Below, piece by piece: positions 1-64,000 of a stretch of 64,000 nucleotides of DNA (positions are counted from its first letter, which is position 1; every line of letters begins with the position of its first letter). The DNA is from Leucobacter komagatae (GTDB taxonomy: Bacteria > Actinomycetota > Actinomycetes > Actinomycetales > Microbacteriaceae), in the NCBI RefSeq assembly GCF_000834055.1, contig NZ_JXSQ01000004.1:1-64000 (forward strand), read 5' to 3'. The notes beneath the pieces are model-generated. The model saw only the letters and a program-made list of their open reading frames with translations, was not told the DNA's origin and did no database searches. Made by a program: the position numbers and the translations under genes.

Positions 1-1601
<1,601 letters not shown>

Positions 1602-1607
1602 AACGAA

Positions 1608-1647
1608 AGGGGCCGGCCGCGCGATGTTCGTCGCGCGGCCGGCCCTT
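1608..1647 (+). terminator. tgt terminator hairpin
   Basis: Arms at 1610-1624 and 1631-1645 are perfect 15-nt complements around a 6-nt loop. The 3' side has only a short CTTCGT run, so it is a strong hairpin without a long U tract. It could serve both tgt and the convergent yhhQ. Confidence 0.75.
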
Positions 1648-1659
1648 CGTACGTCGGTA

Positions 1660-1711
1660 ATCTGCAGAAACTCTCTCGTATTGCCCGAGAAATCCCATCG
1701 CTTCTGCAGAT
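1660..1711. repeat. nested inverted repeat around PstI-like cores
   Basis: ATCTGCAGAA at 1660-1669 is the exact reverse complement of TTCTGCAGAT at 1702-1711. Inside lies a second pair, TCTCG (1674-1678) and CGAGA (1686-1690). The whole could fold as an extended hairpin in RNA, or act as paired palindromic protein sites. It lies between the 3' ends of two convergent genes. Confidence 0.5.
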
Positions 1712-1720
1712 CCCTGAGTT

Positions 1721-1803
1721 AACGCCGCGAACGCGGAGGAACGCGGAGGGAACCAGGGCGAACCCGAGCGAACGTGGCAAGCCCGAGCGAACGCCGCGAA
1801 CGC
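1721..1803. repeat. short direct repeats in a convergent intergenic region
   Basis: The 14-mer AACGCCGCGAACGC occurs at 1721-1734 and again at 1790-1803. CCCGAGCGAACG occurs at 1763-1774 and 1782-1793, with further GCGAAC cores between. It looks like local duplication in non-coding sequence; no function is evident. Confidence 0.45.
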
Positions 1804-1869
1804 AGGGAACACGTGAGCCCAAGAGCGGGAGCGAGCAAGCGCGAAGCGCGGCGCTCCGATGGCGTCTAG

Positions 1870-2571
1870 TTACGCCGCGCGCTCCTCGGCTGCACGAGCC
1901 CACCGAATTGCGCGGGTTGTGAGCGGCAGCAGTACGACCTCGGCGAGCACCTTCACCACGTAGCCAAGGACGACGTACATCACGAAGTCGATGCCGGTAA
2001 TGATGCCAGCGAATGCGATGGTGCAGAACAGCAGCGTGTCGATGAGCTGCCCCACGACCGTCGACCCGATCAGCCTGGCGCGCAGGAAGCGACCGTCGGT
2101 CTTGCGGCGCATCCGGTCAAGCACCCACGCATTCGCGAGCTGGCCGGCGAGGAAGGCGACGAGACTTGCGGCGACGATCCGGGGCACGAACCCGAGGACC
2201 GCTGCGAACGCCTCCTGATTCTCCCACCCAGCTGCTGGCGGCGAGATCTGCACCGCGAGGATCGTCAGCGATGCGATAAGCGCCAGCGCGAATGCGGTGA
2301 GGATCGCCCGCCGCGATGCCTTCAGCCCGTAGACCTCGGCGAGCACGTCGCCAAGAATGTACGCGAGCGGGAAGAGGAACACTCCCCCGTCGAATACGAG
2401 TGGCAACGAAACGTCGCCGATGGGGATCGCACCGAACGCGATCGGCTTGACCGCAACCACATTCGAGATCAGCAGGATCCCGACGAACGCGGCCGAGATC
2501 AGGGCGTAGCGGGACCCAGCCAGCGCCGAGCGCTCACCGGGAACCATGGGGGCGCGTTGTTGCTCAGACAC
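1870..2571 (-). CDS. yhhQ: queuosine precursor transporter, YhhQ/VUT family
   Basis: An integral membrane protein of 233 residues with about six hydrophobic segments, of the family that imports queuosine precursors such as preQ0/preQ1 or queuine. Recognisable family blocks are the N-terminal LLISNVVAVK helix, the FPLAYILGDVLAEVYG block and the VGQLIDTLLF block, whose polar residues are typical of this family. The frame extends further upstream, but GTG 2571 has AAGGAGAG just before it and is taken as the start. Convergence with tgt suggests that imported base is used directly by Tgt. Family assignment is firm; the exact substrate is inferred. Confidence 0.88.
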   Translation of the reverse strand: MSEQQRAPMVPGERSALAGSRYALISAAFVGILLISNVVAVKPIAFGAIPIGDVSLPLVFDGGVFLFPLAYILGDVLAEVYGLKASRRAILTAFALALIASLTILAVQISPPAAGWENQEAFAAVLGFVPRIVAASLVAFLAGQLANAWVLDRMRRKTDGRFLRARLIGSTVVGQLIDTLLFCTIAFAGIITGIDFVMYVVLGYVVKVLAEVVLLPLTTRAIRWARAAEERAA

Positions 2572-2624
2572 AACTCTCCTTGAGAATGACGACGCGCTGC
2601 CCCACGTCTGATTTGAAACGTCTC

Positions 2625-2644
2625 TGCTCACCGAGGGGTGAGCA
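2625..2644 (-). terminator. hairpin after thioredoxin-reductase-like gene
   Basis: TGCTCACC at 2625-2632 pairs perfectly with GGTGAGCA at 2637-2644 around a GAGG loop. It lies just past the 2654 stop on the minus strand. Confidence 0.55.
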
Positions 2645-2653
2645 TCGTCTAGC

Positions 2654-3658
2654 CTACTCGTCGACCTGACCCACGCCGAGCGCGCCGCGGATCATGTCCA
2701 TGTTGAGTTTTGCGGCGACGCTCGCGCCGTTGCCGGCCGCGATGATGAGTTGCTGGGGGCCTGGAGGTACGGTGTCTCCCGCGGCGTAGACACCGCGAAT
2801 TGAGGTTTCGCCACGATCGTCGACCTTCACGAGGCCCCAATCATCGCGCTCGATCTCGAGGTCCCCGAAGTAGCCGACCGAGGCGTGCCAGCGCGGACGA
2901 ACGAAGCCGCCGACGCGCGTGATGACTTCGCCGTCCGCAAGCCGAACGCCCGTCATGTCTGCCTTCTCGCCAACAATGTCATCGATCTCCCTGCGCTCGA
3001 CGCGGACGCCGATCGAAGAGAGTTGGGCTTCCTGCTCTGGGCGGATCGTGTCCGCGCCGTTCGTGAAGACCACGAGGTCGGAGCTGAAGCGCGAGATGAG
3101 GAGCGCCCTGGCGAAGAGATCGCTCGTCTCCCCGATGAGCGCAAGGGGTTTGTCCGTCTTTTCAAAGCCGTCGCACTCGACGCACGAGTGCAGCGCCGTA
3201 CCGTAGTAGGCCCTGATCATGGGGAACGGCGGAAGGTCTTCGGTCAATCCCGCCGCGATAAGCACGCGGCGGGCGACGATGTCGACGTCGCCGCTGCCGC
3301 GCAGCCCGGTGCCGATCACCCGGAATCCGATGCCGTCCGGGAAGCCCGCCGCGATGGCCTCGTCGCGCGTCAGCGGCAGGATCTCACGCGTCATTGCCTG
3401 CGCGAACCGCGCAGTCGGGTACGTTTCAAACTCCTCGCGACCGAGCTTGCGCAGCTCGAGCGGCGGCACGCCGTCACGCGTGAGGAAGCCGTGGGAGCGC
3501 AGCGTCGCCGAGTGCCGGGGGCGGTTTGAGTCGAGGATCACGATGCGCCGATTTGCTCGCACGAGCTGCAGCCCGGCCGAGAGCCCAGCGGGGCCTCCCC
3601 CGATGATGGCGACCCCGTATGGGGCGTCGGGGTTAGCAGCAACTGTCTCGATCACCAT
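2654..3658 (-). CDS. thioredoxin-reductase-like FAD/NAD(P)H oxidoreductase
   Basis: A 334-residue flavoprotein of the class II pyridine nucleotide-disulfide oxidoreductase group. The FAD-binding GGGPAG (residues 20-25) opens the protein, a redox-active C-V-E-C pair lies at residues 159-162 followed by DGF, and the C-terminal YAAGDT block near residue 293 binds FAD. Standalone thioredoxin reductases usually carry CATC at the redox site, so the variant CVEC and the absence of thioredoxin nearby leave the electron acceptor open; a ferredoxin/flavodoxin reductase or another low-molecular-weight disulfide substrate is possible. AAGGAG precedes ATG 3658 at a spacing of about 10 nt. The gene stands alone between hairpins, not clearly in an operon. 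Confidence 0.8.
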   Translation of the reverse strand: MVIETVAANPDAPYGVAIIGGGPAGLSAGLQLVRANRRIVILDSNRPRHSATLRSHGFLTRDGVPPLELRKLGREEFETYPTARFAQAMTREILPLTRDEAIAAGFPDGIGFRVIGTGLRGSGDVDIVARRVLIAAGLTEDLPPFPMIRAYYGTALHSCVECDGFEKTDKPLALIGETSDLFARALLISRFSSDLVVFTNGADTIRPEQEAQLSSIGVRVERREIDDIVGEKADMTGVRLADGEVITRVGGFVRPRWHASVGYFGDLEIERDDWGLVKVDDRGETSIRGVYAAGDTVPPGPQQLIIAAGNGASVAAKLNMDMIRGALGVGQVDE

Positions 3659-3698
3659 TCGCCCTCACTCCTTCACTCCGTGAACCCGTTGTTCTGTT

Positions 3699-3725
3699 GG
3701 GGGTCGCCGCGCTGCGGCGACCCCC
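3699..3725 (-). terminator. gltX terminator
   Basis: GGGGGTCGCCGC (3699-3710) and GCGGCGACCCCC (3714-3725) form a perfect 12-bp stem with a GCT loop, directly beyond the gltX stop on the minus strand. Confidence 0.7.
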
Positions 3726-3731
3726 TTCCCG

Positions 3732-5255
3732 CTACTCTCCCGAAAGTTCGGCAGCGAGCCGGCGCAGGCGCGCCAGTGTCTCTTCGCGGCCCAGCAGTTC
3801 GAACGACTCGAACAGTGGCGGCGAAACCTTCCGCCCCGACGCTGCGACGCGGAGCGCGCCGAACGCGACGCGTGGCTTCAGCCCGAGCCCCTCGATGAGC
3901 GCGCCCTGCAGCGCCTCCTGGATCGGCTCGGTCTTCCAGCTGCCCTCTGGCAGCGCTTCGAGCGCAGCAATGCTCGCGCGGAGCGCCTCAGGCGCGTCGT
4001 CCTTCAACGACTTCAACGCATCCTCTTCGTAGACGAGGGCGGTCGAGTTCGTGAAGAGGAAGCCGAGCATTGGCACGACCTCGGACAGGACGGTAACGCG
4101 GCTCTGCACGAGCGGCACCGCAGCGCGCACGGTCGCGAGCTGCTGCTCGCTTGCCTCGATCGGCAGCGCACCGCCTGCGATCAGGTACGGCAGGATGCGC
4201 GCGTAGAAGTCGTCTTCGCTGAGCAGGCGAATGTGGTCGGCGTTGATCGCGTCGGCCTTCTTCTGATCGAAGCGCGCGGGGTTCGGGTTCACGTCGGTGA
4301 CGTCGAACGCGGCAATCATTTCTTCGCTGGTGAACACGTCGCGATCGGCAGAGATTGACCAGCCGAGCAGCGAGAGGTAGTTGAGTAGCCCCTCGGGGAT
4401 GAACCCGCGCTCGCGGTGGTGCAGGAGGTTTGACTCCGGGTCACGCTTCGACAGCTTCTTGTTGCCCTCACCGAGCACGTACGGCAGGTGACCGAACTGC
4501 GGGATCGCGGGCTCGATGCCCAGCTCAACGAGCGCGCGGTGCAGCGCGACCTGACGCGGCGTCGACGAGAGAAGGTCCTCGCCGCGCAGCACGTGGGTGA
4601 TGCCCATGAGCGCGTCGTCGACCGGGTTCGTGAGCGTGTACAGCGGTGCGCCGTTGGGGCGGACGACGACGAAGTCGATCGTCGATCCTGCTGGGAAGCT
4701 GATCGGGCCGCGCACGAGATCATCAAAGCTGAGATCCATGTCGGGGATCCGGAAGCGCAGCGCAGGCTCGCGGCCTTCTGCGCGGAACGCAGCCCGCTGC
4801 TCCTCGGTGAGGTCGCGGTCGAAGTTGTCGTAGCCGAGCTGCTTCGCTCGCCCGTTTGCCTCGTTGCGCGCGTCGATCTCCTCGGCGGTGGAGAAGCTCT
4901 CGTAGAGGAAACCGGCGTCCTTCAGGCGCTGCGCGATGTCGCGGTAGATGTCGCCGCGCTCGGACTGCCGGTACGGGCCGTGGGGGCCGCCAACGTCGAT
5001 ACCCTCATCCCAGGTCAGGCCGAGCCAACGGAGGGAGTCAAGGATCTGGCCGTAGCTCTCCTCGTTGTCTCGCGCGGCATCAGTGTCCTCGATACGGAAA
5101 ACGAACGTGCCGCCGGTGTGCCGGGCGTATGCCCAGTTGAACAGGGCCGTGCGCACCATGCCGACGTGCGGCGTGCCCGTCGGCGAGGGGCAGAAGCGGA
5201 CGCGAACGTCGCTGCCGGTGGCGGTGGAAAACTGGGGTTCGACGGTAGTAGACAT
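3732..5255 (-). CDS. gltX: glutamyl-tRNA synthetase
   Basis: This class I aminoacyl-tRNA synthetase charges tRNA-Glu with glutamate. The 507-residue protein has the HIGH-class signature [10 protein letters not shown] at residues 23-32, the RIEDTD block after it, and the KLSKR loop in KKLSKRDPE near residue 266. An anticodon-binding domain fills the C-terminal third. The length is normal for the family. No ribosome site precedes ATG 5255; instead TAAACT lies 7 nt upstream, indicating a leaderless mRNA. A tRNA-Glu(CUC) gene lies about 8.6 kb further along in this window. Confidence 0.97.
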
Positions 5256-5312
5256 CCCCGCCAGTTTAGCCGCTTCCGGCAGTCACCTGCCGCTGCAGCG
5301 CCGGACGTGTTC

Positions 5313-6617
5313 TTAGTGCGCTCTGGCGACGCGCAGCTTCGGGTACATCGAGGCAATAGCTCCGAGCGCAAGTACGGCCAGTGCGACGAGCGCGAGGATC
5401 GAAAAGTCACTCATCGCGAACACGATCCCCGCGAGCACACCGGCTGCGGCGCCGGAGGCGCTCATGAGTGTGTCCGCGCGGCCCTGCCACTTCGGCCGCT
5501 CAGCGAGTGAGGTGAGGTCCGTGAGCAACGCCGCACCCGCCACGGTCACCGCGCTCCAGCCGACACCGACGAGCGTCATTGCGACCTGCACGTAGAGGCT
5601 CTGCTCGCCCGCGAGATACGCAAAGTAGATCGCAACGAGAAGGATCACCCAGCCCCCGATGATCACCCGAAGACGACCAATTCTTCCGGCGAGAATCCCG
5701 AAGATTGGAGACAGCGCGTACATGCCCGCGATGTGCAGACTCAGCGTGAATCCGACGAGAGCGTCGCTTCCGCCGTGGTGCTTGAGGTGGAGCGGCGTCA
5801 TCGCCATGAGCCCGACCATGATCGCCTGAGCGGTGCCAATGATCACGATCGTGAGCACCTTCGCGCGGCGCGAGGCCGACGCTTCCTCGGTCGTCTCACG
5901 CGCGTCGGCCGGCCGCGCCGCGACCGCGGCTGCCTGCAGTTCACGCGCGGTGAGCAGCGGGTCTGGCCGCAAGCCGAAGTAATTGACGAGCACCGCTGCG
6001 AGCTGCGCGAAGAATGTAAAGACGAAAACACCAGCGAGCGGCGGCACCCCAAGCCAGCCCCCGACCACAGACCCGGGCACCATGAGGTTCGGGCCGACGA
6101 CGGCGCCGACGGTGATCGACCAGACGACGAGCGAGAGGTCGCGCGCGCGGTTCTGCGGAAGGGCGAGGTCGGTCGCCGCGAAACGGGACAGCAGTTGCAC
6201 GGCAGCGGCGACGCCAAGTATCCCGATCCCGAGCGCGAGCACCCACCACTGCCAGATCGCGGCGCCAAAGATCGCGACGAGCGCGCCAAGCATCGCAACG
6301 GAGCTGCCCAGCACGACCGCGGTTCTACGCCCCTTGCGGGCAGCGATCCGCGCGAGCGGGATCCCCGCGGCGGCCGCGCCTGCGTTGGACATGGCTGCGG
6401 CGAGGCCAGAGATTGCGTCTTGCCCACTCACTTCCGCGAGCAGGAGCGCCCCGACCGACGCCGAAGCGCCGAAGCCAAGGCCCCCGAGAATCGTTGCACT
6501 GGACAGCACGAGCAGCGTGCGCCGTTGGAGCTTGCCGCCCAGTTCGCGTGGCAGCGGCTGCCGCTTCGCTCCCCCGCCATTACTCGGCTCGGGCCGCACG
6601 GCAGCGCTCTGTGTCAC
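5313..6617 (-). CDS. MFS transporter
   Basis: A 434-residue major facilitator superfamily permease with about 12 hydrophobic segments. A cytoplasmic loop near residue 95 carries the basic RIAARKGRRT motif typical of loop 2-3, and the second half repeats the pattern in GILAGRIGRLR. The middle loop holds a charged stretch (RETTEEASASRRAK), as in two-lobed MFS drug/proton antiporters. GTG 6617 is taken as the start because GAGGGAG lies 8 nt before it; the open frame extends further upstream without a ribosome site. The substrate cannot be read from sequence; efflux of a small compound is the default guess. Confidence 0.85.
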   Translation of the reverse strand: MTQSAAVRPEPSNGGGAKRQPLPRELGGKLQRRTLLVLSSATILGGLGFGASASVGALLLAEVSGQDAISGLAAAMSNAGAAAAGIPLARIAARKGRRTAVVLGSSVAMLGALVAIFGAAIWQWWVLALGIGILGVAAAVQLLSRFAATDLALPQNRARDLSLVVWSITVGAVVGPNLMVPGSVVGGWLGVPPLAGVFVFTFFAQLAAVLVNYFGLRPDPLLTARELQAAAVAARPADARETTEEASASRRAKVLTIVIIGTAQAIMVGLMAMTPLHLKHHGGSDALVGFTLSLHIAGMYALSPIFGILAGRIGRLRVIIGGWVILLVAIYFAYLAGEQSLYVQVAMTLVGVGWSAVTVAGAALLTDLTSLAERPKWQGRADTLMSASGAAAGVLAGIVFAMSDFSILALVALAVLALGAIASMYPKLRVARAH

Positions 6618-6682
6618 AGTGGATACTCCCTCTGGGTGTCGGTCTCTTCGCGGGTGGCCTGCGGCCGCGGCCGCCAAGCACA

Positions 6683-6785
6683 CCAGCGGGTCAGCGAGCA
6701 GGTGGCTCAGCGGGCAGGCAGTTCAGCGAGCATGCGGCTCAGTGGCCGAGCCGCTCAGCGGCACAGCGGCACTGCCACTCAGCGG
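6683..6785. repeat. degenerate tandem array, period about 16-18 nt
   Basis: About six imperfect units built on a CTCAGCGG core run between two minus-strand genes and just reach the 3' end of the LysR gene. Examples are GGCTCAGCGGGCAGG, CTCAGTGGCCGAGCCG and CTCAGCGGCACAGCGG. Neighbouring units can pair with one another, so the array may also form hairpins that terminate transcription of the LysR gene. Confidence 0.5.
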
Positions 6786-7768
6786 CTCGAGAACTCAAGG
6801 CCCGCAGGTTCGAGGCCCCAGGTGGCGCCGTCGATGCCGGCGAGCAGCCGCTTTGCGAGGCGCACCTGTGGGCTCTCGTTGGCTGTCGCCATCGAAATCA
6901 GCCCAATCGTGCGGTGGCGCTGCTGGTCGAGCAGGACCACGGCTGCCCCATCGGGAAGCGTTCGCGCTGCCGCGAGTCCGAGCCCCGGAACCATGGCGAC
7001 CGCTCCGCCTGCTGCGGCCATCGCTAGCATCGCCGGCACGTTGTCGGTCTCCTGGATGATCTCGGGATCGAACCCGGAGTCGTGCGCTGCGGCAAGCAAA
7101 TGACCGCGGCACTTTTCGCACCCGGCGATCCAGTGTTCCGCTGCGAAGTCGCCGAGCTTTGCCGGCGAGCCTGCCTCCCCGAGTTCCCTGATCTCGGCGG
7201 CCCTGCGCTCCGAAACGACCAGGTGCACCTCTTCGCGCCAGAGCGGGAAGAACGCCGACCCTGCGGGGAGCTCGGCTGCGCCCTCGTAATCGAAGATCAG
7301 CGCGCAGTCGACCTCACCGTCGCGCAGCATCTCGGTTGCCTCGGGCGGCTCGGCCTCGCGGTACTGGAGCGCAACCTCCGGCGCCTCGATCGCGAGCATG
7401 CGCATAATCGCCGGGACGATTGTTGCCGATGCGGATGGGAAGCCGACGAGCCGCAACGTGCCAGCGCGTTCGCCACGGAGATCGTCGATCGCGGCGAGAG
7501 CTGCGTCGATCTCGCTCACGACGGTTCGCCCGTGGTCGGCGAGGATATTGCCGGCGGTTGTCAGCCGGATGCCGCGGCCGGATCGCTCAATGAGCGGGAC
7601 CGCGAGTCTGGTCTCGACGCGCTTGATGCGCTGGCTCACGGCGGGCTGGCTGAGGCCGAGGGTAGCTGCGGTTGCGGTCAGCGATCCAGTGACCGAGAGC
7701 GTATGCAAAATGCGCAGCTCGGTGGAGTCGATGGAGCCGAGGGGGTCGACAGGTCTCGTAGCATTCAC
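6779..7768 (-). CDS. LysR-family transcriptional regulator
   Basis: A 329-residue LysR-type regulator. The N-terminal winged helix-turn-helix is clear (STELRILHTLSVTGSLTATA, then LGLSQPAVSQRIKRVE), followed by a periplasmic-binding-like effector domain starting near GTLRLVGFPSAS. It is divergent from a class V aminotransferase gene, the usual target layout for this family. GTG 7768 is chosen because TATAGT lies exactly 6 nt upstream; an ATG 33 nt further upstream would put the start inside the intergenic palindrome. The effector is unknown; a substrate or product of the aminotransferase is a reasonable guess. Confidence 0.9.
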   Translation of the reverse strand: MNATRPVDPLGSIDSTELRILHTLSVTGSLTATAATLGLSQPAVSQRIKRVETRLAVPLIERSGRGIRLTTAGNILADHGRTVVSEIDAALAAIDDLRGERAGTLRLVGFPSASATIVPAIMRMLAIEAPEVALQYREAEPPEATEMLRDGEVDCALIFDYEGAAELPAGSAFFPLWREEVHLVVSERRAAEIRELGEAGSPAKLGDFAAEHWIAGCEKCRGHLLAAAHDSGFDPEIIQETDNVPAMLAMAAAGGAVAMVPGLGLAAARTLPDGAAVVLLDQQRHRTIGLISMATANESPQVRLAKRLLAGIDGATWGLEPAGLEFSSR

Positions 7769-7798
7769 ACGACCACTATAACCCTGGAGGAACTCTTT

Positions 7799-7824
7799 CA
7801 TAAGAATCATTCCCTATTCTTATG
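7799..7824. promoter_or_regulatory. palindromic LysR operator between divergent genes
   Basis: CATAAGAAT (7799-7807) and ATTCTTATG (7816-7824) are perfect inverted 9-mers separated by 8 nt, which contains the T-N11-A core expected of LysR regulators. Its centre lies about 43 nt from the LysR start and 38 nt from the aminotransferase start, both probably transcription starts. Confidence 0.7.
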
Positions 7825-7849
7825 TCTGAGCCACGCGTAGCCTGTCAAT

Positions 7850-8923
7850 ATGAGCACGAACATGCCCCACGTCGACACCGCCGCCGACTTCGCAAGCCAC
7901 TTCCCTGAGACACGTGGCTATCTCTCAGCGTGCACGGGCGGGCTCCCGACGAAAGCCACGCTCGACGCCAGCCGCGCGTTTTACGAGGAGTGGTCGGCAG
8001 GCAAGCTCAATGCGCACGCGATCACGGCTTCGGCCGAGCGCACCCGCGAACTCTACGCCACCCTCGCAGGCGTCGCCCCTGAGCGCGTAGCCCTCGGCTC
8101 ACAGGTCTCCCAGCTCGTCTCCATCGTCGCCACGTCGGTCCCCGATGGCGCAGAGGTGCTCTGCCCCGAAGGTGATTTCGCATCACTCACGCACCCGTTT
8201 GAGCAGCTTGCTGCCCGCGGCGTCACCGTGCGCTACGCCCCAGCTTCCGAGCTCGCGGCTGCGGTGCGGCCCGAAACCGCGCTCGTCGCCTTCTCGCTCG
8301 TGCAGTCGGCGACGGGAGAGGTCGCAGACCACGAGGCAATCGTTGCCGCCGCGGCCAGCGTCGGCGCCAGCACCTGCGTCGACCTGACGCAGTCGCTCGG
8401 GTGGCTGCCCGTTGGCGCCGCAACATTCGATTACACCGTGTGCCATGCCTACAAGTGGCTCTGTGCACCGCGAGGCACCGCGTTCCTCACCGTGCGTGAG
8501 GGCCTCGATGAGGCGCTCACCCCCATCGCCGCCGGATGGTGCTCTGCGGACGACGTTTGGAGCTCATGCTACGCAGGGCATACGCCGCTCTCCGCAAGCG
8601 CTGGCCGCTTCGACCTGTCGCCGCTCTGGCCACTCGTCGCTGGCACGGAGGCAGCACTCGCGTTCTTCGTGTCACTCGACCCAGCGGAGGTCCACGACCA
8701 TGCGGTGGGGCTCGCGAACGCCGCACGCAAGGTGCTGGGGCTTCCCGAGAGCAATTCGGCGATCGTCACCTGGCCCGACGCTGACGGCACCGCGCTCGCT
8801 GCGATGCAAGCCGCGGGCATCGTGGCATCGGGTCGCGCAGGCAACGCCCGTGTCTCGTTCCACGTGTGGAACACCGCGGACGACGTTGCACTGCTCGCAA
8901 CAGCGCTCGGCGCAGCTGGCTAG
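7850..8923 (+). CDS. class V aminotransferase, PLP-dependent
   Basis: A 357-residue fold-type I pyridoxal-phosphate enzyme of the cysteine desulfurase/isopenicillin epimerase group. The PLP-binding Asp lies in CVDLTQSLG and the Schiff-base lysine in CHAYKWLCAPRG (near residue 204). No catalytic cysteine loop of a true cysteine desulfurase is apparent, so an aminotransferase, lyase or epimerase role is likelier. The start has no Shine-Dalgarno sequence; TAGCCT ends 6 nt before ATG 7850, a leaderless arrangement. Divergence from a LysR gene across a clean palindrome suggests substrate-responsive control. The substrate is not determinable here. Confidence 0.82.
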   Translation: MSTNMPHVDTAADFASHFPETRGYLSACTGGLPTKATLDASRAFYEEWSAGKLNAHAITASAERTRELYATLAGVAPERVALGSQVSQLVSIVATSVPDGAEVLCPEGDFASLTHPFEQLAARGVTVRYAPASELAAAVRPETALVAFSLVQSATGEVADHEAIVAAAASVGASTCVDLTQSLGWLPVGAATFDYTVCHAYKWLCAPRGTAFLTVREGLDEALTPIAAGWCSADDVWSSCYAGHTPLSASAGRFDLSPLWPLVAGTEAALAFFVSLDPAEVHDHAVGLANAARKVLGLPESNSAIVTWPDADGTALAAMQAAGIVASGRAGNARVSFHVWNTADDVALLATALGAAG

Positions 8924-8956
8924 CGGGCCGGCTGCACCGAGCGGATTCGCCCTCCA

Positions 8957-10261
8957 CTAGGAGGTGGCGAAAGCCTCTGCGTCTGCCCGATCCTGCTCGG
9001 TAGCGACGAGCTGCCCGCAGGCGCCATCGATTTCCTTGCCGCGGGTGTCGCGAAGTGTCGTCACCACGCCGGCAGCGTTGAGCCGATCGACGAACTCGCG
9101 CGTGACCTCCTTTGTTGAGGAAGTCCAGATGGAGCCGGGGGTCGGGTTCAGCGGAATCGGGTTGACGTGCACCCAGCCGCGACCGCGCTCGTTAAGTCGA
9201 TCCGCGAGCAAATCTGCGCGCCAGCCGTGATCGTTCATGTCCTTGATGAGCGCGTACTCGATGGAGACGCGGCGCCCGGTCTTCTCGTAATACGCGTATG
9301 CCGCGTCGAGCACCTCGTCGACCTTCCAGCGGCTGTTCACCGGGATGAGCTCGTCGCGCAGCTGATCGTCTGGCGCGTGCAGCGAGAGCGCGAACGTGAC
9401 GGGGATGTCCTCGTCGGCGAGCTTGCGGATCGCCGGGGCCAGACCAACCGTGGAGACCGTGATGCCGCGGGCGCTCATGCCGAGGCCCTCGGGCGACGGC
9501 GCAACCATGCGCCGCACGGCGTTCATCACGCGCTTGTAGTTCGCGAGCGGCTCCCCCATGCCCATGAACACAATGTTGTTCACGCGCTCTGGTTCAGCCC
9601 CGTTGCCTGCGCGACGCTTGTGGCCGAGCCCGCCCTCAGCGATGAAGCGGTTCGCCTGAACGATCTGGTCGAGGATTTCAGCGGTCGACATGTTTCGTGT
9701 CAGACCGGCCTGCCCGGTCGCGCAGAACGGGCAGTTCATGCCGCAGCCGCACTGGCTCGACACGCACAGCGTGATCCGGCCTGGGTAGCGCATCAGCACG
9801 GACTCGACGAGAGCACCGTCGAACAGGCGCCACAGGAACTTCACGGTGTTACCGTCATCGGTGACGAGCTTCTTCACCTCGCTCAGCAGCGGCGGGAAGA
9901 ATGCCTCCGCGAGCTCCTCGCGGCGATCCTTCGGGAGATCCGTCATTTCCTCAGGAGAGGTGGTGCGGTGCTCAAAATAGTGCACGGAGAGCTGCTTCGC
10001 GCGGAACTTCGGAAGACCCATCTCGACGATCTTCGCTTCGCGCTCGGCGAGCGTCAGGTCAGCGAGGTGCGTCGCAGGCTGCTTGACGCGCGGTGACGCG
10101 AATTGCAGCGTGGGGCGGCCGTCTGCGTTCGTGAGCTGCTCCCAGCCCTCGGCCTTCGGGCGCACCTGTGGGCGCGCGGCAAGGCCGCCCTTGTTCGGGC
10201 GGGTCTTGATGAACTTTGGTTCATCGTCGGCCTGGGTGTGGTTGAGCTTATTCGGATCCAT
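8957..10261 (-). CDS. rlmN: 23S rRNA (adenine-2503-C2)-methyltransferase
   Basis: RlmN is a radical-SAM enzyme that methylates C2 of A2503 in 23S rRNA and A37 in some tRNAs. In this 434-residue protein the 4Fe-4S cysteines are C173, C177 and C180 in [11 protein letters not shown]. The [11 protein letters not shown] block follows, and the methyl-carrying cysteine is in GACGQL near the C terminus. The first 60 residues are a basic, low-complexity extension of a kind common in actinobacterial homologues. AGGA lies 5 nt before ATG 10261. Confidence 0.96.
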
Positions 10262-10339
10262 CGTGTTCCTATTGTCTCACCTCCCGCGGCCTACCGCTCC
10301 CAGGTGCGAGCTCGCCGCCCGCACCCGGAAGCCGCCACG

Positions 10340-11128
10340 CTACGCGACGGTGTTGCGGAGGATCCCGATCCCCTCGACCTCGACCTCGACGACGTCGCCG
10401 GCTTCGAGCGGCCCCACACCTGCAGGTGTGCCGGTGAGGATCACGTCACCGGGGAGTAGTGTGAACGCCTGCGAGGCGTGCGCGACGATGCGTGCGAGCG
10501 AGAAAATGAGCTGCGCTGTGCTGCCGTCCTGCCTGGTTTCTCCGTTGACCCTGGTCGTGACCCTGGCGTCGGCGAGGTCGGGATCCGTCTCGATCACGGG
10601 CCCGAGCGGGCAGAATGTGTCGAATCCCTTGCCACGCGTCCACTGGCCGTCTTTGACCTGGATGTCGCGCGCCGAAACATCGTTCGCGCAGGTGAAACCG
10701 AAGACGTACTCGAGCGCGCGCTCCTCAGGAACATCCTTCGCAATCGCGCCAATCACCATGGCAAGTTCGCCCTCGTGCTCAACCCGATCGGAGATCTTCG
10801 GGCGCACAATGGTGCCGCCCGGCCCAATCACCGACGTGTTTGGCTTGAGGAACAACAGCGGCTCTACTGGCGCGTCGCCACCGGTCACGCCCTTCATCTC
10901 TTCGATGTGGTCCGCGTAGTTCTTCCCGACGCACACAATCTTCGAGCGTGGGATCACCGGGGCGAGCAGCCGCACGTCGGCGAAACGGAATCGCTTCCCC
11001 GTCGTGTCGAAGCCGGCGACGATGGGATCGCCCATGAGCTCGACGAGCTCAACGCCCTTCCCGTCCTCTGCCTGGTCGAGGATCCCGAATGAGATCTCAC
11101 CTTCCGCCTCAAAGCGAGCGATTTTCAC
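10340..11128 (-). CDS. fumarylacetoacetate hydrolase family protein
   Basis: A 262-residue FAH-family enzyme. The metal-binding glutamates sit in EHEGELA (residues 117-123), NYADH (70-74) marks the active-site entrance and GDVILTGTPAGVG is the C-terminal family signature. Such enzymes hydrolyse or decarboxylate 2-oxo acids such as acylpyruvates, oxaloacetate or 2-hydroxyhepta-2,4-dienedioate. It is the last gene of leuB-ilvE-FAH, starting 12 nt after ilvE, a linkage I believe recurs in related actinobacteria. That context fits clean-up of a 2-oxo-acid by-product of branched-chain amino acid synthesis, though this is inference. Confidence 0.88.
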   Translation of the reverse strand: MKIARFEAEGEISFGILDQAEDGKGVELVELMGDPIVAGFDTTGKRFRFADVRLLAPVIPRSKIVCVGKNYADHIEEMKGVTGGDAPVEPLLFLKPNTSVIGPGGTIVRPKISDRVEHEGELAMVIGAIAKDVPEERALEYVFGFTCANDVSARDIQVKDGQWTRGKGFDTFCPLGPVIETDPDLADARVTTRVNGETRQDGSTAQLIFSLARIVAHASQAFTLLPGDVILTGTPAGVGPLEAGDVVEVEVEGIGILRNTVA

Positions 11129-11140
11129 TAGATGTTCTCC

Positions 11141-12244
11141 TTAGACAGCCGCGCCGACGGCCGGGATCTCGGTGAGCCAGCCGTGGCGGTCTTCGTGGGT
11201 TCCGTACTGGATGCCGGTGAGCTCTTCACGCAGGGACAGCGTCAGCTCTCCGGGCGCGCGGTCACCGAAGTCGATCGTGAAGTCTGGCGACTTCAGCTGA
11301 CCGATGGGGGTGATGACCGCAGCCGTGCCACAGGCGAACGCTTCCGTGATGGAGCCGTTCGCGACGCCCTCGCGCCACTCCGTTACCGTCACGGCGCGTT
11401 CCTCAACGGCGTAGCCGCGGTCCTTCGCCAGCTGGATGAGGCTCTTGCGCGTGATCCCTGGAAGGATGTTGCCGTTGAGCGCTGGCGTGACAAGTGTCTT
11501 GTCATCGCGCACGAGGAACAGGTTCATGCCCCCCAGCTCGTCGATCGTGTCGGGCGAGTTCGCGTCGGTGAACAGCACCTGCTGGCAGCCGTTCTCAGCG
11601 GCCAGGTTCTGCGGAAGCAGCGACGCGGCGTAGTTGCCGCCGCACTTTGCCGCCCCCGTACCGCCGTGTCCGGCGCGCGAGAAGTCCTGCGAAAGCCAGA
11701 TCGAGACGGGCTTGATGCCACCGGTGAAGTACGGACCGGACGGGCTTGCGATGACGAGGAATCGGGCGCGCTGCGCTGCGCGGACACCGAGGAAGCTCTC
11801 GTCTGCGATCATGAACGGCCGCACGTAGAGCGACTGGTCAGCGCCGCTCGGCACCCACGCTGCGTCAACGGCGACGAGGCGCTTGACCGCCTCAACGAAC
11901 AGCTCAACGGGCAGCTCCGGGAGCGCGAGCCGTGCGGCCGAGTCGTTGAGCCTGCTGGCATTCTCCTCGGGCCGGAAGGTGACGATCGAGCCGTCAGCGC
12001 GACGGTACGCTTTCAAGCCCTCGAAGATCTCCTGGCCGTAGTGCAGCACCGAGGAGGCGGGATCCATGGGGATCGGCCCGTACGGCATGACCTGCGCGTC
12101 GTGCCAGCCAGCGTCGCGGGTCCAGGCGATGGACACCATGTGGTCTGTGAAGTGATCGCCGAAACCGGGGTTGTCGAGGATCGCCTCGCGGTCTTTCGCG
12201 GGGAGACGCTCGGCCTCGGTGTGAGCGAAGGTGAGGTCAGTCAT
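11141..12244 (-). CDS. ilvE: branched-chain amino acid aminotransferase
   Basis: IlvE performs the last step of leucine, isoleucine and valine synthesis, moving an amino group from glutamate to the 2-oxo acids. The 367-residue protein is of the long type II BCAT class. The PLP lysine is in GTGAAKCGGNYAASL (near residue 198) and the FEGLKAYR block near residue 76 is typical. It lies 39 nt downstream of leuB and 12 nt upstream of the FAH gene on the same strand, so a three-gene operon is likely. Confidence 0.95.
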   Translation of the reverse strand: MTDLTFAHTEAERLPAKDREAILDNPGFGDHFTDHMVSIAWTRDAGWHDAQVMPYGPIPMDPASSVLHYGQEIFEGLKAYRRADGSIVTFRPEENASRLNDSAARLALPELPVELFVEAVKRLVAVDAAWVPSGADQSLYVRPFMIADESFLGVRAAQRARFLVIASPSGPYFTGGIKPVSIWLSQDFSRAGHGGTGAAKCGGNYAASLLPQNLAAENGCQQVLFTDANSPDTIDELGGMNLFLVRDDKTLVTPALNGNILPGITRKSLIQLAKDRGYAVEERAVTVTEWREGVANGSITEAFACGTAAVITPIGQLKSPDFTIDFGDRAPGELTLSLREELTGIQYGTHEDRHGWLTEIPAVGAAV

Positions 12245-12283
12245 GACACGCCTTTCGTAGAAGGGAAAACTGTTGTGTGGTGG

Positions 12284-13363
12284 TTACGCGCCGAGCAGCG
12301 GTGTGCCGCTCGCGGGGATCTCAGCGATGATCGCGTCCCCAATCTCACCGGTGGAGCGGCGGGCCGCGCCGTTCGCTGCACGATCCGCGCGCACTGCTGC
12401 ACGCAGCCGGTCGCCCTCGGCAGCGAGCCCCAAATGGTCGAGCATGAGCCCGGCAGAGAGGATCGCCGCGGTCGGATCGGCCAGCTGCTGCCCCGCAATG
12501 TCGGGAGCGGAGCCGTGCACCGGTTCGAACATGCTCGGAAAGGACCCGTCTGGGTTGATGTTGCCTGACGCCGCGAGTCCGATGCCGCCGCCGATAGCGC
12601 CGGCAAGATCGGTGAGAATGTCGCCGAAGAGGTTATCTGTGACGATCACGTCGAACTGTGCTGGGTTTTGCACCATGTGGATCGTTGCCGCATCGACGTG
12701 CATATAGTCTACGGCGATCTCGGGGTACTCCGCGTGCACTGCCTCGACGACACGCTGCCACGTCGCACCGGCGTGCACGAGCACGTTGGTCTTGTGCACC
12801 CAGGTGAGCTTCTGACGCGGACGAGCCTTGGCGGTCTCGAACGCGTAGCGCACGACCCGCTCAACACCGAACGCGGTGTTCACCGAGACCTCGGTCGCGA
12901 CCTCGGCCGGCGTTCCCGGGCGGAGCCGGCCACCGTTGCCAACGTAGGGACCCTCGGTGCCCTCACGCACCACAACAAAGTCAACGGTTCCGGGGTTCGC
13001 GAGTGTCGAGTCCACGCCGGGGAAGAGCACGCACGGGCGCACATTCGCGTAGTGCTCGAAGTCGAATCGAAGCTTGAGGAGCAGGCCGCGCTCGATGTTT
13101 GCGGAGCGCAGCCGCGGATCGCCTGGAACGCCGCCGACCGCGCCGAAGAGGATTGCGTCGTGGCTCGCGATCGCCGCCTGCTCGCTTTCTGGCAGGGTCT
13201 CCCCCGTCGCGAGGAAACGCTCTGCACCGAGTTTGAATTCGGTGCGTTCGAGTGCAACATCGCTCCCGGCGAGCACCGCATCGATGACGCGGTTCGCCTG
13301 CTCGATCACCTCCGGGCCAATGCCGTCGCCTGGAATCACTGCAAGCTTGATCGTGCGGGTCAC
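12284..13363 (-). CDS. leuB: 3-isopropylmalate dehydrogenase
   Basis: LeuB oxidises and decarboxylates 3-isopropylmalate with NAD+ in leucine synthesis. The 359-residue protein begins with the [10 protein letters not shown] motif. It contains the [12 protein letters not shown] substrate loop near residue 130, the VHKTNV lysine near residue 190, and the metal-binding [13 protein letters not shown] block near residue 242. [13 protein letters not shown] follows, closing the active site. GTG 13363 has GAGGAG 6 nt upstream. It heads the leuB-ilvE-FAH gene set. Confidence 0.96.
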
Positions 13364-13470
13364 TACGTGCTCCTCGTTGTGCGTGGAAATGATGGTTCAA
13401 GCATAGCCGTGGGGACTCTCTCGGGGCGCCGCGCCACAGCGGGTGGGCAACGAGCGGAGTCGGCTGGGCG

Positions 13471-13809
13471 CTAGATGCTGATGAGTGCGCTGGCGATCGC
13501 GAAGTTCAGCCACACGGCAACGACGCCGATGGCTGGGACGCCCCAGCCATCCTCTCCGCGTGCAAGACTGACGCCGCCCCAGATGGCGCAGACCACGCCG
13601 ATCGCGGCAGTCCCGATGGTGCCAACACCAAGGATGAGCGCCAATACCCACTGGGGGCGGGTGGAGTCGATTGCCCCGTAGCCGAGAAACAGTCCGAAGA
13701 AGCACGCGAGGACCGTCGCGACGATGAGCGCCGCGAGCGCGACGATGTATGCGGTGATCCGCACCCATGTGCGATTGGGTGCAGGATCGGTGGCAGTGTC
13801 TTCCGGCAT
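13471..13809 (-). CDS. small three-helix membrane protein, unknown function
   Basis: A 112-residue protein with a short acidic N terminus (MPEDTATDPAP) and three long hydrophobic segments. The middle and last are separated by a short loop, ARGEDGWG. I do not recognise the family; DUF4190-type actinobacterial membrane proteins have a similar look. ATG 13809 is chosen because TAGGCT lies 7 nt upstream with no ribosome site, a leaderless layout. It lies 107 nt upstream of leuB but has its own promoter. Confidence 0.65.
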   Translation of the reverse strand: MPEDTATDPAPNRTWVRITAYIVALAALIVATVLACFFGLFLGYGAIDSTRPQWVLALILGVGTIGTAAIGVVCAIWGGVSLARGEDGWGVPAIGVVAVWLNFAIASALISI

Positions 13810-13857
13810 GCGTGAAAGCCTAGTGGCCGGAGGCGCCTGATTTGCTTCGTGAAATGC

Positions 13858-13887
13858 AGAAAGCCTCACCCGAAGGTGAGGCTTTCT
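13858..13887. terminator. terminator with UUCG tetraloop after tRNA-Glu
   Basis: Perfect 13-bp stem (13858-13870 with 13875-13887). Read on the minus strand the loop is C-UUCG-G, an exceptionally stable tetraloop, immediately beyond the tRNA 3' end. Confidence 0.85.
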
Positions 13888-13893
13888 ATCCGG

Positions 13894-13966
13894 TGACCCT
13901 AGCGGGATTCGAACCCGCGTTACCGCCGTGAGAGGGCGGCGTACTAGGCCGCTATACGATAGGGCC
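13894..13966 (-). tRNA. tRNA-Glu (anticodon CUC)
   Basis: Read on the minus strand, the 73-nt gene begins GGCCCTA and ends TAGGGTC plus discriminator A, giving a 7-bp acceptor stem with one G-U pair. The anticodon stem is CCGCC/GGCGG with loop CTCTCAC, so the anticodon is CUC. The T arm is GCGGGTTCGAATCCCGC. CCA is not fully encoded (CC then G follows). Confidence 0.97.
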
Positions 13967-14012
13967 GGACGCGTTGTCTTTGCCTTGGGCCTGAAGCTCT
14001 CGGCGACAACTC

Positions 14013-14046
14013 ATATATATTCCCACATCCCCAGGCGCTCCACAAA
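14013..14046 (-). promoter_or_regulatory. tRNA-Glu promoter
   Basis: A TATATAT run at 14013-14020 stands out in GC-rich surroundings and sits upstream of the tRNA on the minus strand. A TTTGTGG -35-like element lies at 14040-14046, 18-20 nt from the -10 depending on alignment. Confidence 0.45.
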
Positions 14047-14091
14047 TCGAGGCCCTAAAACCGGTGCGCCCGCGCGTGTTGCCCGTTCTGG

Positions 14092-14502
14092 CTAGGCCTT
14101 GGCGCGCGCGATGGTCCGCGCGGTCTCACGCTTCTTCAACCAGCGTTCGGCGAAGAGGGCCATGAACAACCAGCCACCGAGGGCCGTGACGACCCAGACA
14201 ATCAGCGGGGCGAGCAACCACGACTGTGCTCCATGAATCTCGATGCCACCGTTGAACAGCGAGGCGATCCAGAGCGACAGGAGTGTCGCCACGAGGCCAA
14301 CTCCGCCCGCAAGCGGGGCGGCATAGCGGCGCGCGATACTCAGCACAAACGGGCCGAGGACCGCCTGCGCGAGCGTAAAGACGCCGAGGGCGATGAGGAA
14401 GCCGCCGAGGTGCAGTGAGACGCCTGGGAGCGCGAAGTGGATGATCACGAGCGCTATGGCGGCGAGCACCACCTGGGAGATGAGCTGAAACAGGAATCGC
14501 AT
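14092..14502 (-). CDS. four-helix membrane protein, Phage_holin_4-like
   Basis: A 136-residue protein with four hydrophobic helices, closing with a basic tail (WLKKRETARTIARAKA). The pattern of an N-terminal helix ending in LPGV, a LGGFLIALGVFTLAQAVL helix, and two later helices resembles the YvlD/Phage_holin_4_2 superfamily of non-phage membrane proteins. The match is from overall shape, not a diagnostic motif. GGAAAGG lies 6 nt before ATG 14502. The gene follows the AI-2E family gene on the same strand after 33 nt. Confidence 0.65.
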   Translation of the reverse strand: MRFLFQLISQVVLAAIALVIIHFALPGVSLHLGGFLIALGVFTLAQAVLGPFVLSIARRYAAPLAGGVGLVATLLSLWIASLFNGGIEIHGAQSWLLAPLIVWVVTALGGWLFMALFAERWLKKRETARTIARAKA

Positions 14503-14535
14503 GGGCGACCTTTCCGTTGGTGCTGCGTAGCCGGC

Positions 14536-15747
14536 TTACACCCGTTCCCGTTCGCGTTGACGGAACGGCTTCGCTGGCAGGTTGGGGCCGTCCCAGACCT
14601 GAATGATGCCCCAGGCGACCGCCGCGATCGGGACCGCGAGGATCGCGCCGAGCACGCCGCTGAGCACGGTGCCGATGGTCAGTGCGAGCAGGATGACGAG
14701 TGAGTGCAGTTTGAGCGCCCTGCCCATGAGCACGGGCTGCAGGAAGTTGCCCTCGAGCTGGTTCACGAGCACGACCACGCCGACCACGAGCACCGCGCTG
14801 AGCGGCCCGTTCGCGACGAGCGCGACGAGCGCAGCGAGGATGCCGGCGACCGTCGCACCGACGATGGGGATGAACGCGAGGATAAACACGAGCGCCGCGA
14901 GCGGGAGCGCGAGCGGGACGCCAAGGATGAATAGGCCGATGCCGATGCCGATCGCGTCGACGGCGGCGACGGCGGCCGTGCCGCGCACGTAGGAGCCGAG
15001 CGTCGAGACCGTCTTGTCGCCTGCCCGCTTCGCGCGGGCGAGGGACTCACCGCGGAACGGGCGGAGGAGGAAGCGCCAGATCTGCGGCCCGTCCTTCAAG
15101 AAGAAGAAGAGCACAACGATGAGCAGCACGAGCCCGGTGACAAAGCTGGTAATCGCGCCGACGCCCGCGAGCGCGCCCGAGCCAAACTGCGAGCTGGTCA
15201 CGAAGTCTACGACCGTGTCCTGCCACTCAGAGATCTGCTCTGAGCTCGGAGCGAACGGGAGCGTCTGCACCCACTCGACGACCTGCGTGAAGCCGTCCTG
15301 GGCCTGCGCCGAGAGTTCATCCCACTCGTCGCGCACGGCCCAGACGATGAGCCAGCCGACACCGGTGAGGATGAGGAGTATCCCGAGCAGCACGATGACG
15401 GTGGCGAGAGCCGAGGGCACCCTGTGGTTGCGCAGCCAGCGCATGACCGGCCAGAACGTGCTCGCGAGGATGAGTGCGAGGAGGATCGGGATGAAGACGG
15501 TACTCAGGGTGCGCAGCCCGAATACGACGCCAGCCGTGAGTACGAGCACGATGATGATCTGCAGCGACCGGGTAGCGACCATGCCGAACCCGTCGCCCCA
15601 CGCACCGCGTGCCCGGCTGCGGGCCTCGCCCGATTCCGGCGAAGTGTGCTCATCAGCGGAGTCGTCTACCGACACGCGGATGCCGCTCCGTCTTTCCAGC
15701 TCAACTATGCGTCGAGTTAGTACCTGCTCTGTGCGGCGTCCGAACAC
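14536..15747 (-). CDS. AI-2E family transporter
   Basis: A 403-residue polytopic protein of the AI-2E transporter family (PF01594), whose members include sodium/proton antiporters and proposed autoinducer-2 exporters. After a charged 55-residue cytoplasmic head, helices begin at QIIIVLVLTAG. A long soluble loop (EWDELSAQAQDGF onward) follows the third helix, and the C-terminal half carries the family blocks PLALPLAALVFILAFIP and NQLEGNFLQPVLMGRALKLH. The start is GTG 15747 with AGGAGG 8 nt upstream. The transported substrate is not known for most of this family. Confidence 0.88.
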   Translation of the reverse strand: MFGRRTEQVLTRRIVELERRSGIRVSVDDSADEHTSPESGEARSRARGAWGDGFGMVATRSLQIIIVLVLTAGVVFGLRTLSTVFIPILLALILASTFWPVMRWLRNHRVPSALATVIVLLGILLILTGVGWLIVWAVRDEWDELSAQAQDGFTQVVEWVQTLPFAPSSEQISEWQDTVVDFVTSSQFGSGALAGVGAITSFVTGLVLLIVVLFFFLKDGPQIWRFLLRPFRGESLARAKRAGDKTVSTLGSYVRGTAAVAAVDAIGIGIGLFILGVPLALPLAALVFILAFIPIVGATVAGILAALVALVANGPLSAVLVVGVVVLVNQLEGNFLQPVLMGRALKLHSLVILLALTIGTVLSGVLGAILAVPIAAVAWGIIQVWDGPNLPAKPFRQRERERV

Positions 15748-15785
15748 TATTGACCCCTCCTAGCTGTGGACCATGTGCCTGGAGT

Positions 15786-17213
15786 CTACGCCCGGAGCGC
15801 CCGCGCCGCGACGAATTCCCGAAGCTCGGTCTCGTTATTTGCCATCTCCGTGACGTGCTGAGGCAGGTCGAGCAGCCCAGCGAGCTCAGCCGACAGCTCG
15901 GGCCGCTCCCCCGTTGCCTCGACAACAATGTCTGGGAACTTCTCCGGCTTCGCGGTCTCAAGCACGATCATCGGCACGCCAGGCTCGAGGTGCTCGCGCG
16001 CAACCTTCACGCCGTCAGCGGTGTGCGGATCGATCGTCACGCCGCTCTCCTCGCGCACCGAACGGATCGTCGCGACACGGTCGGCGTGCGTGCTCGTCCC
16101 GCTGAGGATGCCGAACTCACCCGTGAACCGGGGCAGCTCGGCGCTGAGGTCCAGCTTCCCTGTCTCGTCGAGCTCGCGCCAGGCGGCGTTGAGCCGCTCA
16201 GCGTCGCGGCCGAGGAGATCGAAGATGAACCGTTCAAGATTCGACGCCTTCGAGATATCCATCGAGGGGCTTGAGGTCGCGTGCGTGTCTGCCGAGCTCC
16301 GCGGCGCGTACACGCCGGTGCGGAAGAAGTCGTCGAGCACATTGTTCTCGTTCGCGGCGAGCACGAGGCGGCGAATCGGCGCACCCATCTCGCGAGCAAA
16401 ATGCCCGGCGAGGATGTTGCCAAAGTTGCCGGACGGAACGGTGATCGACACCTTGAAGGTCTCGCGCTCCGCCGGCGTCAACGCGTCGCTCGCGCGCAAC
16501 CACGCCCAGAAGTAGTAGACGACCTGCGCCGAGATGCGACCGAGGTTGATGGAGTTCACCGCACCAATGGTGTTGTTGCGCTTGAACTCGAGATCGCCGG
16601 CGATGCTCTTCACGAGGTTCTGGCAGTCGTCGAAGACGCCCTCGACCGCGATGTTGTGGATGTTCGCGTCGTCTAGCGAGTACATCTGCGCACGCTGGAA
16701 GTCGCTCATGCGGCCCTGGGGCGACAGCATGAACACGGAGACGCCCTCCTTGCCGCGCAGCGCGTACTCGGCGGCGGAGCCGGTGTCGCCCGAGGTCGCC
16801 CCGAGGATGTTCAGTGTGCGCCCGGTCTTGCGAAGCACGTACTCGAGCGACTGCCCGAGGAACTGCATCGCCATATCTTTGAACGCGAGCGTCGGCCCCT
16901 CGGACAGGCCGAGGAGGCTGATCGACTCGCTGATGGGAGTGAGGGGCACGATCCCGGGAGAGAAGCTCTCTTCACGGTAAGCGCGCTCACACATTGCCGA
17001 AAGCTCTGGCCCCGGAATGTCAGTTGCGAAGAAGCTGAGGATCTCGGTCGCGAGCTCGGCGTAGCTCAGTGAGCGCCACGTCTCGATTCGCTCGAGCGTG
17101 ATCTCAGGCATGGTTTCGGGGACCGCAAGGCCACCGTCTGTCGCAAGCCCTTCGAGCAGTGTCGCGCTGAAGGGTGCGGGGGCCATCCCGCCGCGGGTCG
17201 AGATGTATTCCAC
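15786..17213 (-). CDS. thrC: threonine synthase
   Basis: ThrC converts O-phosphohomoserine to threonine with PLP. The 475-residue protein is of the long (class I/yeast-like) type. The PLP lysine is in LAFKDMAMQFLG near residue 111, the phosphate-binding GATSGDTGSAA follows near residue 143, and VPSGNFGNILAG lies near residue 263. A TTG lies one codon upstream, but GTG 17213 has AAGGAG at a 5-nt spacing and is preferred. No other threonine genes are adjacent. Confidence 0.95.
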   Translation of the reverse strand: MEYISTRGGMAPAPFSATLLEGLATDGGLAVPETMPEITLERIETWRSLSYAELATEILSFFATDIPGPELSAMCERAYREESFSPGIVPLTPISESISLLGLSEGPTLAFKDMAMQFLGQSLEYVLRKTGRTLNILGATSGDTGSAAEYALRGKEGVSVFMLSPQGRMSDFQRAQMYSLDDANIHNIAVEGVFDDCQNLVKSIAGDLEFKRNNTIGAVNSINLGRISAQVVYYFWAWLRASDALTPAERETFKVSITVPSGNFGNILAGHFAREMGAPIRRLVLAANENNVLDDFFRTGVYAPRSSADTHATSSPSMDISKASNLERFIFDLLGRDAERLNAAWRELDETGKLDLSAELPRFTGEFGILSGTSTHADRVATIRSVREESGVTIDPHTADGVKVAREHLEPGVPMIVLETAKPEKFPDIVVEATGERPELSAELAGLLDLPQHVTEMANNETELREFVAARALRA

Positions 17214-17323
17214 CAAAGCTCCTTACCGTTGCAGCTTCCCAGTCTAGTGAACCGGCGTATCCGTCGGCGCACACCCGCGCGGATCGGCGCGGTTTCTCAG
17301 CTTCCCGCTGCCGCCGGACTGGC

Positions 17324-18808
17324 CTACCAGGACACGGGGAGAGCTTTGCCCTCCTCGTAACCGGCGGCTGACTGCAGCCCGACTCGAGCGTTCCGTCTGA
17401 ACTCCTCAAGCGTCGCAGCCCCAGCGTAGGTAAACGAGGAGCGCACGCCGGAGGTGATCATGTCGACGAGGTCCTCGACGCTTGGCCGTTGCGGGTCGAG
17501 ATAGATTTTCGACGACGAGATGCCCTCGGCAAAGAGTTCCTTGCGGGCGCGCTCGTAGGCGTCGAGCTTGGAGAAGCGTCCGGTGACAGCCTTCGTCGAT
17601 GCCATCCCCCACGACTCCTTGTACTGCCGACCGTCGCTGTCGGTTGCGAGCTCCCCCGGCGACTCGGCTGTGCCAGCGAACCACGACCCGATCATTACCG
17701 ATCCTGCCCCGGCCGCAAGTGCGAGCGCCACGTCACGCGGGTAGCGCACTCCCCCGTCGGCCCACACGTGTGCGCCGAGCTCCCGCGCGGCCTCCGCGGT
17801 CTCGAGCACGGCGGAGAACTGCGGGCGCCCAACGGCCGTCATCATGCGTGTTGTGCACATCGCCCCCGGGCCAACGCCCACCTTCAGGATCGTGGCCCCG
17901 GCGTTCACGAGGTCGTGAACGCCGTCGTGGGTGACAATGTTGCCTGCGACGATCGGCAGCCCGAGGCGGAGCGCGGAGATCTCAGTCAGTGCGCGGAGCA
18001 TGGATTCCTGGTGCCCGTGCGCGGTGTCGACGACGAGCACGTCAGCCCCGGCGGCTGCAAGCGCGCGAGCTTTTCCGGCTGCGTCGCCGTTGATGCCGAC
18101 AGCGACGGCTACGGCGAGGCGGCCGTCTCCATCGAGCGCTGGGCGGTACATCGAGGTGCGCAGGGCGGACCGCCGCGAGAGCACGCCGACGACGGTTGCG
18201 CCGTCAGTAATGATGGCTGCGGGGCTTCCCCCGTCGCCCAGCAGCGCGTCGACGGCGTCGAAGACCGCGCGGGGGTCGGCCGCTGTGCCGCCGAGGTCGC
18301 CAATGTCGAGGACGGGTGGCGCCCCGACGGTGAGATCGCCGAGCCGCGCATCGCTCGGCACGACCTGGAGCCGCGTCGCTGAGAGCACACCGCGGACGTC
18401 GCTCACTGCGAGCGAGCCGCCGTTGCCGCGCACGCCAACGACGATGCTCTGCCCCGCCGCGGACGGGATGAGCTTGAGCGCATCAGCAGCGGTCTGTTCC
18501 GGCGAGAGCACAACTGGGCTGTCAAACGACACGGGCTGCGCCTTCACCCACGCGATCGCGTCTGCGAGCGGCTCAACGGCCATGTCTTGCGGGAGCACCC
18601 CGAGGCCGCCGCGCCGGGCGAGCACGGCTGCGAGGCGTGGCCCAGTCACCGAGTTCATGTTTGCCGACACCAGCGGGATTGTTGCTGGGGTGCCGTCTGA
18701 CGGGGTGAGATCCACCGCGAGGCGGCTCGTGACCGCGGATCTGCGCGGCACGAGGAAGACGTCGGAATAGGTGAGATCGAGGGAAGGCTGGGCGCCAATA
18801 AACTCCAT
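17324..18808 (-). CDS. guaB1: GuaB1-type IMPDH-related enzyme with CBS domains (probable GMP reductase)
   Basis: A 494-residue IMP dehydrogenase/GMP reductase superfamily member. The TIM-barrel is split by a CBS-domain insertion (about residues 95-215), and the catalytic cysteine lies in GVGPGAMCTTRMM near residue 316. The downstream flap reads QYKESWGMASTKAV. Mycobacterial GuaB1 proteins of this architecture have been characterised as GMP reductases, returning GMP to IMP under control of purine nucleotides binding the CBS module; that assignment is transferred here. TAGCCT lies exactly 6 nt before ATG 18808 and no ribosome site is present, so the mRNA is probably leaderless. Confidence 0.88.
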   Translation of the reverse strand: MEFIGAQPSLDLTYSDVFLVPRRSAVTSRLAVDLTPSDGTPATIPLVSANMNSVTGPRLAAVLARRGGLGVLPQDMAVEPLADAIAWVKAQPVSFDSPVVLSPEQTAADALKLIPSAAGQSIVVGVRGNGGSLAVSDVRGVLSATRLQVVPSDARLGDLTVGAPPVLDIGDLGGTAADPRAVFDAVDALLGDGGSPAAIITDGATVVGVLSRRSALRTSMYRPALDGDGRLAVAVAVGINGDAAGKARALAAAGADVLVVDTAHGHQESMLRALTEISALRLGLPIVAGNIVTHDGVHDLVNAGATILKVGVGPGAMCTTRMMTAVGRPQFSAVLETAEAARELGAHVWADGGVRYPRDVALALAAGAGSVMIGSWFAGTAESPGELATDSDGRQYKESWGMASTKAVTGRFSKLDAYERARKELFAEGISSSKIYLDPQRPSVEDLVDMITSGVRSSFTYAGAATLEEFRRNARVGLQSAAGYEEGKALPVSW

Positions 18809-18939
18809 GTCGCCAGGCTACAGCGCGTCTCTCTGCGGCGTCACAGGGTCGCGTATCCTAGCGAGAAGCAATACATTAGTGGCGAACCATCACCCACAAA
18901 ACGCCTAGACCATTCACGCAAGACACAAAGGGGAAGCAC

Positions 18940-19401
18940 ATGTTCAAAGGGTTCAAGGAGTTCCTGCTCCGCGGCAACGTCATCGACCTCGCCGTAGCGG
19001 TCGTCATCGGTGCGGCGTTCAACGCTGTCGTCGAGAAGGTCGTGAGCTCGCTCATCACGCCGCTCATCGGCATGTTCTTCGAAGCAGACTCCCTCGACAC
19101 CGCACTGCTCGTCGACCTACCCCGCGGCGGCACGATCGCATTCGGCGCGCTCATCGGCGCGCTCATCAACTTCCTCATCGTCGCGGCTGTTGTCTACTTC
19201 GTCTTCATCGTCCCGATGAACGAGCTCCGCAAGCGCACGATGCCCGTCGTCGAAGAGGCCACGGGCGAGACCGAGCAGGAGCTGCTCGCGCAGATCCGCG
19301 ACCTGCTGCAGGCGCAGAAGGGCGAACTGCCAGCCGCGTCAACACCGGCAGCAACGACCACTGCGTCCGCTGCACACGCGGAAACCCCCGAGGCCAAGTA
19401 A
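18940..19401 (+). CDS. mscL: large-conductance mechanosensitive channel
   Basis: MscL opens under membrane tension to release solutes on osmotic downshock. The 153-residue protein has the conserved opening FKEFLLRGNVIDLAVAVVIG, giving the N-terminal amphipathic helix and the pore-lining TM1. A short periplasmic loop and TM2 (INFLIVAAVVYFVFIV) follow. The C-terminal bundle helix (EQELLAQIRDLLQAQKG) is followed by an Ala/Thr-rich tail. Length is slightly above the usual 130-150. AAAGGGG lies just before ATG 18940. Confidence 0.95.
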   Translation: MFKGFKEFLLRGNVIDLAVAVVIGAAFNAVVEKVVSSLITPLIGMFFEADSLDTALLVDLPRGGTIAFGALIGALINFLIVAAVVYFVFIVPMNELRKRTMPVVEEATGETEQELLAQIRDLLQAQKGELPAASTPAATTTASAAHAETPEAK

Positions 19402-19411
19402 CCTCACGCAC

Positions 19412-19452
19412 ACAGGGGCGGTGGTGGATCCAAGATCCACCACCGCCCCTGT
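19412..19452 (+). terminator. mscL terminator
   Basis: A perfect 19-bp stem (19412-19430 with 19434-19452) closes on a 3-nt loop and is followed by GCATTTA. It probably also serves the convergent dipeptidase gene. Confidence 0.85.
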
Positions 19453-19476
19453 CGCATTTACTAGCTGTGTCGCTTA

Positions 19477-20876
19477 CTACAGGCCCGTGTTCATGCGCGC
19501 GAGGAAGATCGCCTCGGTTGCGAGCACCTTGCGGTAGGACTCCAGGTGGAGCGACTCATTCGGCGAGTGCGGCCGGCTGTCCGGATCCTCAACACCCGTC
19601 ACGAGGATCTCAGCCTTCGGGAACTCCTCGACGAGGTCGGCGATGAACGGAATCGATCCACCAATCCCCATATCGATCGGCGCGCGACCAAAGCCAGCTC
19701 CATCGCAGCACGGATGTGTGCGACAGCCGGGCCAGTGGTATCGACGCTGAAGGAGTGGCCGAGGCCCGGATCCTCAAACGAAAGCTTCGCGCCGAACGGT
19801 GCGTGCTTCGTGAGGTGGCCCGTGAGCGCGTCGTAGAACTCCTGCGGGTCCTGGCCAGGCGCGACGCGTGCCGAAATCCGCACCGTCACACTCGGAATCA
19901 GGGTGTTCGATGCGTTCGCGATGTCAGGGGCGTCGATGCCCGTGACCGTGATCGCTGGCTGCGCCCACATCCGTGAGAGGATCTCACCGCGCCCGATGGG
20001 CGACACCCCGTCAAGCAGCCCCGACTCCTCACGAAGCCGCGCCTCGTCATACTCGGGTGTGGTGAGGTCGGCGCTCGTGAGCCCCTCGACCGCAACCGCC
20101 CCGTCCTCGTCCCAGAGCGTGCCGAGCAGCTTCACCGCTGCGAGCATCGCGTCGGGGATTGCGCCACCAAACATGCCGGAGTGCGTCGCGTGCGCCATCG
20201 TGTCGATCTTCACGTTGAACGCGACGGCGCCGCGCAGGGCGACCGTGAGCGCAGGCGTATCAATGTCCCAGTTGCCGGAATCGGCGACGATGATCGCGTC
20301 GGCCGCGAGCTCGTCCCGGTTCTCGCGCAGGAAGTTGCCGAACGACTGCGAGGCCCACTCCTCCTCGCCCTCGATGAACACGGCAAGCCCGAGATCGAAG
20401 TCGTCGCCTGCCGTGGCCTTCAGCGCGCGGATCGCGCTGACGTGTGCCATCACACCCGCCTTGTCGTCGGCTGCTCCGCGAGCGAACAGGCGGTCGCCGC
20501 GCTGGGTCGGTTCGAAGGGCGGGGTGTCCCACTCTTCGTCTTTCCCGGGGGGCTGCACGTCATGGTGCGCGTAGAGCAGCACGGTTGGCGCGCCGTTCTT
20601 CGGGGCACGCCGCGCGATGACCGCCGGATGGCCGAGCTCGGGATCAGCTTCGTTCTCCTGCCCGTCGACGGGCGCACGCCGGATGTCGACGAAGTCGAAC
20701 ACGCCGGTCGATCGCATCAGGTCAGCTACCTTCTCGGCGCTCGCCTGCACGTGCGCCGGGTCGAAGGCGGGCCACGACACGGAGGGGATGCGCACAAGTT
20801 CGCACAGCTCCGCGATGGTTGTTTCGAACGCCCCGTCAATGTGCTGTTTGATGCCAGTTTCGAGCGCTTCGCTCAT
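19477..20876 (-). pseudogene. M20-family dipeptidase, apparent single-base frameshift
   Basis: The N-terminal part is a normal M20 metallopeptidase. It has a metal-binding AHHDVQPPG block, the GAADDKAG aspartate, and a GEEEWAS glutamate pair. A dimerisation domain (HSGMFGG) and GIDAPDIANASN follow. The frame is lost at about 19689-19692: the residues become a low-complexity tail, while the true family ending (MGIGGSIPFIADLVEEFPKA and onward to the stop at 19477) continues in the next frame. One missing base in the TTTGG context restores the protein. ATG 20876 has AAGGAG 5 nt upstream. Either a recent inactivating mutation or a sequencing error explains it. Confidence 0.85.
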
Positions 20877-21041
20877 CGGATCTCCTTTGTCGCCGTTCGG
20901 GCGCCGTCCCGGCAGGGGCGCGCCATCATCACCTCTTAAGCCTAGCGAGGGCTGCTTCTGCTTTGATGGTGTTAGCGGATGATCATTCCCCACCCCATTC
21001 GTGGTCGGCTACGACCGACCACCGACCCCAAAGGACACACT

Positions 21042-21161
21042 ATGTGCGCACGCGTCACCTGCGAAACCTGTTCAAAGCCAACCTGGGCCGGCTGCGGCGA
21101 GCACATCGAGACCGCGCTCGAGGGCGTCGCGCAGGCGGATCGCTGCAGCTGCGCACGCTAA
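21042..21161 (+). CDS. 39-residue conserved cysteine-rich protein
   Basis: A tiny protein starting MCARVTCETC and ending DRCSCAR, with seven cysteines: three in the first ten residues, one in WAGCGEH, and a terminal C-S-C, plus a histidine in GCGEHIE. The cysteine pattern looks like a zinc-binding or redox fold. I recognise it as a widely occurring short bacterial protein of unknown function, so the Met at 21042 is taken as the start; AAAGGA lies 6 nt before it. It sits between the divergent dipeptidase gene and a convergent glycerophosphodiesterase gene. Confidence 0.75.
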   Translation: MCARVTCETCSKPTWAGCGEHIETALEGVAQADRCSCAR

Positions 21162-21234
21162 CTGCGTCGGTGGCCACGGGGTGGGCGCGCACTGTCACCG
21201 GTGCGCCCCGCTCCTCGCTAGCCGCGGGCCGCGG

Positions 21235-22011
21235 CTAGCGGAACAGCCCCACGGCGACGTCGGCGCGATCAGTGATCAGCCCGTCAACCCCTTGCCGCGC
21301 GAGTGACAGCATGTGCTCTGACGCGTTCACCGTCCAGACGTGCACCTCGACACCTCGCGTGTGTGCCTCATTGAGCAGCCTGTCGCTGAGCACCCGCACC
21401 GGCCCCTGCCGTTCGGGGATCTGCAGCGCATCCACGCCGCTGAAAGCTCGATCGAGCAGCGCCTTGGAGCGCATCGCGACGGCCGTGAGGATCCGCACGA
21501 TTGCGCGCTGCCCCGCCCCCGTTGCCGGCCGCACCCCTGAGGCGGCGCGCGCGGCGGCGAGCGAGCGAAGCCGCAGCGCCTCCGAGAAGCTGCCGATGAG
21601 TACTCGATCGGGGGCGAGCTGTCCGACGATGGCGCCGGCTGGTTCGGCGACGGCAGCGGACTTCATGTCGATATTGAATCGCGCTTCGGGGAAATCCGTG
21701 ACGGCCTCGTCTAGCGTGAGCAGCCCTCCGCGCAGCTCCATGAGTTCGGCGAGTTCGGCGTAATCCACGGCGCTCACGCGGCGCGGGTCCCCCAGCGTTC
21801 GCGTGAGCGTCGCATCGTGGAACAGCACGACCCTGCCGTCGGCGGTGAGCTGGCAGTCGGACTCGACGAAGTCGACGCCGGCAGCGAGTGCGGCCGCGAT
21901 GGCTTCGCGGGAGTTCTCGACGACTCCCGCGCTGGCACTGGCCGCGGACACGAAACCTCGGTGCCCGAAGATGCGGGGTTTTGGGCCTTCCCCGAAAAAT
22001 GGGTGCGACAT
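21235..22011 (-). CDS. glycerophosphodiester phosphodiesterase
   Basis: A 258-residue cytosolic enzyme of the GDPD family, which cleaves glycerophosphodiesters to glycerol-3-phosphate and an alcohol. The active-site HRG lies in IFGHRGFVSA, with metal ligands in FVESDCQLTADG and the second histidine in VVLFHDATLTRT. The TIM barrel closes with VHVWTVNA and VDGLITDRAD. No signal peptide is seen. ATG 22011 is chosen because TATGCT lies 6 nt upstream, a leaderless arrangement; longer in-frame starts would add an arginine-rich head. Confidence 0.9.
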   Translation of the reverse strand: MSHPFFGEGPKPRIFGHRGFVSAASASAGVVENSREAIAAALAAGVDFVESDCQLTADGRVVLFHDATLTRTLGDPRRVSAVDYAELAELMELRGGLLTLDEAVTDFPEARFNIDMKSAAVAEPAGAIVGQLAPDRVLIGSFSEALRLRSLAAARAASGVRPATGAGQRAIVRILTAVAMRSKALLDRAFSGVDALQIPERQGPVRVLSDRLLNEAHTRGVEVHVWTVNASEHMLSLARQGVDGLITDRADVAVGLFR

Positions 22012-22070
22012 GGCTCCAGCATAGATCGCGAGCCCGCGCCGAGCGAGAGCTGCGTGCAACCGGGTGCCGG

Positions 22071-22259
22071 CTATTGGCCGCGCGGCGCGTCCTCGCTCAC
22101 CGCAGTGGCGTGAACTTGCGGAACCGACAGCACCGTCTGGGTTGCCTGGTTGATGAGCAGGAACCCCCCGAGTGCTGCGAGAAGCGCCAACAGACACGCT
22201 GTGACGAGCGCGGCTGCGACGAACGTAGACGGCTGCTTTAACACCTCTGGGAAGCTCAT
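22071..22259 (-). CDS. small single-helix membrane protein, hypothetical
   Basis: A 62-residue frame with one hydrophobic helix (FVAAALVTACLLALLAALGG) and a polar C-terminal tail. It uses GC-rich third positions like its neighbours and lies on the same strand as the flanking genes. GGGAG lies close to ATG 22259. I do not recognise a family, and short frames of this kind can be chance. Confidence 0.4.
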   Translation of the reverse strand: MSFPEVLKQPSTFVAAALVTACLLALLAALGGFLLINQATQTVLSVPQVHATAVSEDAPRGQ

Positions 22260-22400
22260 ACTCCCATCGTTGCGTCCGCGCGGCCTCCGCGCGTCAGTCT
22301 TGGGTATGAACCGCGTAGTACCCAGGTGCCACAGTGCGGGGCACTGCGCCGAACCCCCTTCCGTGCACTGCGCAGTACACGGCGCCGTGCGCTGCGCCGG

Positions 22401-23876
22401 TTACGACGTCACTTTCGCCCGCTGCTGGCGGTCTCGGGGAAGCAATGCGGCCGCAGCGATGGCTCCGGCAGCCGCGAGCGCTGCGGCAACGAGGAAGGCT
22501 GAACGGAACGTCGCAAAGTCTGGCGTTCCCCCGTCGCCGGTGATGATCGACGCGACAATCTGCGTCGCGAACGCACCGCCGACGGCGCGGGCGATCGTGA
22601 TGAGCGCGGTCGATACGCCGACCTCGTGCTCGTTTGCCCCGACAGCTGCTGCCGCGTAGACCACGGTTGATGCTGCGGCTGCACCGATCCCGGCGAAGAC
22701 GAGTGCGCCGATGATGAGTATCGGGGCCGCGCCGACCGCTGCGAGCGCTGCGCCAGTAGCAAGCGACGCCATCGCAACCCAGCCGACGAGGCGTGCCGAT
22801 CGGCGCTGCGCAAGTTTCCCTGCGAGCACCGAGGCGATGACACCTGCCGCGTAGGCCGCTGTGAGGTAATACCCTGTGGTGGTCGCACTCGCGCCGAGCC
22901 CGAAGCCCGTCTCGACGGGCTGCCCAATCAGTTGGGGCACGAGGAATACTAGCGGCGCGTACCCCGCACCAATGGCGACACCAACGGCAACCGACCCACC
23001 AACGGCTCGCGTAGCAAGCGTCGAAACATCGATCATGGGTTCGCGGACACGGCGCTCCACCCATGTCCACGCGGCGAACAGCACCGCGGCTCCCGCGAAG
23101 TACCCGAGCGTCAGCGGCGCTCCCCAACCGAGCGTTGATGTGCTCGACAACGCGAAGACGAGCACCACGAGGGCGAGCGCGAACACGCTCGCACCGAGCC
23201 AGTCCGTGCGAGCCGGCGCCGCATCGCCGCGCGCATCCGAGTCGCCAGTCTTGGCCTGCCCGCGTCGTGCTGCCGCGAAGAACAGGGCACCGCCGAGCGC
23301 GACGAGTCCGGTGGGAACGGCATAGAGCACGGCGCGCGATGTGGCGTCGATGATGGGCCCCGCGATGAGCACGCCGAGGCCCGCCCCCGCGATACTCATG
23401 GAGACGAGCACCCCAGAGGCCGTCTTGATCTGCTCGGCCGGAAAGAGCTGTCGCAGCGCGACGAACCCGACGGGAATGATGCCGAGCGCGAACCCCTGGA
23501 GCGCTTGCCCGACGATGAAGGTGGGAAACGTCGGGCCGAAGGCGGACGTGAGGCCGCCCGCGATCACAATGGCGAGCAGCCATGCGAGGGTCTTGTTTGC
23601 CCCGTGGACGTCTGCGAGCCTCCCAGCGAGTGGGGTCACGATGACGGTGATGACGGTGGGGACGACGCTCGCGAGCGCACCTGTCGCCGCGTCAACGCCG
23701 AAGTCGCGTTGGAGCTGCGGCAGTACAGGGAGCACAAAGCCCTCGAGCGATGCCGCGGCGAGCACGATGACGGCGAGCCCCGCGAGTGCGACGGCCCGCG
23801 TGGCGGCGCGGCCAGCTTCGCGTGCGGGAGCGTGCGGGGGTTCGGGTGCGACGACGCTGTCGACAGTTGGTTGCAT
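22401..23876 (-). CDS. MFS transporter, DHA2-like drug exporter
   Basis: A 491-residue major facilitator with about 14 hydrophobic segments, the count typical of DHA2 drug:proton antiporters. The loop 2-3 motif reads PLAGRLADVHGANKT, and the antiporter-type motif C follows in the GAGLGVLIAGPIID helix near residue 170. AGGA lies 5 nt before ATG 23876. Only 11 nt further upstream begins a (CCCAG)6 repeat that would be in the 5' untranslated region or promoter. Substrate unknown; efflux of hydrophobic compounds is the family norm. Confidence 0.88.
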   Translation of the reverse strand: MQPTVDSVVAPEPPHAPAREAGRAATRAVALAGLAVIVLAAASLEGFVLPVLPQLQRDFGVDAATGALASVVPTVITVIVTPLAGRLADVHGANKTLAWLLAIVIAGGLTSAFGPTFPTFIVGQALQGFALGIIPVGFVALRQLFPAEQIKTASGVLVSMSIAGAGLGVLIAGPIIDATSRAVLYAVPTGLVALGGALFFAAARRGQAKTGDSDARGDAAPARTDWLGASVFALALVVLVFALSSTSTLGWGAPLTLGYFAGAAVLFAAWTWVERRVREPMIDVSTLATRAVGGSVAVGVAIGAGYAPLVFLVPQLIGQPVETGFGLGASATTTGYYLTAAYAAGVIASVLAGKLAQRRSARLVGWVAMASLATGAALAAVGAAPILIIGALVFAGIGAAAASTVVYAAAAVGANEHEVGVSTALITIARAVGGAFATQIVASIITGDGGTPDFATFRSAFLVAAALAAAGAIAAAALLPRDRQQRAKVTS

Positions 23877-23887
23877 GGGGTTCCTAT

Positions 23888-23917
23888 CTGGGCTGGGCTG
23901 GGCTGGGCTGGGCTGGG
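23888..23917. repeat. pentanucleotide microsatellite (CTGGG)6
   Basis: Six perfect copies of CTGGG occupy 23888-23917, with further imperfect copies (CTGGGTTGGG) after a short gap. On the plus strand this gives six GGG runs separated by CT, an intramolecular G-quadruplex pattern. It lies directly upstream of the exporter's ribosome site. Confidence 0.9.
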
Positions 23918-23984
23918 AAGCACTGGGTTGGGCTTGGTGCGTGCGGGAGTGAGCGGGCGGAGCGCGCGAGTGGTGCTGCTGGCC

Positions 23985-25388
23985 TCAGGGGAGCTGGGGC
24001 TGGCGCGTACGCCAGGGCGCGGCAGCTTCGAGTTGTGCGCTGACGGCGAGGAGGAGCTGATCCATGCCCCATTTCGCGGTGAGCATCACCCCGATGGGGA
24101 TGCCGCTCTGCGTCCAGCCAAGCGGCAGGCTGATGGCGGGGAACCCGGTCGCGTTCGCAAGGATGGTGTTGCCGGTGAAGGCCGTCATCGCAGCGAGTTC
24201 GGCAGCAGGGTCGGGGTCATTGCGCAGCGAGCCGACGCGCGCCGGCAGTTGGGTGATGGTGGGCTGCACCACGATGTCAGCGTCGCTGAATCGGTCGGCC
24301 CACGCTCCAGCGCTCGCCTGCACGCTGAGGAGGGCGGCGGCGCACTCAGCGCTGTCCGCGGCACGCGCGCGGGAGCGGAGGTGGCGGACGATCGGGCGCA
24401 GTTCGTGTTCCCTGCCAGCTGGGACGGGCTTCGCACCAGCAAGCGCGCTAAACAGCACGGTGAAGGCTTCAACGAACGCGTTGTCCGTCGGCTGCGTCAG
24501 CGCGGTGACGCTGTGTCCGAGTGTTGCGAGCAGTGTGCCGGCTGCTTCGGTTGCTGCCGCCACGGCTGGGTCGACCTCGCCGCCAGATACGGACCCGGTC
24601 GCGACGGCGATGCGGAGTTTGCCCGGTGGCACGTCGCAGACTGCGAGGAAGCCGTTTCGGGCTGCTGGGTGGACTGTTCCGACTGGCGCAGCTGCGGCGA
24701 GCACGTCGAGCATCGCTGCCGTATCGCGGACGGTGACCGCGATCGGCCCCTTCGTGGAGAGGCCGAGGCCGTCGGAGCCCGCGAGCCCGCCTGTGAGCAG
24801 GCCGCGGCTGGGTTTGAGGCCAACGACCCCGCACGCACTCGCCGGTGAGCGGAGTGAGCCCGCTGTGTCGCTCCCCTGCGCCACCGGGACGAGGCGCGCG
24901 GCGACCGCTGCCGCCGCGCCACCGCTCGACCCTGCGGCCGAGCGGTCGAGCGCGTGCGGGGAGCGGCTGGGCGCGGCCACCTCCGGTTCGGTATAGCAGG
25001 CCGCCCCGAATTCGGGGACGGTGGTCTTCCCGATCCACACGAGCGCTGCGTGGTCAATCACCCGAACGATGACGTCATCGGTCGTGGGGATCCAGTCACG
25101 GTAGAGCGCTGAGCCGAGGGTGGTGCGCACACCGGCGGTGGCTTCGAGGTCTTTGATCGCTGTCGGGACACCTGCGAGGGGTCCGGCGTCGCCGTCGTCG
25201 ATTGCCTGTTGTGCGCGACGCGCTGCGTTTCCGGCCCGTTCGTGGGCGATTGTGGTGAATGCTCCAACGGTGTCGCTGCTGCGCTCTGCGCGCTCAAGTG
25301 CCAGGCGAGTAACTTCGGCGACACCAAGCTCGCGGCGGGAGAACGCTGCGGCGAGCTCGAGGCCGCTGAGATTTTCAAGGGGGTCCAT
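23985..25388 (-). CDS. amidase, amidase-signature family
   Basis: A 467-residue amidase-signature hydrolase. The Ser-cisSer-Lys triad is readable: Lys in PTAIKDLEATAG near residue 78, Gly/Ser-rich loop GSSGGAAAAVAA near residue 153, and the nucleophile Ser in GSDTAGSLRSPA near residue 177. Such enzymes hydrolyse carboxamides; specific GatA function is unlikely because the GatA consensus at these loops differs and no gatB/gatC lies nearby. The gene is divergent from a TetR regulator across a perfect palindrome, so it is probably repressed by it. Confidence 0.88.
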   Translation of the reverse strand: MDPLENLSGLELAAAFSRRELGVAEVTRLALERAERSSDTVGAFTTIAHERAGNAARRAQQAIDDGDAGPLAGVPTAIKDLEATAGVRTTLGSALYRDWIPTTDDVIVRVIDHAALVWIGKTTVPEFGAACYTEPEVAAPSRSPHALDRSAAGSSGGAAAAVAARLVPVAQGSDTAGSLRSPASACGVVGLKPSRGLLTGGLAGSDGLGLSTKGPIAVTVRDTAAMLDVLAAAAPVGTVHPAARNGFLAVCDVPPGKLRIAVATGSVSGGEVDPAVAAATEAAGTLLATLGHSVTALTQPTDNAFVEAFTVLFSALAGAKPVPAGREHELRPIVRHLRSRARAADSAECAAALLSVQASAGAWADRFSDADIVVQPTITQLPARVGSLRNDPDPAAELAAMTAFTGNTILANATGFPAISLPLGWTQSGIPIGVMLTAKWGMDQLLLAVSAQLEAAAPWRTRQPQLP

Positions 25389-25398
25389 TGTTCCATTT

Positions 25399-25412
25399 CG
25401 TTACGCGTAACG
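25399..25412. promoter_or_regulatory. TetR operator palindrome
   Basis: CGTTACGCGTAACG is a perfect 14-bp palindrome between the amidase start (25388) and the TetR gene. It abuts the TetR gene's -10 hexamer (TATTGT, 25414-25419), so binding there would block both divergent transcripts. Confidence 0.75.
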
Positions 25413-25425
25413 GTATTGTTGCATC

Positions 25426-26073
25426 ATGGTAACCCATACACCCCCAAGCGCAAGGGCTGGCCGCCCGCAGGCCGTCTCAACCGCGGCGATCCACGCCGCC
25501 GCCGCCCGCATCGCAGATGATTCCGGTCTCGAAGCAGTGTCGTTTCGCGCCCTCGGCGATGCGCTCGGCGTATCGGCAATGTCGATCCACCGCGCAACGG
25601 GCGGCATCGACGCGCTCCGGCACGCCCTCATCGCCGAACTCGTCGAAGACGCGATCGGCGACACCGAGTGGCCAGAGGGCGACTGGCTCGCGTTCGTCAC
25701 GACCTTCGCGTACGGCCTGCACGACCTGCTCATGCGGCACCCGCTCGTGCTCGAGGCGCACCGCAAGGCTGCGCTCGACACCCCAGGGGCCAACGATGTC
25801 GCGCACCGCGTCGTCGACGCGCTGCGCACGGCCGGCCTCTCCCCAGAGGAAGCCGCGTACGGCTACGCTGCCGTGCACGATTTCGTGACTGGGCACGTTG
25901 CGATCCGCCTCGGACGCGGCGAACTCGAGCTGCTCATGATCGATCCGAAGCAGCGGGAGGTGTCGGTGTTTGCCGAGCATCACGACAGCGATCGACGCTT
26001 CGCCGCCGGCCTGCGCATGGTGCTCGACGGGATTCTCGCCGCAGCGGATCGGAACACGCGTGCCGGGCAGTAG
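25426..26073 (+). CDS. TetR-family transcriptional regulator
   Basis: A 215-residue TetR-type repressor. The N-terminal DNA-binding domain is clear (AAARIADDSGLEAVSFRALG, then DALGVSAMSIHRATGG), and the ligand domain is helical and ends acidic. TATTGT lies 6 nt before ATG 25426, so the mRNA is probably leaderless. The gene overlaps the next coding region by 14 nt, making the two translationally linked. The palindrome just upstream is its likely site, controlling itself and the divergent amidase. Confidence 0.88.
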   Translation: MVTHTPPSARAGRPQAVSTAAIHAAAARIADDSGLEAVSFRALGDALGVSAMSIHRATGGIDALRHALIAELVEDAIGDTEWPEGDWLAFVTTFAYGLHDLLMRHPLVLEAHRKAALDTPGANDVAHRVVDALRTAGLSPEEAAYGYAAVHDFVTGHVAIRLGRGELELLMIDPKQREVSVFAEHHDSDRRFAAGLRMVLDGILAAADRNTRAGQ

Positions 26074-26986
26074 CGGGGCAGGCCCCGAGTCCAAGCCGGA
26101 CGACCCCCCACCCACCCGCACGATTGTCCGGGCTGGCCGCACCGTCGCATTTACGGTGCTCGGCGACCCGCGCGGCACACCGATCCTCGCAGCACACGGC
26201 TCCCCTGGCTCGCGCTACCAGCTCCTCCCGCTCCACGAGGAGGCGCGCACCGCAGGCGTGCGTATCATCGCGCTCGACCGCCCGGGTGTTGGCGGCACCT
26301 CGGCTGCGAAGCGCAGCCACCGCGCCAGTGATACCCGCTTTGGTGGGGCGGCTGCCCTCGACGCCGTAGCCGTGCTCGACGCGTTGGGTGTCGCGCAGGC
26401 CACGGCACTCGGCTTTTCCGGTGGGGCCGGGTACGCGCTCGAACTCGCCCGCAGCTTCCCCAGCCGGATCGCGCGCGTCGTGCTCGCCTGCGGCATGGTC
26501 CCCGGCGCGCCGCGCGCAGCGCTCGCGAGGCGCATACCGATCGTGTCAACCCTCTACACCGTCGCGAGATTCGCGCCGCTGCTCGCCACTGCGATGCTCG
26601 ATGGCAGGGGCCCGTTTCGTTCGACACGCGCAGCGAACACGGCCGCGTGGCCCGCGGCGGATCGCGCGGTGATGGCCGACGCCGCCGTGCAGGAGACCCT
26701 CGCAGCCGATCGTGAGGCGAGCGCCAGCAACGGATCACGGCCAGCGGTCGAAGACCTCCGCATCACGCGCCGCAGCTACCCGCTCCAAGAGGTGCACCAA
26801 CCGGTGACCCTGCTCCACGGCTCAGCCGACGGGAACGTGCCCATCGGCGTCGCAAGGTGGGCTGCGGCGACGCTGCCGAACGCGCAGCTCATCGAGCTGC
26901 CGCAACTCGGCCACTACTTCGCGGTCACCCACCCTGGCGTGGTGATCTCGGCGCTCACCGCTGGCGGAGCTACTGCCGCCCGGTGA
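26060..26986 (+). CDS. alpha/beta-fold hydrolase
   Basis: A 308-residue alpha/beta hydrolase. The oxyanion block is HGSPGS near residue 50, the nucleophile Ser lies in LGFSGGAGYA near residue 120, the acid is the Asp of HGSADGNVP, and the catalytic His is in LGHYFAVTHP near the C terminus. Esterase, lactonase or haloperoxidase-like activity is possible. GTG 26060 lies inside the end of the TetR gene; later in-frame starts are possible. Its last 17 nt overlap the convergent SDR gene. Confidence 0.8.
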   Translation: MPGSSGAGPESKPDDPPPTRTIVRAGRTVAFTVLGDPRGTPILAAHGSPGSRYQLLPLHEEARTAGVRIIALDRPGVGGTSAAKRSHRASDTRFGGAAALDAVAVLDALGVAQATALGFSGGAGYALELARSFPSRIARVVLACGMVPGAPRAALARRIPIVSTLYTVARFAPLLATAMLDGRGPFRSTRAANTAAWPAADRAVMADAAVQETLAADREASASNGSRPAVEDLRITRRSYPLQEVHQPVTLLHGSADGNVPIGVARWAAATLPNAQLIELPQLGHYFAVTHPGVVISALTAGGATAAR

Positions 26987-27833
26987 AGCGGTCCATCGAC
27001 GAGTAAATCTTGAACACCCCGTCGCCGAGCACGTCCCACGCCCGCGTCGGGAGGAGACCGCGGAGAGCCATCGACACCTTCACCGACCACGGGCGCAGCA
27101 CCATGGGGGTGCCCCTGAGCATGCCCGTCCAGGCGGCGTTCACCGCGTATTGGGGGCGCATGATGGGCGTGAGCAGCGGGCCACGCGCGCCAGCGAACAT
27201 GCCCGTTGAGATGTAGCTCGGGCAGAACGTCGTTACCGCGACATGCGCGTTGTCCGTTCGGGTGAGTTCGAGGCGGAGGGATTCGCTCCACCCAATCAGC
27301 GCCCACTTTGACGATGCATACACGCTCATCCGCGGATTCGCGAGAGTCCCGGCGGCTGATGCGATGTTGAGGATCCGCTTGCCCCTCGTCCGGTCCGCGA
27401 TCATCGCCGGGAGAAACTCTCGCGTGATCCACATCGGCGCGAGCGCGTTGATGCGCATGGTGAGCTCGATGTCGCGCTCCTGGTCGTGTTCCCAGAACAG
27501 CGCGCCACGCACAATGCCGGCGTTGTTCACAACAATGTCGGGGTCTCCGAGCTCCTCACGCACGCGCGCCGCTGCGGCGACGACCGCGTCACGGTCCGAG
27601 ATGTCGACAGCGTACGCGCGGACATCAGGGCCAGCCCCCACTGCCCGCCCGTGCGCGTTGTTCAGCTCAGCGGCGAGCGCTTCCGCGCGCGCTTCGTCGA
27701 CGTCCCACAACGCAATCGCGCGCGCCCCCTCGCGGGCCGCTCGCCGCGCGTAGAGTTCTCCCATACCGCGGGCGGCCCCGGTGATGAGCACGGTGGATCC
27801 CGGGATGACTGATTGCTTCAGCTTCGTTGCCAT
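26970..27833 (-). CDS. short-chain dehydrogenase/reductase
   Basis: A 287-residue classical SDR. The cofactor motif is TGAARGMGE near residue 18, the NNAG segment follows near residue 103, and the catalytic residues are Ser in NIASAAG and the Tyr-Lys pair in YASSK near residue 170. The C-terminal extension (RPWSVKVSMALRGLLP) is long and partly hydrophobic, as in membrane-associated lipid or sterol SDRs. It follows an AGPS-like FAD oxidase on the same strand after 32 nt. Together with GlpD nearby this suggests glycerolipid or ether-lipid chemistry, as inference. ATG 27833 is preferred over a TTG three codons upstream. Confidence 0.85.
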   Translation of the reverse strand: MATKLKQSVIPGSTVLITGAARGMGELYARRAAREGARAIALWDVDEARAEALAAELNNAHGRAVGAGPDVRAYAVDISDRDAVVAAAARVREELGDPDIVVNNAGIVRGALFWEHDQERDIELTMRINALAPMWITREFLPAMIADRTRGKRILNIASAAGTLANPRMSVYASSKWALIGWSESLRLELTRTDNAHVAVTTFCPSYISTGMFAGARGPLLTPIMRPQYAVNAAWTGMLRGTPMVLRPWSVKVSMALRGLLPTRAWDVLGDGVFKIYSSMDRFTGRQ

Positions 27834-27865
27834 TGCTACCAACTAACTCTCGCGCAGATCGCGAG

Positions 27866-29539
27866 CTAGACGAGTTTGCCCGGGTTCATGATGCCCGCCG
27901 GGTCGAGTTCGTGCTTCACGGCTCGGAGCACGTTCACGCCGAGCGGCCCGATCTCTGCCGGGAGCATCGCCGCGTGTTCCGTGCCGACCGCGTGATGGTG
28001 GGTGATGGTCGCGCCTGCGGCGAGAATGGCAGCGTTTGCCGCCGCCTTGACCCGGTCGTATTGCGCGATCGGGTCAGCTTCGGCCCCCGCGATGAAGGTG
28101 TAGTACAGCGAGGCGCCGTCGCGGTACACGTGGGAGATGTGGCCCTGCACGGCGGCCGGTCGCGTCTCTGCACCGCCCGGGCCTGCTGCGAGCGCGGAGC
28201 GAATGGCCTCTGCAACTCTGGTGTGCGTTTCGGCGAGCTTCGTCCAGGTCGCGGCGGTTTCGAGGGTGTCGACCATCACCCCGATAGTGAGCAGTTCGTC
28301 GCGCAGCCGGGGCGAGCCGAAGCGGCCACGATCCCACGCCTCAGCGGGAGCTGTCGTCGCCGAGACCCCACCGTGCGACTTCAGGATCCGCACGGCGCGT
28401 TTGTGGCGCCGCTTCGTGTCGCTCCCCGTGCCCTCCCACACGCCGAGCAGCAGCGCCGGGGTCTCGATGCCGCGAGCGCGAAGCCATCTGCGGAGCAGCC
28501 GAACGGCGGCGCCGTCTGTCTGCGCGAGCGTGAGTTCGGTCTCCTCCTCGTCGCTCAGTCTGCAGACATCCGGGAGGTCGCCTGCCCCGCCGTCTTGCGC
28601 GAGGGCTCGGATGGCCGCAGCTCCCGCTTCGAACGAGGGGAACGCCCACGCCCCGTACGTCTTGTGGGTGACGCGCGGCTTGATCGCGACGGTGACCTCG
28701 GTGATAACTCCGAGCGTTCCCTCGCTGCCGATCACGAGGTGCTTGAGGTCCGGGCCTGCGGCCGATGCCGGTGCCCGGCCGCCGAGGGCGAGTTGACCGC
28801 GCGGGGTTTCCAGCGTGATTGCGGTGATGAGTTCGGCGATCGCCCCGTAGCCGGTCGATGCTTGGCCGGCTGAGCGGGTGGCGGCATACCCGCCGAGTGT
28901 GGCCTGTTGGTGCGACTGGGGGATGTGTCCGAGCGTGTAGCCGTGATCGGCGAGCGCGCGTTCGAGCGCTGGCCCGCGGATCCCTGCCTCGAATGTCGCT
29001 GTCCGGTCGACCTCGTTCAGCGAGATGAGCGCGTCGAGGCGGGTGAGGTCGAGGGCGATGACGGCCGAGTGGCTCCCGCGGAGTGGGGTTACCCCGCCGA
29101 CGACGCTTGACCCGCCGCCGAATGGCACAACGGCGATCCCGTGCGCCGAGCAGGCGTGAAGAATTGGTGCGACCTCGTCGCGCGCGCCCGGGCTTACGAC
29201 GGCGTCGGGGAAGGCGAGCGGGGTGCCTGCTCGCTGCCTGAGTAGGTCGGGGGTGTGTTTGCCCGCCGCATGGCGAACCCTGTCAGCTGGGTCTTGTGAC
29301 ACGGTGCCGCTGCCTGCCGCAGCTGCGAGGGCACCGAGGGCTTCGGCGCCCAGGGAGGACTCTGGCACGCTCGCAGCTGTCGCGGGTGGAGGTGGCGGCG
29401 CGATCTCCACGTCGGGGTCGATGCCGAGGCGCTCGGCAAGTACCTGCCGGGCGCCGGCCGGGAGCACGCCACCCGGGGTGAAGGGCGCCCAACCCCACCA
29501 GGGCGATTCGGGGACACTCGCGGTAATATCAGCGGCCAT
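27866..29539 (-). CDS. FAD-linked oxidase, alkyl-DHAP synthase-like
   Basis: A 557-residue flavoenzyme of the vanillyl-alcohol-oxidase/PCMH fold. The FAD pyrophosphate loop is VVPFGGGSSVVGG near residue 140. The second FAD block is SEGTLGVITEVTV near residue 275. Near the C terminus lies THHHAVG followed by PAGIMNPGKL. The histidine triplet HHH is characteristic of alkyldihydroxyacetonephosphate synthases, the ether-bond-forming enzymes. Bacterial relatives are often annotated only as FAD-binding oxidoreductases, and glycolate- or lactate-oxidase-type function is the alternative. It is divergent from a TetR gene and leads an apparent operon with the SDR. Confidence 0.85.
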   Translation of the reverse strand: MAADITASVPESPWWGWAPFTPGGVLPAGARQVLAERLGIDPDVEIAPPPPPATAASVPESSLGAEALGALAAAAGSGTVSQDPADRVRHAAGKHTPDLLRQRAGTPLAFPDAVVSPGARDEVAPILHACSAHGIAVVPFGGGSSVVGGVTPLRGSHSAVIALDLTRLDALISLNEVDRTATFEAGIRGPALERALADHGYTLGHIPQSHQQATLGGYAATRSAGQASTGYGAIAELITAITLETPRGQLALGGRAPASAAGPDLKHLVIGSEGTLGVITEVTVAIKPRVTHKTYGAWAFPSFEAGAAAIRALAQDGGAGDLPDVCRLSDEEETELTLAQTDGAAVRLLRRWLRARGIETPALLLGVWEGTGSDTKRRHKRAVRILKSHGGVSATTAPAEAWDRGRFGSPRLRDELLTIGVMVDTLETAATWTKLAETHTRVAEAIRSALAAGPGGAETRPAAVQGHISHVYRDGASLYYTFIAGAEADPIAQYDRVKAAANAAILAAGATITHHHAVGTEHAAMLPAEIGPLGVNVLRAVKHELDPAGIMNPGKLV

Positions 29540-29556
29540 ACGTTACAGTGTGACAC
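29540..29556. promoter_or_regulatory. divergent promoter/operator, FAD oxidase-TetR
   Basis: The divergent genes are separated by only 17 nt. TACAGT (29544-29549) is the TetR gene's -10 hexamer, and the overlapping TGTGACACA is an odd-centred near-palindrome fit for a TetR-type site. Confidence 0.45.
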
Positions 29557-30207
29557 ATGGAAGCACATCGTCACAGGGGCAGTTCACTCGCGACGCGAGA
29601 CGAGGCCATCCTTGACGCGGTCTCCCAGGGGCTTCGGCGCTACGGGCCGCGCAAGCTCACCGCGCAAGACGTCGCCGACACCGCCGGTATCTCGCGCATG
29701 ACGCTGTATCGGGCGATGGGGAGCATGGACAACGCGATTCTGCTCGCGCTCACGAGGGAGTTCTCAAGGGCCGTCGCCCAGCTGCGCGCCACCCTCCCCG
29801 ACACTGACGGCGCGACCAGGCTCGCGGTGTTCCTCGGGGCGGGAGCGCGCGCCTTCGTCGAGTCGGAGCTCATCGCCTCGGTGATCGCGCACCAGCCTGA
29901 ACTCGTGGAGCCCTACCTCAGCGGGCGTCTCGGGCGCAGCCAGGAGATTGTGCTCGCCACGATCGAGGACCTCTTGCGCGCCGGCAGGGTCGACGGCTCC
30001 GTTCCCGAGCACGCTCCCTCGGCGCTCACGCTGCTCCTGCTTGTTCGCGGAGTGGCGCTCGGAGCACACCTGTTGCCGTCGGAGGCCGACTTCGATCGCT
30101 GCTGCTCCGAGCTCTCCGACACGATCGCTGCCGCACTCGGGGCCCGGCCGCTCGGCGCGCGGGCGCTCGACGAGCTCGTCACCGCTGGCGAGGCGGTTCA
30201 CAGCTAG
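29557..30207 (+). CDS. TetR-family transcriptional regulator
   Basis: A 216-residue TetR-type regulator with a clear helix-turn-helix (LTAQDVADTAGISRMTLYRA) starting near residue 34. The C-terminal ligand domain is helical. TACAGT lies 7 nt before ATG 29557 with no ribosome site, giving a leaderless start. The gene is divergent from the AGPS-like oxidase and 39 nt upstream of the glycerol-3-phosphate dehydrogenase gene, so it probably controls both sides of this lipid-related group. Confidence 0.88.
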   Translation: MEAHRHRGSSLATRDEAILDAVSQGLRRYGPRKLTAQDVADTAGISRMTLYRAMGSMDNAILLALTREFSRAVAQLRATLPDTDGATRLAVFLGAGARAFVESELIASVIAHQPELVEPYLSGRLGRSQEIVLATIEDLLRAGRVDGSVPEHAPSALTLLLLVRGVALGAHLLPSEADFDRCCSELSDTIAAALGARPLGARALDELVTAGEAVHS

Positions 30208-30246
30208 ACACGACGACCGCGGTAGCGCGGCAGAGACGGGGGCGCA

Positions 30247-31890
30247 ATGTTCGACGCACGACCGGGAGACCTCAACGCTGCGAGCCGTGCCGCCGCGCTC
30301 GCGCACCTCACCGATCACGAAGTCGACGTGCTCGTGATCGGCGGCGGCATCACCGGAGCTGGCGTCGCGCTCGACGCCGCAACGCGCGGGCTGACTGTCG
30401 GCCTCGTCGAGGCACGCGATCTGGCGAGCGGAACGAGCGGCTTCAGCTCAAAGCTTGTCCACGGCGGGCTGCGCTATCTCGCGAAGGGTGACGTCGCACT
30501 CGCCTGGGAGTCGGCCGTTGAACGAGAAGCGCTCATGCGGCGGATCGCACCGCACCTCGTGCAGTCGCGAGCATTTCTTGTGCCGCGGTTTTCCGGCGGC
30601 GGCCTGCGCGGGCGACTCGAGGACGCCCTCACCGAGACCGGCATCCGCCTCGCAGACGTGTTTCGGGCCGGGAGCAGGCTCCCCTCAGGCATCCTCCCCC
30701 GGCCGCGCCGGATCGACGCCCGCGCCGCACGGCTGCTCGCACCGCAGCTGCGTGCGCGCGGGCTGCGCGGTGGGCTCGTGTACTGGGACGGTGCCGTCGA
30801 GGACGACGCCAGGCTCGTCGTGGCGCTCGCGCGCACCGCGGCGCGACACGGGGCGCACGTTGTCACCGGGTGCCGCGCACTCCGTGCCACCGCACGCGAC
30901 GTATGGGTCGACGACGGCACGGGGAGCGAGCGCCTGCTCCGCGCGCGCGCCGTGATCAACGCAGCCGGGGTGTGGGCCGACGCCTTTGCCCCAGGCTTGC
31001 CGCTCACGCCCAGCAGGGGAACCCACCTCGTGTTCGACTCAGCGCGGCTGGGGAACCCGCAGGCCGTGATGACGGCCCCGGTACCCGGCCACTTCGGACG
31101 GTACGTCTTCATCTTGCCGCAGTCGAATGGCCTGAGCTACCTCGGGCTGACCGATGAGCTCGCGCCCGGGGCCGATGGGTACGAGCCCGGGGTGCCTGAG
31201 GAAGACATCGACTTCCTGTTGCGGATCGCGAACGCGTCGCTCGATACCGCACTCGACCGCTCCGATGTGCTCAGCTCGTTCGCCGGGCTGCGGCCGCTCG
31301 TTGGCGGCGGGGCAGACTCCGCCTCCGCCTCGCGCAGGCATCTGGTGCTCGACACCCCCGGCGCCCCGATCACCGTGACCGGGGGGAAACTCACCGTATA
31401 CCGACGCATGGCGGAGGATGCCGTCGATGCCGCTGTCGCGCGCCTCGGCGAATCGCCGCACGACCGGCCGGCGGTATCGCGGCGGGTGCCAGTGCTCGGC
31501 TCCCCCGGCTCCGAACCGGGCTACCGGTCGCCAGGCAACGCACGACCGGCCCTCGCCTGGCCAGGGCCGGATCCGAACGGCGTGATCGCGGCGCGCTTGC
31601 GGCGCCGCTACGGCTGGGAGTCCTCGCGGGTCGCGGCCATCGCGGCGGCCGACGCCGCGCTGCAAGAAGAGGTGACTGCGGGTGCGGGCGTGACCGGCGC
31701 AGAAGTGGCATTCGCGGCGCTCGCCGAGGGGGCAGCATCCCCGGCAGACGTGCTCGAGCGACGCACCCGCCTCGCCTTGCGTCCCGAGCTCGCTGCGGCC
31801 GCGGCCGGCCCTGTGGAATCGATACTCGCGCGGACGCTTCAGGACGCGGCGCTGGAAGACCAGCGGCCGCGCCCTGAGGGCGAGGAGTAG
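30247..31890 (+). CDS. glpD: glycerol-3-phosphate dehydrogenase, FAD-dependent
   Basis: A 547-residue GlpD-type flavoenzyme that oxidises glycerol-3-phosphate to dihydroxyacetone phosphate at the membrane. The FAD motif is VIGGGITGAGVALDAATRG near residue 29, followed by the family block SGTSGFSSKLVHGGLRYL near residue 63. FAGLRPLVGGG and TGGKLTVYRRMAEDAVD mark the C-terminal part of the barrel. A 150-residue helical C-terminal domain completes the usual GlpD architecture. Its product is the substrate of acyl-DHAP chemistry, which links it to the AGPS-like oxidase across the TetR gene. Confidence 0.92.
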   Translation: MFDARPGDLNAASRAAALAHLTDHEVDVLVIGGGITGAGVALDAATRGLTVGLVEARDLASGTSGFSSKLVHGGLRYLAKGDVALAWESAVEREALMRRIAPHLVQSRAFLVPRFSGGGLRGRLEDALTETGIRLADVFRAGSRLPSGILPRPRRIDARAARLLAPQLRARGLRGGLVYWDGAVEDDARLVVALARTAARHGAHVVTGCRALRATARDVWVDDGTGSERLLRARAVINAAGVWADAFAPGLPLTPSRGTHLVFDSARLGNPQAVMTAPVPGHFGRYVFILPQSNGLSYLGLTDELAPGADGYEPGVPEEDIDFLLRIANASLDTALDRSDVLSSFAGLRPLVGGGADSASASRRHLVLDTPGAPITVTGGKLTVYRRMAEDAVDAAVARLGESPHDRPAVSRRVPVLGSPGSEPGYRSPGNARPALAWPGPDPNGVIAARLRRRYGWESSRVAAIAAADAALQEEVTAGAGVTGAEVAFAALAEGAASPADVLERRTRLALRPELAAAAAGPVESILARTLQDAALEDQRPRPEGEE

Positions 31891-31913
31891 GCATCCAACT
31901 TGGACGCCGTAGC

Positions 31914-33299
31914 TCAGCGCTTGCTTCGTCGCTCCGGCACCACCTGCACCTGCCCGGTGAGCGCGCGTTCGCTTGCCTCAGCGCTTCGGGCGAAATCCGA
32001 TGGGCGCAGGAGCAAGAGCCCGATGATCGAGATCAGCGCGGTACCGACGAAGAAAATCACCGGCGACGAAATGTTGCCAGTTCCCGCGATGAGCGCCGTC
32101 GAGATCATGGGCGCGCTGCCACCGAAAATCGCCACTGGCAGGTTGTAGGAGACCGCGATCCCCGTTGACCTAATGTGCGTTGGCAGCAGCTCGGTCATCA
32201 CCGCGTATGGCGTCGACGAGTACAGCCCGAAGGTGAGCGCGACGGCGAGCAACGGCGCAATGAACGACGCCGGCGTCGCGTCTTGCGCGGCCATAAAGAA
32301 CCAAATCAGCGCGCCGGTCGCGAGGATCGACAGCACGAGCAAGAACGGCTTGCGCCCATATTTGTCGGTGAAGATGCCGCCGAACGGCATCACCACAGCG
32401 CCGAGCGTGCTCGCCACGAACACGTAGACCAGCGTCGTGCCCGAGTCGAACCCGAGCGTGTTCGACATGTACGTCGACGCGAAGGTGAGCAGCAGGTAGA
32501 ACATCGAAGCGAGCAGCGTGATGATCGCAGCAACGAGCGCGAGCGCACGCTTCCACGCGAAGACCTCGCGCAGTGGCGCCGCCGACGTCGTGCCGTGGCT
32601 CACGAGTTGCCGAAACTCGGGGCTGTCCTCGAGCTTCATCCTGATGTACAGCGCGATCAATCCGAGCGGCCCCGCGACGAGGAACGGGATTCGCCAGCCA
32701 CCGTCGTGCATGGCGTCTGGTCCGAGGAGGAAAATCATGCTGTTCGCAACGAGGCCGCCGAGCACCAGGCCGAGGACCGCGGTGGTCATCAGCCAACTCG
32801 TTGAGTACCCTCGCCGCCCAGGCCCGGCATACTCGGCGATGAAGCTCGTGACCGTGCCGATCTCCCCGCCAGCAGAGAACCCCTGCACGCATCGCACGAG
32901 CACGAGCAGCGCGGGAGCGACCCAGCCGACGCTGGCTGTTGTTGGGAGCAGCCCGATCGCGAACGTCGCCCCGGCCATGAGGAGCAACACGATCATGAGG
33001 GTGCGTTTGCGCCCGATCTTGTCCGCGAGCGGCCCAAAGAACAGGCCACCAAGCGGGCGCACGAAGAAGCTCAGTGCGAATACCGCGAAGCTACTAATGA
33101 GACTTACAGCTGGGTTGTCGCTCGCAAAGAACGCCTGCCCAATGTAGATCGCGAGAAAACCGTACACGCCGTAGTCGTACCACTCGATGAGGTGGCCGAC
33201 AATCGCACCGAAAAACGCCTTGCGGCGCCCCCTGCTTGGGCCGCCAGCACCGGGGCCTGTGGGGTGCGCAGTTGCCGTGTGGTCGGGCATCGTTGCCAT
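31914..33299 (-). CDS. MHS-family MFS transporter (copy 1)
   Basis: A 461-residue metabolite:H+ symporter of the MHS family (ProP/KgtP/ShiA group), which imports carboxylates and betaines. Family marks are the start-proximal GHLIEWYDYGVYGFLA, the loop 2-3 motif GPLADKIGRKRT, the VRCVQGFSAGGEIGT block and GIFTDKYGRKPF. The C-terminal tail is charged. It is one of three close paralogues here; all three have the same length when intact. ATG 33299 is used; the frame continues upstream in arginine-rich sequence. It diverges from an enoyl-CoA-hydratase/CoA-ligase pair, suggesting import of a carboxylate that is then activated and processed. Confidence 0.9.
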   Translation of the reverse strand: MATMPDHTATAHPTGPGAGGPSRGRRKAFFGAIVGHLIEWYDYGVYGFLAIYIGQAFFASDNPAVSLISSFAVFALSFFVRPLGGLFFGPLADKIGRKRTLMIVLLLMAGATFAIGLLPTTASVGWVAPALLVLVRCVQGFSAGGEIGTVTSFIAEYAGPGRRGYSTSWLMTTAVLGLVLGGLVANSMIFLLGPDAMHDGGWRIPFLVAGPLGLIALYIRMKLEDSPEFRQLVSHGTTSAAPLREVFAWKRALALVAAIITLLASMFYLLLTFASTYMSNTLGFDSGTTLVYVFVASTLGAVVMPFGGIFTDKYGRKPFLLVLSILATGALIWFFMAAQDATPASFIAPLLAVALTFGLYSSTPYAVMTELLPTHIRSTGIAVSYNLPVAIFGGSAPMISTALIAGTGNISSPVIFFVGTALISIIGLLLLRPSDFARSAEASERALTGQVQVVPERRSKR

Positions 33300-33721
33300 G
33301 GACTTCGCCTGCTTTCTGTTGGGTGTGTGGACGATCCGGGCGCAGCGCGCACGTCTCCCCCGCGCCACGCGGGGCGCGGGCGCGGGATGCTGGGGTTGCC
33401 AGCGTGCGGTCGCGGGCGCTCGACTCTGAGCACCCCTGCCGAGCGCGTCCGCTGGAAGCGGGGAGATTCCCCTGCGGGGCACGGCTGTGGTCGACCAAGA
33501 CAACACGGTTGCATGCGGCCCACTGGGCCACCTCTTCATCACCTGTTTACAACCTGTTGACTTGCTTCACTATAAGCAGGAACGATTACACACGCAACCG
33601 TTGTGCTCAAAAGCGACTTTTGCCTTGACCGTTGGCGCCCAACCGTGCCACCATGCAGATGAGCGCAGAGCATTCGCGCCAGCCGCAGTGCCGCGGCAAG
33701 CCCACCCCTGGAGGATCCTCA
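33300..33721. other. divergent intergenic region, MHS copy 1 and crotonase
   Basis: No gene is supported in these 422 nt. The right half is AT-richer and promoter-like: TATAAG at about 33572 and repeated ACCTGTT words near 33540-33555. An exact inverted repeat CAAAAG-CGA-CTTTTG occurs at 33608-33622. The last shares CAAAAGCG with the elements upstream of the XRE fusion gene and MHS copy 3. Confidence 0.5.
33608..33622. promoter_or_regulatory. inverted repeat, candidate operator
   Basis: CAAAAG and CTTTTG flank a CGA spacer about 100 nt upstream of the crotonase start. It is perfectly symmetric and sits in the only AT-rich part of the gap. Confidence 0.4.
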
Positions 33722-34594
33722 ATGACGAGCCAGAACGCAGTTCTGTACGACGTGCGCGACCGCAAGGCCTACCTCACCCTGAACCGCCCAGAACGGCTCA
33801 ACGCGATCACGCAGTCGATGGGCGAAGAGCTCTCGGCGGCCGTCGCGCGCGCCAACGCGGACAGCGACGTGCGGGTCATCATCGTGCAGGGAGCAGGTCG
33901 CTCGTTCAGCTCCGGCTACGACCTCAAGATCTATGCCGAAGCCGGCGTCGACAACCAGGGGCCCGAGTGGGACCCCATCGTCGACTACGCACAGATGAGT
34001 GCGAACACGAACAACTTCTTCAGCCTGTGGCGCTCACTCAAACCGACAATCGCGAAGGTGCACGGCCATGCCGTCGCTGGCGGCAGCGACATCGCGCTGA
34101 GCTGCGACATCATCATCATGGCCGAAGACGCCCAGATCGGGTACATGCCTGCGAGAGTCTGGGGCTGCCCGACCACGGCAATGTGGGTGTACCGCCTCGG
34201 AGCCGAGAAGGCGAAGCGGATGCTCCTCACCGGCGACACCATCTCGGGAACGCAGGCAGCCGAGTGGGGGCTTGTGCTCGAAGCTGTGCCGAGCAGCACA
34301 CTCGACGAGGCCGTTGAAGCACTCGCCGACCGCATGTCGACGGTTCCGAGTAACCAACTCGCGATGCAGAAACTCATGGTGAATCAGGCCTACGACAACA
34401 TGGGGTTGCAAAGCACCCAAACGCTCGCGACGCTCTTCGACGGCATCACCAGACACTCACCCGAGGGCCAGTGGTTCATGCGATTCGCGCAAACCCACGG
34501 CTTCCATGCCGCAACGAAGTGGCGTGACTCTGGCGGCCTCATTCCCAACGGCGGTGGCCCCCTCCCAAGCGACGAGGACATCGCTGACCGTTAA
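33722..34594 (+). CDS. enoyl-CoA hydratase/isomerase (crotonase) family protein
   Basis: A 290-residue crotonase-fold protein. The N-terminal LNRPERLNAI and the oxyanion-forming SFSSGYDL and HAVAGGSDIAL blocks are present. At the two glutamates used by hydratases (Glu144 and Glu164 of the rat enzyme) it has Asp, in GGSDIAL, and Ala, in YMPARVWG. Plain enoyl-CoA hydration is therefore doubtful; isomerase, thioesterase, racemase or decarboxylase activity on an acyl-CoA is possible. GGAGG lies 7 nt before ATG 33722. The next gene, a CoA ligase, begins 19 nt after its stop, so the two form an operon. Confidence 0.85.
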   Translation: MTSQNAVLYDVRDRKAYLTLNRPERLNAITQSMGEELSAAVARANADSDVRVIIVQGAGRSFSSGYDLKIYAEAGVDNQGPEWDPIVDYAQMSANTNNFFSLWRSLKPTIAKVHGHAVAGGSDIALSCDIIIMAEDAQIGYMPARVWGCPTTAMWVYRLGAEKAKRMLLTGDTISGTQAAEWGLVLEAVPSSTLDEAVEALADRMSTVPSNQLAMQKLMVNQAYDNMGLQSTQTLATLFDGITRHSPEGQWFMRFAQTHGFHAATKWRDSGGLIPNGGGPLPSDEDIADR

Positions 34595-34613
34595 GCAGAC
34601 GAAGGAGTGCCCG

Positions 34614-36245
34614 ATGCAGCTCACCACCTCGCACTACGCGGCAGACACGAGCCGCCCCGTCCTCGAACTCACGCTCGGCGCGCTCCTGCGCCAGGCGGCG
34701 GCAGACAGCCCAGACAAGCAGGCCCTCATCGCAATCGCACCCGTCACCCCGGCACGAACGTGGACATACCGCGAACTGCTCGACGATACGGAGCGAGCCG
34801 CGACCTGGCTGCTCGACCGGTTCCCCGCTGGCAGCCACATCGCCGTGTGGGCAGCGAACGAGCCAGAATGGTTGATCCTCCAGGGTGCGACGGCGCTCGC
34901 CGGGATGACCCTTGTCACCGCGAACCCCGCGCTGCGGGCAACCGAGCTCGCCCACGTGCTTGACGCGTCACACGCGACCGCCGTCGCGTTCTCGGCAGAA
35001 GTGCGGGGAACCGCTATGGCTGACATCCTCTACGAAGCACTCGACCGCATCCGTGTGCGACGCGCTGGGACAGTACGCACGATCCCCTCGCTGATCCCGT
35101 TTGCTGGCTGGCACGAGGCGATCCGCAAGGTGACTGCCGCCCCGGACCGCTTCCCTTCGGTGCACCCGAGCGACCCCATCCAATTACAGTTCACCTCAGG
35201 CACAACGGGGCTGCCGAAGCCAGCCCAGCTCTCACACCGCGCAATGATCACGAACGCTGACTTTGTGAACGCGCGATCCGGCTACGAATCAGAGAGCATT
35301 TCCGTCTCACCGCTGCCGCTCTTTCACACCGCAGGATCGGGTCTCGCGGGTTTTGGCACCTTCCTCTTGCGCGGCACGCTCGTGCTCTGCAGGGTGTTCG
35401 ATCCTGCGCTCGTACTCGATGCCATCGAGCGGTACCGGGCAACCGACGTGCGGATGGTCCCCGCCATGTTCCGCGCCGTGTTTCCCGAGATCAACGTTCG
35501 AGCACCCATCCTCACCAGTCTCCGGCTGTGTTCCTCGGGCGGCGACTCGCTCCCCATCGAGCTGAGCCGAGAGATCGAGCGTATCTTTGGCGTGCCGCTC
35601 ACCACGGTCTACGGGCAGACTGAGCTGAGCCCGATCCTCACCCAAACTGCCCCCTCAGACCCGGTCGACATCCGCTGGAACAGTGCGGGGGCGCCGCTGC
35701 CGCAGGTTGAGGTGAAAGTCGTCATGCCCGATACCGGCGAGACCGCAGCCATCGGGGTGCCGGGCGAGATCTGCGCACGCGGCTATCAGGTGATCGATGG
35801 GTACTTCGAGATGCCCGAAGCGACGCGTGAACTCATCGATAACGACGGGTGGCTTCACACGGGAGACCTCGGCTTCCTCAGCGCAGACGGCAATCTCACC
35901 GTCACCGGCCGCCTCAAAGACCTCATTATTCGCGGCGGCGAAAACCTGTACCCGAAAGAGATCGAGGCCGCCATCCAGGAGCATCCGCGCATCGCGCTCG
36001 CAGCGGTGATCGGCCTCCCAGACGAGCAGTGGGGCGAAGTCGTCGCCGCGGTCGTCGAAGCGAGCGACGACAGCGTGCCGGTGCCCGCCGCCGAGCTGCG
36101 GCACTTCCTCGCAGACCGGCTCGCCCCGCAGAAGATCCCTGCGCGGTGGTTCCGAGGCGCGCGCCTCCCTGCCAACGCGATGGGCAAGGTGCAGAAATTC
36201 CGGCTCCGCGAGCAGGTGCTTGCGGGTACGTTCGCGGAGCTCTAG
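34614..36245 (+). CDS. acyl-CoA synthetase, AMP-binding family
   Basis: A 543-residue adenylate-forming ligase that activates a carboxylic acid as its CoA thioester. Motifs are intact. The A3 phosphate loop FTSGTTGLPKPAQLSH lies near residue 192, the A5 YGQTELSP near residue 340, and the A7 HTGDLG near residue 415. The hinge GRLKDLIIRGGENLYPKEIE is near residue 432. The A10 lysine region reads LPANAMGKVQKF near the C terminus. GAAGGAG lies 6 nt before ATG 34614. It is paired with the crotonase and divergent from MHS transporter copy 1, consistent with uptake and activation of an external carboxylate. The substrate is not apparent. Confidence 0.92.
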   Translation: MQLTTSHYAADTSRPVLELTLGALLRQAAADSPDKQALIAIAPVTPARTWTYRELLDDTERAATWLLDRFPAGSHIAVWAANEPEWLILQGATALAGMTLVTANPALRATELAHVLDASHATAVAFSAEVRGTAMADILYEALDRIRVRRAGTVRTIPSLIPFAGWHEAIRKVTAAPDRFPSVHPSDPIQLQFTSGTTGLPKPAQLSHRAMITNADFVNARSGYESESISVSPLPLFHTAGSGLAGFGTFLLRGTLVLCRVFDPALVLDAIERYRATDVRMVPAMFRAVFPEINVRAPILTSLRLCSSGGDSLPIELSREIERIFGVPLTTVYGQTELSPILTQTAPSDPVDIRWNSAGAPLPQVEVKVVMPDTGETAAIGVPGEICARGYQVIDGYFEMPEATRELIDNDGWLHTGDLGFLSADGNLTVTGRLKDLIIRGGENLYPKEIEAAIQEHPRIALAAVIGLPDEQWGEVVAAVVEASDDSVPVPAAELRHFLADRLAPQKIPARWFRGARLPANAMGKVQKFRLREQVLAGTFAEL

Positions 36246-36295
36246 CCGCACCTATAGCTGCAGCTGCAGCACGCTCCGGCCTGCGCCGAGCGGCC

Positions 36296-36325
36296 GGCGT
36301 GCCCTCCCGGGTTGGAGGGCACGCC
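36296..36325. terminator. bidirectional terminator
   Basis: GGCGTGCCCTCC (36296-36307) and GGAGGGCACGCC (36314-36325) form a perfect 12-bp stem with a 6-nt loop between convergent genes. Confidence 0.8.
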
Positions 36326-36344
36326 GCACGAGAACGCGAGCCGC

Positions 36345-37496
36345 CTAGGAGACCCCGAGGGAACGCGCGATGAGCATGAGCTGCACCTCGTTCGTGCCCT
36401 CGCCGATCTCAAGAATCTTCGAGTCACGGTAGTGGCGGGCCACAGAGAACTCGTTCATGAACCCGTTGCCGCCAAAAATCTGGGTCGCGTCGCGCGCGTT
36501 GTCCATCGCGGCATCAGAGCCAGTGAGCTTCGCGATGGCCGCCTCGGTCTTGAACGGCTTCCCAGCGGCACACAACCTGGCGGCGTGGTGCCACGCAAGG
36601 CGCGCGTTGTGCACACGCAGCTGCATCCTTGCGAGCGTGAACTGGATGTGCTGGCGGCTCGACAGCGGCTCACCGAACACGACGCGCTGCTTCGAATACG
36701 CGACAGCGTCATTGAGGCACCCCTCTGCGGCTCCCGTCGCGAGTGCGCCGACCGCGATCCGCCCCTCGTCGAGGGTCCGCAGGAAGTTCGCGAAGCCCCT
36801 GCCGCGCTCGCCGAGGAGGTTTGCCTCAGGCACGCGCACGTCGGTGAACGTGAGCGGGTGCGTATCAGACGCGTTCCAACCGACCTTGTCGTATGCGGGC
36901 TCGACCGTGAAACCGGGGGTGCCGTTTGGCACGATGATCGTCGAGAGTTCCTTGCGGCCGTTGTTCTCGCCCGTGACGGCGATGACGGTGACGAACTTCG
37001 TGATGTCGGTGCCCGAGTTCGTGATGAACTGCTTCGAGCCGTTGATCACCCATTCCCCGTTCTCAAGCCGCGCGGTCGTGCGGGTTGCTCCCGCGTCCGA
37101 GCCTGCCTCTGGCTCCGTGAGCCCGAAGCCCGCGAGCGCCCGCCCTGCGAGCAGGTCGGGCAAGAGCTCCGCTTTCTGCGCGTCGGTGCCGAAGTTGAAG
37201 ATCGGCATTGCGCCGAGCCCAACGCCAGCCTCGAGGGTGATAGCAATGGACTGATCAACGCGCGCGAGCGCCTCGATCGCGAGGCACAGTGCGAAGTAGT
37301 CGCCGCCCTGCCCGCCGACCTCCTCGGGAAACGGCAGCCCGAACAGTCCGAGGTCGCCCATCTGCCCAACGACGTCGAGCGGGAGCGTGTGCGTGCGATC
37401 CGCCTCGTAGGAAATCGGTGCGACAACCTCCTCAGCGAACTCTCGCACCATGCCCGCGAGAGCCTGCTCTTCCTCGGTCAGGTTGTAGTTTTCCAT
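36345..37496 (-). CDS. acyl-CoA dehydrogenase
   Basis: A 383-residue flavoenzyme that makes the 2,3-double bond of an acyl-CoA. GFGLTEPEAGSDAG near residue 125 is the FAD/substrate signature, ITNSGTD near 160 a family block, and FGGNGFMNEF plus the base-containing EIGEGTNEVQ lie near the C terminus. Glutamate in that last position places it with short/medium-chain or branched-chain enzymes. An in-frame TTG precedes it, but ATG 37496 has AGGAG 7 nt upstream. Its position facing a CoA ligase and crotonase gene suggests a shared acyl-CoA pathway. Confidence 0.93.
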   Translation of the reverse strand: MENYNLTEEEQALAGMVREFAEEVVAPISYEADRTHTLPLDVVGQMGDLGLFGLPFPEEVGGQGGDYFALCLAIEALARVDQSIAITLEAGVGLGAMPIFNFGTDAQKAELLPDLLAGRALAGFGLTEPEAGSDAGATRTTARLENGEWVINGSKQFITNSGTDITKFVTVIAVTGENNGRKELSTIIVPNGTPGFTVEPAYDKVGWNASDTHPLTFTDVRVPEANLLGERGRGFANFLRTLDEGRIAVGALATGAAEGCLNDAVAYSKQRVVFGEPLSSRQHIQFTLARMQLRVHNARLAWHHAARLCAAGKPFKTEAAIAKLTGSDAAMDNARDATQIFGGNGFMNEFSVARHYRDSKILEIGEGTNEVQLMLIARSLGVS

Positions 37497-37612
37497 CAAA
37501 ACACTCCTCTGTATTTTCTACTGTGCAATCGCATGGTGGCGATCTTCATCGCTGCTTGGGATGACGGGAACTCCACAAGCACGTTTTGGGGGCCGGGGGC
37601 CGGCCGGCAGCG

Positions 37613-38443
37613 TCACGGGAGCTGGCCGGAGCTGCGGGCGAGGGCGACGCACTCGACGCGGTTGTGCGCGCCAAACTTTCGCATCGCCGCGCGCAGGTAG
37701 CTCTTCACGGTCTCAAGTTCAAGGTTGAGGCGTTCGCCGATCTCGCGGTTACTCAGCCCCAGGGCGACGAGCGCGAGCACGTCAACCTCACGCGCGGACA
37801 GCACGGGGCTGTCGCCGTGCACCTCGGGGGTGAGCTTCGCAAGAATCGCCTGCAGTTCGGCCTGCGCCGTCGGGTCGTCCATGCTGCGGGCGAACTCACG
37901 CAAATCCGCAAACGCGACGCGCACCTGTTCCCACTCACGATCCGTCGGCGCTGATCTCACTGACCGAAGATACTCAGCGGTCTCAACTGCCTGGGTCTGC
38001 TTCGTGACCGCGTCGTCGACTGCGACACGAAACGCGATCGCACCTGCAGCTTGACTGACGCTCTTCACCTCAGCCTCAGTGAAGGATCCAGCATGCCTCC
38101 GCGCCCCATAGACGATGCCGCGCGCCTCACCGTCGATCACGATCGGGAGTGCCGCGACCGACCGAAGATCCTCCGCGGCGACCGCGCGGTCGTAGTCGCG
38201 GGAGATTGACGTGTCGTGTAGGTAGTCGGGCGCAACGGCCGGAATCGCGTGCGCGAAGGCGAGACCTCCGAGGCCCGCTCCCCTGCGAATCACGAGCCCG
38301 TTGAGGGCTGTGGTGCGCACACCGACCGTGTGCGTGATTGTGAAGCGATCCGCATCCGGCGCGGTGTAGCCGCCGAAGAGCACATCAAGGCGCGTGGTCT
38401 CCTGCGCCCCACTGAGCGCACCAGCGATCCCGGAGCCCTTCAC
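37613..38443 (-). CDS. GAF-LuxR transcriptional regulator
   Basis: A 276-residue regulator. Residues 20-150 resemble a GAF sensory domain (AALPIVIDGEARGIVYG, then a SFTEAEVKSVSQAAGAIAF helix). A LuxR-type helix-turn-helix forms the C terminus (LSAREVDVLALVALGLSNRE, then LNLELETVKSYLRAAMRKF). GTG 38443 overlaps the stop of a 20-codon upstream frame as GTGA and has no ribosome site of its own. It lies between an acyl-CoA dehydrogenase and a fatty-acyl-CoA ligase gene on the same strand, so control of acyl-CoA catabolism is plausible. Confidence 0.85.
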   Translation of the reverse strand: MKGSGIAGALSGAQETTRLDVLFGGYTAPDADRFTITHTVGVRTTALNGLVIRRGAGLGGLAFAHAIPAVAPDYLHDTSISRDYDRAVAAEDLRSVAALPIVIDGEARGIVYGARRHAGSFTEAEVKSVSQAAGAIAFRVAVDDAVTKQTQAVETAEYLRSVRSAPTDREWEQVRVAFADLREFARSMDDPTAQAELQAILAKLTPEVHGDSPVLSAREVDVLALVALGLSNREIGERLNLELETVKSYLRAAMRKFGAHNRVECVALARSSGQLP

Positions 38444-38502
38444 CGTTCAGCCCTGCCGAACCGTGCCCCGAGGAAGCCCGCTTCGCGTAGCTCCTGGATC
38501 AT
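38440..38502 (-). CDS. 20-residue upstream peptide coupled to LuxR gene
   Basis: A short frame, MIQELREAGFLGARFGRAER, begins at ATG 38502 behind a strong GGAAGGAGG site. It stops in TGA overlapping the regulator's GTG. Translation of the regulator is therefore probably coupled to it. It may be a leader peptide, or the true N terminus displaced by a frameshift. Confidence 0.45.
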   Translation of the reverse strand: MIQELREAGFLGARFGRAER

Positions 38503-38619
38503 GGGACCTCCTTCCCAGCGCCTGCGCAAGGGGGTCACCCCGGCGCCGTCGCCGTGCGTGCCAGCCTATGGGTATCACGCAGTCAAGTCCACCGTAACCC
38601 CGGCGAGGGGCACACACAC

Positions 38620-40224
38620 TCACCGGGAGTCCAACATTGCCATCGAAAGTTCGCGCATCTCGACCTTGCGGACCTTTCCGGTGATGGTCATCGGGAACGA
38701 ATCAGCGACGTGCACGTACTTCGGGATCTTGAAGTGCGCGAGCTTTCCCGTCGCGAATTCCCTGAGCGCTTCTGCGGTCAGGGAGTCCGCCCCGGGCCGC
38801 AACATCACCCACGCCATGAGCTCCTCTCCGAACCGATCGTCAGGTACGCCAATCACCTGCACGTCAGCGATGTCGGGGTGCCGGTAGAAGAACTCCTCGA
38901 TCTCGCGAGGGTAGATGTTCTCACCGCCGCGAATCACGACGTCCTTGAGCCTGCCGACGACGGTCAGCCTGCCCTCACTGTCCATCGTGGCGATGTCGCC
39001 CGTGTGGATCCACCTGCCGGCATCGATCGTTTCCGCCGTCTGCTCACTATTGCCCCAGTAGCCAAGCATCACTGAGTAGCCGCGCGTGCACAGCTCCCCC
39101 GGCTCGCCGACGGGAACCACCTGACCGTGCTCGTCGATGATCTTCACTTCGAGGTGTGGCATCACCCGCCCAATGGTTTGCGTGCGGGCCGCGATGCCGT
39201 CGGTTGTCGAGGTCATCGTCGACACCGGCGACGTCTCCGTCATGCCGTAACAGATCGCCACCTCACTCATGTGCATCTCAGCAATGACCTCCTCCATGAC
39301 CTCGACGGGGCAGGTGGAGCCGGCCATGATGCCGGTGCGCAGCGTGTCGAGATTGAAGCTCGAGAAATTGTCCAGTGCGAGCTCCGCGATGAACATCGTC
39401 GGCACGCCATACAGGGAGGTGCAGCGCTCCTGATCGACGGCCGCGAGTGTCTTTGCCGGGTCAAACACCGGAGCAGGGAGCACGATGCACGAACCGTGGC
39501 TGTGCGCGCCAAGGATGCCCATGACCATGCCGAAGCAGTGATAGAGCGGGACGGGAAGGCACACGCGATCCGCCGCCGTATACCCGAGCCCCTCACCGAC
39601 GAAGAAGCCGTTGTTCAGAATGTTGTGGTGCGTGAGTGTTGCGCCCTTCGGGAAGCCCGTGGTGCCCGAGGTGTACTGGATGTTGATTGCTTCGTCGAAA
39701 GTGAGAGGAGGCACCTCCATATTCGGCGGGTTGCTCGCCGCATCGGCGATCGCCGCATCCCACCCCTCCGAACCGATGAACAACACATCAGAGAACCCGA
39801 TCTCAGCGAGCATGCCGGCGTAGTCGCTCGTGCGGTACTCCACGGCGCTCACCATGAGCGAGATGCCCGACTGCTCAACCACATAGCGCAGCTCGTGGGT
39901 GCGATAGGCGGGGTTTACGTTTACGAGGATCGCCCCAAGCTTCGCCGTCGCGTACTGCGTAAACACCCACTCCGCACAGTTAGGCGACCAGATGCCCACC
40001 CTGTCGCCCTTTTTCACCCCGCGTTTCGTGAGCGCAGCCGCGAGCAACTCGCTCTCGTTTCGCAGCTCGGAAAACGTCCACCGTCTGCCAGTGAAGGCTT
40101 CGACGAGTGCTTCTTTGTCTGGGTACTGCTCCGTGATCTCATCGAGCATCTCGCCGAGGGTTTGCCCCTTCAGCGGTGTCGTGCTCGGTCCCGACGCGTA
40201 CGATATCTGTGCTCCATTGCCCAT
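38620..40224 (-). CDS. fatty-acyl-CoA ligase, AMP-binding family
   Basis: A 534-residue adenylate-forming ligase of the FadD type. The A3 loop is YTSGTTGFPKGATLTHH, A5 is YGMTETSP, A7 is HTGDIATMD, the hinge GRLKDVVIRGGENIYPREIE, and the A10 lysine is in FPMTITGKVRKVEM. All catalytic residues are in place. Its length and PLYHCFGMVMG block fit medium/long-chain enzymes. ATG 40224 is preferred; upstream in-frame sequence is basic and of low complexity. On the same strand, downstream, lie the LuxR regulator and an acyl-CoA dehydrogenase, consistent with a beta-oxidation group. Confidence 0.92.
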   Translation of the reverse strand: MGNGAQISYASGPSTTPLKGQTLGEMLDEITEQYPDKEALVEAFTGRRWTFSELRNESELLAAALTKRGVKKGDRVGIWSPNCAEWVFTQYATAKLGAILVNVNPAYRTHELRYVVEQSGISLMVSAVEYRTSDYAGMLAEIGFSDVLFIGSEGWDAAIADAASNPPNMEVPPLTFDEAINIQYTSGTTGFPKGATLTHHNILNNGFFVGEGLGYTAADRVCLPVPLYHCFGMVMGILGAHSHGSCIVLPAPVFDPAKTLAAVDQERCTSLYGVPTMFIAELALDNFSSFNLDTLRTGIMAGSTCPVEVMEEVIAEMHMSEVAICYGMTETSPVSTMTSTTDGIAARTQTIGRVMPHLEVKIIDEHGQVVPVGEPGELCTRGYSVMLGYWGNSEQTAETIDAGRWIHTGDIATMDSEGRLTVVGRLKDVVIRGGENIYPREIEEFFYRHPDIADVQVIGVPDDRFGEELMAWVMLRPGADSLTAEALREFATGKLAHFKIPKYVHVADSFPMTITGKVRKVEMRELSMAMLDSR

Positions 40225-40400
40225 AACCTCATGATCCTTGGGCCGCGAGCGGGCGGATACCCCCTTTCGCGGGTGAGTTTTGGCGGGCCCTAATCGAGTA
40301 GCGGGATCGCGCAACATCGCGGCCTGCGTCCCCCGGCAGGCAGCCGCGCTAGTTGGCTTCCGGGGCCGGCGTGAGTTCGCCCTAGCATCCGAAGTCTGAC

Positions 40401-40804
40401 TCAGACTCGCACAAGCACATCGGCCTCGTACGAACATTGAGGCTTATCGCTGTTCCAGTGAATCGTGCCGGGCAAGCGCTGAATCATCTCAGCATTCTCG
40501 TCTTCGGTCTAGAGAACCAACAGGAAATCTGCAGGAGTGCCTTTCCACTGACAGCTCACCTCCGCGCTTGGTGACAGGTCTCCGCCTTCTACTTCTCTGG
40601 AGACGTACCCTCCGGAAAGGTTCCCACCCGATCCCAAGCCACCGTCGTCAACGAGCTCAGGGGAATCAGCGCATCAGGTTCGCACACCGCATCAAACCGC
40701 TCGATGAACGCGTCTTTCGAGACGACCGGGGGCCGGTCTTGCGCGGGCCTCGGCAGGCACCCGACCCGCCCCAGGGCGAGCGCGACGACAGCAAAGCTTG
40801 CCAC
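40401..40804 (-). pseudogene. broken lipoprotein-like gene
   Basis: From GTG 40804 the frame reads a hydrophobic stretch with a cysteine (ALALGRVGC) followed by PLSSLTTVAWDRVGTFPEGT, a pattern I associate with small secreted lipoproteins of unknown function. It then stops early. One base shift at about 40618 restores a continuation (EVEGGDLSPSAEVSCQWKG), and after an in-frame TAG the same frame continues TEDENAEMIQRLPGTIHWNS to a stop at 40401. At least one frameshift and one nonsense codon are needed, so the gene is inactive. It lies directly behind a DUF6973-like fragment on the same strand. Confidence 0.6.
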
Positions 40805-40827
40805 GTATTAACTGGGCGAACGAAGTC

Positions 40828-41151
40828 TCACGAAGCTGTGATCCTGGACAATCCCGCGGGATCCTTTCCCGGAAGCGCCTTTGCGTCTTCGTCGACACCA
40901 TATGCGGCGCCGATAGCAACCCGGTCTGACCTATCGAGAGACTTGCCGTCTGGTGCGATTTCACGCCCGCCCTCATGGTTATACAGGCCCAAGGCCTCGC
41001 GGGCACCGGGGTTCCTAGAGACTCCCGCGTGTGCATTAGTGAAATCTCTGGCCCAGTCATGACCGATATTTCGCCCGGATTGAGTCCTGGCTTCTTGCGG
41101 CGTCTCTGCGCGGATCGCCGCACGTGCGAGCGCGAGGCGATCCGCAACGCG
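40828..41151 (-). pseudogene. C-terminal fragment of a DUF6973-like protein
   Basis: A 107-codon open stretch without a start codon encodes a convincing protein segment: NIGHDWARDFTNAHAGVSRN, then PGAREALGLYNHEGGREIA, then LDRSDRVAIGAAYGVDEDA. The run of DFTNAHAG, NP, LYNHEGGR resembles DUF6973 (FTxAHE...NP...MDLYNNxxGR), a domain common in polymorphic-toxin-like and secreted proteins. The 5' part is gone; an in-frame TGA precedes it 5 nt before the end of the MHS copy 2 gene. It is therefore a remnant left beside the transporter. Confidence 0.55.
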
Positions 41152-41155
41152 TCAG

Positions 41156-42531
41156 CTACTTCGACCTAGCTACCTGTTCCTGTCCGCTGAGCGCACGTTC
41201 GCTCGCTTCCGAGGATCGGTCGAAATCAGACTGGCGGAGCACGAGAAGACCGATGATCGACAACAGCGCAGTCCCCAGAAAGAAGATGAGTGGAGCACTG
41301 ATATTTCCGGTCGCAGCGATGAGCGCCGTAGCGATCATCGGTGCGCTACCGCCGAACACCGCTACCGGCAGGTTGTATGCCACCGCAATTCCTGTGGAAC
41401 GGATATGCGTCGGGAGTAGCTCCGTCATCACCGCATACGGCGTGGAGGAGTACAGGCCAAAGAACAGCGCGACCGCAAGCAGCGGCGCGATGAACGTCGC
41501 AGGGTTGGCATCCCTGGCGGCGAGGAACATCCAAACGAGCGCCCCGGCGGCGAGCACGGCCATGACGAGCAGGAAAGGTTTTCGCCCGTATCGGTCGGTG
41601 AACATCCCCCCAAAGGGCATTACGACCGCTCCAAGTGTGCTCGCCACGAACACGAACAGGAGCGTCGTTCCCGAATCGAACTCAAGGGTGTTCGACATGT
41701 ACGTCGAGGCGAAGGTGAGCACCAAATAGAACATGGATGCGAGGAGTGTGATGATGCAAAACACCAGCCCCATGGCCCGCTTCCAGCGCATCGCTTCACG
41801 TAGTGGCGCCTTCGAGGTCGTGCCGTGCGACAGGAGCTTTCGAAATTCGGGGCTGTCCTCAAGCTTCATCCTGATGTACAGCGCGATAAGTCCGAGCGGG
41901 CCAGCAATCAAGAACGGAATGCGCCAGCCCCCGTTCAGCATCGTTTCGTCTCCAAGCAGGTAGATGAGGCCGTTGGAGACCAAACCACCAAGCACCAAAC
42001 CGCCGACAGCAGTGGCCATAAGCCAACTCGTCGAGTACCCGCGTCGCCCGGGCCCGGCGTACTCGGCAATGAAACTCGTGACCGTGCCGATTTCACCGCC
42101 GGCGGAGAACCCTTGGACGCACCTAATGAGCACGAGCAGTGCCGGTGCGACCCAACCGACGAGTTCTTCAGTGGGCAAGACACCTATTGCAAAGGTCGCA
42201 CCCGCCATAAGCAACAACACGATGAGGAGCGTGCGCTTGCGCCCAACGCGGTCCGCGAGCGGCCCGAAAAACAGGCCCCCCCAGTGGCCGAACAAAAAAG
42301 CTCAGAAGCAAATACCGCGAAGCTGCTGAGCAAGCTCACCGCCGGGTTCTCACTGGCGAAGAACAGCTGGCCGATATAGATAGCAAGGAACCCATACACA
42401 CCGTAGTCGTACCATTCGATCAGGTGCCCGGTAATAGCGCCGAGGAACGCTCGACGCCGGCCCAGCAGTTCCTCTCGTGTTGCGGTGTCGCTCATGGATG
42501 ATTCGGTTGAATGTGGGGTGTTATCCACCAT
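41156..42531 (-). pseudogene. MHS-family transporter (copy 2), frameshifted
   Basis: The second of three MHS transporter genes. The N-terminal part (ITGHLIEWYDYGVYGFLA) is normal to SSFAVFA near 42310. There the frame changes, and the remainder (GGLFFGPLADRVGRKRT onward) continues in another frame to the stop at 41156. Against the two intact copies, the break region 42280-42330 is about 2 nt longer and contains runs of seven C and six A, so several small indels occurred or were miscalled. The rest is otherwise full length. AAGGA lies upstream of ATG 42531. It is 60 nt downstream of the XRE fusion gene on the same strand. Confidence 0.85.
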
Positions 42532-42591
42532 GTTGTCCGATCCTTTCGCCTGAGTGAGTGTGAACGGGGTGGCGCTCGAGATTCGCCGCCG

Positions 42592-44403
42592 CTACCCCCG
42601 ACCGATGCTCGCGTCCAACCCTCGGGACGCCTGTGTCTTCGCTGATTTCAGCGTGTCCGCACGCCGGCGAGGCATATCCGTGATGCGGTGCCAGGCACGC
42701 GGCCGAGCTGCTGGTGCGAGGTGTTCTTCAGCCCACCTGGTGAGAAACACCCTGTCCAACCGGCCGGCACGGTTCGCCGGGGCGACAAACGCGACCGGCA
42801 CCTGTTGCAGGGTCGGATGTGACCTCCCGACGACCACCACCTCGAGCACTCCGGGTGCTTGAGCGATGATCGCTGCGACCTCTACTACGTTCACTCGGTC
42901 ACGGCCGACGTGAATGACCTCATTGACTCGCCCCGCGACGTGGAGCGTGCCGTCACGTCCGATCCTCCCGACGTCTCCGGTCAACAACCACTGCTGGCCG
43001 TTGATGATGACAAATCGTTCGGCAGTGGCGTGAGGCTCGTTGAGGTATCCGGTGAAGAGGTCAACGCCAGCCGTTCCTTGCACAGCAAAAAGCCCTTCCG
43101 CTTCCACACCCATGGGCTGGCGCGTACGTGGATTGAGCACTGCCACTTCTCGACCGGGCACCGGCACAGCGACAACACTTTGCCGCGGTTTTTGCGAGAG
43201 GTCGGCTGCCATCGGAACGACGCTTTCGAGCGAGCCGTGGATCACTCTCGGTTGCACGCCGACGAGCCTTGTGAATTCGGCATAGTGGTTGGGCCCGAGC
43301 TTTCCGGTGAACCAGACGTGCTGGAGTCGCACACGCTCAGCCGGTGCCGCTGACTTGGCGAGGATGAGGCGGATCGATGTTGCCGAGAGGCAGGCATGGG
43401 TTGCCGCGAACTCAGTCGCCTGACTCACCCATTCCCAAGCGCTCAATCTCCGAGTGAGTACGACACTTGCCCCAACCGCGATCGCAGGGGCAATACACGA
43501 CGCCAACGGGTGTCCACGGAAGAGCGGTTCTGTTACAAGCCACCGATGCTGCGACTCCAGCCATACGACATCAGACATGGCAAACGCGCTGGAGACGTAG
43601 TTCGCCTGTGTGAGTTCGATGCCGCGCGCCTCTGCGCTCAAAGCCGACGAGAACACCAGGGTGAGCCGCTGGTTTGGCTTTGTCCTTTCGACACGTGGAG
43701 AGCTGCCATAGCTTGCGAGCGGAGCTCCAACGGCGATATCCGCAGCCGTCTCCGTTACTGGTATCGCTTGGAAGTCAAGCCCATCGATCGCCGCCTCGTA
43801 GGCGTCAGCCCGGGACTCTGCGTAGATTCCGACGCTTGCACCGGTGCGCCGAATCTGTGCTGAGAGCTCGTGGGGCTCGGAATGGGGATCCCCCAGCACG
43901 ATCCACGCCCCCAGCCGCGCAGCAGCGAGCCACAGGGCGACAACGACTGGCGAATTCTCGAGGGCAACGTGCACGGCCGAGTCCGGACGAACACCAGCTG
44001 CGGCGAGCGCGCCGGCGATCCTGCGGACAGCATCATCGAACGCAGCGTACGTCCACTCCGCAGTCTCGTCGTCTTCATCACGGAACACGAGGAAACGGCG
44101 AGGGCCGTGAGCCATGACTGCGGCCTGCCACAGCGCGTGGAACGTTGGAGTAGCCGAGCGTGCGAGTGCGTCTTTCGAGTCCGGACGGTTCTGCAGGAGA
44201 TCCGCCAGCGGCACGTCTAGCGCGTTCGCAATTCTTCCGAGCGTCACAATGCGTGGCGAGACGCGTCCGGCTTCAATCTGAATGATGGTCTTGCGGTGTA
44301 CGCCCGCGGAATCTGCAAGCTCATCGATGGTCAATGCGAGGCCTCTGCGCAGTCGAGCAACCGCTACGCCGAGCGAAATGAGATCCGCGTCTAGGGTGAC
44401 CAT
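42592..44403 (-). CDS. XRE-HTH fused to a degenerate acyl-CoA-ligase (ANL) domain
   Basis: A 603-residue two-domain protein. Residues 8-70 form an XRE/Cro-type helix-turn-helix (VAVARLRRGLALTIDELADS, then AGVHRKTIIQIEAG). Residues 80-590 follow the adenylate-forming ligase fold, from WTYAAFDDAVRRIAGAL to LLTGDVGRIGRDGTLHVAGR. Catalytic motifs are eroded. The A3 loop is FSSALSAEARG instead of TSGTTGxPKG, the A5 YGxTE is HGSLE, and the A10 lysine position in PRRRADTLK holds Thr. ATP-dependent ligation is thus doubtful, while ligand binding may remain. It is co-directional with MHS copy 2. A carboxylate- or acyl-adenylate-sensing repressor is my inference. ATG 44403 is chosen over an upstream start. 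Confidence 0.8.
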   Translation of the reverse strand: MVTLDADLISLGVAVARLRRGLALTIDELADSAGVHRKTIIQIEAGRVSPRIVTLGRIANALDVPLADLLQNRPDSKDALARSATPTFHALWQAAVMAHGPRRFLVFRDEDDETAEWTYAAFDDAVRRIAGALAAAGVRPDSAVHVALENSPVVVALWLAAARLGAWIVLGDPHSEPHELSAQIRRTGASVGIYAESRADAYEAAIDGLDFQAIPVTETAADIAVGAPLASYGSSPRVERTKPNQRLTLVFSSALSAEARGIELTQANYVSSAFAMSDVVWLESQHRWLVTEPLFRGHPLASCIAPAIAVGASVVLTRRLSAWEWVSQATEFAATHACLSATSIRLILAKSAAPAERVRLQHVWFTGKLGPNHYAEFTRLVGVQPRVIHGSLESVVPMAADLSQKPRQSVVAVPVPGREVAVLNPRTRQPMGVEAEGLFAVQGTAGVDLFTGYLNEPHATAERFVIINGQQWLLTGDVGRIGRDGTLHVAGRVNEVIHVGRDRVNVVEVAAIIAQAPGVLEVVVVGRSHPTLQQVPVAFVAPANRAGRLDRVFLTRWAEEHLAPAARPRAWHRITDMPRRRADTLKSAKTQASRGLDASIGRG

Positions 44404-44435
44404 TCCCCTACGATGCCCTACGGCACCGACATGCA

Positions 44436-44453
44436 CAGTAGCGTAAAAGCGCC
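44436..44453 (-). promoter_or_regulatory. 18-nt element upstream of the XRE-ANL gene
   Basis: CAGTAGCGTAAAAGCGCC here differs by one base from 50283-50300, upstream of MHS copy 3. Read on the minus strand it contains TACTGT, a possible -10, and a GCGCTTTTACGC near-palindrome, a fit for an XRE operator. Confidence 0.5.
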
Positions 44454-44633
44454 GAAGTGCAGCGACCCCGTTCGAGCTCGCTCAAGCCACCAGTGATCGG
44501 GATCTGAATCGCCGAGCCATGACCTGAGTCGCACGAGCTGCGGCGACGAATTGGCCACACTGTTGCCGGCTACAAGGCTTGGTCCCTCGGATGACGCAGT
44601 CATGTCCGGCCCTCTCGCTGGTAGCTTGGGACC

Positions 44634-44954
44634 ATGCAAGACGAGAATATTCGCGATACTCTTCGAAGCTTTGTCGCCGAACGCGAGTGGGATCAATTCC
44701 ACACGCAAGCAAATCTTGCCAAGAGCGTGAGCATCGAGGCAGCTGAGCTACTCGAGTGTTTCCAGTGGTCTGATAACGCCGAAGTGGAGCGTGTTGAGGA
44801 AGAACTCGCGGACGTCCTCACATACGCGTTCCTACTCGCTGACAAACTCGGCACAACGCCTGAAGCGTTGATCCGCAAGAAGCTGGCAACCACGATCAGT
44901 AAGTACCCCGCCGAACTAGCCAGAGGTCGCAGTACCAAATACGACAGGCTCTGA
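44634..44954 (+). CDS. MazG-like nucleotide pyrophosphohydrolase
   Basis: A 106-residue all-alpha NTP pyrophosphatase of the MazG superfamily, which hydrolyses (deoxy)nucleoside triphosphates to monophosphates. The metal-binding pattern is present: E35, E38 and E41 in IEAAELLECFQW, and E57/D60 in EEELADVLTYAFLLAD. It has the length of single-domain dCTPase-like members. TAGCTT lies 6 nt before ATG 44634, so the mRNA is probably leaderless. It precedes the GIY-YIG/DUF2075 gene by 86 nt on the same strand, and the two probably form one module. Confidence 0.88.
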   Translation: MQDENIRDTLRSFVAEREWDQFHTQANLAKSVSIEAAELLECFQWSDNAEVERVEEELADVLTYAFLLADKLGTTPEALIRKKLATTISKYPAELARGRSTKYDRL

Positions 44955-45040
44955 ACCGAGCCTCTCGTATCTCTTCACAGGCGAGTCGAGAAGCAAGCAT
45001 CACCGATTCACCACCGTGCCAAGCTGATGGAGTAACAACA

Positions 45041-46774
45041 ATGGCGAACTTCGAGATCGTGAGTTTCCCGTTCACTTCGGGCGGGTTCCCCCGGGACTCG
45101 GTTGCGCTCAACGACTGGCCCGTCGTATATGTGCTCACCGGGAAGCGTCACGCATACGTTGGCGAATCGCACAGAGCGATGAGCCGTATGGCGCAGCACT
45201 TTCAAATTCAAGACCGTCGAGAGAAGCTTCGGGTTGCTCGTGTGATCATCGACACGGAATTCAACAAGTCCGCCTGCCATGACCTTGAAGCGTTTCTCAT
45301 TAAGTACATAGACGGTGACGAACAATTCACCCTTCTGAACTTGAACGCTGGCCAGACAAGTTACAACTATTTCAATCGGGATCATTACCGCTCATCCCAC
45401 GAGGCAATTTTTGAGGCGCTCCAGCAAGCGGGGCTATTCAGCGGATCAATCCGAGAGATTGAAAACTCCGACCTCTTCAAGTTTTCTCCGTATAAGCAGC
45501 TGACCGATGTCCAAACGGCCACGGTCGCCAATGTCGCCGAAGGCCTCCTCGCAGACCTTGGTGCGGGGAAGCCGTCGCTCTCCGTCATTGAGGGAGCTCC
45601 GGGGACGGGCAAGACCGTGGTGGTCATCACCCTCATGAAACTGCTCAGAGACATCCAGTCCGTGGTGGAAGGCGGCGAAGTCCTCGAAGAAGACATCGAT
45701 GGGCCATATGGAGATCTTTTTCTTTCGGGTTTTCGGGAAGCGCTCGCGCATCGACGCATAGGTTTCGTCGTACCCCAGCAGGCCTTGCGCAAGACGCTCG
45801 CTGGGGTGTTTCGACGAAGCCCAGCGTTACGAGGAGTGGAAATCCTGACACCGTGGGACGTTGGGAAGTCCGATGCACGCTGGGACCTACTTATCGTCGA
45901 TGAAGCTCACCGGCTAAGCCAGTACGCTGCCCAATCCTTCGGCGGACTAGTCGCGGATTTCCGCGACATCACGACACGGCTGTTCGGAGCGTTTGACCCA
46001 GATTTGACCCAGCTCGACTGGATCCGCAAACAAAGCGACCATCAGATCGTCATCATCGACGGTGGCCAGTCGGTACTGCCAGCAGACTTGCCGTCGGCCT
46101 CGATAGCTCAACTCAGTGCAGAAGCCGCCACGGCATCTCGACGGTACCGCCTCGAATCACAACTGAGAGTTCTCGCCGGCGGCGATTACGTAGAGTACAT
46201 CCGCGACGCGGTGAGTGGAGTACTCGAGCACCCCCGCGAGTTTGAAGGATACGACCTTCGTTTCTACGACGACCCCTCGACAATGCACGCCGCGATCCGA
46301 CAACAAAATGAGAAGCTTGGGCTGTCGCGGATGCTGGCAGGCTTCGCTTGGCCGCATCTAAGCAAGCGAGCAACGGACTCCCACATCGACGACATCACGA
46401 TCGGTGATTTCAGCATTCAGTGGAACCGAAAAATGAAGGACTGGGTCAACTCCTCGGACTCGATAAACGAGGCCGGGTCGATCTACACCATTCAGGGCTA
46501 CGACCTGAATGTGGCTGGGGTCATCATCGGCCCTGACCTCACGTACCGCGACGGCAAGGTCCTTTTGGACTCAGCAAACTATTTCGATCCTCGAGGCAAC
46601 CAACGTAACAACAACCTACGAAAGATCACGTACACGGACGCTGACATCCAAAGGTTTGTCGAGAACATCTACACCGTGCTACTCACTCGAGGCATTCGGG
46701 GAACATACATCCACGTGGTTGACCCAGCGCTTCGGGAGTACCTCCGGCCTTTCTTCCCTCCTGCCAACGTATAG
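45041..46774 (+). CDS. GIY-YIG nuclease fused to DUF2075 (SLFN-g3-type) helicase
   Basis: A 577-residue fusion. Residues 28-92 form a GIY-YIG nuclease-type domain: VVYVLTG, AYVGES, basic SRMAQHF, and E83 in DLEAFLIKY as the metal ligand. From residue 150 follows a P-loop helicase domain of the DUF2075/Schlafen group 3 family with Walker A EGAPGTGKT (184-192) and Walker B LLIVDEAHR (283-291). Later motifs include SQLRVLAGGDYVEYI and IYTIQGYDLNVAGVIIGPD. Codon use is less GC-biased than in the flanks. GGAG lies 8 nt before ATG 45041. A nucleic-acid-processing or defence role with the MazG-like enzyme is inferred. Confidence 0.88.
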   Translation: MANFEIVSFPFTSGGFPRDSVALNDWPVVYVLTGKRHAYVGESHRAMSRMAQHFQIQDRREKLRVARVIIDTEFNKSACHDLEAFLIKYIDGDEQFTLLNLNAGQTSYNYFNRDHYRSSHEAIFEALQQAGLFSGSIREIENSDLFKFSPYKQLTDVQTATVANVAEGLLADLGAGKPSLSVIEGAPGTGKTVVVITLMKLLRDIQSVVEGGEVLEEDIDGPYGDLFLSGFREALAHRRIGFVVPQQALRKTLAGVFRRSPALRGVEILTPWDVGKSDARWDLLIVDEAHRLSQYAAQSFGGLVADFRDITTRLFGAFDPDLTQLDWIRKQSDHQIVIIDGGQSVLPADLPSASIAQLSAEAATASRRYRLESQLRVLAGGDYVEYIRDAVSGVLEHPREFEGYDLRFYDDPSTMHAAIRQQNEKLGLSRMLAGFAWPHLSKRATDSHIDDITIGDFSIQWNRKMKDWVNSSDSINEAGSIYTIQGYDLNVAGVIIGPDLTYRDGKVLLDSANYFDPRGNQRNNNLRKITYTDADIQRFVENIYTVLLTRGIRGTYIHVVDPALREYLRPFFPPANV

Positions 46775-46825
46775 GAGTCGAGGCCATCCACCAGCTTCGG
46801 CTTGCGGTCAGTCATGAATGGATGA

Positions 46826-48772
46826 TTAACCCCCATCCTCTCTGAAACGCGCGAACCATCGGAGCGCGTCGGGTTGATCGGTGACTTCGAGGGCACCGAG
46901 CGCTTCGAGATCCGCACCGAGGAGCAGCCGTTTGACCGGCACCTCCATGCGCTTCCCAGTGCGCGTGCGCGGCACTGCGGGAGCAACGATGACGTCGTCG
47001 GGCACGTAGTGCTTCGAGGCGTGCGCACCAATGGCACGGACGATGGAGCCGGGTGAGCGCGCCGCGTCCCACTGCTCCGATGGGACGACGAAGAGCGGCA
47101 TCCAGTACCCACCATCGGGCAGGTCTATTCCAACGACGATCGAGTCGCGGACGTCGGGCAGCACATCGACAGCTTCGTAAATCTCCGCGCTGCCGATGCG
47201 AATGCCTCGCCGGTTGAGAGTCGCGTCGGATCGCCCGTGGATGATCACGGTGCCACGCGAGGTCACCGTGATCCAGTCTCCCTGGCGCCAGACGCCTGGG
47301 AATGCCGAGTAGTACGTCTCCAAGTACCGAGACCCTGTGTCGTCTCCCCAGAGCTGAACCGGCATCGACGGCATCGGCCGCGTGATGATCATTTCACCCT
47401 CAGTGTCCGTGATGGACTCCCCTCCCTCGCTCCAGGCTTCAAGCGCGACACCAAGGGCGGGGGCTGATATCTCGCCGTCCCACACAGGGGTAATCGGGTT
47501 GCCGCACACAAACGCTCCCACTATGTCTGTCCCTCCACTGGTGGAGAACACCGGCATTCGCGGACCGAATTGTGAGCGCACCCACTCGTTTGCTTCAGAC
47601 GGCAATGGCGATCCTGTGCTCGCAATTTGTCGTAGCGCTCCGCACCGGGGCAGTTCCAGGCCACCGCCGCCGGTTGCGAGGAGGTGCGCTGGGCTCGTGC
47701 CGAAGAGCCTTACACGGTGCCGATCTACGACTTCCCAAAGCCTCGCCGTGTCTGGGTAAAGCGGATCGCCGACGTAGAGGACAATGGTCGCTCCGAGTAG
47801 CAGCCCCGACACCTGGATGTTCCACATCACCCAGTTGGGCGTCGTGTACCAGAAGAACACTTCGCCAGGCCCCAAGTCGAAGTGCAGCCCCAACGATTTG
47901 AGTTGCTCAACGACGACGCCACCATGCCCGTGCACGATGCCCTTCGGTTTGCCTGTAGTGCCGGAGGTGAAGAGCACCCACAACGGGTGGTCGAACGCAA
48001 CAGGTACGGGAACGAAGTCTCCCGCACCTCCGGCGGCGAGCGCGTCTCCCCACTCGACGGCATCGAGTACTTCGTAATTGGTGCCGAGCGTCGGAACCAC
48101 GATTGTGTGTTCGACACTTGCAAGGCGCGAGCGCAGCTGCGCGCATTCAGCATTGCGATCAAAGACCTTTCCCCTGAAGGCGTACCCAGTGCCGACAATG
48201 AGTACCTTCGCCTCGAGCTGCCCGAGCCGGTTGGCGGCAGCCACGGCGCTGTAGTCCATCCCTGCCTGCGACCAGACGGCGCCCAGACTAGCTGCCGCGA
48301 ATAGCGAAACCACGCCCTCGTAACAGTTGGGAAGGTAACCGACTACACGATCGCCTTTCTCAACCCCGGCTCCCCGCAGGTATCGTGCGAGGGCACCGAC
48401 ATCGCTTCGGAGTTCGCGGTATGTGTGGCTCGTCACACGGCCCGCCTCGGTTTCAACGATGACCGCCGCGGCGGCATCTTCGCCATAGTTCAATCGATCC
48501 GCGTAGTTGAGTGTTGCTCCGGGGAACCACTCGGCACGGTGCATGGTCTCACCATGGATCACGGCGGCTGGTTCCGAAGCGAAGGTGACCTCGAAATACT
48601 CGACAACAGCACCCCAGAATTCCTCGAGATGATCGACCGACCATTCTTGTAGGGCGTGATAGTCCCCCCTCGCAGAGATACTCAGACCTCGGTTCGCCAC
48701 GAGCCACCTCGTGAAATCCATTAACCGAGACGCTTCGGTGTCGGCCTTGTTAGGGGCCCATTGCGGGCGCAT
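46826..48772 (-). CDS. acetoacetate-CoA ligase
   Basis: A 648-residue acetoacetyl-CoA synthetase-type ligase, which activates acetoacetate or a related short 3-oxo acid with ATP and CoA. The N-terminal WSVDHLEEFW and WFPGATLNYADRL are typical of the ACS/AACS group. The A3 loop is FTSGTTGKPKGIVHGHGG, A5 is STSGGTD, and the A10 lysine is in PRTRTGKRMEVPVKRL. The ATG at 48772 overlaps the stop of the MHS copy 3 gene as TAATG, so the transporter and ligase are translationally coupled. That pairing suggests uptake plus activation of one carboxylate. Confidence 0.92.
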   Translation of the reverse strand: MRPQWAPNKADTEASRLMDFTRWLVANRGLSISARGDYHALQEWSVDHLEEFWGAVVEYFEVTFASEPAAVIHGETMHRAEWFPGATLNYADRLNYGEDAAAAVIVETEAGRVTSHTYRELRSDVGALARYLRGAGVEKGDRVVGYLPNCYEGVVSLFAAASLGAVWSQAGMDYSAVAAANRLGQLEAKVLIVGTGYAFRGKVFDRNAECAQLRSRLASVEHTIVVPTLGTNYEVLDAVEWGDALAAGGAGDFVPVPVAFDHPLWVLFTSGTTGKPKGIVHGHGGVVVEQLKSLGLHFDLGPGEVFFWYTTPNWVMWNIQVSGLLLGATIVLYVGDPLYPDTARLWEVVDRHRVRLFGTSPAHLLATGGGGLELPRCGALRQIASTGSPLPSEANEWVRSQFGPRMPVFSTSGGTDIVGAFVCGNPITPVWDGEISAPALGVALEAWSEGGESITDTEGEMIITRPMPSMPVQLWGDDTGSRYLETYYSAFPGVWRQGDWITVTSRGTVIIHGRSDATLNRRGIRIGSAEIYEAVDVLPDVRDSIVVGIDLPDGGYWMPLFVVPSEQWDAARSPGSIVRAIGAHASKHYVPDDVIVAPAVPRTRTGKRMEVPVKRLLLGADLEALGALEVTDQPDALRWFARFREDGG

Positions 48773-50157
48773 TATGCTTCTCCCTCGGTCGGGACGGGGC
48801 CGGTGAGCACACGTTCGCTCTCCTTCGCACTCCGCTCGAAGTCAGAGTTCCGAAGCAGGGCAAGACCCGCCGCCGCGACAACGGCAGTTCCTGCGAAGAA
48901 GTACATTGGCGACGTAATATCTCCGGTTGCTGCGATCAGCGCGGTCGCAATCATCGGGGCGGTTCCTCCGAAAAGTGCAATGGGAAGGTTAAACGCGATG
49001 GCGATTCCGGTCGAGCGGATATGGGTTGGCAAAAGGTCAGTCATGAGTGCGAATGTAGACGACACGTAGCAGCCGAACAGCAACGCAATGGCGAGGATCG
49101 GTCCAATGAACGTGGCCGGTGTCGCCCCCTCTGCGGCTAGGAAGAACCAAAGAAATGCGCCAATACTCAAGATCGCAACGGTAAGCATGAAAGGCTTCCT
49201 TCCGAACCGGTCCGTGATCATTCCCCCGAAGGGCATGACAGCGGCGGCCAGCGTGCCTGATCCGAACACGAAGAGCAGCACAGTCCCCGATTCAAACTCG
49301 AGCGTGTTCGACATGAACGTTGACGAGAACGTGAGTAACAGGTAGAACGCCGATGCGTGCAGCGCGATGGCGGCGAACACGAGCGCGAGCGCCCGTTTCC
49401 ACTGCATCACCTCACGCAACGGGACTTTCGAGGTTGTACCGCGAGCGACAAGCTGGAGAAATTCCGGAGTGTCTTCAAGCTTCATCCTGATGTAGAGGGC
49501 TATCAAGCCGAGTGGGCCCGCCACCAAGAACGGGATTCGCCACCCACCGTTCTGCATTGCCTCGGAGCCCATGAGGAAGATCAGTCCGTTCGACACGAGT
49601 CCACCGAGGATGAGGCCCATCACCCCGGTGACCATCAGCCAGCTCGTGGAGAGACCGCGTCGCTTCGGCCCGGAGTACTCGGCGATAAATGCGGCTACAG
49701 TGCCCACCTCCCCTCCCGCAGAAAACCCTTGGAGGCAGCGTACGAGCACCAGTAGCAGCGGGGCCAACCAGCCGATGCTTTCGCTGGTCGGAAGAATTCC
49801 AATGGCGAACGTCGATCCCGCCATCAGGATGAGCACGAGCAGTAGCGAGCGTTTGCGCCCGAACCGATCCGAGAAGGGACCAAAGAAAAGGCCGCCCAGT
49901 GGGCGCACGAAGAAGCTCAGTGCGAATACGGCGAAACTGCTGATGAGGTTCACAACCGGGCTTTCGCTGGCGAAGAATGCTTGCCCGATAAACACCGCTA
50001 CGAAACCGTAAACTCCGTAGTCGTACCATTCGATAAGGTGACCGGTGACAGCTCCAAGAAAGGCGCGACGTTTGGCCCGTTGTTTAGGGCCGTTGTTTTT
50101 CGCTGAAGTTGCGGCCTGCGGATCCAGATGCAGTTCGTCGGAATTCATGACTCTCAT
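48772..50157 (-). CDS. MHS-family MFS transporter (copy 3)
   Basis: A 461-residue MHS-type proton symporter, intact. It shares the family marks GHLIEWYDYGVYGF, GPFSDRFGRKRS, VRCLQGFSAGGEVGT and GGMITDRFGRKPF with copies 1 and 2, in the same order. Its gene is the first of a two-gene unit with the acetoacetate-CoA ligase, with which it overlaps by one base. Acetoacetate, 3-hydroxybutyrate or a similar short carboxylate is a reasonable substrate guess from this coupling. ATG 50157 is used; a second ATG three codons in has GAGAG before it and is nearly as likely. Confidence 0.9.
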   Translation of the reverse strand: MRVMNSDELHLDPQAATSAKNNGPKQRAKRRAFLGAVTGHLIEWYDYGVYGFVAVFIGQAFFASESPVVNLISSFAVFALSFFVRPLGGLFFGPFSDRFGRKRSLLLVLILMAGSTFAIGILPTSESIGWLAPLLLVLVRCLQGFSAGGEVGTVAAFIAEYSGPKRRGLSTSWLMVTGVMGLILGGLVSNGLIFLMGSEAMQNGGWRIPFLVAGPLGLIALYIRMKLEDTPEFLQLVARGTTSKVPLREVMQWKRALALVFAAIALHASAFYLLLTFSSTFMSNTLEFESGTVLLFVFGSGTLAAAVMPFGGMITDRFGRKPFMLTVAILSIGAFLWFFLAAEGATPATFIGPILAIALLFGCYVSSTFALMTDLLPTHIRSTGIAIAFNLPIALFGGTAPMIATALIAATGDITSPMYFFAGTAVVAAAGLALLRNSDFERSAKESERVLTGPVPTEGEA

Positions 50158-50324
50158 TTCTGTGGTGAATGGAACATTTCAAACCGGCCGACCTAGCGCC
50201 ACTCGTGCACGGAAACTCACTGTTGGCGAGCCACCGTCTCCGGCTGCCATGCCCCAACCATGCACCAGGCTGGAGGCGTTCGCAGTAGCGCAAAAGCGCC
50301 TATGTAGTGTGCTGACATCCGCCG
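50158..50324. other. MHS copy 3 upstream region
   Basis: This first part of a 500-nt gap between divergent genes holds no gene. It contains the 18-nt element at 50283-50300 and is moderately AT-richer than its surroundings. Confidence 0.5.
50283..50300 (-). promoter_or_regulatory. 18-nt element upstream of MHS copy 3
   Basis: CAGTAGCGCAAAAGCGCC, one base different from the element at 44436-44453. The central GCGC-AAAA-GCGC is an inverted repeat. It lies about 126 nt upstream of the transporter start, in the same orientation as in front of the XRE-ANL gene. Confidence 0.5.
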
Positions 50325-50328
50325 ATGA

Positions 50329-50565
50329 GAACTTGGCACCGCGGTTCCTTACACGCGCCGAAACCTCACCACTGGTTCAGGGCCTTGGGCTGGCACCCAG
50401 CTGAATCGGGAACATGGACCGCCCATCGCCTCCTTAGTCGAGCACGAGAGACCCACTTGGACGGTTGGGGTCGCAATGATGGTTTCGGCCGGCTTTACGA
50501 ACGCTTCCAACCTCGGCTCGCTCGACGAGGCGGCGGAAGTGACAGGGATCGCGATCGTCAGGTAG
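50329..50565 (+). pseudogene. orphan coding remnant, unrecognised
   Basis: A 78-codon open stretch with no clear start reads like protein: GPWAGTQLNREHGPPIASLV, then WTVGVAMMVSAGFTNASNLG, then SLDEAAEVTGIAIVR before TAG. About two thirds of third positions are G or C, below the neighbours but above the other frames. I do not recognise a family. It may be the C terminus of a gene lost when this island was assembled, or a chance frame. Confidence 0.3.
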
Positions 50566-50624
50566 TCCCCGGCAAAACCGCGGAACGGCAACGTGCGCGT
50601 GGAGGGCACCAGGCCACCAGCCCG

Positions 50625-50660
50625 TTGACACGCCTTCCACCCGCGTCGTACGGTGAACGC
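50625..50660 (+). promoter_or_regulatory. promoter of ABC exporter pair, leaderless
   Basis: A perfect TTGACA at 50625-50630, an 18-nt spacer and TACGGT at 50649-50654. GTG 50661 follows 6 nt later with no Shine-Dalgarno sequence. Confidence 0.75.
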
Positions 50661-51632
50661 GTGTCACATAGCAATTCCCAAGCCGCGGTGGCGGCCACCG
50701 GGCTGTCAAAGCGTTTCGGCGAGTTCGAGGCCGTCTCCGACGTGAGCTTCGAGGTGCGCCGCGGCCGTGCCTTCGGGCTGCTCGGGCCGAACGGATCAGG
50801 CAAGACGACGATCGTGCGGCTGCTCAACGGCCTGCTCTCACCGAGCGAGGGCAGCGTCGCGCTCTTCGGGGAGGCGCTCACCCCCGCATCCGGCGACAGG
50901 CTGCGGGCCAGGATCGGCGTGCAGACCGACACGAACCTCTACGAAACGCTCACCGTTCACGAGAACCTCAAGATCTGGGGCGAGCTCTACGGAGTACCGG
51001 CCTCGCGGCTTTCCGGGCGGATCACCGAGCTGCTCGACGTCCTCGGCCTCGCCGATCGCGCGAACTCGCTTGCGGGCACCCTCAGCAAGGGCATGCGGCA
51101 GAAGGTCGCGGTCGGGCGCGCGATCATCCACGAGCCTGAACTTCTGTTTCTCGACGAGCCGACGGCGGGCCTCGATCCCGAGGCTTCGCTCGAACTCATC
51201 GAGTATTTGCAGCAGATGATCGCGTCGCTCCAGACCACGCTCGTGATCTGTACGCACCAGCTTCACGGACTCGAGGATCTCTGCGAAGACGCCGGCTTCC
51301 TTATGCGCGGCGAGATGGTCGCCCGCGGGTCAATCGCAGGGATGATCGCTGAGCGTTGGCCGGGCCGCCGCGTCGCCGTTACCCTCGGCGAGGCGGGCCT
51401 GACCGGGGCGCCAGCCGCGGCACTCGTGGCGGGCGCGGTGCCAGGGGCCGGTGCGTCGGTCTCCCCCGGCGGCTCACTCGACCTCGAACTCGCCGACGAC
51501 ACAGCCGTCGAGGCCGCTGTCGCGGGGCTCGCCGCTGGCGGGGCGGCGATCCGCGCCGTCGTGCCAGTAACGCACACGCTCGGCGACCTCTACTTCGATG
51601 TCATCCAGTCCCACCGGGAGCAGACGCAATGA
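50661..51632 (+). CDS. ABC transporter ATP-binding protein (ABC-2 type)
   Basis: A 323-residue ATPase subunit. Walker A is GPNGSGKTT near residue 43, the signature motif is TLSKGMRQKVAVGRAI near residue 140, and Walker B LLFLDEPTAGLDPEA follows, with the switch His in VICTHQ. The C-terminal 90 residues form an extra domain, as in NatA/CcmA-type exporters. A leaderless GTG start is supported by the -35/-10 pair upstream. Its stop overlaps the permease start as ATGA, so the two subunits are coupled. Drug or ion efflux is the usual role; the substrate is unknown. Confidence 0.9.
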   Translation: MSHSNSQAAVAATGLSKRFGEFEAVSDVSFEVRRGRAFGLLGPNGSGKTTIVRLLNGLLSPSEGSVALFGEALTPASGDRLRARIGVQTDTNLYETLTVHENLKIWGELYGVPASRLSGRITELLDVLGLADRANSLAGTLSKGMRQKVAVGRAIIHEPELLFLDEPTAGLDPEASLELIEYLQQMIASLQTTLVICTHQLHGLEDLCEDAGFLMRGEMVARGSIAGMIAERWPGRRVAVTLGEAGLTGAPAAALVAGAVPGAGASVSPGGSLDLELADDTAVEAAVAGLAAGGAAIRAVVPVTHTLGDLYFDVIQSHREQTQ

Positions 51633-52441
51633 ACGGCCGCAGAGTCCTCACTATCGCGCGCAAGGACCTCAGTGAGGTGCTCCGCAACAAGCAGGCACTC
51701 GCTCCGCTCCTCGTCGTTCCCATCATCTTCGCCGTCGTGTTTCCCGCAGCGATTGCGCTGCTCGGCAGAAGCTCCGTGCTCACGGCCTCGGTCAACGGTC
51801 TCGATGCCTTTCTTGACAACATTCCAGCGGGCGTGCTCCCTCCCGATCTCGATACGGGAGGGATCGTCGTGTACGCGGCGCTCACCTACTTCTTGGCACC
51901 GCTGTTCCTGATGATCCCGATCATGGTTGCCTCGGTGATCGGCAGTTCAAGTTTCGTTGGCGAGAAGGAGCGGCGCACTCTTGAGGGCCTGTTATACACC
52001 CCGGTCACGAACCGTGAGCTCGTGCTCGGCAAGGTGTTCGCGGCGCTCGTCCCCGCGATCGTCGTCACCTGGGGATCGTTCGTCATCTACGCGATCATCG
52101 CGAATGTGCTCGGAAACCCCGTCGTTGGAAGGGCTTTCTTCCCAAACGTGACCTGGCTCATCCTCGTGTTCTTGCTCGTGCCGCTCGTCGCGTTCCTCGC
52201 GATCACGCTCATCGTTGCGGTATCGGGGAGGTCATCGACGGTGCAGGGCGCGCAGGGTGTTTCCGTGCTCGTGCTGCTCCCGGTGCTCGCGCTCGTGGTG
52301 GGTCAGGCCACCGGGCTGATGCTGTTCGACGCGTCGGTTGCTCTCATCGCCGCCGGAGTCATCGCCATCGTCGACGTCGCCGTGTTTCTCGCTGTCGCAA
52401 AAACGTTCCAGCGCGAGCGGCTCATCACGAAGCTCACCTAG
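51629..52441 (+). CDS. ABC-2 type permease
   Basis: A 270-residue membrane subunit with about six hydrophobic segments. The N-terminal TIARKDLSEVLRNKQALAPL followed by a helix is typical of ABC-2/NatB-like permeases, as is the cytoplasmic FVGEKERRTLEGLLYTPVTN block with its ER-TLE motif. Together with the overlapping ATPase gene it would make a homodimeric export channel. The substrate is not evident. Confidence 0.88.
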   Translation: MNGRRVLTIARKDLSEVLRNKQALAPLLVVPIIFAVVFPAAIALLGRSSVLTASVNGLDAFLDNIPAGVLPPDLDTGGIVVYAALTYFLAPLFLMIPIMVASVIGSSSFVGEKERRTLEGLLYTPVTNRELVLGKVFAALVPAIVVTWGSFVIYAIIANVLGNPVVGRAFFPNVTWLILVFLLVPLVAFLAITLIVAVSGRSSTVQGAQGVSVLVLLPVLALVVGQATGLMLFDASVALIAAGVIAIVDVAVFLAVAKTFQRERLITKLT

Positions 52442-52450
52442 CGCGACCCG

Positions 52451-53596
52451 CTACTTCGCGACCCGCCACGCCGGGGCCCACAGCGCGGGATCTAGCTCCC
52501 ACCGCACGGGGTCGCCGACGTAGCGAACCCGATCGCTCAGCCAGTAGGTCTCGTCGGCGTCCCAACCAGCGATCATCGATGCCCGCTCGTCGTCGAGGTC
52601 GATCACGGCTCCTGCCACCGAGAGGTACGCACCGATCTGCAGGTGCACGCCGTCGAACCGCTCGGCGACCGCTGCCCAGTCTGGGATCACCCAGGCACCG
52701 TCGCGCCCGGTCGTCATCGCCCAGTTGCGCCTGACGCTTTCGGTCACGTCAAGCGGGTATGTGCGGCAGAGCTCAGCCCAGGCCTCGGCCGAGTCGATCT
52801 CGTAGACGTGGAGGCCCTCTGGTATGTCGAGGCGCTGCACTCGCGCCTCCCCCAGCTTGAAGCCGTCCTCGTACGCGTATAGCTTCAGCGGCGCGCCGTC
52901 CGCCGCCGCACGGGTCGACGCGGGCACGACGCTTGGCGGCTTCGACGCCCATTCGCTCAGCGATGCATCAGCGGGGTCGGCCGGGCGACAGGGGCGCTCG
53001 CGCGCCTCGTCCGCCGCGAGCAGCCTCATCGCCGCAGTCAGAGCCGAACGCGAGGCGTCGAGCGGCTTGGGAAACGGCTCGTCCTGCCACTGGACCGCCC
53101 ACTGTGCCCGGTCATCGAGCGGCGCGCACCACTGATCGATGAGCCCGGACGACGTGACCGCATCGGCGAATCTGCGCAGCTCCGCGGCCGCCGCTGGCGT
53201 CGCCGCGAGCGCCTCCTCGGCGAAGGGAGCATCCCAGTGCACCGCGTAGCGGGCCGCATCCCCGAGCGCCGTGCGCAGCAGTTCCTCGCCGAGTTCGCCG
53301 ATCTGCACGCGTCGCAACAGTTTCGCTACGCGAGGCAGGCTGACGCGGGGAACGGCCGCTCGGCCCCCACCGCCCGAAGAACCGATTGTCGTGGTGAGCG
53401 GCACCGGGCTCAGGGCTGGGTCGAGGTGCCACGCGGCGTGGTGCACCGCCTGGCGGAGGCTCTTGTCGCGCGCTGCACCTTCTCCCCTCGCGTCGAGCGC
53501 AATGGCGAGCTCAAGCAGCATGCGGCGCCCACGAGGCCCCGCGAGCAACGCCTCACCGCGTGCGGCACGTGCGGTCGGATCGCTAGGGGTAGCCAT
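52451..53596 (-). CDS. hypothetical protein, no family recognised
   Basis: A 381-residue soluble protein rich in Ala, Asp and Trp. The N-terminal third is helical and arginine-rich, and the C-terminal third holds WAMTTGRDGAWVIPDWAAVA, then GVHLQIGAYLSVAG and GWDADETYWLSD. That last part, with repeated aromatic/acidic turns, resembles a small beta domain found in uncharacterised actinobacterial proteins, but I cannot name it. No signal peptide or membrane helix is seen. TAGGCT lies 6 nt before ATG 53596, giving a leaderless start. It converges with the ABC permease gene. Confidence 0.75.
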   Translation of the reverse strand: MATPSDPTARAARGEALLAGPRGRRMLLELAIALDARGEGAARDKSLRQAVHHAAWHLDPALSPVPLTTTIGSSGGGGRAAVPRVSLPRVAKLLRRVQIGELGEELLRTALGDAARYAVHWDAPFAEEALAATPAAAAELRRFADAVTSSGLIDQWCAPLDDRAQWAVQWQDEPFPKPLDASRSALTAAMRLLAADEARERPCRPADPADASLSEWASKPPSVVPASTRAAADGAPLKLYAYEDGFKLGEARVQRLDIPEGLHVYEIDSAEAWAELCRTYPLDVTESVRRNWAMTTGRDGAWVIPDWAAVAERFDGVHLQIGAYLSVAGAVIDLDDERASMIAGWDADETYWLSDRVRYVGDPVRWELDPALWAPAWRVAK

Positions 53597-53731
53597 TCCC
53601 AGAGCCTAGCGATGCGGGTGGGCCGCCGCTAGCGTCTCCAGGCACGAGCCCCTCGCTGCCGACCTCGCCGGACCGCCCTCGCACCTTGCCGGTCTCGCCT
53701 GAGCTGCGCCATCGCACGAGGCTCCGGCCCA

Positions 53732-54595
53732 TCATCGCCGCTTGGGATCAAGTAAGCGCTGAATCTCGTCACTCAGCACGTTGAAGGCGAACACCGTAGC
53801 TGCGATGGCGAGGCCAGGCACAAACACTTGCAGTGGAGCCTGGTCAATGAACAGGTAGGCGCGGGAGAGCACAGCGCCCCAAGACGCGGTTGGCGGCTGC
53901 ACTCCGAGGGCAAGGAAGCTCAGACTTGCCTCCGCGATGAGCGCGAACCCCATGAGCACCGCGACCTGAACGAGGACCGGCTGAATGATGTTCGGCAGCA
54001 CGTGCGGCAAGATCATGCGCCGCAGGCCTTTGGCCCCAAAGGACCTCGCCGCCTCGATATAGGTCTCCGACCGGATCGACATCGTTTGGGCTCGCGCGAG
54101 CCTGATGATCACCGGGGCAAGGACCACGCCAACCGCGGTCATCGCAGTCGTAATGTTCGGCCCGAGTGTCGCTGTGATGCCAATTGCGAGCACAATCGCG
54201 GGAAACGACATCACCGCGTCGACCACACGCACCGTCACAAGGTCGAACCATCCGCCGAGCCAGCCAGCAGCGACGCCAAGCGGTAGACCAACGGTGACGG
54301 CGATGGCCACGGCCTGCGCAGCGGCGATCACGGAAACCCTGGTACCGAAGAGCATGCGGCTGAAGATATCTCTACCGAGGTCGTCAGTGCCGAGCAGGTG
54401 CTCCGCACTTACTGGGAGGAGGAGCGCTCCAAGGTCCTGCGCGTTGGGGTCGGCGGGTGCGAGGAGTTCCGCGAATGCAACCGCAATGACAACGAGCCCA
54501 ACGATCACCCAGCTCACCCAGATCACGAGACGGCCGGGCTTACGTCGCGAGGTCATCGGCGAGCGCTTGCCTGGGAGCGTGAGCACTGCGGTCAT
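53732..54595 (-). CDS. peptide/nickel-type ABC transporter permease (DppC-like)
   Basis: A 287-residue inner-membrane subunit of an oligopeptide/nickel-class importer. After a first helix come the LLGTDDLGRDIFSRMLFGTR block, which marks DppC/OppC permeases, and the cytoplasmic EAA-type loop (YIEAARSFGAKGLRRMILPH) that contacts the ATPases. It is the last gene of the SBP-ATPase-ATPase-permease-permease operon and overlaps the preceding permease by 4 nt. Confidence 0.92.
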   Translation of the reverse strand: MTAVLTLPGKRSPMTSRRKPGRLVIWVSWVIVGLVVIAVAFAELLAPADPNAQDLGALLLPVSAEHLLGTDDLGRDIFSRMLFGTRVSVIAAAQAVAIAVTVGLPLGVAAGWLGGWFDLVTVRVVDAVMSFPAIVLAIGITATLGPNITTAMTAVGVVLAPVIIRLARAQTMSIRSETYIEAARSFGAKGLRRMILPHVLPNIIQPVLVQVAVLMGFALIAEASLSFLALGVQPPTASWGAVLSRAYLFIDQAPLQVFVPGLAIAATVFAFNVLSDEIQRLLDPKRR

Positions 54596-55539
54596 GATTT
54601 GATCCTTGGGTCCAGGAGACGATACGAGACTTCGACGAGCACGTTGGTGATGAGGATGATCATGGCGGCGACGAAGACCACCGCCTGGATCACCCCGTAC
54701 TCGCGCTGATTCGTTGCGGAGACAGCGAGCGAGCCAATGCCGGACAACCCGAAGACCGCCTCAATGACGACTGCTCCGCTGATGAGCCGCGACACCTGAA
54801 TGCCGATGATCGTGGCAAACGGGAGGCTCGCGTTGCGGAGAGCGTGCTTCCACACAATCGTGCGCTGCGGTAGGCCTTTCGCCTGGTGGGTGCGAATGTA
54901 GTCACTCGACAGGCTCTCAATCATGGCGCTCCGTACCTGGCGCGCGATCTCAGCGGCGCCAACGAGTCCGAGCGCGATCGATGGCAGCACGAGGCCCTGG
55001 AGCGCTTGTGAGGGATTGTCTGCAAGGCTCGCTCCTCCCGGGCCTGGCAGCCACTTCAGCGTTAGCGCGAAGAGTGATATCAGCATCATGCCGAGCCAGA
55101 AACTCGGAATCGCGATACCGAAGGTGGCGGATGTCGTGAGGAGGCGGTCAAAGGTCGTGTCAACCCTTTGCGCTGCGAATACTCCCGCTGGAAGTCCGAT
55201 GAGGATCGCAAACATGAGCGCGAAGAACGCGAGCAGCCCGGTGAGAGGGAGCCGCTGCGCGATGAGCTGGGCGATGGGTTCGCCGGACTGGAACGTGGTG
55301 CCCATATCCCCAGTGAGCGCTCCGCCGATCCACGAGAGATACTGCGAGTACCATGGCTGGTCGAGGTTCAAATCTGCCCTGATTCTCGCAAGGTTCTCTG
55401 GAGTGGCATACTCGCCAGCGATAGCGATGGCAGGATCGCCAGGGATGAGCCGCTGCAGCAGGAACACGATCAGCGTCGCGAGGATCAGTGTTGGGACGGC
55501 GGCAAGCACGCTGCTTCCGACGACGCGGAGAATCTTCAT
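54592..55539 (-). CDS. peptide/nickel-type ABC transporter permease (DppB-like)
   Basis: A 315-residue permease with about six helices. The opening VAAVPTLILATLIVFLLQRL and the PGDPAIAIAGEYATPENLAR loop are typical of DppB/OppB. The EAA-type loop reads YIRTHQAKGLPQRTIVWKHA. The gene overlaps its neighbours on both sides by ATGA, indicating tight translational coupling. It would form the pore with the DppC-like subunit. Confidence 0.93.
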   Translation of the reverse strand: MKILRVVGSSVLAAVPTLILATLIVFLLQRLIPGDPAIAIAGEYATPENLARIRADLNLDQPWYSQYLSWIGGALTGDMGTTFQSGEPIAQLIAQRLPLTGLLAFFALMFAILIGLPAGVFAAQRVDTTFDRLLTTSATFGIAIPSFWLGMMLISLFALTLKWLPGPGGASLADNPSQALQGLVLPSIALGLVGAAEIARQVRSAMIESLSSDYIRTHQAKGLPQRTIVWKHALRNASLPFATIIGIQVSRLISGAVVIEAVFGLSGIGSLAVSATNQREYGVIQAVVFVAAMIILITNVLVEVSYRLLDPRIKS

Positions 55540-56537
55540 CGGTCCCCCCGCCAGCTTCCTGCCGCTGCCGCCGGGCCGTAGAGGTCCTCAACTCGGAAGC
55601 AGGCTGAGCGGTGGTGCTCACCCACTGCACGCAGCTCTGGCGGCGCTTTCGTGCACGCATCGGTCGCATAGCTGCACCTGCTGCTGAAGCGACAGCCAGG
55701 CGGCGGGTTGAGCGGGCTTGGGATGTCACCGCTGAGCACAATCCGGCGTGCGGCAGAGTCGCCCTGCACCATCGGCTGGGCGGATAGCAGGGCCTCACTG
55801 TACGGATGCATGCTCTGATCCATCAGCGTCTCGGTCGGGGCCTCCTCGACGATATTGCCCAGGTACATCACGCACATCCGGTCCGCGACATGGCTCACGA
55901 CGCTGAGATCGTGGCTGATAAACAGCAGCGTGAGCTCGTACTCCTGCTTCAAGGCACTCAACAGGTTGAGAATTTCGGCCTGCAGCGCAACATCGAGCGC
56001 CGCGACAGACTCATCGCAAATGAGCACCTGCGGGTTTGTCACGAGGGCACGTGCAATATTCGCGCGCTGCTTTTGACCCCCACTCATTTGATGGGGGTAG
56101 CGGCCAAAGAACTGCGACCCGAGCCCCACGTCGTCGAGCGCTTTTACCGCGAGCTCCTCACGTTCCTTTGCCTTGCCGCGACTCATGACGTCGAGTGGCT
56201 CACGGACACTGCGAAGGATCGTCCTTCGCGGGTCGAGCGCGTTATGCGGGTCTTGGAACACCATCTGGATTGCCTCAGTGAATGCCCGTTTTTCCCGCCC
56301 GCGGAACGTCGCGACGTCTTGTCCACGCCACTTCACTTGCCCGCTGCTCACCGGCGCGAGCCCGACCGCCGCTCGCGCGACCGTAGATTTTCCCGACCCG
56401 CTCTCGCCTATCAGGCCGAGCGTCTCGCCCTCGTACAGGTGCAAGCTCACGTTGTCGACGGCGGTCACGCGTTTGCGGAGGCTTATCGGAAAGCGAACGG
56501 AGAGCGACTCAAGCGAGAGCAGTGGCACGGTACTCAC
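55536..56537 (-). CDS. oligopeptide-type ABC transporter ATPase (DppF/OppF-like)
   Basis: A 333-residue ATPase. Walker A is GESGSGKSTV near residue 46, the signature is QMSGGQKQRANIARAL, Walker B VLICDESVAALDV and the switch His in FISHDLSVVSH. The C-terminal cysteine cluster (PPGCRFSSRCSYATDAC) is the feature expected in peptide-importer ATPases, which often bind an iron-sulphur cluster there. GTG 56537 overlaps the stop of the upstream ATPase gene as GTGA; longer in-frame starts would lie inside that gene. Confidence 0.92.
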   Translation of the reverse strand: MSTVPLLSLESLSVRFPISLRKRVTAVDNVSLHLYEGETLGLIGESGSGKSTVARAAVGLAPVSSGQVKWRGQDVATFRGREKRAFTEAIQMVFQDPHNALDPRRTILRSVREPLDVMSRGKAKEREELAVKALDDVGLGSQFFGRYPHQMSGGQKQRANIARALVTNPQVLICDESVAALDVALQAEILNLLSALKQEYELTLLFISHDLSVVSHVADRMCVMYLGNIVEEAPTETLMDQSMHPYSEALLSAQPMVQGDSAARRIVLSGDIPSPLNPPPGCRFSSRCSYATDACTKAPPELRAVGEHHRSACFRVEDLYGPAAAAGSWRGDR

Positions 56538-57520
56538 GAGGCAGCTCCCGCGAGCTCGATGTCGGCAGCTCGAGCGCAGCGAACCACCCGAGAACTGGAA
56601 TACGGGGCGAGCGCGAGCGGAGCATCGCAGATGTCCTCGCGAAATGCGCAACGCGCCGCGAACATGCACCCGGCCGAGTGTTCGCTGGGTGACGGCACCC
56701 TTCCGGGGATGGTGACCAGCGGCTCGCCCCGCCTTTCCAGCGAGGGAAGCGCGGCGAGCAACCCCGCGGTGTAGGGGTGAGCCGGACCGTCAAGCACCTC
56801 CCGTACCGGGCCGCTCTCGACGATGCGGCCAGCGTACATCGTGATCATCCGGTCGCAGGTTTCAGCAACAACCCCGAGGTCATGTGTCACGAAGAGCACC
56901 CCCATTCCTCGATCCACCGCCAATCCGCGGATGAGTTCGAGCAGCTGCGCTTGAATGGTGACGTCGACGGCGGTCGTCGGTTCGTCGGCGATGAGCAGCT
57001 TCGGGGCACACGCCAACGCGATCGCAATGACTACGCGCTGACGCATGCCACCAGAGAGTTCGTGCGGATATGCCCGCATTCGAGCCTTTGGGTCGGGGAT
57101 ACCAACGGCGTCCAGGAGTTCGCGGGCCGCAGCCTCGGCAGCGCGCCGGCTCAGGTGTTGCCGCAGCCGCAGCGTCTCTACGAGCTGACTGCCGACCGTG
57201 AACACAGGATCGAGCGCCGTCATTGGCTCCTGGAAGATCATTGCGATGGGCAACTCGGCGTTGCGTTTGCGCCGCCCGCTCCCGTCGAGCACGGCGACCC
57301 CGTCGAGCGTCACCGTACCCGACACCTGGGAGTCACGAGGGTCGAGGAGCCCCATGAGCGCGAGAGAGGTGACGGTTTTCCCGCTCCCGCTCTCGCCCAC
57401 AAGGCCGACTATCTCTCCGAGCTCGATGGAAAAGCTGACATCGTTTAGCGCCTGGACCTGCTCGCCCTGCTGACCGAAACGGACTTCCAGGTCTGAAACC
57501 TCTAGCAACGCCACGTTCAA
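56534..57520 (-). CDS. oligopeptide-type ABC transporter ATPase (DppD-like)
   Basis: A 328-residue ATPase. Walker A is GESGSGKTVT near residue 40. The Q loop is MIFQEPMTALDPVFTVG, the signature ELSGGMRQRVVIAIAL and Walker B LLIADEPTTAVDV. The C-terminal extension has the cysteine-containing SAGCMFAARCAFREDIC region of peptide importers. It follows the binding-protein gene after 20 nt. Two non-identical ATPases in tandem are the normal layout for this importer class. Confidence 0.93.
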   Translation of the reverse strand: MNVALLEVSDLEVRFGQQGEQVQALNDVSFSIELGEIVGLVGESGSGKTVTSLALMGLLDPRDSQVSGTVTLDGVAVLDGSGRRKRNAELPIAMIFQEPMTALDPVFTVGSQLVETLRLRQHLSRRAAEAAARELLDAVGIPDPKARMRAYPHELSGGMRQRVVIAIALACAPKLLIADEPTTAVDVTIQAQLLELIRGLAVDRGMGVLFVTHDLGVVAETCDRMITMYAGRIVESGPVREVLDGPAHPYTAGLLAALPSLERRGEPLVTIPGRVPSPSEHSAGCMFAARCAFREDICDAPLALAPYSSSRVVRCARAADIELAGAAS

Positions 57521-57540
57521 CTTCCTTTCTCTCGGGATCG

Positions 57541-59067
57541 CTACAGCGTGACCCCGACAAACTTGGGCTTGCCAAGCAGGCTCAGCTCGAACCCGCTCAC
57601 CTCGTCACTGAGTCCCACCAGAGCAACACTCGCGGTGATGGGCACTACCGGCGTGAAGTCGTAGAGCGCCTCGGCCGCGCGATCGAGCCCATCCTTACGG
57701 TCATCGATCTCGCTGAACTGATTCTGCTCAGCCAGGGCCTCTTCAAGGCCAGGCGCGGCGATCTTTGCCGGGTTGAAGAAGCCTGCTGATCCGAACGCTA
57801 GGGCGTACGTCATCGCCGGGTCAGGGTGCGGAATGAACTGAGTCAGGGCAGCCGGATGCACCCCCTCGACGAAGAACTCCTGGTTCATCTGCACAACCTC
57901 ACGGGGGATGATCTCGACGCTCACCCCCACCTCTGCCCACTGTTCTTTGAGGATTTCAGCGATGCGCGTGGTTTGGGCGTTCGCAATGGCGACGAGGTCA
58001 AACGTCAGCCCTTCAGCGCCCGCTTCCGTAAGCAATCTCCGTGCCTCATCGCGGTCCAGGCCGTAGCCAACTGATTCTGGCGGGCCAGCCCAGTACACGT
58101 CAGGGTAGATTCCCCGCGCAGGCTCACCAAACCCAAAGAACCCGCTTTCGAGCAGTGCCTCCCGGTCGACAGACAGGGCGAGGGCGCGGCGCACGCGCGG
58201 ATCACTCACCGCATCCGATGCGGGATTCAGAAAGACCACGTTGCTGACCAGCCGGACCGATTCGAACAGGGACACCGCGTCGGCCTCACGCACGAGGTCG
58301 GCGTGTGGTGTCGCGATGTCAAGCGCGATGTCTTGCTGGCCACCGATAAGGGAATTCGCTCTGGTCTGCGGCTCGGTGAGGATCGAGAAGGATATCTCCG
58401 AAGCCCTGACGGCGCTCTCATCCCAGTACTCTTCGAAGCGTTCGACCCTGAGGATCTCGCCGCGGCGCCACTCACTAAACGCCCAGCCGCCCGCGCCCAC
58501 CGGGTCAGTACTCAGATCCCCGCCTGCCTCCTCAGCCGCGGTCGGGGAGACCATCATTCCCGCGCGATCGGCGAGACTCATGAGCAGCGATGCGTCAGGG
58601 CGCGACAGCACGAGGGTTGCTGTGAGCTCGTCGTCAATTCGCACCTCGTCAATGGCAGCCAGCTCCGGCGCAACGAGCGAATCCTCGGCCTGTCCACGCT
58701 CGATGTTGTACTTCACGGCCTCGGCGTCGAAGTCCGTTCCGTCATGAAACGTGACGCCTTCGCGCAGGTTGAGCTGCAGCTCAGTCGGTGAGGGCAGCTC
58801 CCAGCTCTCAACGAGGCCGGGCTCTGGGATGAGGTCGGAGTTGTACGAGACCAGGGTGTCGTAGATCGGAAACAGCAACTGCTGGTCAGCAGCCGAATTC
58901 CCGCGGATCGGGTCGAGCGAGGATGCGTCCGTTGCGGCAGCGATCCGCAAGGGCCTGTCCGCGTCGCCTTCCGCGCTTCCGTCCCCGCCGCCACTGTCGC
59001 ACGCACTGAGCAGTAGCGCTGTGGCGGCGAGCGCAGCCGCAACGGCCAGAGTTTTCCGAGACATCAT
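57541..59067 (-). CDS. ABC transporter substrate-binding lipoprotein, family 5 (copy 1)
   Basis: A 508-residue extracytoplasmic binding protein anchored as a lipoprotein: signal helix TLAVAAALAATALLLSAC with the acylated cysteine C23. Family 5 marks include LREGVTFHDGTDFDAEAVKY and DPRVRRALALSVDREALLE. AAGGAGAG lies 5 nt before ATG 59067. It is the first gene of the importer operon. A second, very similar binding protein lies beyond the monooxygenase and amidase genes, so the importer probably serves their substrates; peptides, amides or related organics are possible. Confidence 0.93.
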   Translation of the reverse strand: MMSRKTLAVAAALAATALLLSACDSGGGDGSAEGDADRPLRIAAATDASSLDPIRGNSAADQQLLFPIYDTLVSYNSDLIPEPGLVESWELPSPTELQLNLREGVTFHDGTDFDAEAVKYNIERGQAEDSLVAPELAAIDEVRIDDELTATLVLSRPDASLLMSLADRAGMMVSPTAAEEAGGDLSTDPVGAGGWAFSEWRRGEILRVERFEEYWDESAVRASEISFSILTEPQTRANSLIGGQQDIALDIATPHADLVREADAVSLFESVRLVSNVVFLNPASDAVSDPRVRRALALSVDREALLESGFFGFGEPARGIYPDVYWAGPPESVGYGLDRDEARRLLTEAGAEGLTFDLVAIANAQTTRIAEILKEQWAEVGVSVEIIPREVVQMNQEFFVEGVHPAALTQFIPHPDPAMTYALAFGSAGFFNPAKIAAPGLEEALAEQNQFSEIDDRKDGLDRAAEALYDFTPVVPITASVALVGLSDEVSGFELSLLGKPKFVGVTL

Positions 59068-59252
59068 CTGTTCTCTCCTTTCAGCCGCAGCGAACCAGCG
59101 CTCCCCGGTGATTGCCGGGGTCAGCGCACAGACGCCGCTTCATGGATGGCGCGGTCACGCATGCAAGCGACGCAGGGGCAACGCAACGCGAGGACTGTCA
59201 CACCGTTATCCCTTCGTTGGAGCATGCGATGGAGGGAGCCGAGGGGCCCCGG

Positions 59253-59321
59253 TCACCGAAACGGGGAGGTCGTGTGCTGCGCGGCAGCCCTGCCGGGCAG
59301 CGGCCCCGTTTCCGTCGGTGA
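59253..59321. ncRNA. candidate structured RNA element (three stems)
   Basis: TCACCGAAACGGGG (59253-59266) pairs with CCCCGTT and TCGGTGA (59304-59310, 59315-59321) across a 4-nt bulge. The enclosed sequence makes two small hairpins, GCTGC/GCAGC (59276-59288) and CTGC/GCAG (59290-59300). The three-way-junction shape would suit a cis-regulatory RNA of either strand. Confidence 0.4.
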
Positions 59322-59541
59322 GCGCGCGGGGACCAGACACTATTCATCACGTGTCAAATATGTTCAGCGTTTCGTCGGAAATTTAAACACGCGATTCTCG
59401 CAAGCGCAAGCATCATTCGCGGCCCACGCCACCTGGGCAATCATCCACCCCTCGTGGCCCACCACCCCACCCCGCCTGCGTAGTCCACCAGTGCAACAGC
59501 AACAGGCGCTACTCAACTTCCCGATAGTCGTCAGAAAAATC

Positions 59542-59570
59542 TTGCCGCTCGCGAAAAAGCACCGTATCGT
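59542..59570 (+). promoter_or_regulatory. monooxygenase promoter
   Basis: TTGCCG (59542-59547), an exact 17-nt spacer and TATCGT (59565-59570). Transcription would begin near 59577, leaving a leader of about 130 nt before the monooxygenase gene. Confidence 0.55.
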
Positions 59571-59708
59571 GATCCACAGCCCGGACGCAGGTGGGGTGCG
59601 CACACAACAACGCTGTGCCCGCGACAGGTCCGCACGCAACGTCGCGATACGCCCCGCCGGTCTCGCCCCGCCGGAGCCGCAGCGCACGTCATCACCGAGG
59701 AGCTAGAG

Positions 59709-61250
59709 ATGGATCAGTCCCAGGCAGTTGAACACCTCGATGTCGCCATCATCGGCGCTGGGATCTCGGGTATCGCCGCCGCAGTCGAGGTGCGTCGCAC
59801 TCGCCCAGATCTGGCGGTAGCAATCCTCGAGATGCGCGACGGCCTCGGGGGGACATGGGACCTGTTTCGCTTCCCCGGCATCCGTTCCGACAGCGACATG
59901 TACACGCTCGGCTACAGCTTCAAGCCGTGGGTTCAACCACAGGCGATCGCGTCTGGCGATGCCATTCTCGGCTACCTGCAAGAAACGGTGGACGAGTTTT
60001 CACTCGGGCCGCTCATCAGATTCGGTCACAGGCTCACGCACGCATCGTGGGACAGCACCACCAATCGCTGGACGCTCACGTTCTCGCGCGCTGACGGCGA
60101 AACGACACTCACTGCCTCGCAGCTCTACCTCGGCACCGGGTACTTTAGCTACCGCGGCGGCTACAACCCGCCCCTTCCCGGTGAGGACGCGTTCCGCGGG
60201 GAGGTTATCCACCCGCAAGAGTGGCCGGCAGATCTCGACGTGACCGGCAAGCGTGTGGCCGTGATCGGCTCCGGCGCGACAGCGATCACGCTCGTTCCGA
60301 GCCTTGCGACCGTCGCGTCGCACGTGACAATGATCCAGCGCTCCCCCGGCTATATCCACGTGTCGCCTGATGAGGACGAAGAGGCGAACGAGCTCAGGGC
60401 AACGGTCGGCGCGAGCGAAGCCTTCACACGGGTGCGCTTGCGAAACCTCACCCAGCAACAGGATCGCTTCGCGAGCGCGCGCAAGCACCCGGAGGAGTTC
60501 GCAGCCGAGCTCTTCCGCCCCATCGAAGAGATCGTCGGCGAAGCAGTCCGCAAGGCCCACTTCACCCCCGCGTATGCGCCATGGGATCAGCGCGTCTGCC
60601 TCGCCCCAAACGGTGACATCTTCCACGCGATTCGCGAGGGTGGCGCGAGCGTTGCAACGGGCGAGATCGAACGCGTCACCCCAGACGGGGTGCGCATGCG
60701 GGACGGCAGTTTCGTCGCAGCTGAAATCATTGTGAAAGCGACGGGGCTCACACTCAACGTGGTGGGAGACGCCGCGTTCGTGGTCGACGGCGAATTGGTC
60801 GACTTCAATCAGACGCTGACCTACAAGGGCATGGCATTTTCGGGCGTGCCAAACCTCGTTGCGGCCTTTGGGTTTCTCAACTCCTCATGGACGTTGCGAC
60901 TCGAACTCGTCAACGAATATTGGATGCGCATCCTCAGCCGGATGGGCGACGTTGGCGCGGAGCGTTTCACACCGGTGCTCCGAGAGCAGGATCTGAGCGC
61001 CCCAACACGTCCGTTCCTCGCCGACATGACCTCGGGGTACATCCGGCGCGGAGTCCACTTGCTGCCGCGACAGGGAAACGCGCCGTGGGTGTACCCGCAG
61101 ACGTGGGGCGAGACGCTAGAGATCCTGTCAGGTGATCCCGTGAGTGACGACACCCTCGCTTTCGAGCCACGCCCCAGAGCAGAGGCTGCGACCGATTCGC
61201 ACTCCCCCGCCGCTGCCAGCGCCACAGCCTCGCCCCCAACCCTGCCCTAG
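59709..61250 (+). CDS. flavin-containing monooxygenase, Baeyer-Villiger type
   Basis: A 513-residue FAD/NADPH monooxygenase. The FAD motif GAGISG is at residues 16-21, and the Baeyer-Villiger fingerprint F-x-G-x3-H-x3-W appears as FRGEVIHPQEWP near residue 160. The NADPH motif GSGATA follows near residue 188. It resembles the EthA-type enzymes that convert ketones to esters or oxidise thioamides. The C-terminal tail is Ala/Ser/Pro-rich and probably disordered. GAGGAG lies 6 nt before ATG 59709. The amidase gene starts 27 nt after its stop, so the two form an operon. Confidence 0.9.
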   Translation: MDQSQAVEHLDVAIIGAGISGIAAAVEVRRTRPDLAVAILEMRDGLGGTWDLFRFPGIRSDSDMYTLGYSFKPWVQPQAIASGDAILGYLQETVDEFSLGPLIRFGHRLTHASWDSTTNRWTLTFSRADGETTLTASQLYLGTGYFSYRGGYNPPLPGEDAFRGEVIHPQEWPADLDVTGKRVAVIGSGATAITLVPSLATVASHVTMIQRSPGYIHVSPDEDEEANELRATVGASEAFTRVRLRNLTQQQDRFASARKHPEEFAAELFRPIEEIVGEAVRKAHFTPAYAPWDQRVCLAPNGDIFHAIREGGASVATGEIERVTPDGVRMRDGSFVAAEIIVKATGLTLNVVGDAAFVVDGELVDFNQTLTYKGMAFSGVPNLVAAFGFLNSSWTLRLELVNEYWMRILSRMGDVGAERFTPVLREQDLSAPTRPFLADMTSGYIRRGVHLLPRQGNAPWVYPQTWGETLEILSGDPVSDDTLAFEPRPRAEAATDSHSPAAASATASPPTLP

Positions 61251-61277
61251 TCGAAGCACCAACCGAGTGGAGAAGCA

Positions 61278-62720
61278 ATGAAGGCCTCGGAGTATGCAGC
61301 ATTTGACGCAACGGCCCTCGCAGGGCTGATCAGCGGCGGGGATGTATCCGCCGCCGAGGTGCAAGCAGCCGCTCGTAGCGCTATTGAACTCGTTAACCCG
61401 GCACTCAACGCCGTCGTGGGGCCGCTGCTCGACCATCCGGTAGGCGCAGCAACCGACGGGCCATTCGCCGGTGTCCCGTTCGCAATAAAGGATCTCGTCT
61501 GCCATGCGGCGGGCGTTCCGCAGGAGAGCGGAAGCGAGCTGTGTCGGGGCTTCACCCCGGCATTCGACACGGATCTCATGTCCCGGTGGCGGGGCGCCGG
61601 GCTGGCCGTGCTCGCCCGCACGGCAACCCCCGAGTTTGGCTTGTCGCTCTGCACCGAGTCACGCGCCAACGGCGCGACGCACAACCCCTGGGACCTCAGC
61701 CGCTCCCCCGGTGGCTCGAGCGGTGGATCTGCTGCGCTCGTCGCGTCGGGCGCGCTCCCCTTCGCCCACGCGAACGACGCGGCAGGGTCGATTCGGATTC
61801 CCGCGTCGCTGTGCGGACTGGTTGGCCTCAAGCCAACCCGCGGCCGCATCCCTCCCGGACCGGGCGGAGATGATCCGCTGTTCGGCACGAGCACTGAGTT
61901 TGCGGTCACCAGGACCGTTCGTGACGCGACCCGCCTGTACGCCGCCGTTGCTGGAACGGCGACCGGCGACCGAATCGAGTTCCCCATGGGTGAGGATCCC
62001 GCCTCATCGGGACGACCGAAGGCAGCGAGACCCCTGCGCATCGCGTTCTCGACGGCCTCCCCGTTTGGCGGGCCGGTCGACCCCGCATGCGTCCAGGCCG
62101 TCGAGGCGACAGCGGCAGCCCTTGAGAACCAAGGGCATCACGTCGTCGAGGAGAGTCTCGCGTTCGATGTTGACGAGTTTTCCGCCATGGTCACCACGTT
62201 TTGGGCGGCGACGATATCTGAGGTCGTTGCAGCGTTCGCGGCGGGTCGCCCTCAGGCGCGCGCGGACGCGCTACTGCAGCAAGTCACCGCGCGCTTCGCT
62301 GAGCGCGGCCGCGCGCTCAGCTGGCATGACGTGGCTGTTGCACGCACCGCCCAGAACGTGCTCACGCGGCGCGCGGGCGCCTACTTCGAGGGATACGACG
62401 TGCAGCTCACCCCGACGGTCGCCCGGCCGGCTTGGCCTGTTGGCGCCATGGATCAGGACGATCCCGAGTATTCGCCTGAGCAATGGTTCAGGGAGGGCCT
62501 TGCGCTCTCCCCGTTCGTCGCGCTGGCAAACGTCACGGGACAGCCTGCGATCAGTGTGCCGGTGGGCTCCGCCGGCACCCTCCCGGTCGGGGTGCAACTC
62601 ACCGCCGCTCAGGGCGGCGACGGGCTGCTACTCAGTCTCGCGGCTGAGCTTGAGGTCGCCATCCCCTGGGCCGCGAGAACCCCGACCCACCACGTGTCGA
62701 GACTGCCTGCTGGCAGCTAG
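61278..62720 (+). CDS. amidase, amidase-signature family
   Basis: A 480-residue amidase-signature hydrolase. The triad is readable: Lys in FAIKDLVCHAAG near residue 75, the Ser loop PGGSSGGSAALVASG near residue 150, and the nucleophile Ser in NDAAGSIRIPASLCG near residue 174. It could hydrolyse a carboxamide or arylamide. Operon position behind the monooxygenase, and binding proteins on both sides, suggest a small catabolic unit for an imported amide or N-containing ketone; the substrate is not evident. Confidence 0.9.
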   Translation: MKASEYAAFDATALAGLISGGDVSAAEVQAAARSAIELVNPALNAVVGPLLDHPVGAATDGPFAGVPFAIKDLVCHAAGVPQESGSELCRGFTPAFDTDLMSRWRGAGLAVLARTATPEFGLSLCTESRANGATHNPWDLSRSPGGSSGGSAALVASGALPFAHANDAAGSIRIPASLCGLVGLKPTRGRIPPGPGGDDPLFGTSTEFAVTRTVRDATRLYAAVAGTATGDRIEFPMGEDPASSGRPKAARPLRIAFSTASPFGGPVDPACVQAVEATAAALENQGHHVVEESLAFDVDEFSAMVTTFWAATISEVVAAFAAGRPQARADALLQQVTARFAERGRALSWHDVAVARTAQNVLTRRAGAYFEGYDVQLTPTVARPAWPVGAMDQDDPEYSPEQWFREGLALSPFVALANVTGQPAISVPVGSAGTLPVGVQLTAAQGGDGLLLSLAAELEVAIPWAARTPTHHVSRLPAGS

Positions 62721-62749
62721 AGCGCCGCGCCCGGCTGCGCGAGGGCCGC

Positions 62750-64000
62750 TCACCTGACGGTCACGCCACCGAACTTCGCCTTCCCAAGCAGGCTCAGTTC
62801 GAAGCCCTCAACGCCCTCCCCGAGCCCGACGAGCGAGTCTACGAAGACGAGCGGGAATGAGGGGGTAAAGGCAAACACGGCCTCGGCGGCACGGTCAAGG
62901 CCAGGCTTGCGATCGGCGCTCTCCAGGTACTCGTTCTGCGCTGCGAGCGCTTCGGCGAGTCCTGGCGCTTCAAGACCAGAGGGATTGAAGAAGCCTTCGG
63001 CGGTGAATGCAAGGCCGTAGGTCATTGCCGGGTCCGGTCGCCCAGTCCACTGCGAGAACATCGCCGGATACTCCTTGTCGACGAAGAACTCCTGCGCCTG
63101 CTGAACAACCTCACGCGGGAGGAGGTTCACGGTGACACCGACCTCCGCCCACTGGTCTTTGAGGATCTCGGCAATGCGGGTTGTTTGTGCGTCTGCGACG
63201 ATCGTGAGGTCGAAGATCAGCGCCTGCGCTCCGGCCTCAGCCAGCAGCCGTCGCGCCTCATCTGGGTCGTAGTCGTATTCAACTGAGGCAGGGGGCGCAG
63301 CCCAGTAGCCCTCGGGAAACACGCTGTGCCCCACGCGCCCGTACCCGAAGAAGCCGCTCTCGAGGAGCGCCTCGCGGTCGATGGCGATCGACAGCGCTCG
63401 GCGGACGAGTGGATCCCCGAGCTCCGCGGACCCGGTGTTGATGAAGATCATGTTGTTGTTCACGCGGGGTGCCCGAAAGAGCTTCACGTCGCTCTCCGTT
63501 TCGAGCGCCCCTGCGTCTGACGGAGCAACATCGATCACGATGTCCTGCTGCCCGCCACGCAATGAACCAACACGCGTCTTCGGTTCGGGGAGCATGCTGA
63601 ATGTGAGTGCCGGCGCACGCACGCTCGCGGCATCCCAGTATTCGTCGAAGCGTTCCACACGCAGCGATTCACCGCGCCGCCACTCGCCGAACTGCCAGCC
63701 GCCCGCGCCAACCGGCGCTGTGCTGAGATCTCCCCCGGCCGCCTCAGCTGCCGTGGGAGACACCATCATTCCGGCACGGTCAGACAGCGCCATGAGCAGG
63801 CCAGCGTCGGGCTCCGCGAGCACAAGCGTCGCGGTGAGCTCATCGTCGACACGGACCTCGTCTACGGAGGCAACGTCAGAGAGGATATTCGAGCCTTCCC
63901 CCTGCGCCCGGTCGATGTTGTACTTCACCGCGGCGGCGTTCAGTGGCGTGCCATCGTGAAAGGTGACGCCTTCGCGGAGCGTGAGGGTGAGCTCGGTCGG
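62750..64000 (-). CDS. ABC transporter substrate-binding protein, family 5 (copy 2), partial
   Basis: The C-terminal 416 residues of a binding protein; the 5' end, signal peptide and start lie beyond the window. It closely parallels copy 1 at 57541-59067 through its whole length: LREGVTFHDGTPLNAAAVKY against LREGVTFHDGTDFDAEAVKY, the DRAGMMVSPTAAE block in both, SIAIDREALLESGFFGYG against SVDREALLESGFFGFG, and a shared ending FELSLLGKxKFxGVT. It is thus a duplicate of copy 1. No importer subunits follow it within the window, so it may use the copy 1 importer or have its own to the right. Confidence 0.92.
   Translation of the reverse strand, partial: PTELTLTLREGVTFHDGTPLNAAAVKYNIDRAQGEGSNILSDVASVDEVRVDDELTATLVLAEPDAGLLMALSDRAGMMVSPTAAEAAGGDLSTAPVGAGGWQFGEWRRGESLRVERFDEYWDAASVRAPALTFSMLPEPKTRVGSLRGGQQDIVIDVAPSDAGALETESDVKLFRAPRVNNNMIFINTGSAELGDPLVRRALSIAIDREALLESGFFGYGRVGHSVFPEGYWAAPPASVEYDYDPDEARRLLAEAGAQALIFDLTIVADAQTTRIAEILKDQWAEVGVTVNLLPREVVQQAQEFFVDKEYPAMFSQWTGRPDPAMTYGLAFTAEGFFNPSGLEAPGLAEALAAQNEYLESADRKPGLDRAAEAVFAFTPSFPLVFVDSLVGLGEGVEGFELSLLGKAKFGGVTVR

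What the first reader, a model, noticed from the sequence alone, without database searches (positions are those of the whole stretch)
42592..44403. XRE helix-turn-helix fused to a catalytically eroded acyl-CoA-ligase fold
One polypeptide joins a Cro/XRE DNA-binding domain to a full ANL-fold domain. The glycine-rich A3 loop has lost its glycines and lysine (FSSALSAEARG), the A5 Tyr/Thr are changed (HGSLE), and the A10 lysine position holds threonine. Losing ATP chemistry while keeping the fold suggests that the enzyme domain became a ligand sensor for a carboxylate, acyl-CoA or acyl-adenylate. It sits beside MHS carboxylate transporters and CoA ligases that could make or consume such a ligand.
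Basis: partly seen in the sequence, partly recalled or inferred. Interest (0 to 1): 0.75.

Follow-up and report, generated by a model that had tools for sequence, protein, structure and literature searches.

The report
DNA-binding regulator made from dead enzyme
One bacterium carries a protein that joins a DNA-binding head to an acyl-CoA ligase that has lost the residues needed for its chemistry, and a matching DNA site lies before its own gene and before a transporter operon, so an enzyme seems to have been turned into a gene switch.

Summary
ORF 42592-44403 (-), 603 aa, is an XRE helix-turn-helix fused in frame to a complete ANL domain. All 54 distinct homologues examined keep A3, A5, A8 and A10; none has a significant HTH match in its frame. 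The protein branches among intact enzymes, end branch 2.51 against a median of 0.23. Loss is concentrated in catalytic motifs (36 of 53 near-invariant columns, against 14 of 80 elsewhere): fold kept, chemistry dropped. In 11 of 36 loci the intact enzyme is followed by the MHS transporter type that follows this gene. A 20-mer upstream of the gene recurs at 18 of 20 bases before a second MHS/acetoacetate-CoA ligase operon. Best reading: a self-regulating one-component sensor, like GabR in logic but with an ANL fold. It is a singleton so far; DNA binding and ligand are untested, and the adjacent MHS gene is frameshifted as assembled.

The parts
42592..44403 (-). XRE-ANL fusion gene, 603 aa (P0001)
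44197..44355 (-). XRE/HTH_3 domain, residues 17-69
   Evidence: Pfam 41.2 bits; nearest solved relative C.BclI, E 1.3e-5
43042..44118 (-). ANL N-terminal (AMP-binding) domain, residues 96-454
   Evidence: Pfam 127.4 bits; fold matches 4CL, benzoate-CoA ligase and others
42661..42882 (-). ANL C-terminal domain, residues 508-581
   Evidence: Pfam 45 bits
43618..43659 (-). eroded A3 loop, residues 249-262 (FSSALSAEARG against FTSGTT..PKG)
   Evidence: residues 254-257 have pLDDT under 50
43492..43533 (-). eroded A4, residues 291-304
43222..43248 (-). eroded A5, residues 386-394 (HGSLE against YGMTE)
42874..42939 (-). eroded A8, residues 489-510
42646..42675 (-). eroded A10, residues 577-586 (Lys to Thr)
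44436..44455 (+). candidate operator 1, 33-52 bp upstream of the fusion gene's ATG
50283..50302 (+). candidate operator 2, 126-145 bp upstream of the MHS2 ATG, 18 of 20 identical, dyad core GCGC-AAAA-GCGC
41156..42495 (-). MHS transporter 1, 96 bp downstream of the fusion gene; frame broken twice within a short stretch as assembled
48772..50157 (-). MHS transporter 2, start of the second operon
46826..48772 (-). acetoacetate-CoA ligase, downstream of MHS2 (overlaps it by 1 base)
   Evidence: NCBIfam TIGR01217, 657.4 bits against cut-off 520.9
38620..40437 (-). CoA ligase gene of fatty-acid type downstream of MHS1

Best explanation
The gene encodes a one-component transcriptional regulator made from a CoA ligase. 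An ancestral, catalytically active ANL enzyme encoded just upstream of an MHS carboxylate transporter gained an N-terminal XRE DNA-binding domain and lost its ATP, CoA and lysine chemistry, while the fold was kept. The XRE head binds a short dyad (core GCGC-AAAA-GCGC) that lies just upstream of its own gene and upstream of the MHS2/acetoacetate-CoA ligase operon. Ligand binding in the old active-site cleft, or the swing of the C-terminal subdomain, changes DNA binding. It would thus set carboxylate uptake and activation and its own level. Shown by computation: fusion, predicted fold, loss of motifs, descent from the enzyme clade that is often MHS-linked, the two shared sites. Inferred: DNA binding to those sites, repression rather than activation, ligand sensing, identity of the ligand.
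For: HTH above the Pfam cut-off. ANL fold: most of it at pLDDT over 90, VIA-align Z 45.4 over 477 residues to feruloyl-CoA synthetase 8wev. A3, A5, A8 and A10 intact in 54 of 54 distinct homologues, lost here. Loss biased to catalytic motifs, 36 of 53 against 14 of 80, Fisher p 5e-9. Neutral drift to 120 changed residues (a lower bound) gave on average 3.2-4.7 stops, with no stop in 3, 11 and 13 of 400 runs at equilibrium GC 0.5, 0.62 and 0.7; at 240 changes 6.3-10.1 stops and no stop in 0, 0 and 2 of 400. Placed among intact enzymes, in a group of 18 with Cryobacterium (95/91), end branch 2.51 against median 0.23. ANL-then-MHS order in 11 of 36 loci, the MHS 63% or more identical to that of C. 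luteum, whose own locus is one of the 11. Shared 20-mer, 18 of 20; best of 400 shuffles 17 of 20; no match at up to 3 mismatches in 100 shuffles of the window; the two sites are the only ones at 0-1 mismatch of the 16-base core in the 3.67 Mb genome; flanks unrelated.
Against: Found in one genome only, so neither the fusion nor the eroded state is shown to be conserved. The adjacent MHS1 gene is out of frame as assembled, which fits a decaying cassette or sequencing error. Genome-wide rarity of the site is weak evidence by itself: the reversed control pattern has 1 hit at up to 1 mismatch in the own genome (the pattern has 2), and 13 in 53 congeners (the pattern has 3); the 16-base version at up to 3 mismatches is found twice or more in 7 of 100 window shuffles, and 15 of 16 is reached by 3 of 400 upstream shuffles. 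No copy lies in the 96-bp gap before MHS1. Site 2 is 126 bp from the MHS2 start, in a stretch shared with a divergent, apparently ABC-type gene, so its target could be either. GC3 of the gene (0.67) is below that of most window genes measured, though close to its neighbours'. The HTH was modelled poorly. The motif boundaries of the Fisher test were set by me after seeing the alignment.
Confidence: 0.55

Rival explanations
1. Decaying gene: an HTH-fused CoA ligase that recently lost use and is drifting, its reading frame open by luck; the frameshifted MHS1 next door is part of the same decay.
For: End branch about ten times the median; MHS1 frame broken twice; GC3 0.67, below most window genes measured; no second fusion among the 58 homologue loci examined; the no-stop outcome still occurs in 3 to 13 of 400 neutral runs at the lower bound of change.
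Against: No stop in 603 codons although neutral drift to 120-240 changes gives on average 3.9-7.5 stops at equilibrium GC 0.62; loss concentrated in catalytic motifs while 66 of 80 other near-invariant columns are kept; HTH well over cut-off; the downstream part of MHS1 is still 83% identical to MHS3.
Confidence: 0.2
2. Regulator whose ANL remnant is only a dimerisation or partner-binding module (for example binding an active CoA ligase), not a small-molecule sensor.
For: Both the nucleotide motifs and the 320-346 region, which I take to be the acyl pocket, are altered; other CoA ligase genes lie close by.
Against: A7 Asp477, A8 Arg492 and A5 Glu393 are kept, residues of the nucleotide/hinge region (roles recalled), so part of the cleft may still be used.
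Confidence: 0.18
3. Bifunctional BirA-like enzyme-regulator that still activates some acid by an altered active site.
For: BirA shows that an HTH-ligase fusion can do both (recalled); TGD and GR motifs kept.
Against: A3 G254/K260, A4 His/Asn, A5 Tyr/Thr, A8 Lys/Gly and A10 Lys are all replaced, each 47 of 47 in the aligned homologues.
Confidence: 0.07

Closest known systems
Class I adenylate-forming CoA ligases of Actinomycetota, often MHS-linked (this protein's own clade; e.g. Cryobacterium luteum L034, Rhodococcus opacus PD630 WP_005249480.1)
   Same: About 33-48% identity over the ANL domain for the examined loci other than L059 and L060 (29-31%); same gene order with an MHS transporter in 11 of 36 loci
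   Different: The 54 distinct ones examined have no HTH in their frame and keep A3, A5, A8 and A10
MocR/GabR regulators
   Same: N-terminal DNA-binding domain plus a whole enzyme fold serving as ligand sensor, controlling uptake/catabolism genes (abstract starts in the listing: PMC6917764, PMC8739950)
   Different: GntR winged helix and PLP aminotransferase fold there; XRE and ANL fold here
BirA biotin protein ligase/repressor (recalled)
   Same: HTH fused to an adenylate-forming ligase, regulator of its own pathway
   Different: Unrelated ligase fold, catalysis retained
XRE-family one-component regulators with a C-terminal sensor (an XRE-cupin-like ORF in the same genome, L161:1445-2038, recognised by eye)
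   Same: Same type of DNA-binding head
   Different: Sensor there looks like a cupin, not an ANL enzyme

Membership tests
XRE/Cro-type HTH regulators | HTH_3 domain over curated cut-off | tested here: met
   41.2 bits against 23; solved XRE relatives from E 1.3e-5
XRE/Cro-type HTH regulators | binds a specific DNA operator | not testable with these tools
   only a candidate site, present twice in the genome at 0-1 mismatch
ANL superfamily (fold and descent) | AMP-binding plus AMP-binding_C domains, ANL fold | tested here: met
Acyl-CoA ligase (enzyme) | A3 P-loop, A5 Y/T, A8 K/G, A10 Lys | tested here: not met
   all replaced here; all four motifs present in 54 of 54 distinct homologues
MocR/GabR | GntR winged HTH | tested here: not met
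   the HTH families over cut-off are HTH_3, HTH_31 and HTH_19
MocR/GabR | fold type I aminotransferase domain | tested here: not met
   the sensor part is ANL
BirA-like enzyme-repressor | retained ligase catalytic residues | tested here: not met
   (for ANL chemistry)

The most novel reading that the evidence does not exclude
A catalytically dead ANL (acyl-CoA ligase) domain serves as the sensor of a one-component transcription factor: a sensor class for which my limited literature searches found no description, caught in a single lineage after an enzyme-transporter cassette's own ligase was turned into its regulator.
Probability: 0.45. Interest if true: 0.75.

Novelty: new variant of a known kind. 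Interest (0 to 1): 0.6.

Why it matters
Regulators built from whole enzymes (GabR, BirA) are few and, as far as I recall, old, so their origin is hard to watch. Here the ancestor enzyme clade, its gene neighbourhood, the gain of the DNA-binding head, the loss of each catalytic motif and a candidate operator can be placed, with a living intact enzyme at 48% identity. If the binding is real, the ANL fold, which belongs to a very large enzyme superfamily, becomes a natural scaffold for carboxylate or acyl-CoA biosensors.

Tried and rejected
Other XRE-ANL fusions: none found in the genome search draws from genus (54 genomes), family (398), order (396), class (394), relatives (299), phylum (396) and the genus of G089 (3), which overlap and used cut-offs of E 1e-40 to 1e-60, so a more diverged fusion could be missed. 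Plasmids at E 1e-30 gave 6 records; the 4 that I fetched (H1, H2, H3, H5) have no HTH in frame; H4 and H6 were not fetched. Viral contigs gave none. It gave 79 loci, of which I examined 28 (L034-L061); the other 51 (L062-L112, 19-25% identity) were not looked at for HTH or motifs. No exhaustive absence of fusions is claimed. The HTH check of the 58 examined frames gave 16 rows, all with E 1.4 or worse.

Own-genome paralogues: the next best (L002, 27%) has no HTH in its frame; the remaining ANL hits were not studied. A 548-codon frame with an HTH hit (C17, L126) carries other sequence after the HTH, by eye not ANL.

XRE origin: an HTH hit in a 104-codon frame of the same genome (C34, 41% over residues 5-84) was fetched (L114) but not followed. 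Structure of the HTH alone: the single-sequence prediction gave a poor model (long helices; the other four models at pLDDT 45-53), not used. The promoter scan found no sigma-70-like site in 40000-45200. The inverted-repeat search with arms of 7 or more did not report the element; its dyad is short and was read by eye. The 2-mismatch copy of the core on C10 lies inside a 243-aa ORF and was set aside as chance; the one-mismatch copies in three congeners (L158-L160) have no match to the seven window proteins tested.

Dropped rows: of the 58 homologue loci 4 identical proteins were merged (54 distinct); the tree used 50 rows including P0001; the near-invariant table used 47 homologues, without the distant L059 and L060 and without L121-L125, found later. 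Of the 36 loci, L036 has only 24 and L113 only 1715 bases downstream. In one search the MazG-like ORF was given one base off, so its GC row is void.

Literature: searches returned no paper; one search returned one (DarR, c-di-AMP, unrelated); one search returned 16, 10 listed (listing only seen), none on an HTH-ANL fusion as far as titles and abstract starts show; (MocR/GabR) returned 16, 6 listed, listing only seen. No paper was opened. The library lacks most subscription journals, so this is weak evidence of absence.

Full report
What is there. Window 42592-44403, minus strand, encodes 603 aa from ATG 44403. Pfam places HTH_3 at residues 17-69, AMP-binding at 96-454 and AMP-binding_C at 508-581, all over their curated cut-offs. 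Between residues 2 and 96 there is no ATG; the other common start codons before the ANL part are TTG 24, GTG 53 and GTG 64, inside the HTH, so the two parts read as one polypeptide. AlphaFold2 with 22 aligned rows gives mean pLDDT 83, over 90 for most of the ANL part; residues 254-257 (A3 loop) and 578-583 (A10) are under 50. Foldseek and VIA-align match 4-coumarate, benzoate, feruloyl and 4-chlorobenzoate CoA ligases. The HTH came out as five short helices of low confidence (block means 41-68), and a single-sequence job for it gave a poor model; its identity rests on the profile match and on solved XRE relatives.

Erosion. Homologues came from whole genomes, plasmids and the species collection. 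I examined 58 loci, 54 distinct proteins: 54 of 54 have the A3 pattern, the A5 YG.TE, the A7 [ST]GD, the A8 K..G.N and the A10 P.T..GK; of these five the window protein has A7 alone. None of the 58 frames has an HTH upstream of the enzyme (best E 1.4). Aligned with 47 of them, K260, H296, N298, Y389, T392, K498, G501, N503, G583 and K584 are each 47 of 47 and each replaced here; G390, E393, G476, D477, G491 and R492 are kept. Among columns at least 95% constant, 36 of 53 in motifs are changed and 14 of 80 elsewhere (odds ratio 10, p 5e-9); 7 of those 14 lie at 320-346, which I take from general knowledge of the fold to be the acyl-pocket region. The motif limits were chosen by me after seeing the alignment. 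In a leave-one-out count P0001 breaks 41 of 93 otherwise fully invariant columns, and no other row breaks more than 8.

Descent. A maximum-likelihood tree of 50 rows puts P0001 inside the intact enzymes, in a group of 18 (support 95/91) as one of three unresolved lines, the others being three Cryobacterium-type enzymes and 14 from other Actinomycetota; its end branch is 2.51 against a median of 0.23. Long branches make the place unsure. The nearest by identity is Cryobacterium luteum, 48%. In 11 of 36 loci the intact enzyme gene is followed on the same strand within 3 kb by an MHS transporter 63% or more identical to that of C. luteum, C. luteum itself being one of the 11; in the two named Cryobacterium loci a GAF/PucR-type regulator and a thiolase belong to the same cluster. 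In the window the fusion gene is likewise followed, after 96 bp, by an MHS gene whose downstream part is 65% identical to that of C. luteum. So the regulator probably arose, in place, from the ligase of an enzyme-transporter cassette.

Is the protein still under selection? There are no close relatives to compare, so I used a null model. At 292 columns where the three Cryobacterium-type enzymes agree with the majority, P0001 differs at 120. Random mutation of the C. luteum gene until 120 residues had changed gave on average 4.7, 3.9 and 3.2 stops at equilibrium GC 0.5, 0.62 and 0.7, with no stop in 3, 11 and 13 of 400 runs; 240 changes gave 10.1, 7.5 and 6.3, with no stop in 0, 0 and 2 of 400. 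Insertions and deletions were not modelled. With the motif bias this favours a protein whose fold is kept, but it does not exclude a short recent period of neglect. Against it stands MHS1: as assembled its frame is broken twice within a short stretch. Its downstream part is still 83% identical to MHS3 (31914-33542) and 65% to C. luteum, so any decay is recent, or the breaks are sequencing errors.

A candidate operator. Comparing the upstream region of the fusion gene with seven other upstream or gap regions of the neighbourhood, one match stands out: CAGTAGCGTAAAAGCGCCGA at 44436-44455 and CAGTAGCGCAAAAGCGCCTA at 50283-50302. The best of 400 dinucleotide shuffles reaches 17 of 20, none 18; for the 16-base version 3 of 400 reach 15 of 16. 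In 100 shuffles of the window the 20-mer never occurs at up to 3 mismatches, while two or more matches of the 16-mer at up to 3 mismatches occur in 7. Flanks are not alike. In the whole genome the 16-base core has two copies at 0-1 mismatch, these two; the other 30 places need 2 or 3, no more than the reversed-pattern control gives (32 matches in all against 42). Among 53 congeners none has an exact copy and 3 have one mismatch, without the tested window genes beside them. The reversed control at the same setting has 1 hit in the own genome and 13 in the 53 congeners, so rarity alone proves little; the weight lies in the length of the match and in both copies lying in upstream regions of this one neighbourhood. 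The second copy contains GCGC-AAAA-GCGC, a perfect dyad; the first differs in one base. Site 1 is 33-52 bp before the ATG of the fusion gene, site 2 is 126-145 bp before MHS2, which heads an operon with an acetoacetate-CoA ligase. That is what an autoregulated XRE protein controlling a carboxylate uptake operon would look like. It remains a sequence inference; site 2 also lies before a divergent gene that by eye is of ABC type.

Mechanism. Most likely the protein binds these dyads as a dimer and the ANL remnant, still able to close its C-terminal subdomain, passes on ligand binding. Retained Asp477, Arg492 and Glu393 would allow some adenylate or nucleotide contact; the loss of the phosphate loop and of the A8 and A10 lysines removes the chemistry (roles of these residues recalled). 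The altered pocket region argues that the ligand is not simply the old substrate. Short carboxylates handled by the MHS and acetoacetate-CoA ligase genes, or their CoA esters, are the first candidates. All of this paragraph is inference.

Novelty. Enzyme folds turned into sensors of one-component regulators are known from MocR/GabR (abstract starts in the listing) and, with catalysis kept, BirA (recalled). I found no account of an ANL domain in this role (an open-access library only). Hence a new variant of a known kind, a singleton so far.

Noticed in passing
window 42255-42330: MHS transporter 1 (41156-42495) has its reading frame broken twice within a short stretch, one break at a G run; pseudogene or assembly error.
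   Followed up: partly
window 31914-33542, 41156-42495, 48772-50157: Three related MHS transporter genes (69-83% identical to each other) within about 18 kb, each near CoA ligase genes.
   Followed up: partly
window 44634-46774: A MazG-like gene followed by a Schlafen group 3 helicase gene (PF09848) sits between the two MHS cassettes; the PADLOC matches to the helicase are weak.
   Followed up: no
L034 and L058, about 7980-13960: The intact enzyme in Cryobacterium lies with a GAF/PucR-type regulator and a thiolase (plus MHS in L034), an apparent carboxylate catabolic cassette with parts of it recurring in other Actinomycetota.
   Followed up: partly
window 37613-38443: GAF-LuxR regulator gene between the acyl-CoA dehydrogenase and CoA ligase genes, a second possible regulator of the cluster.
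   Followed up: no
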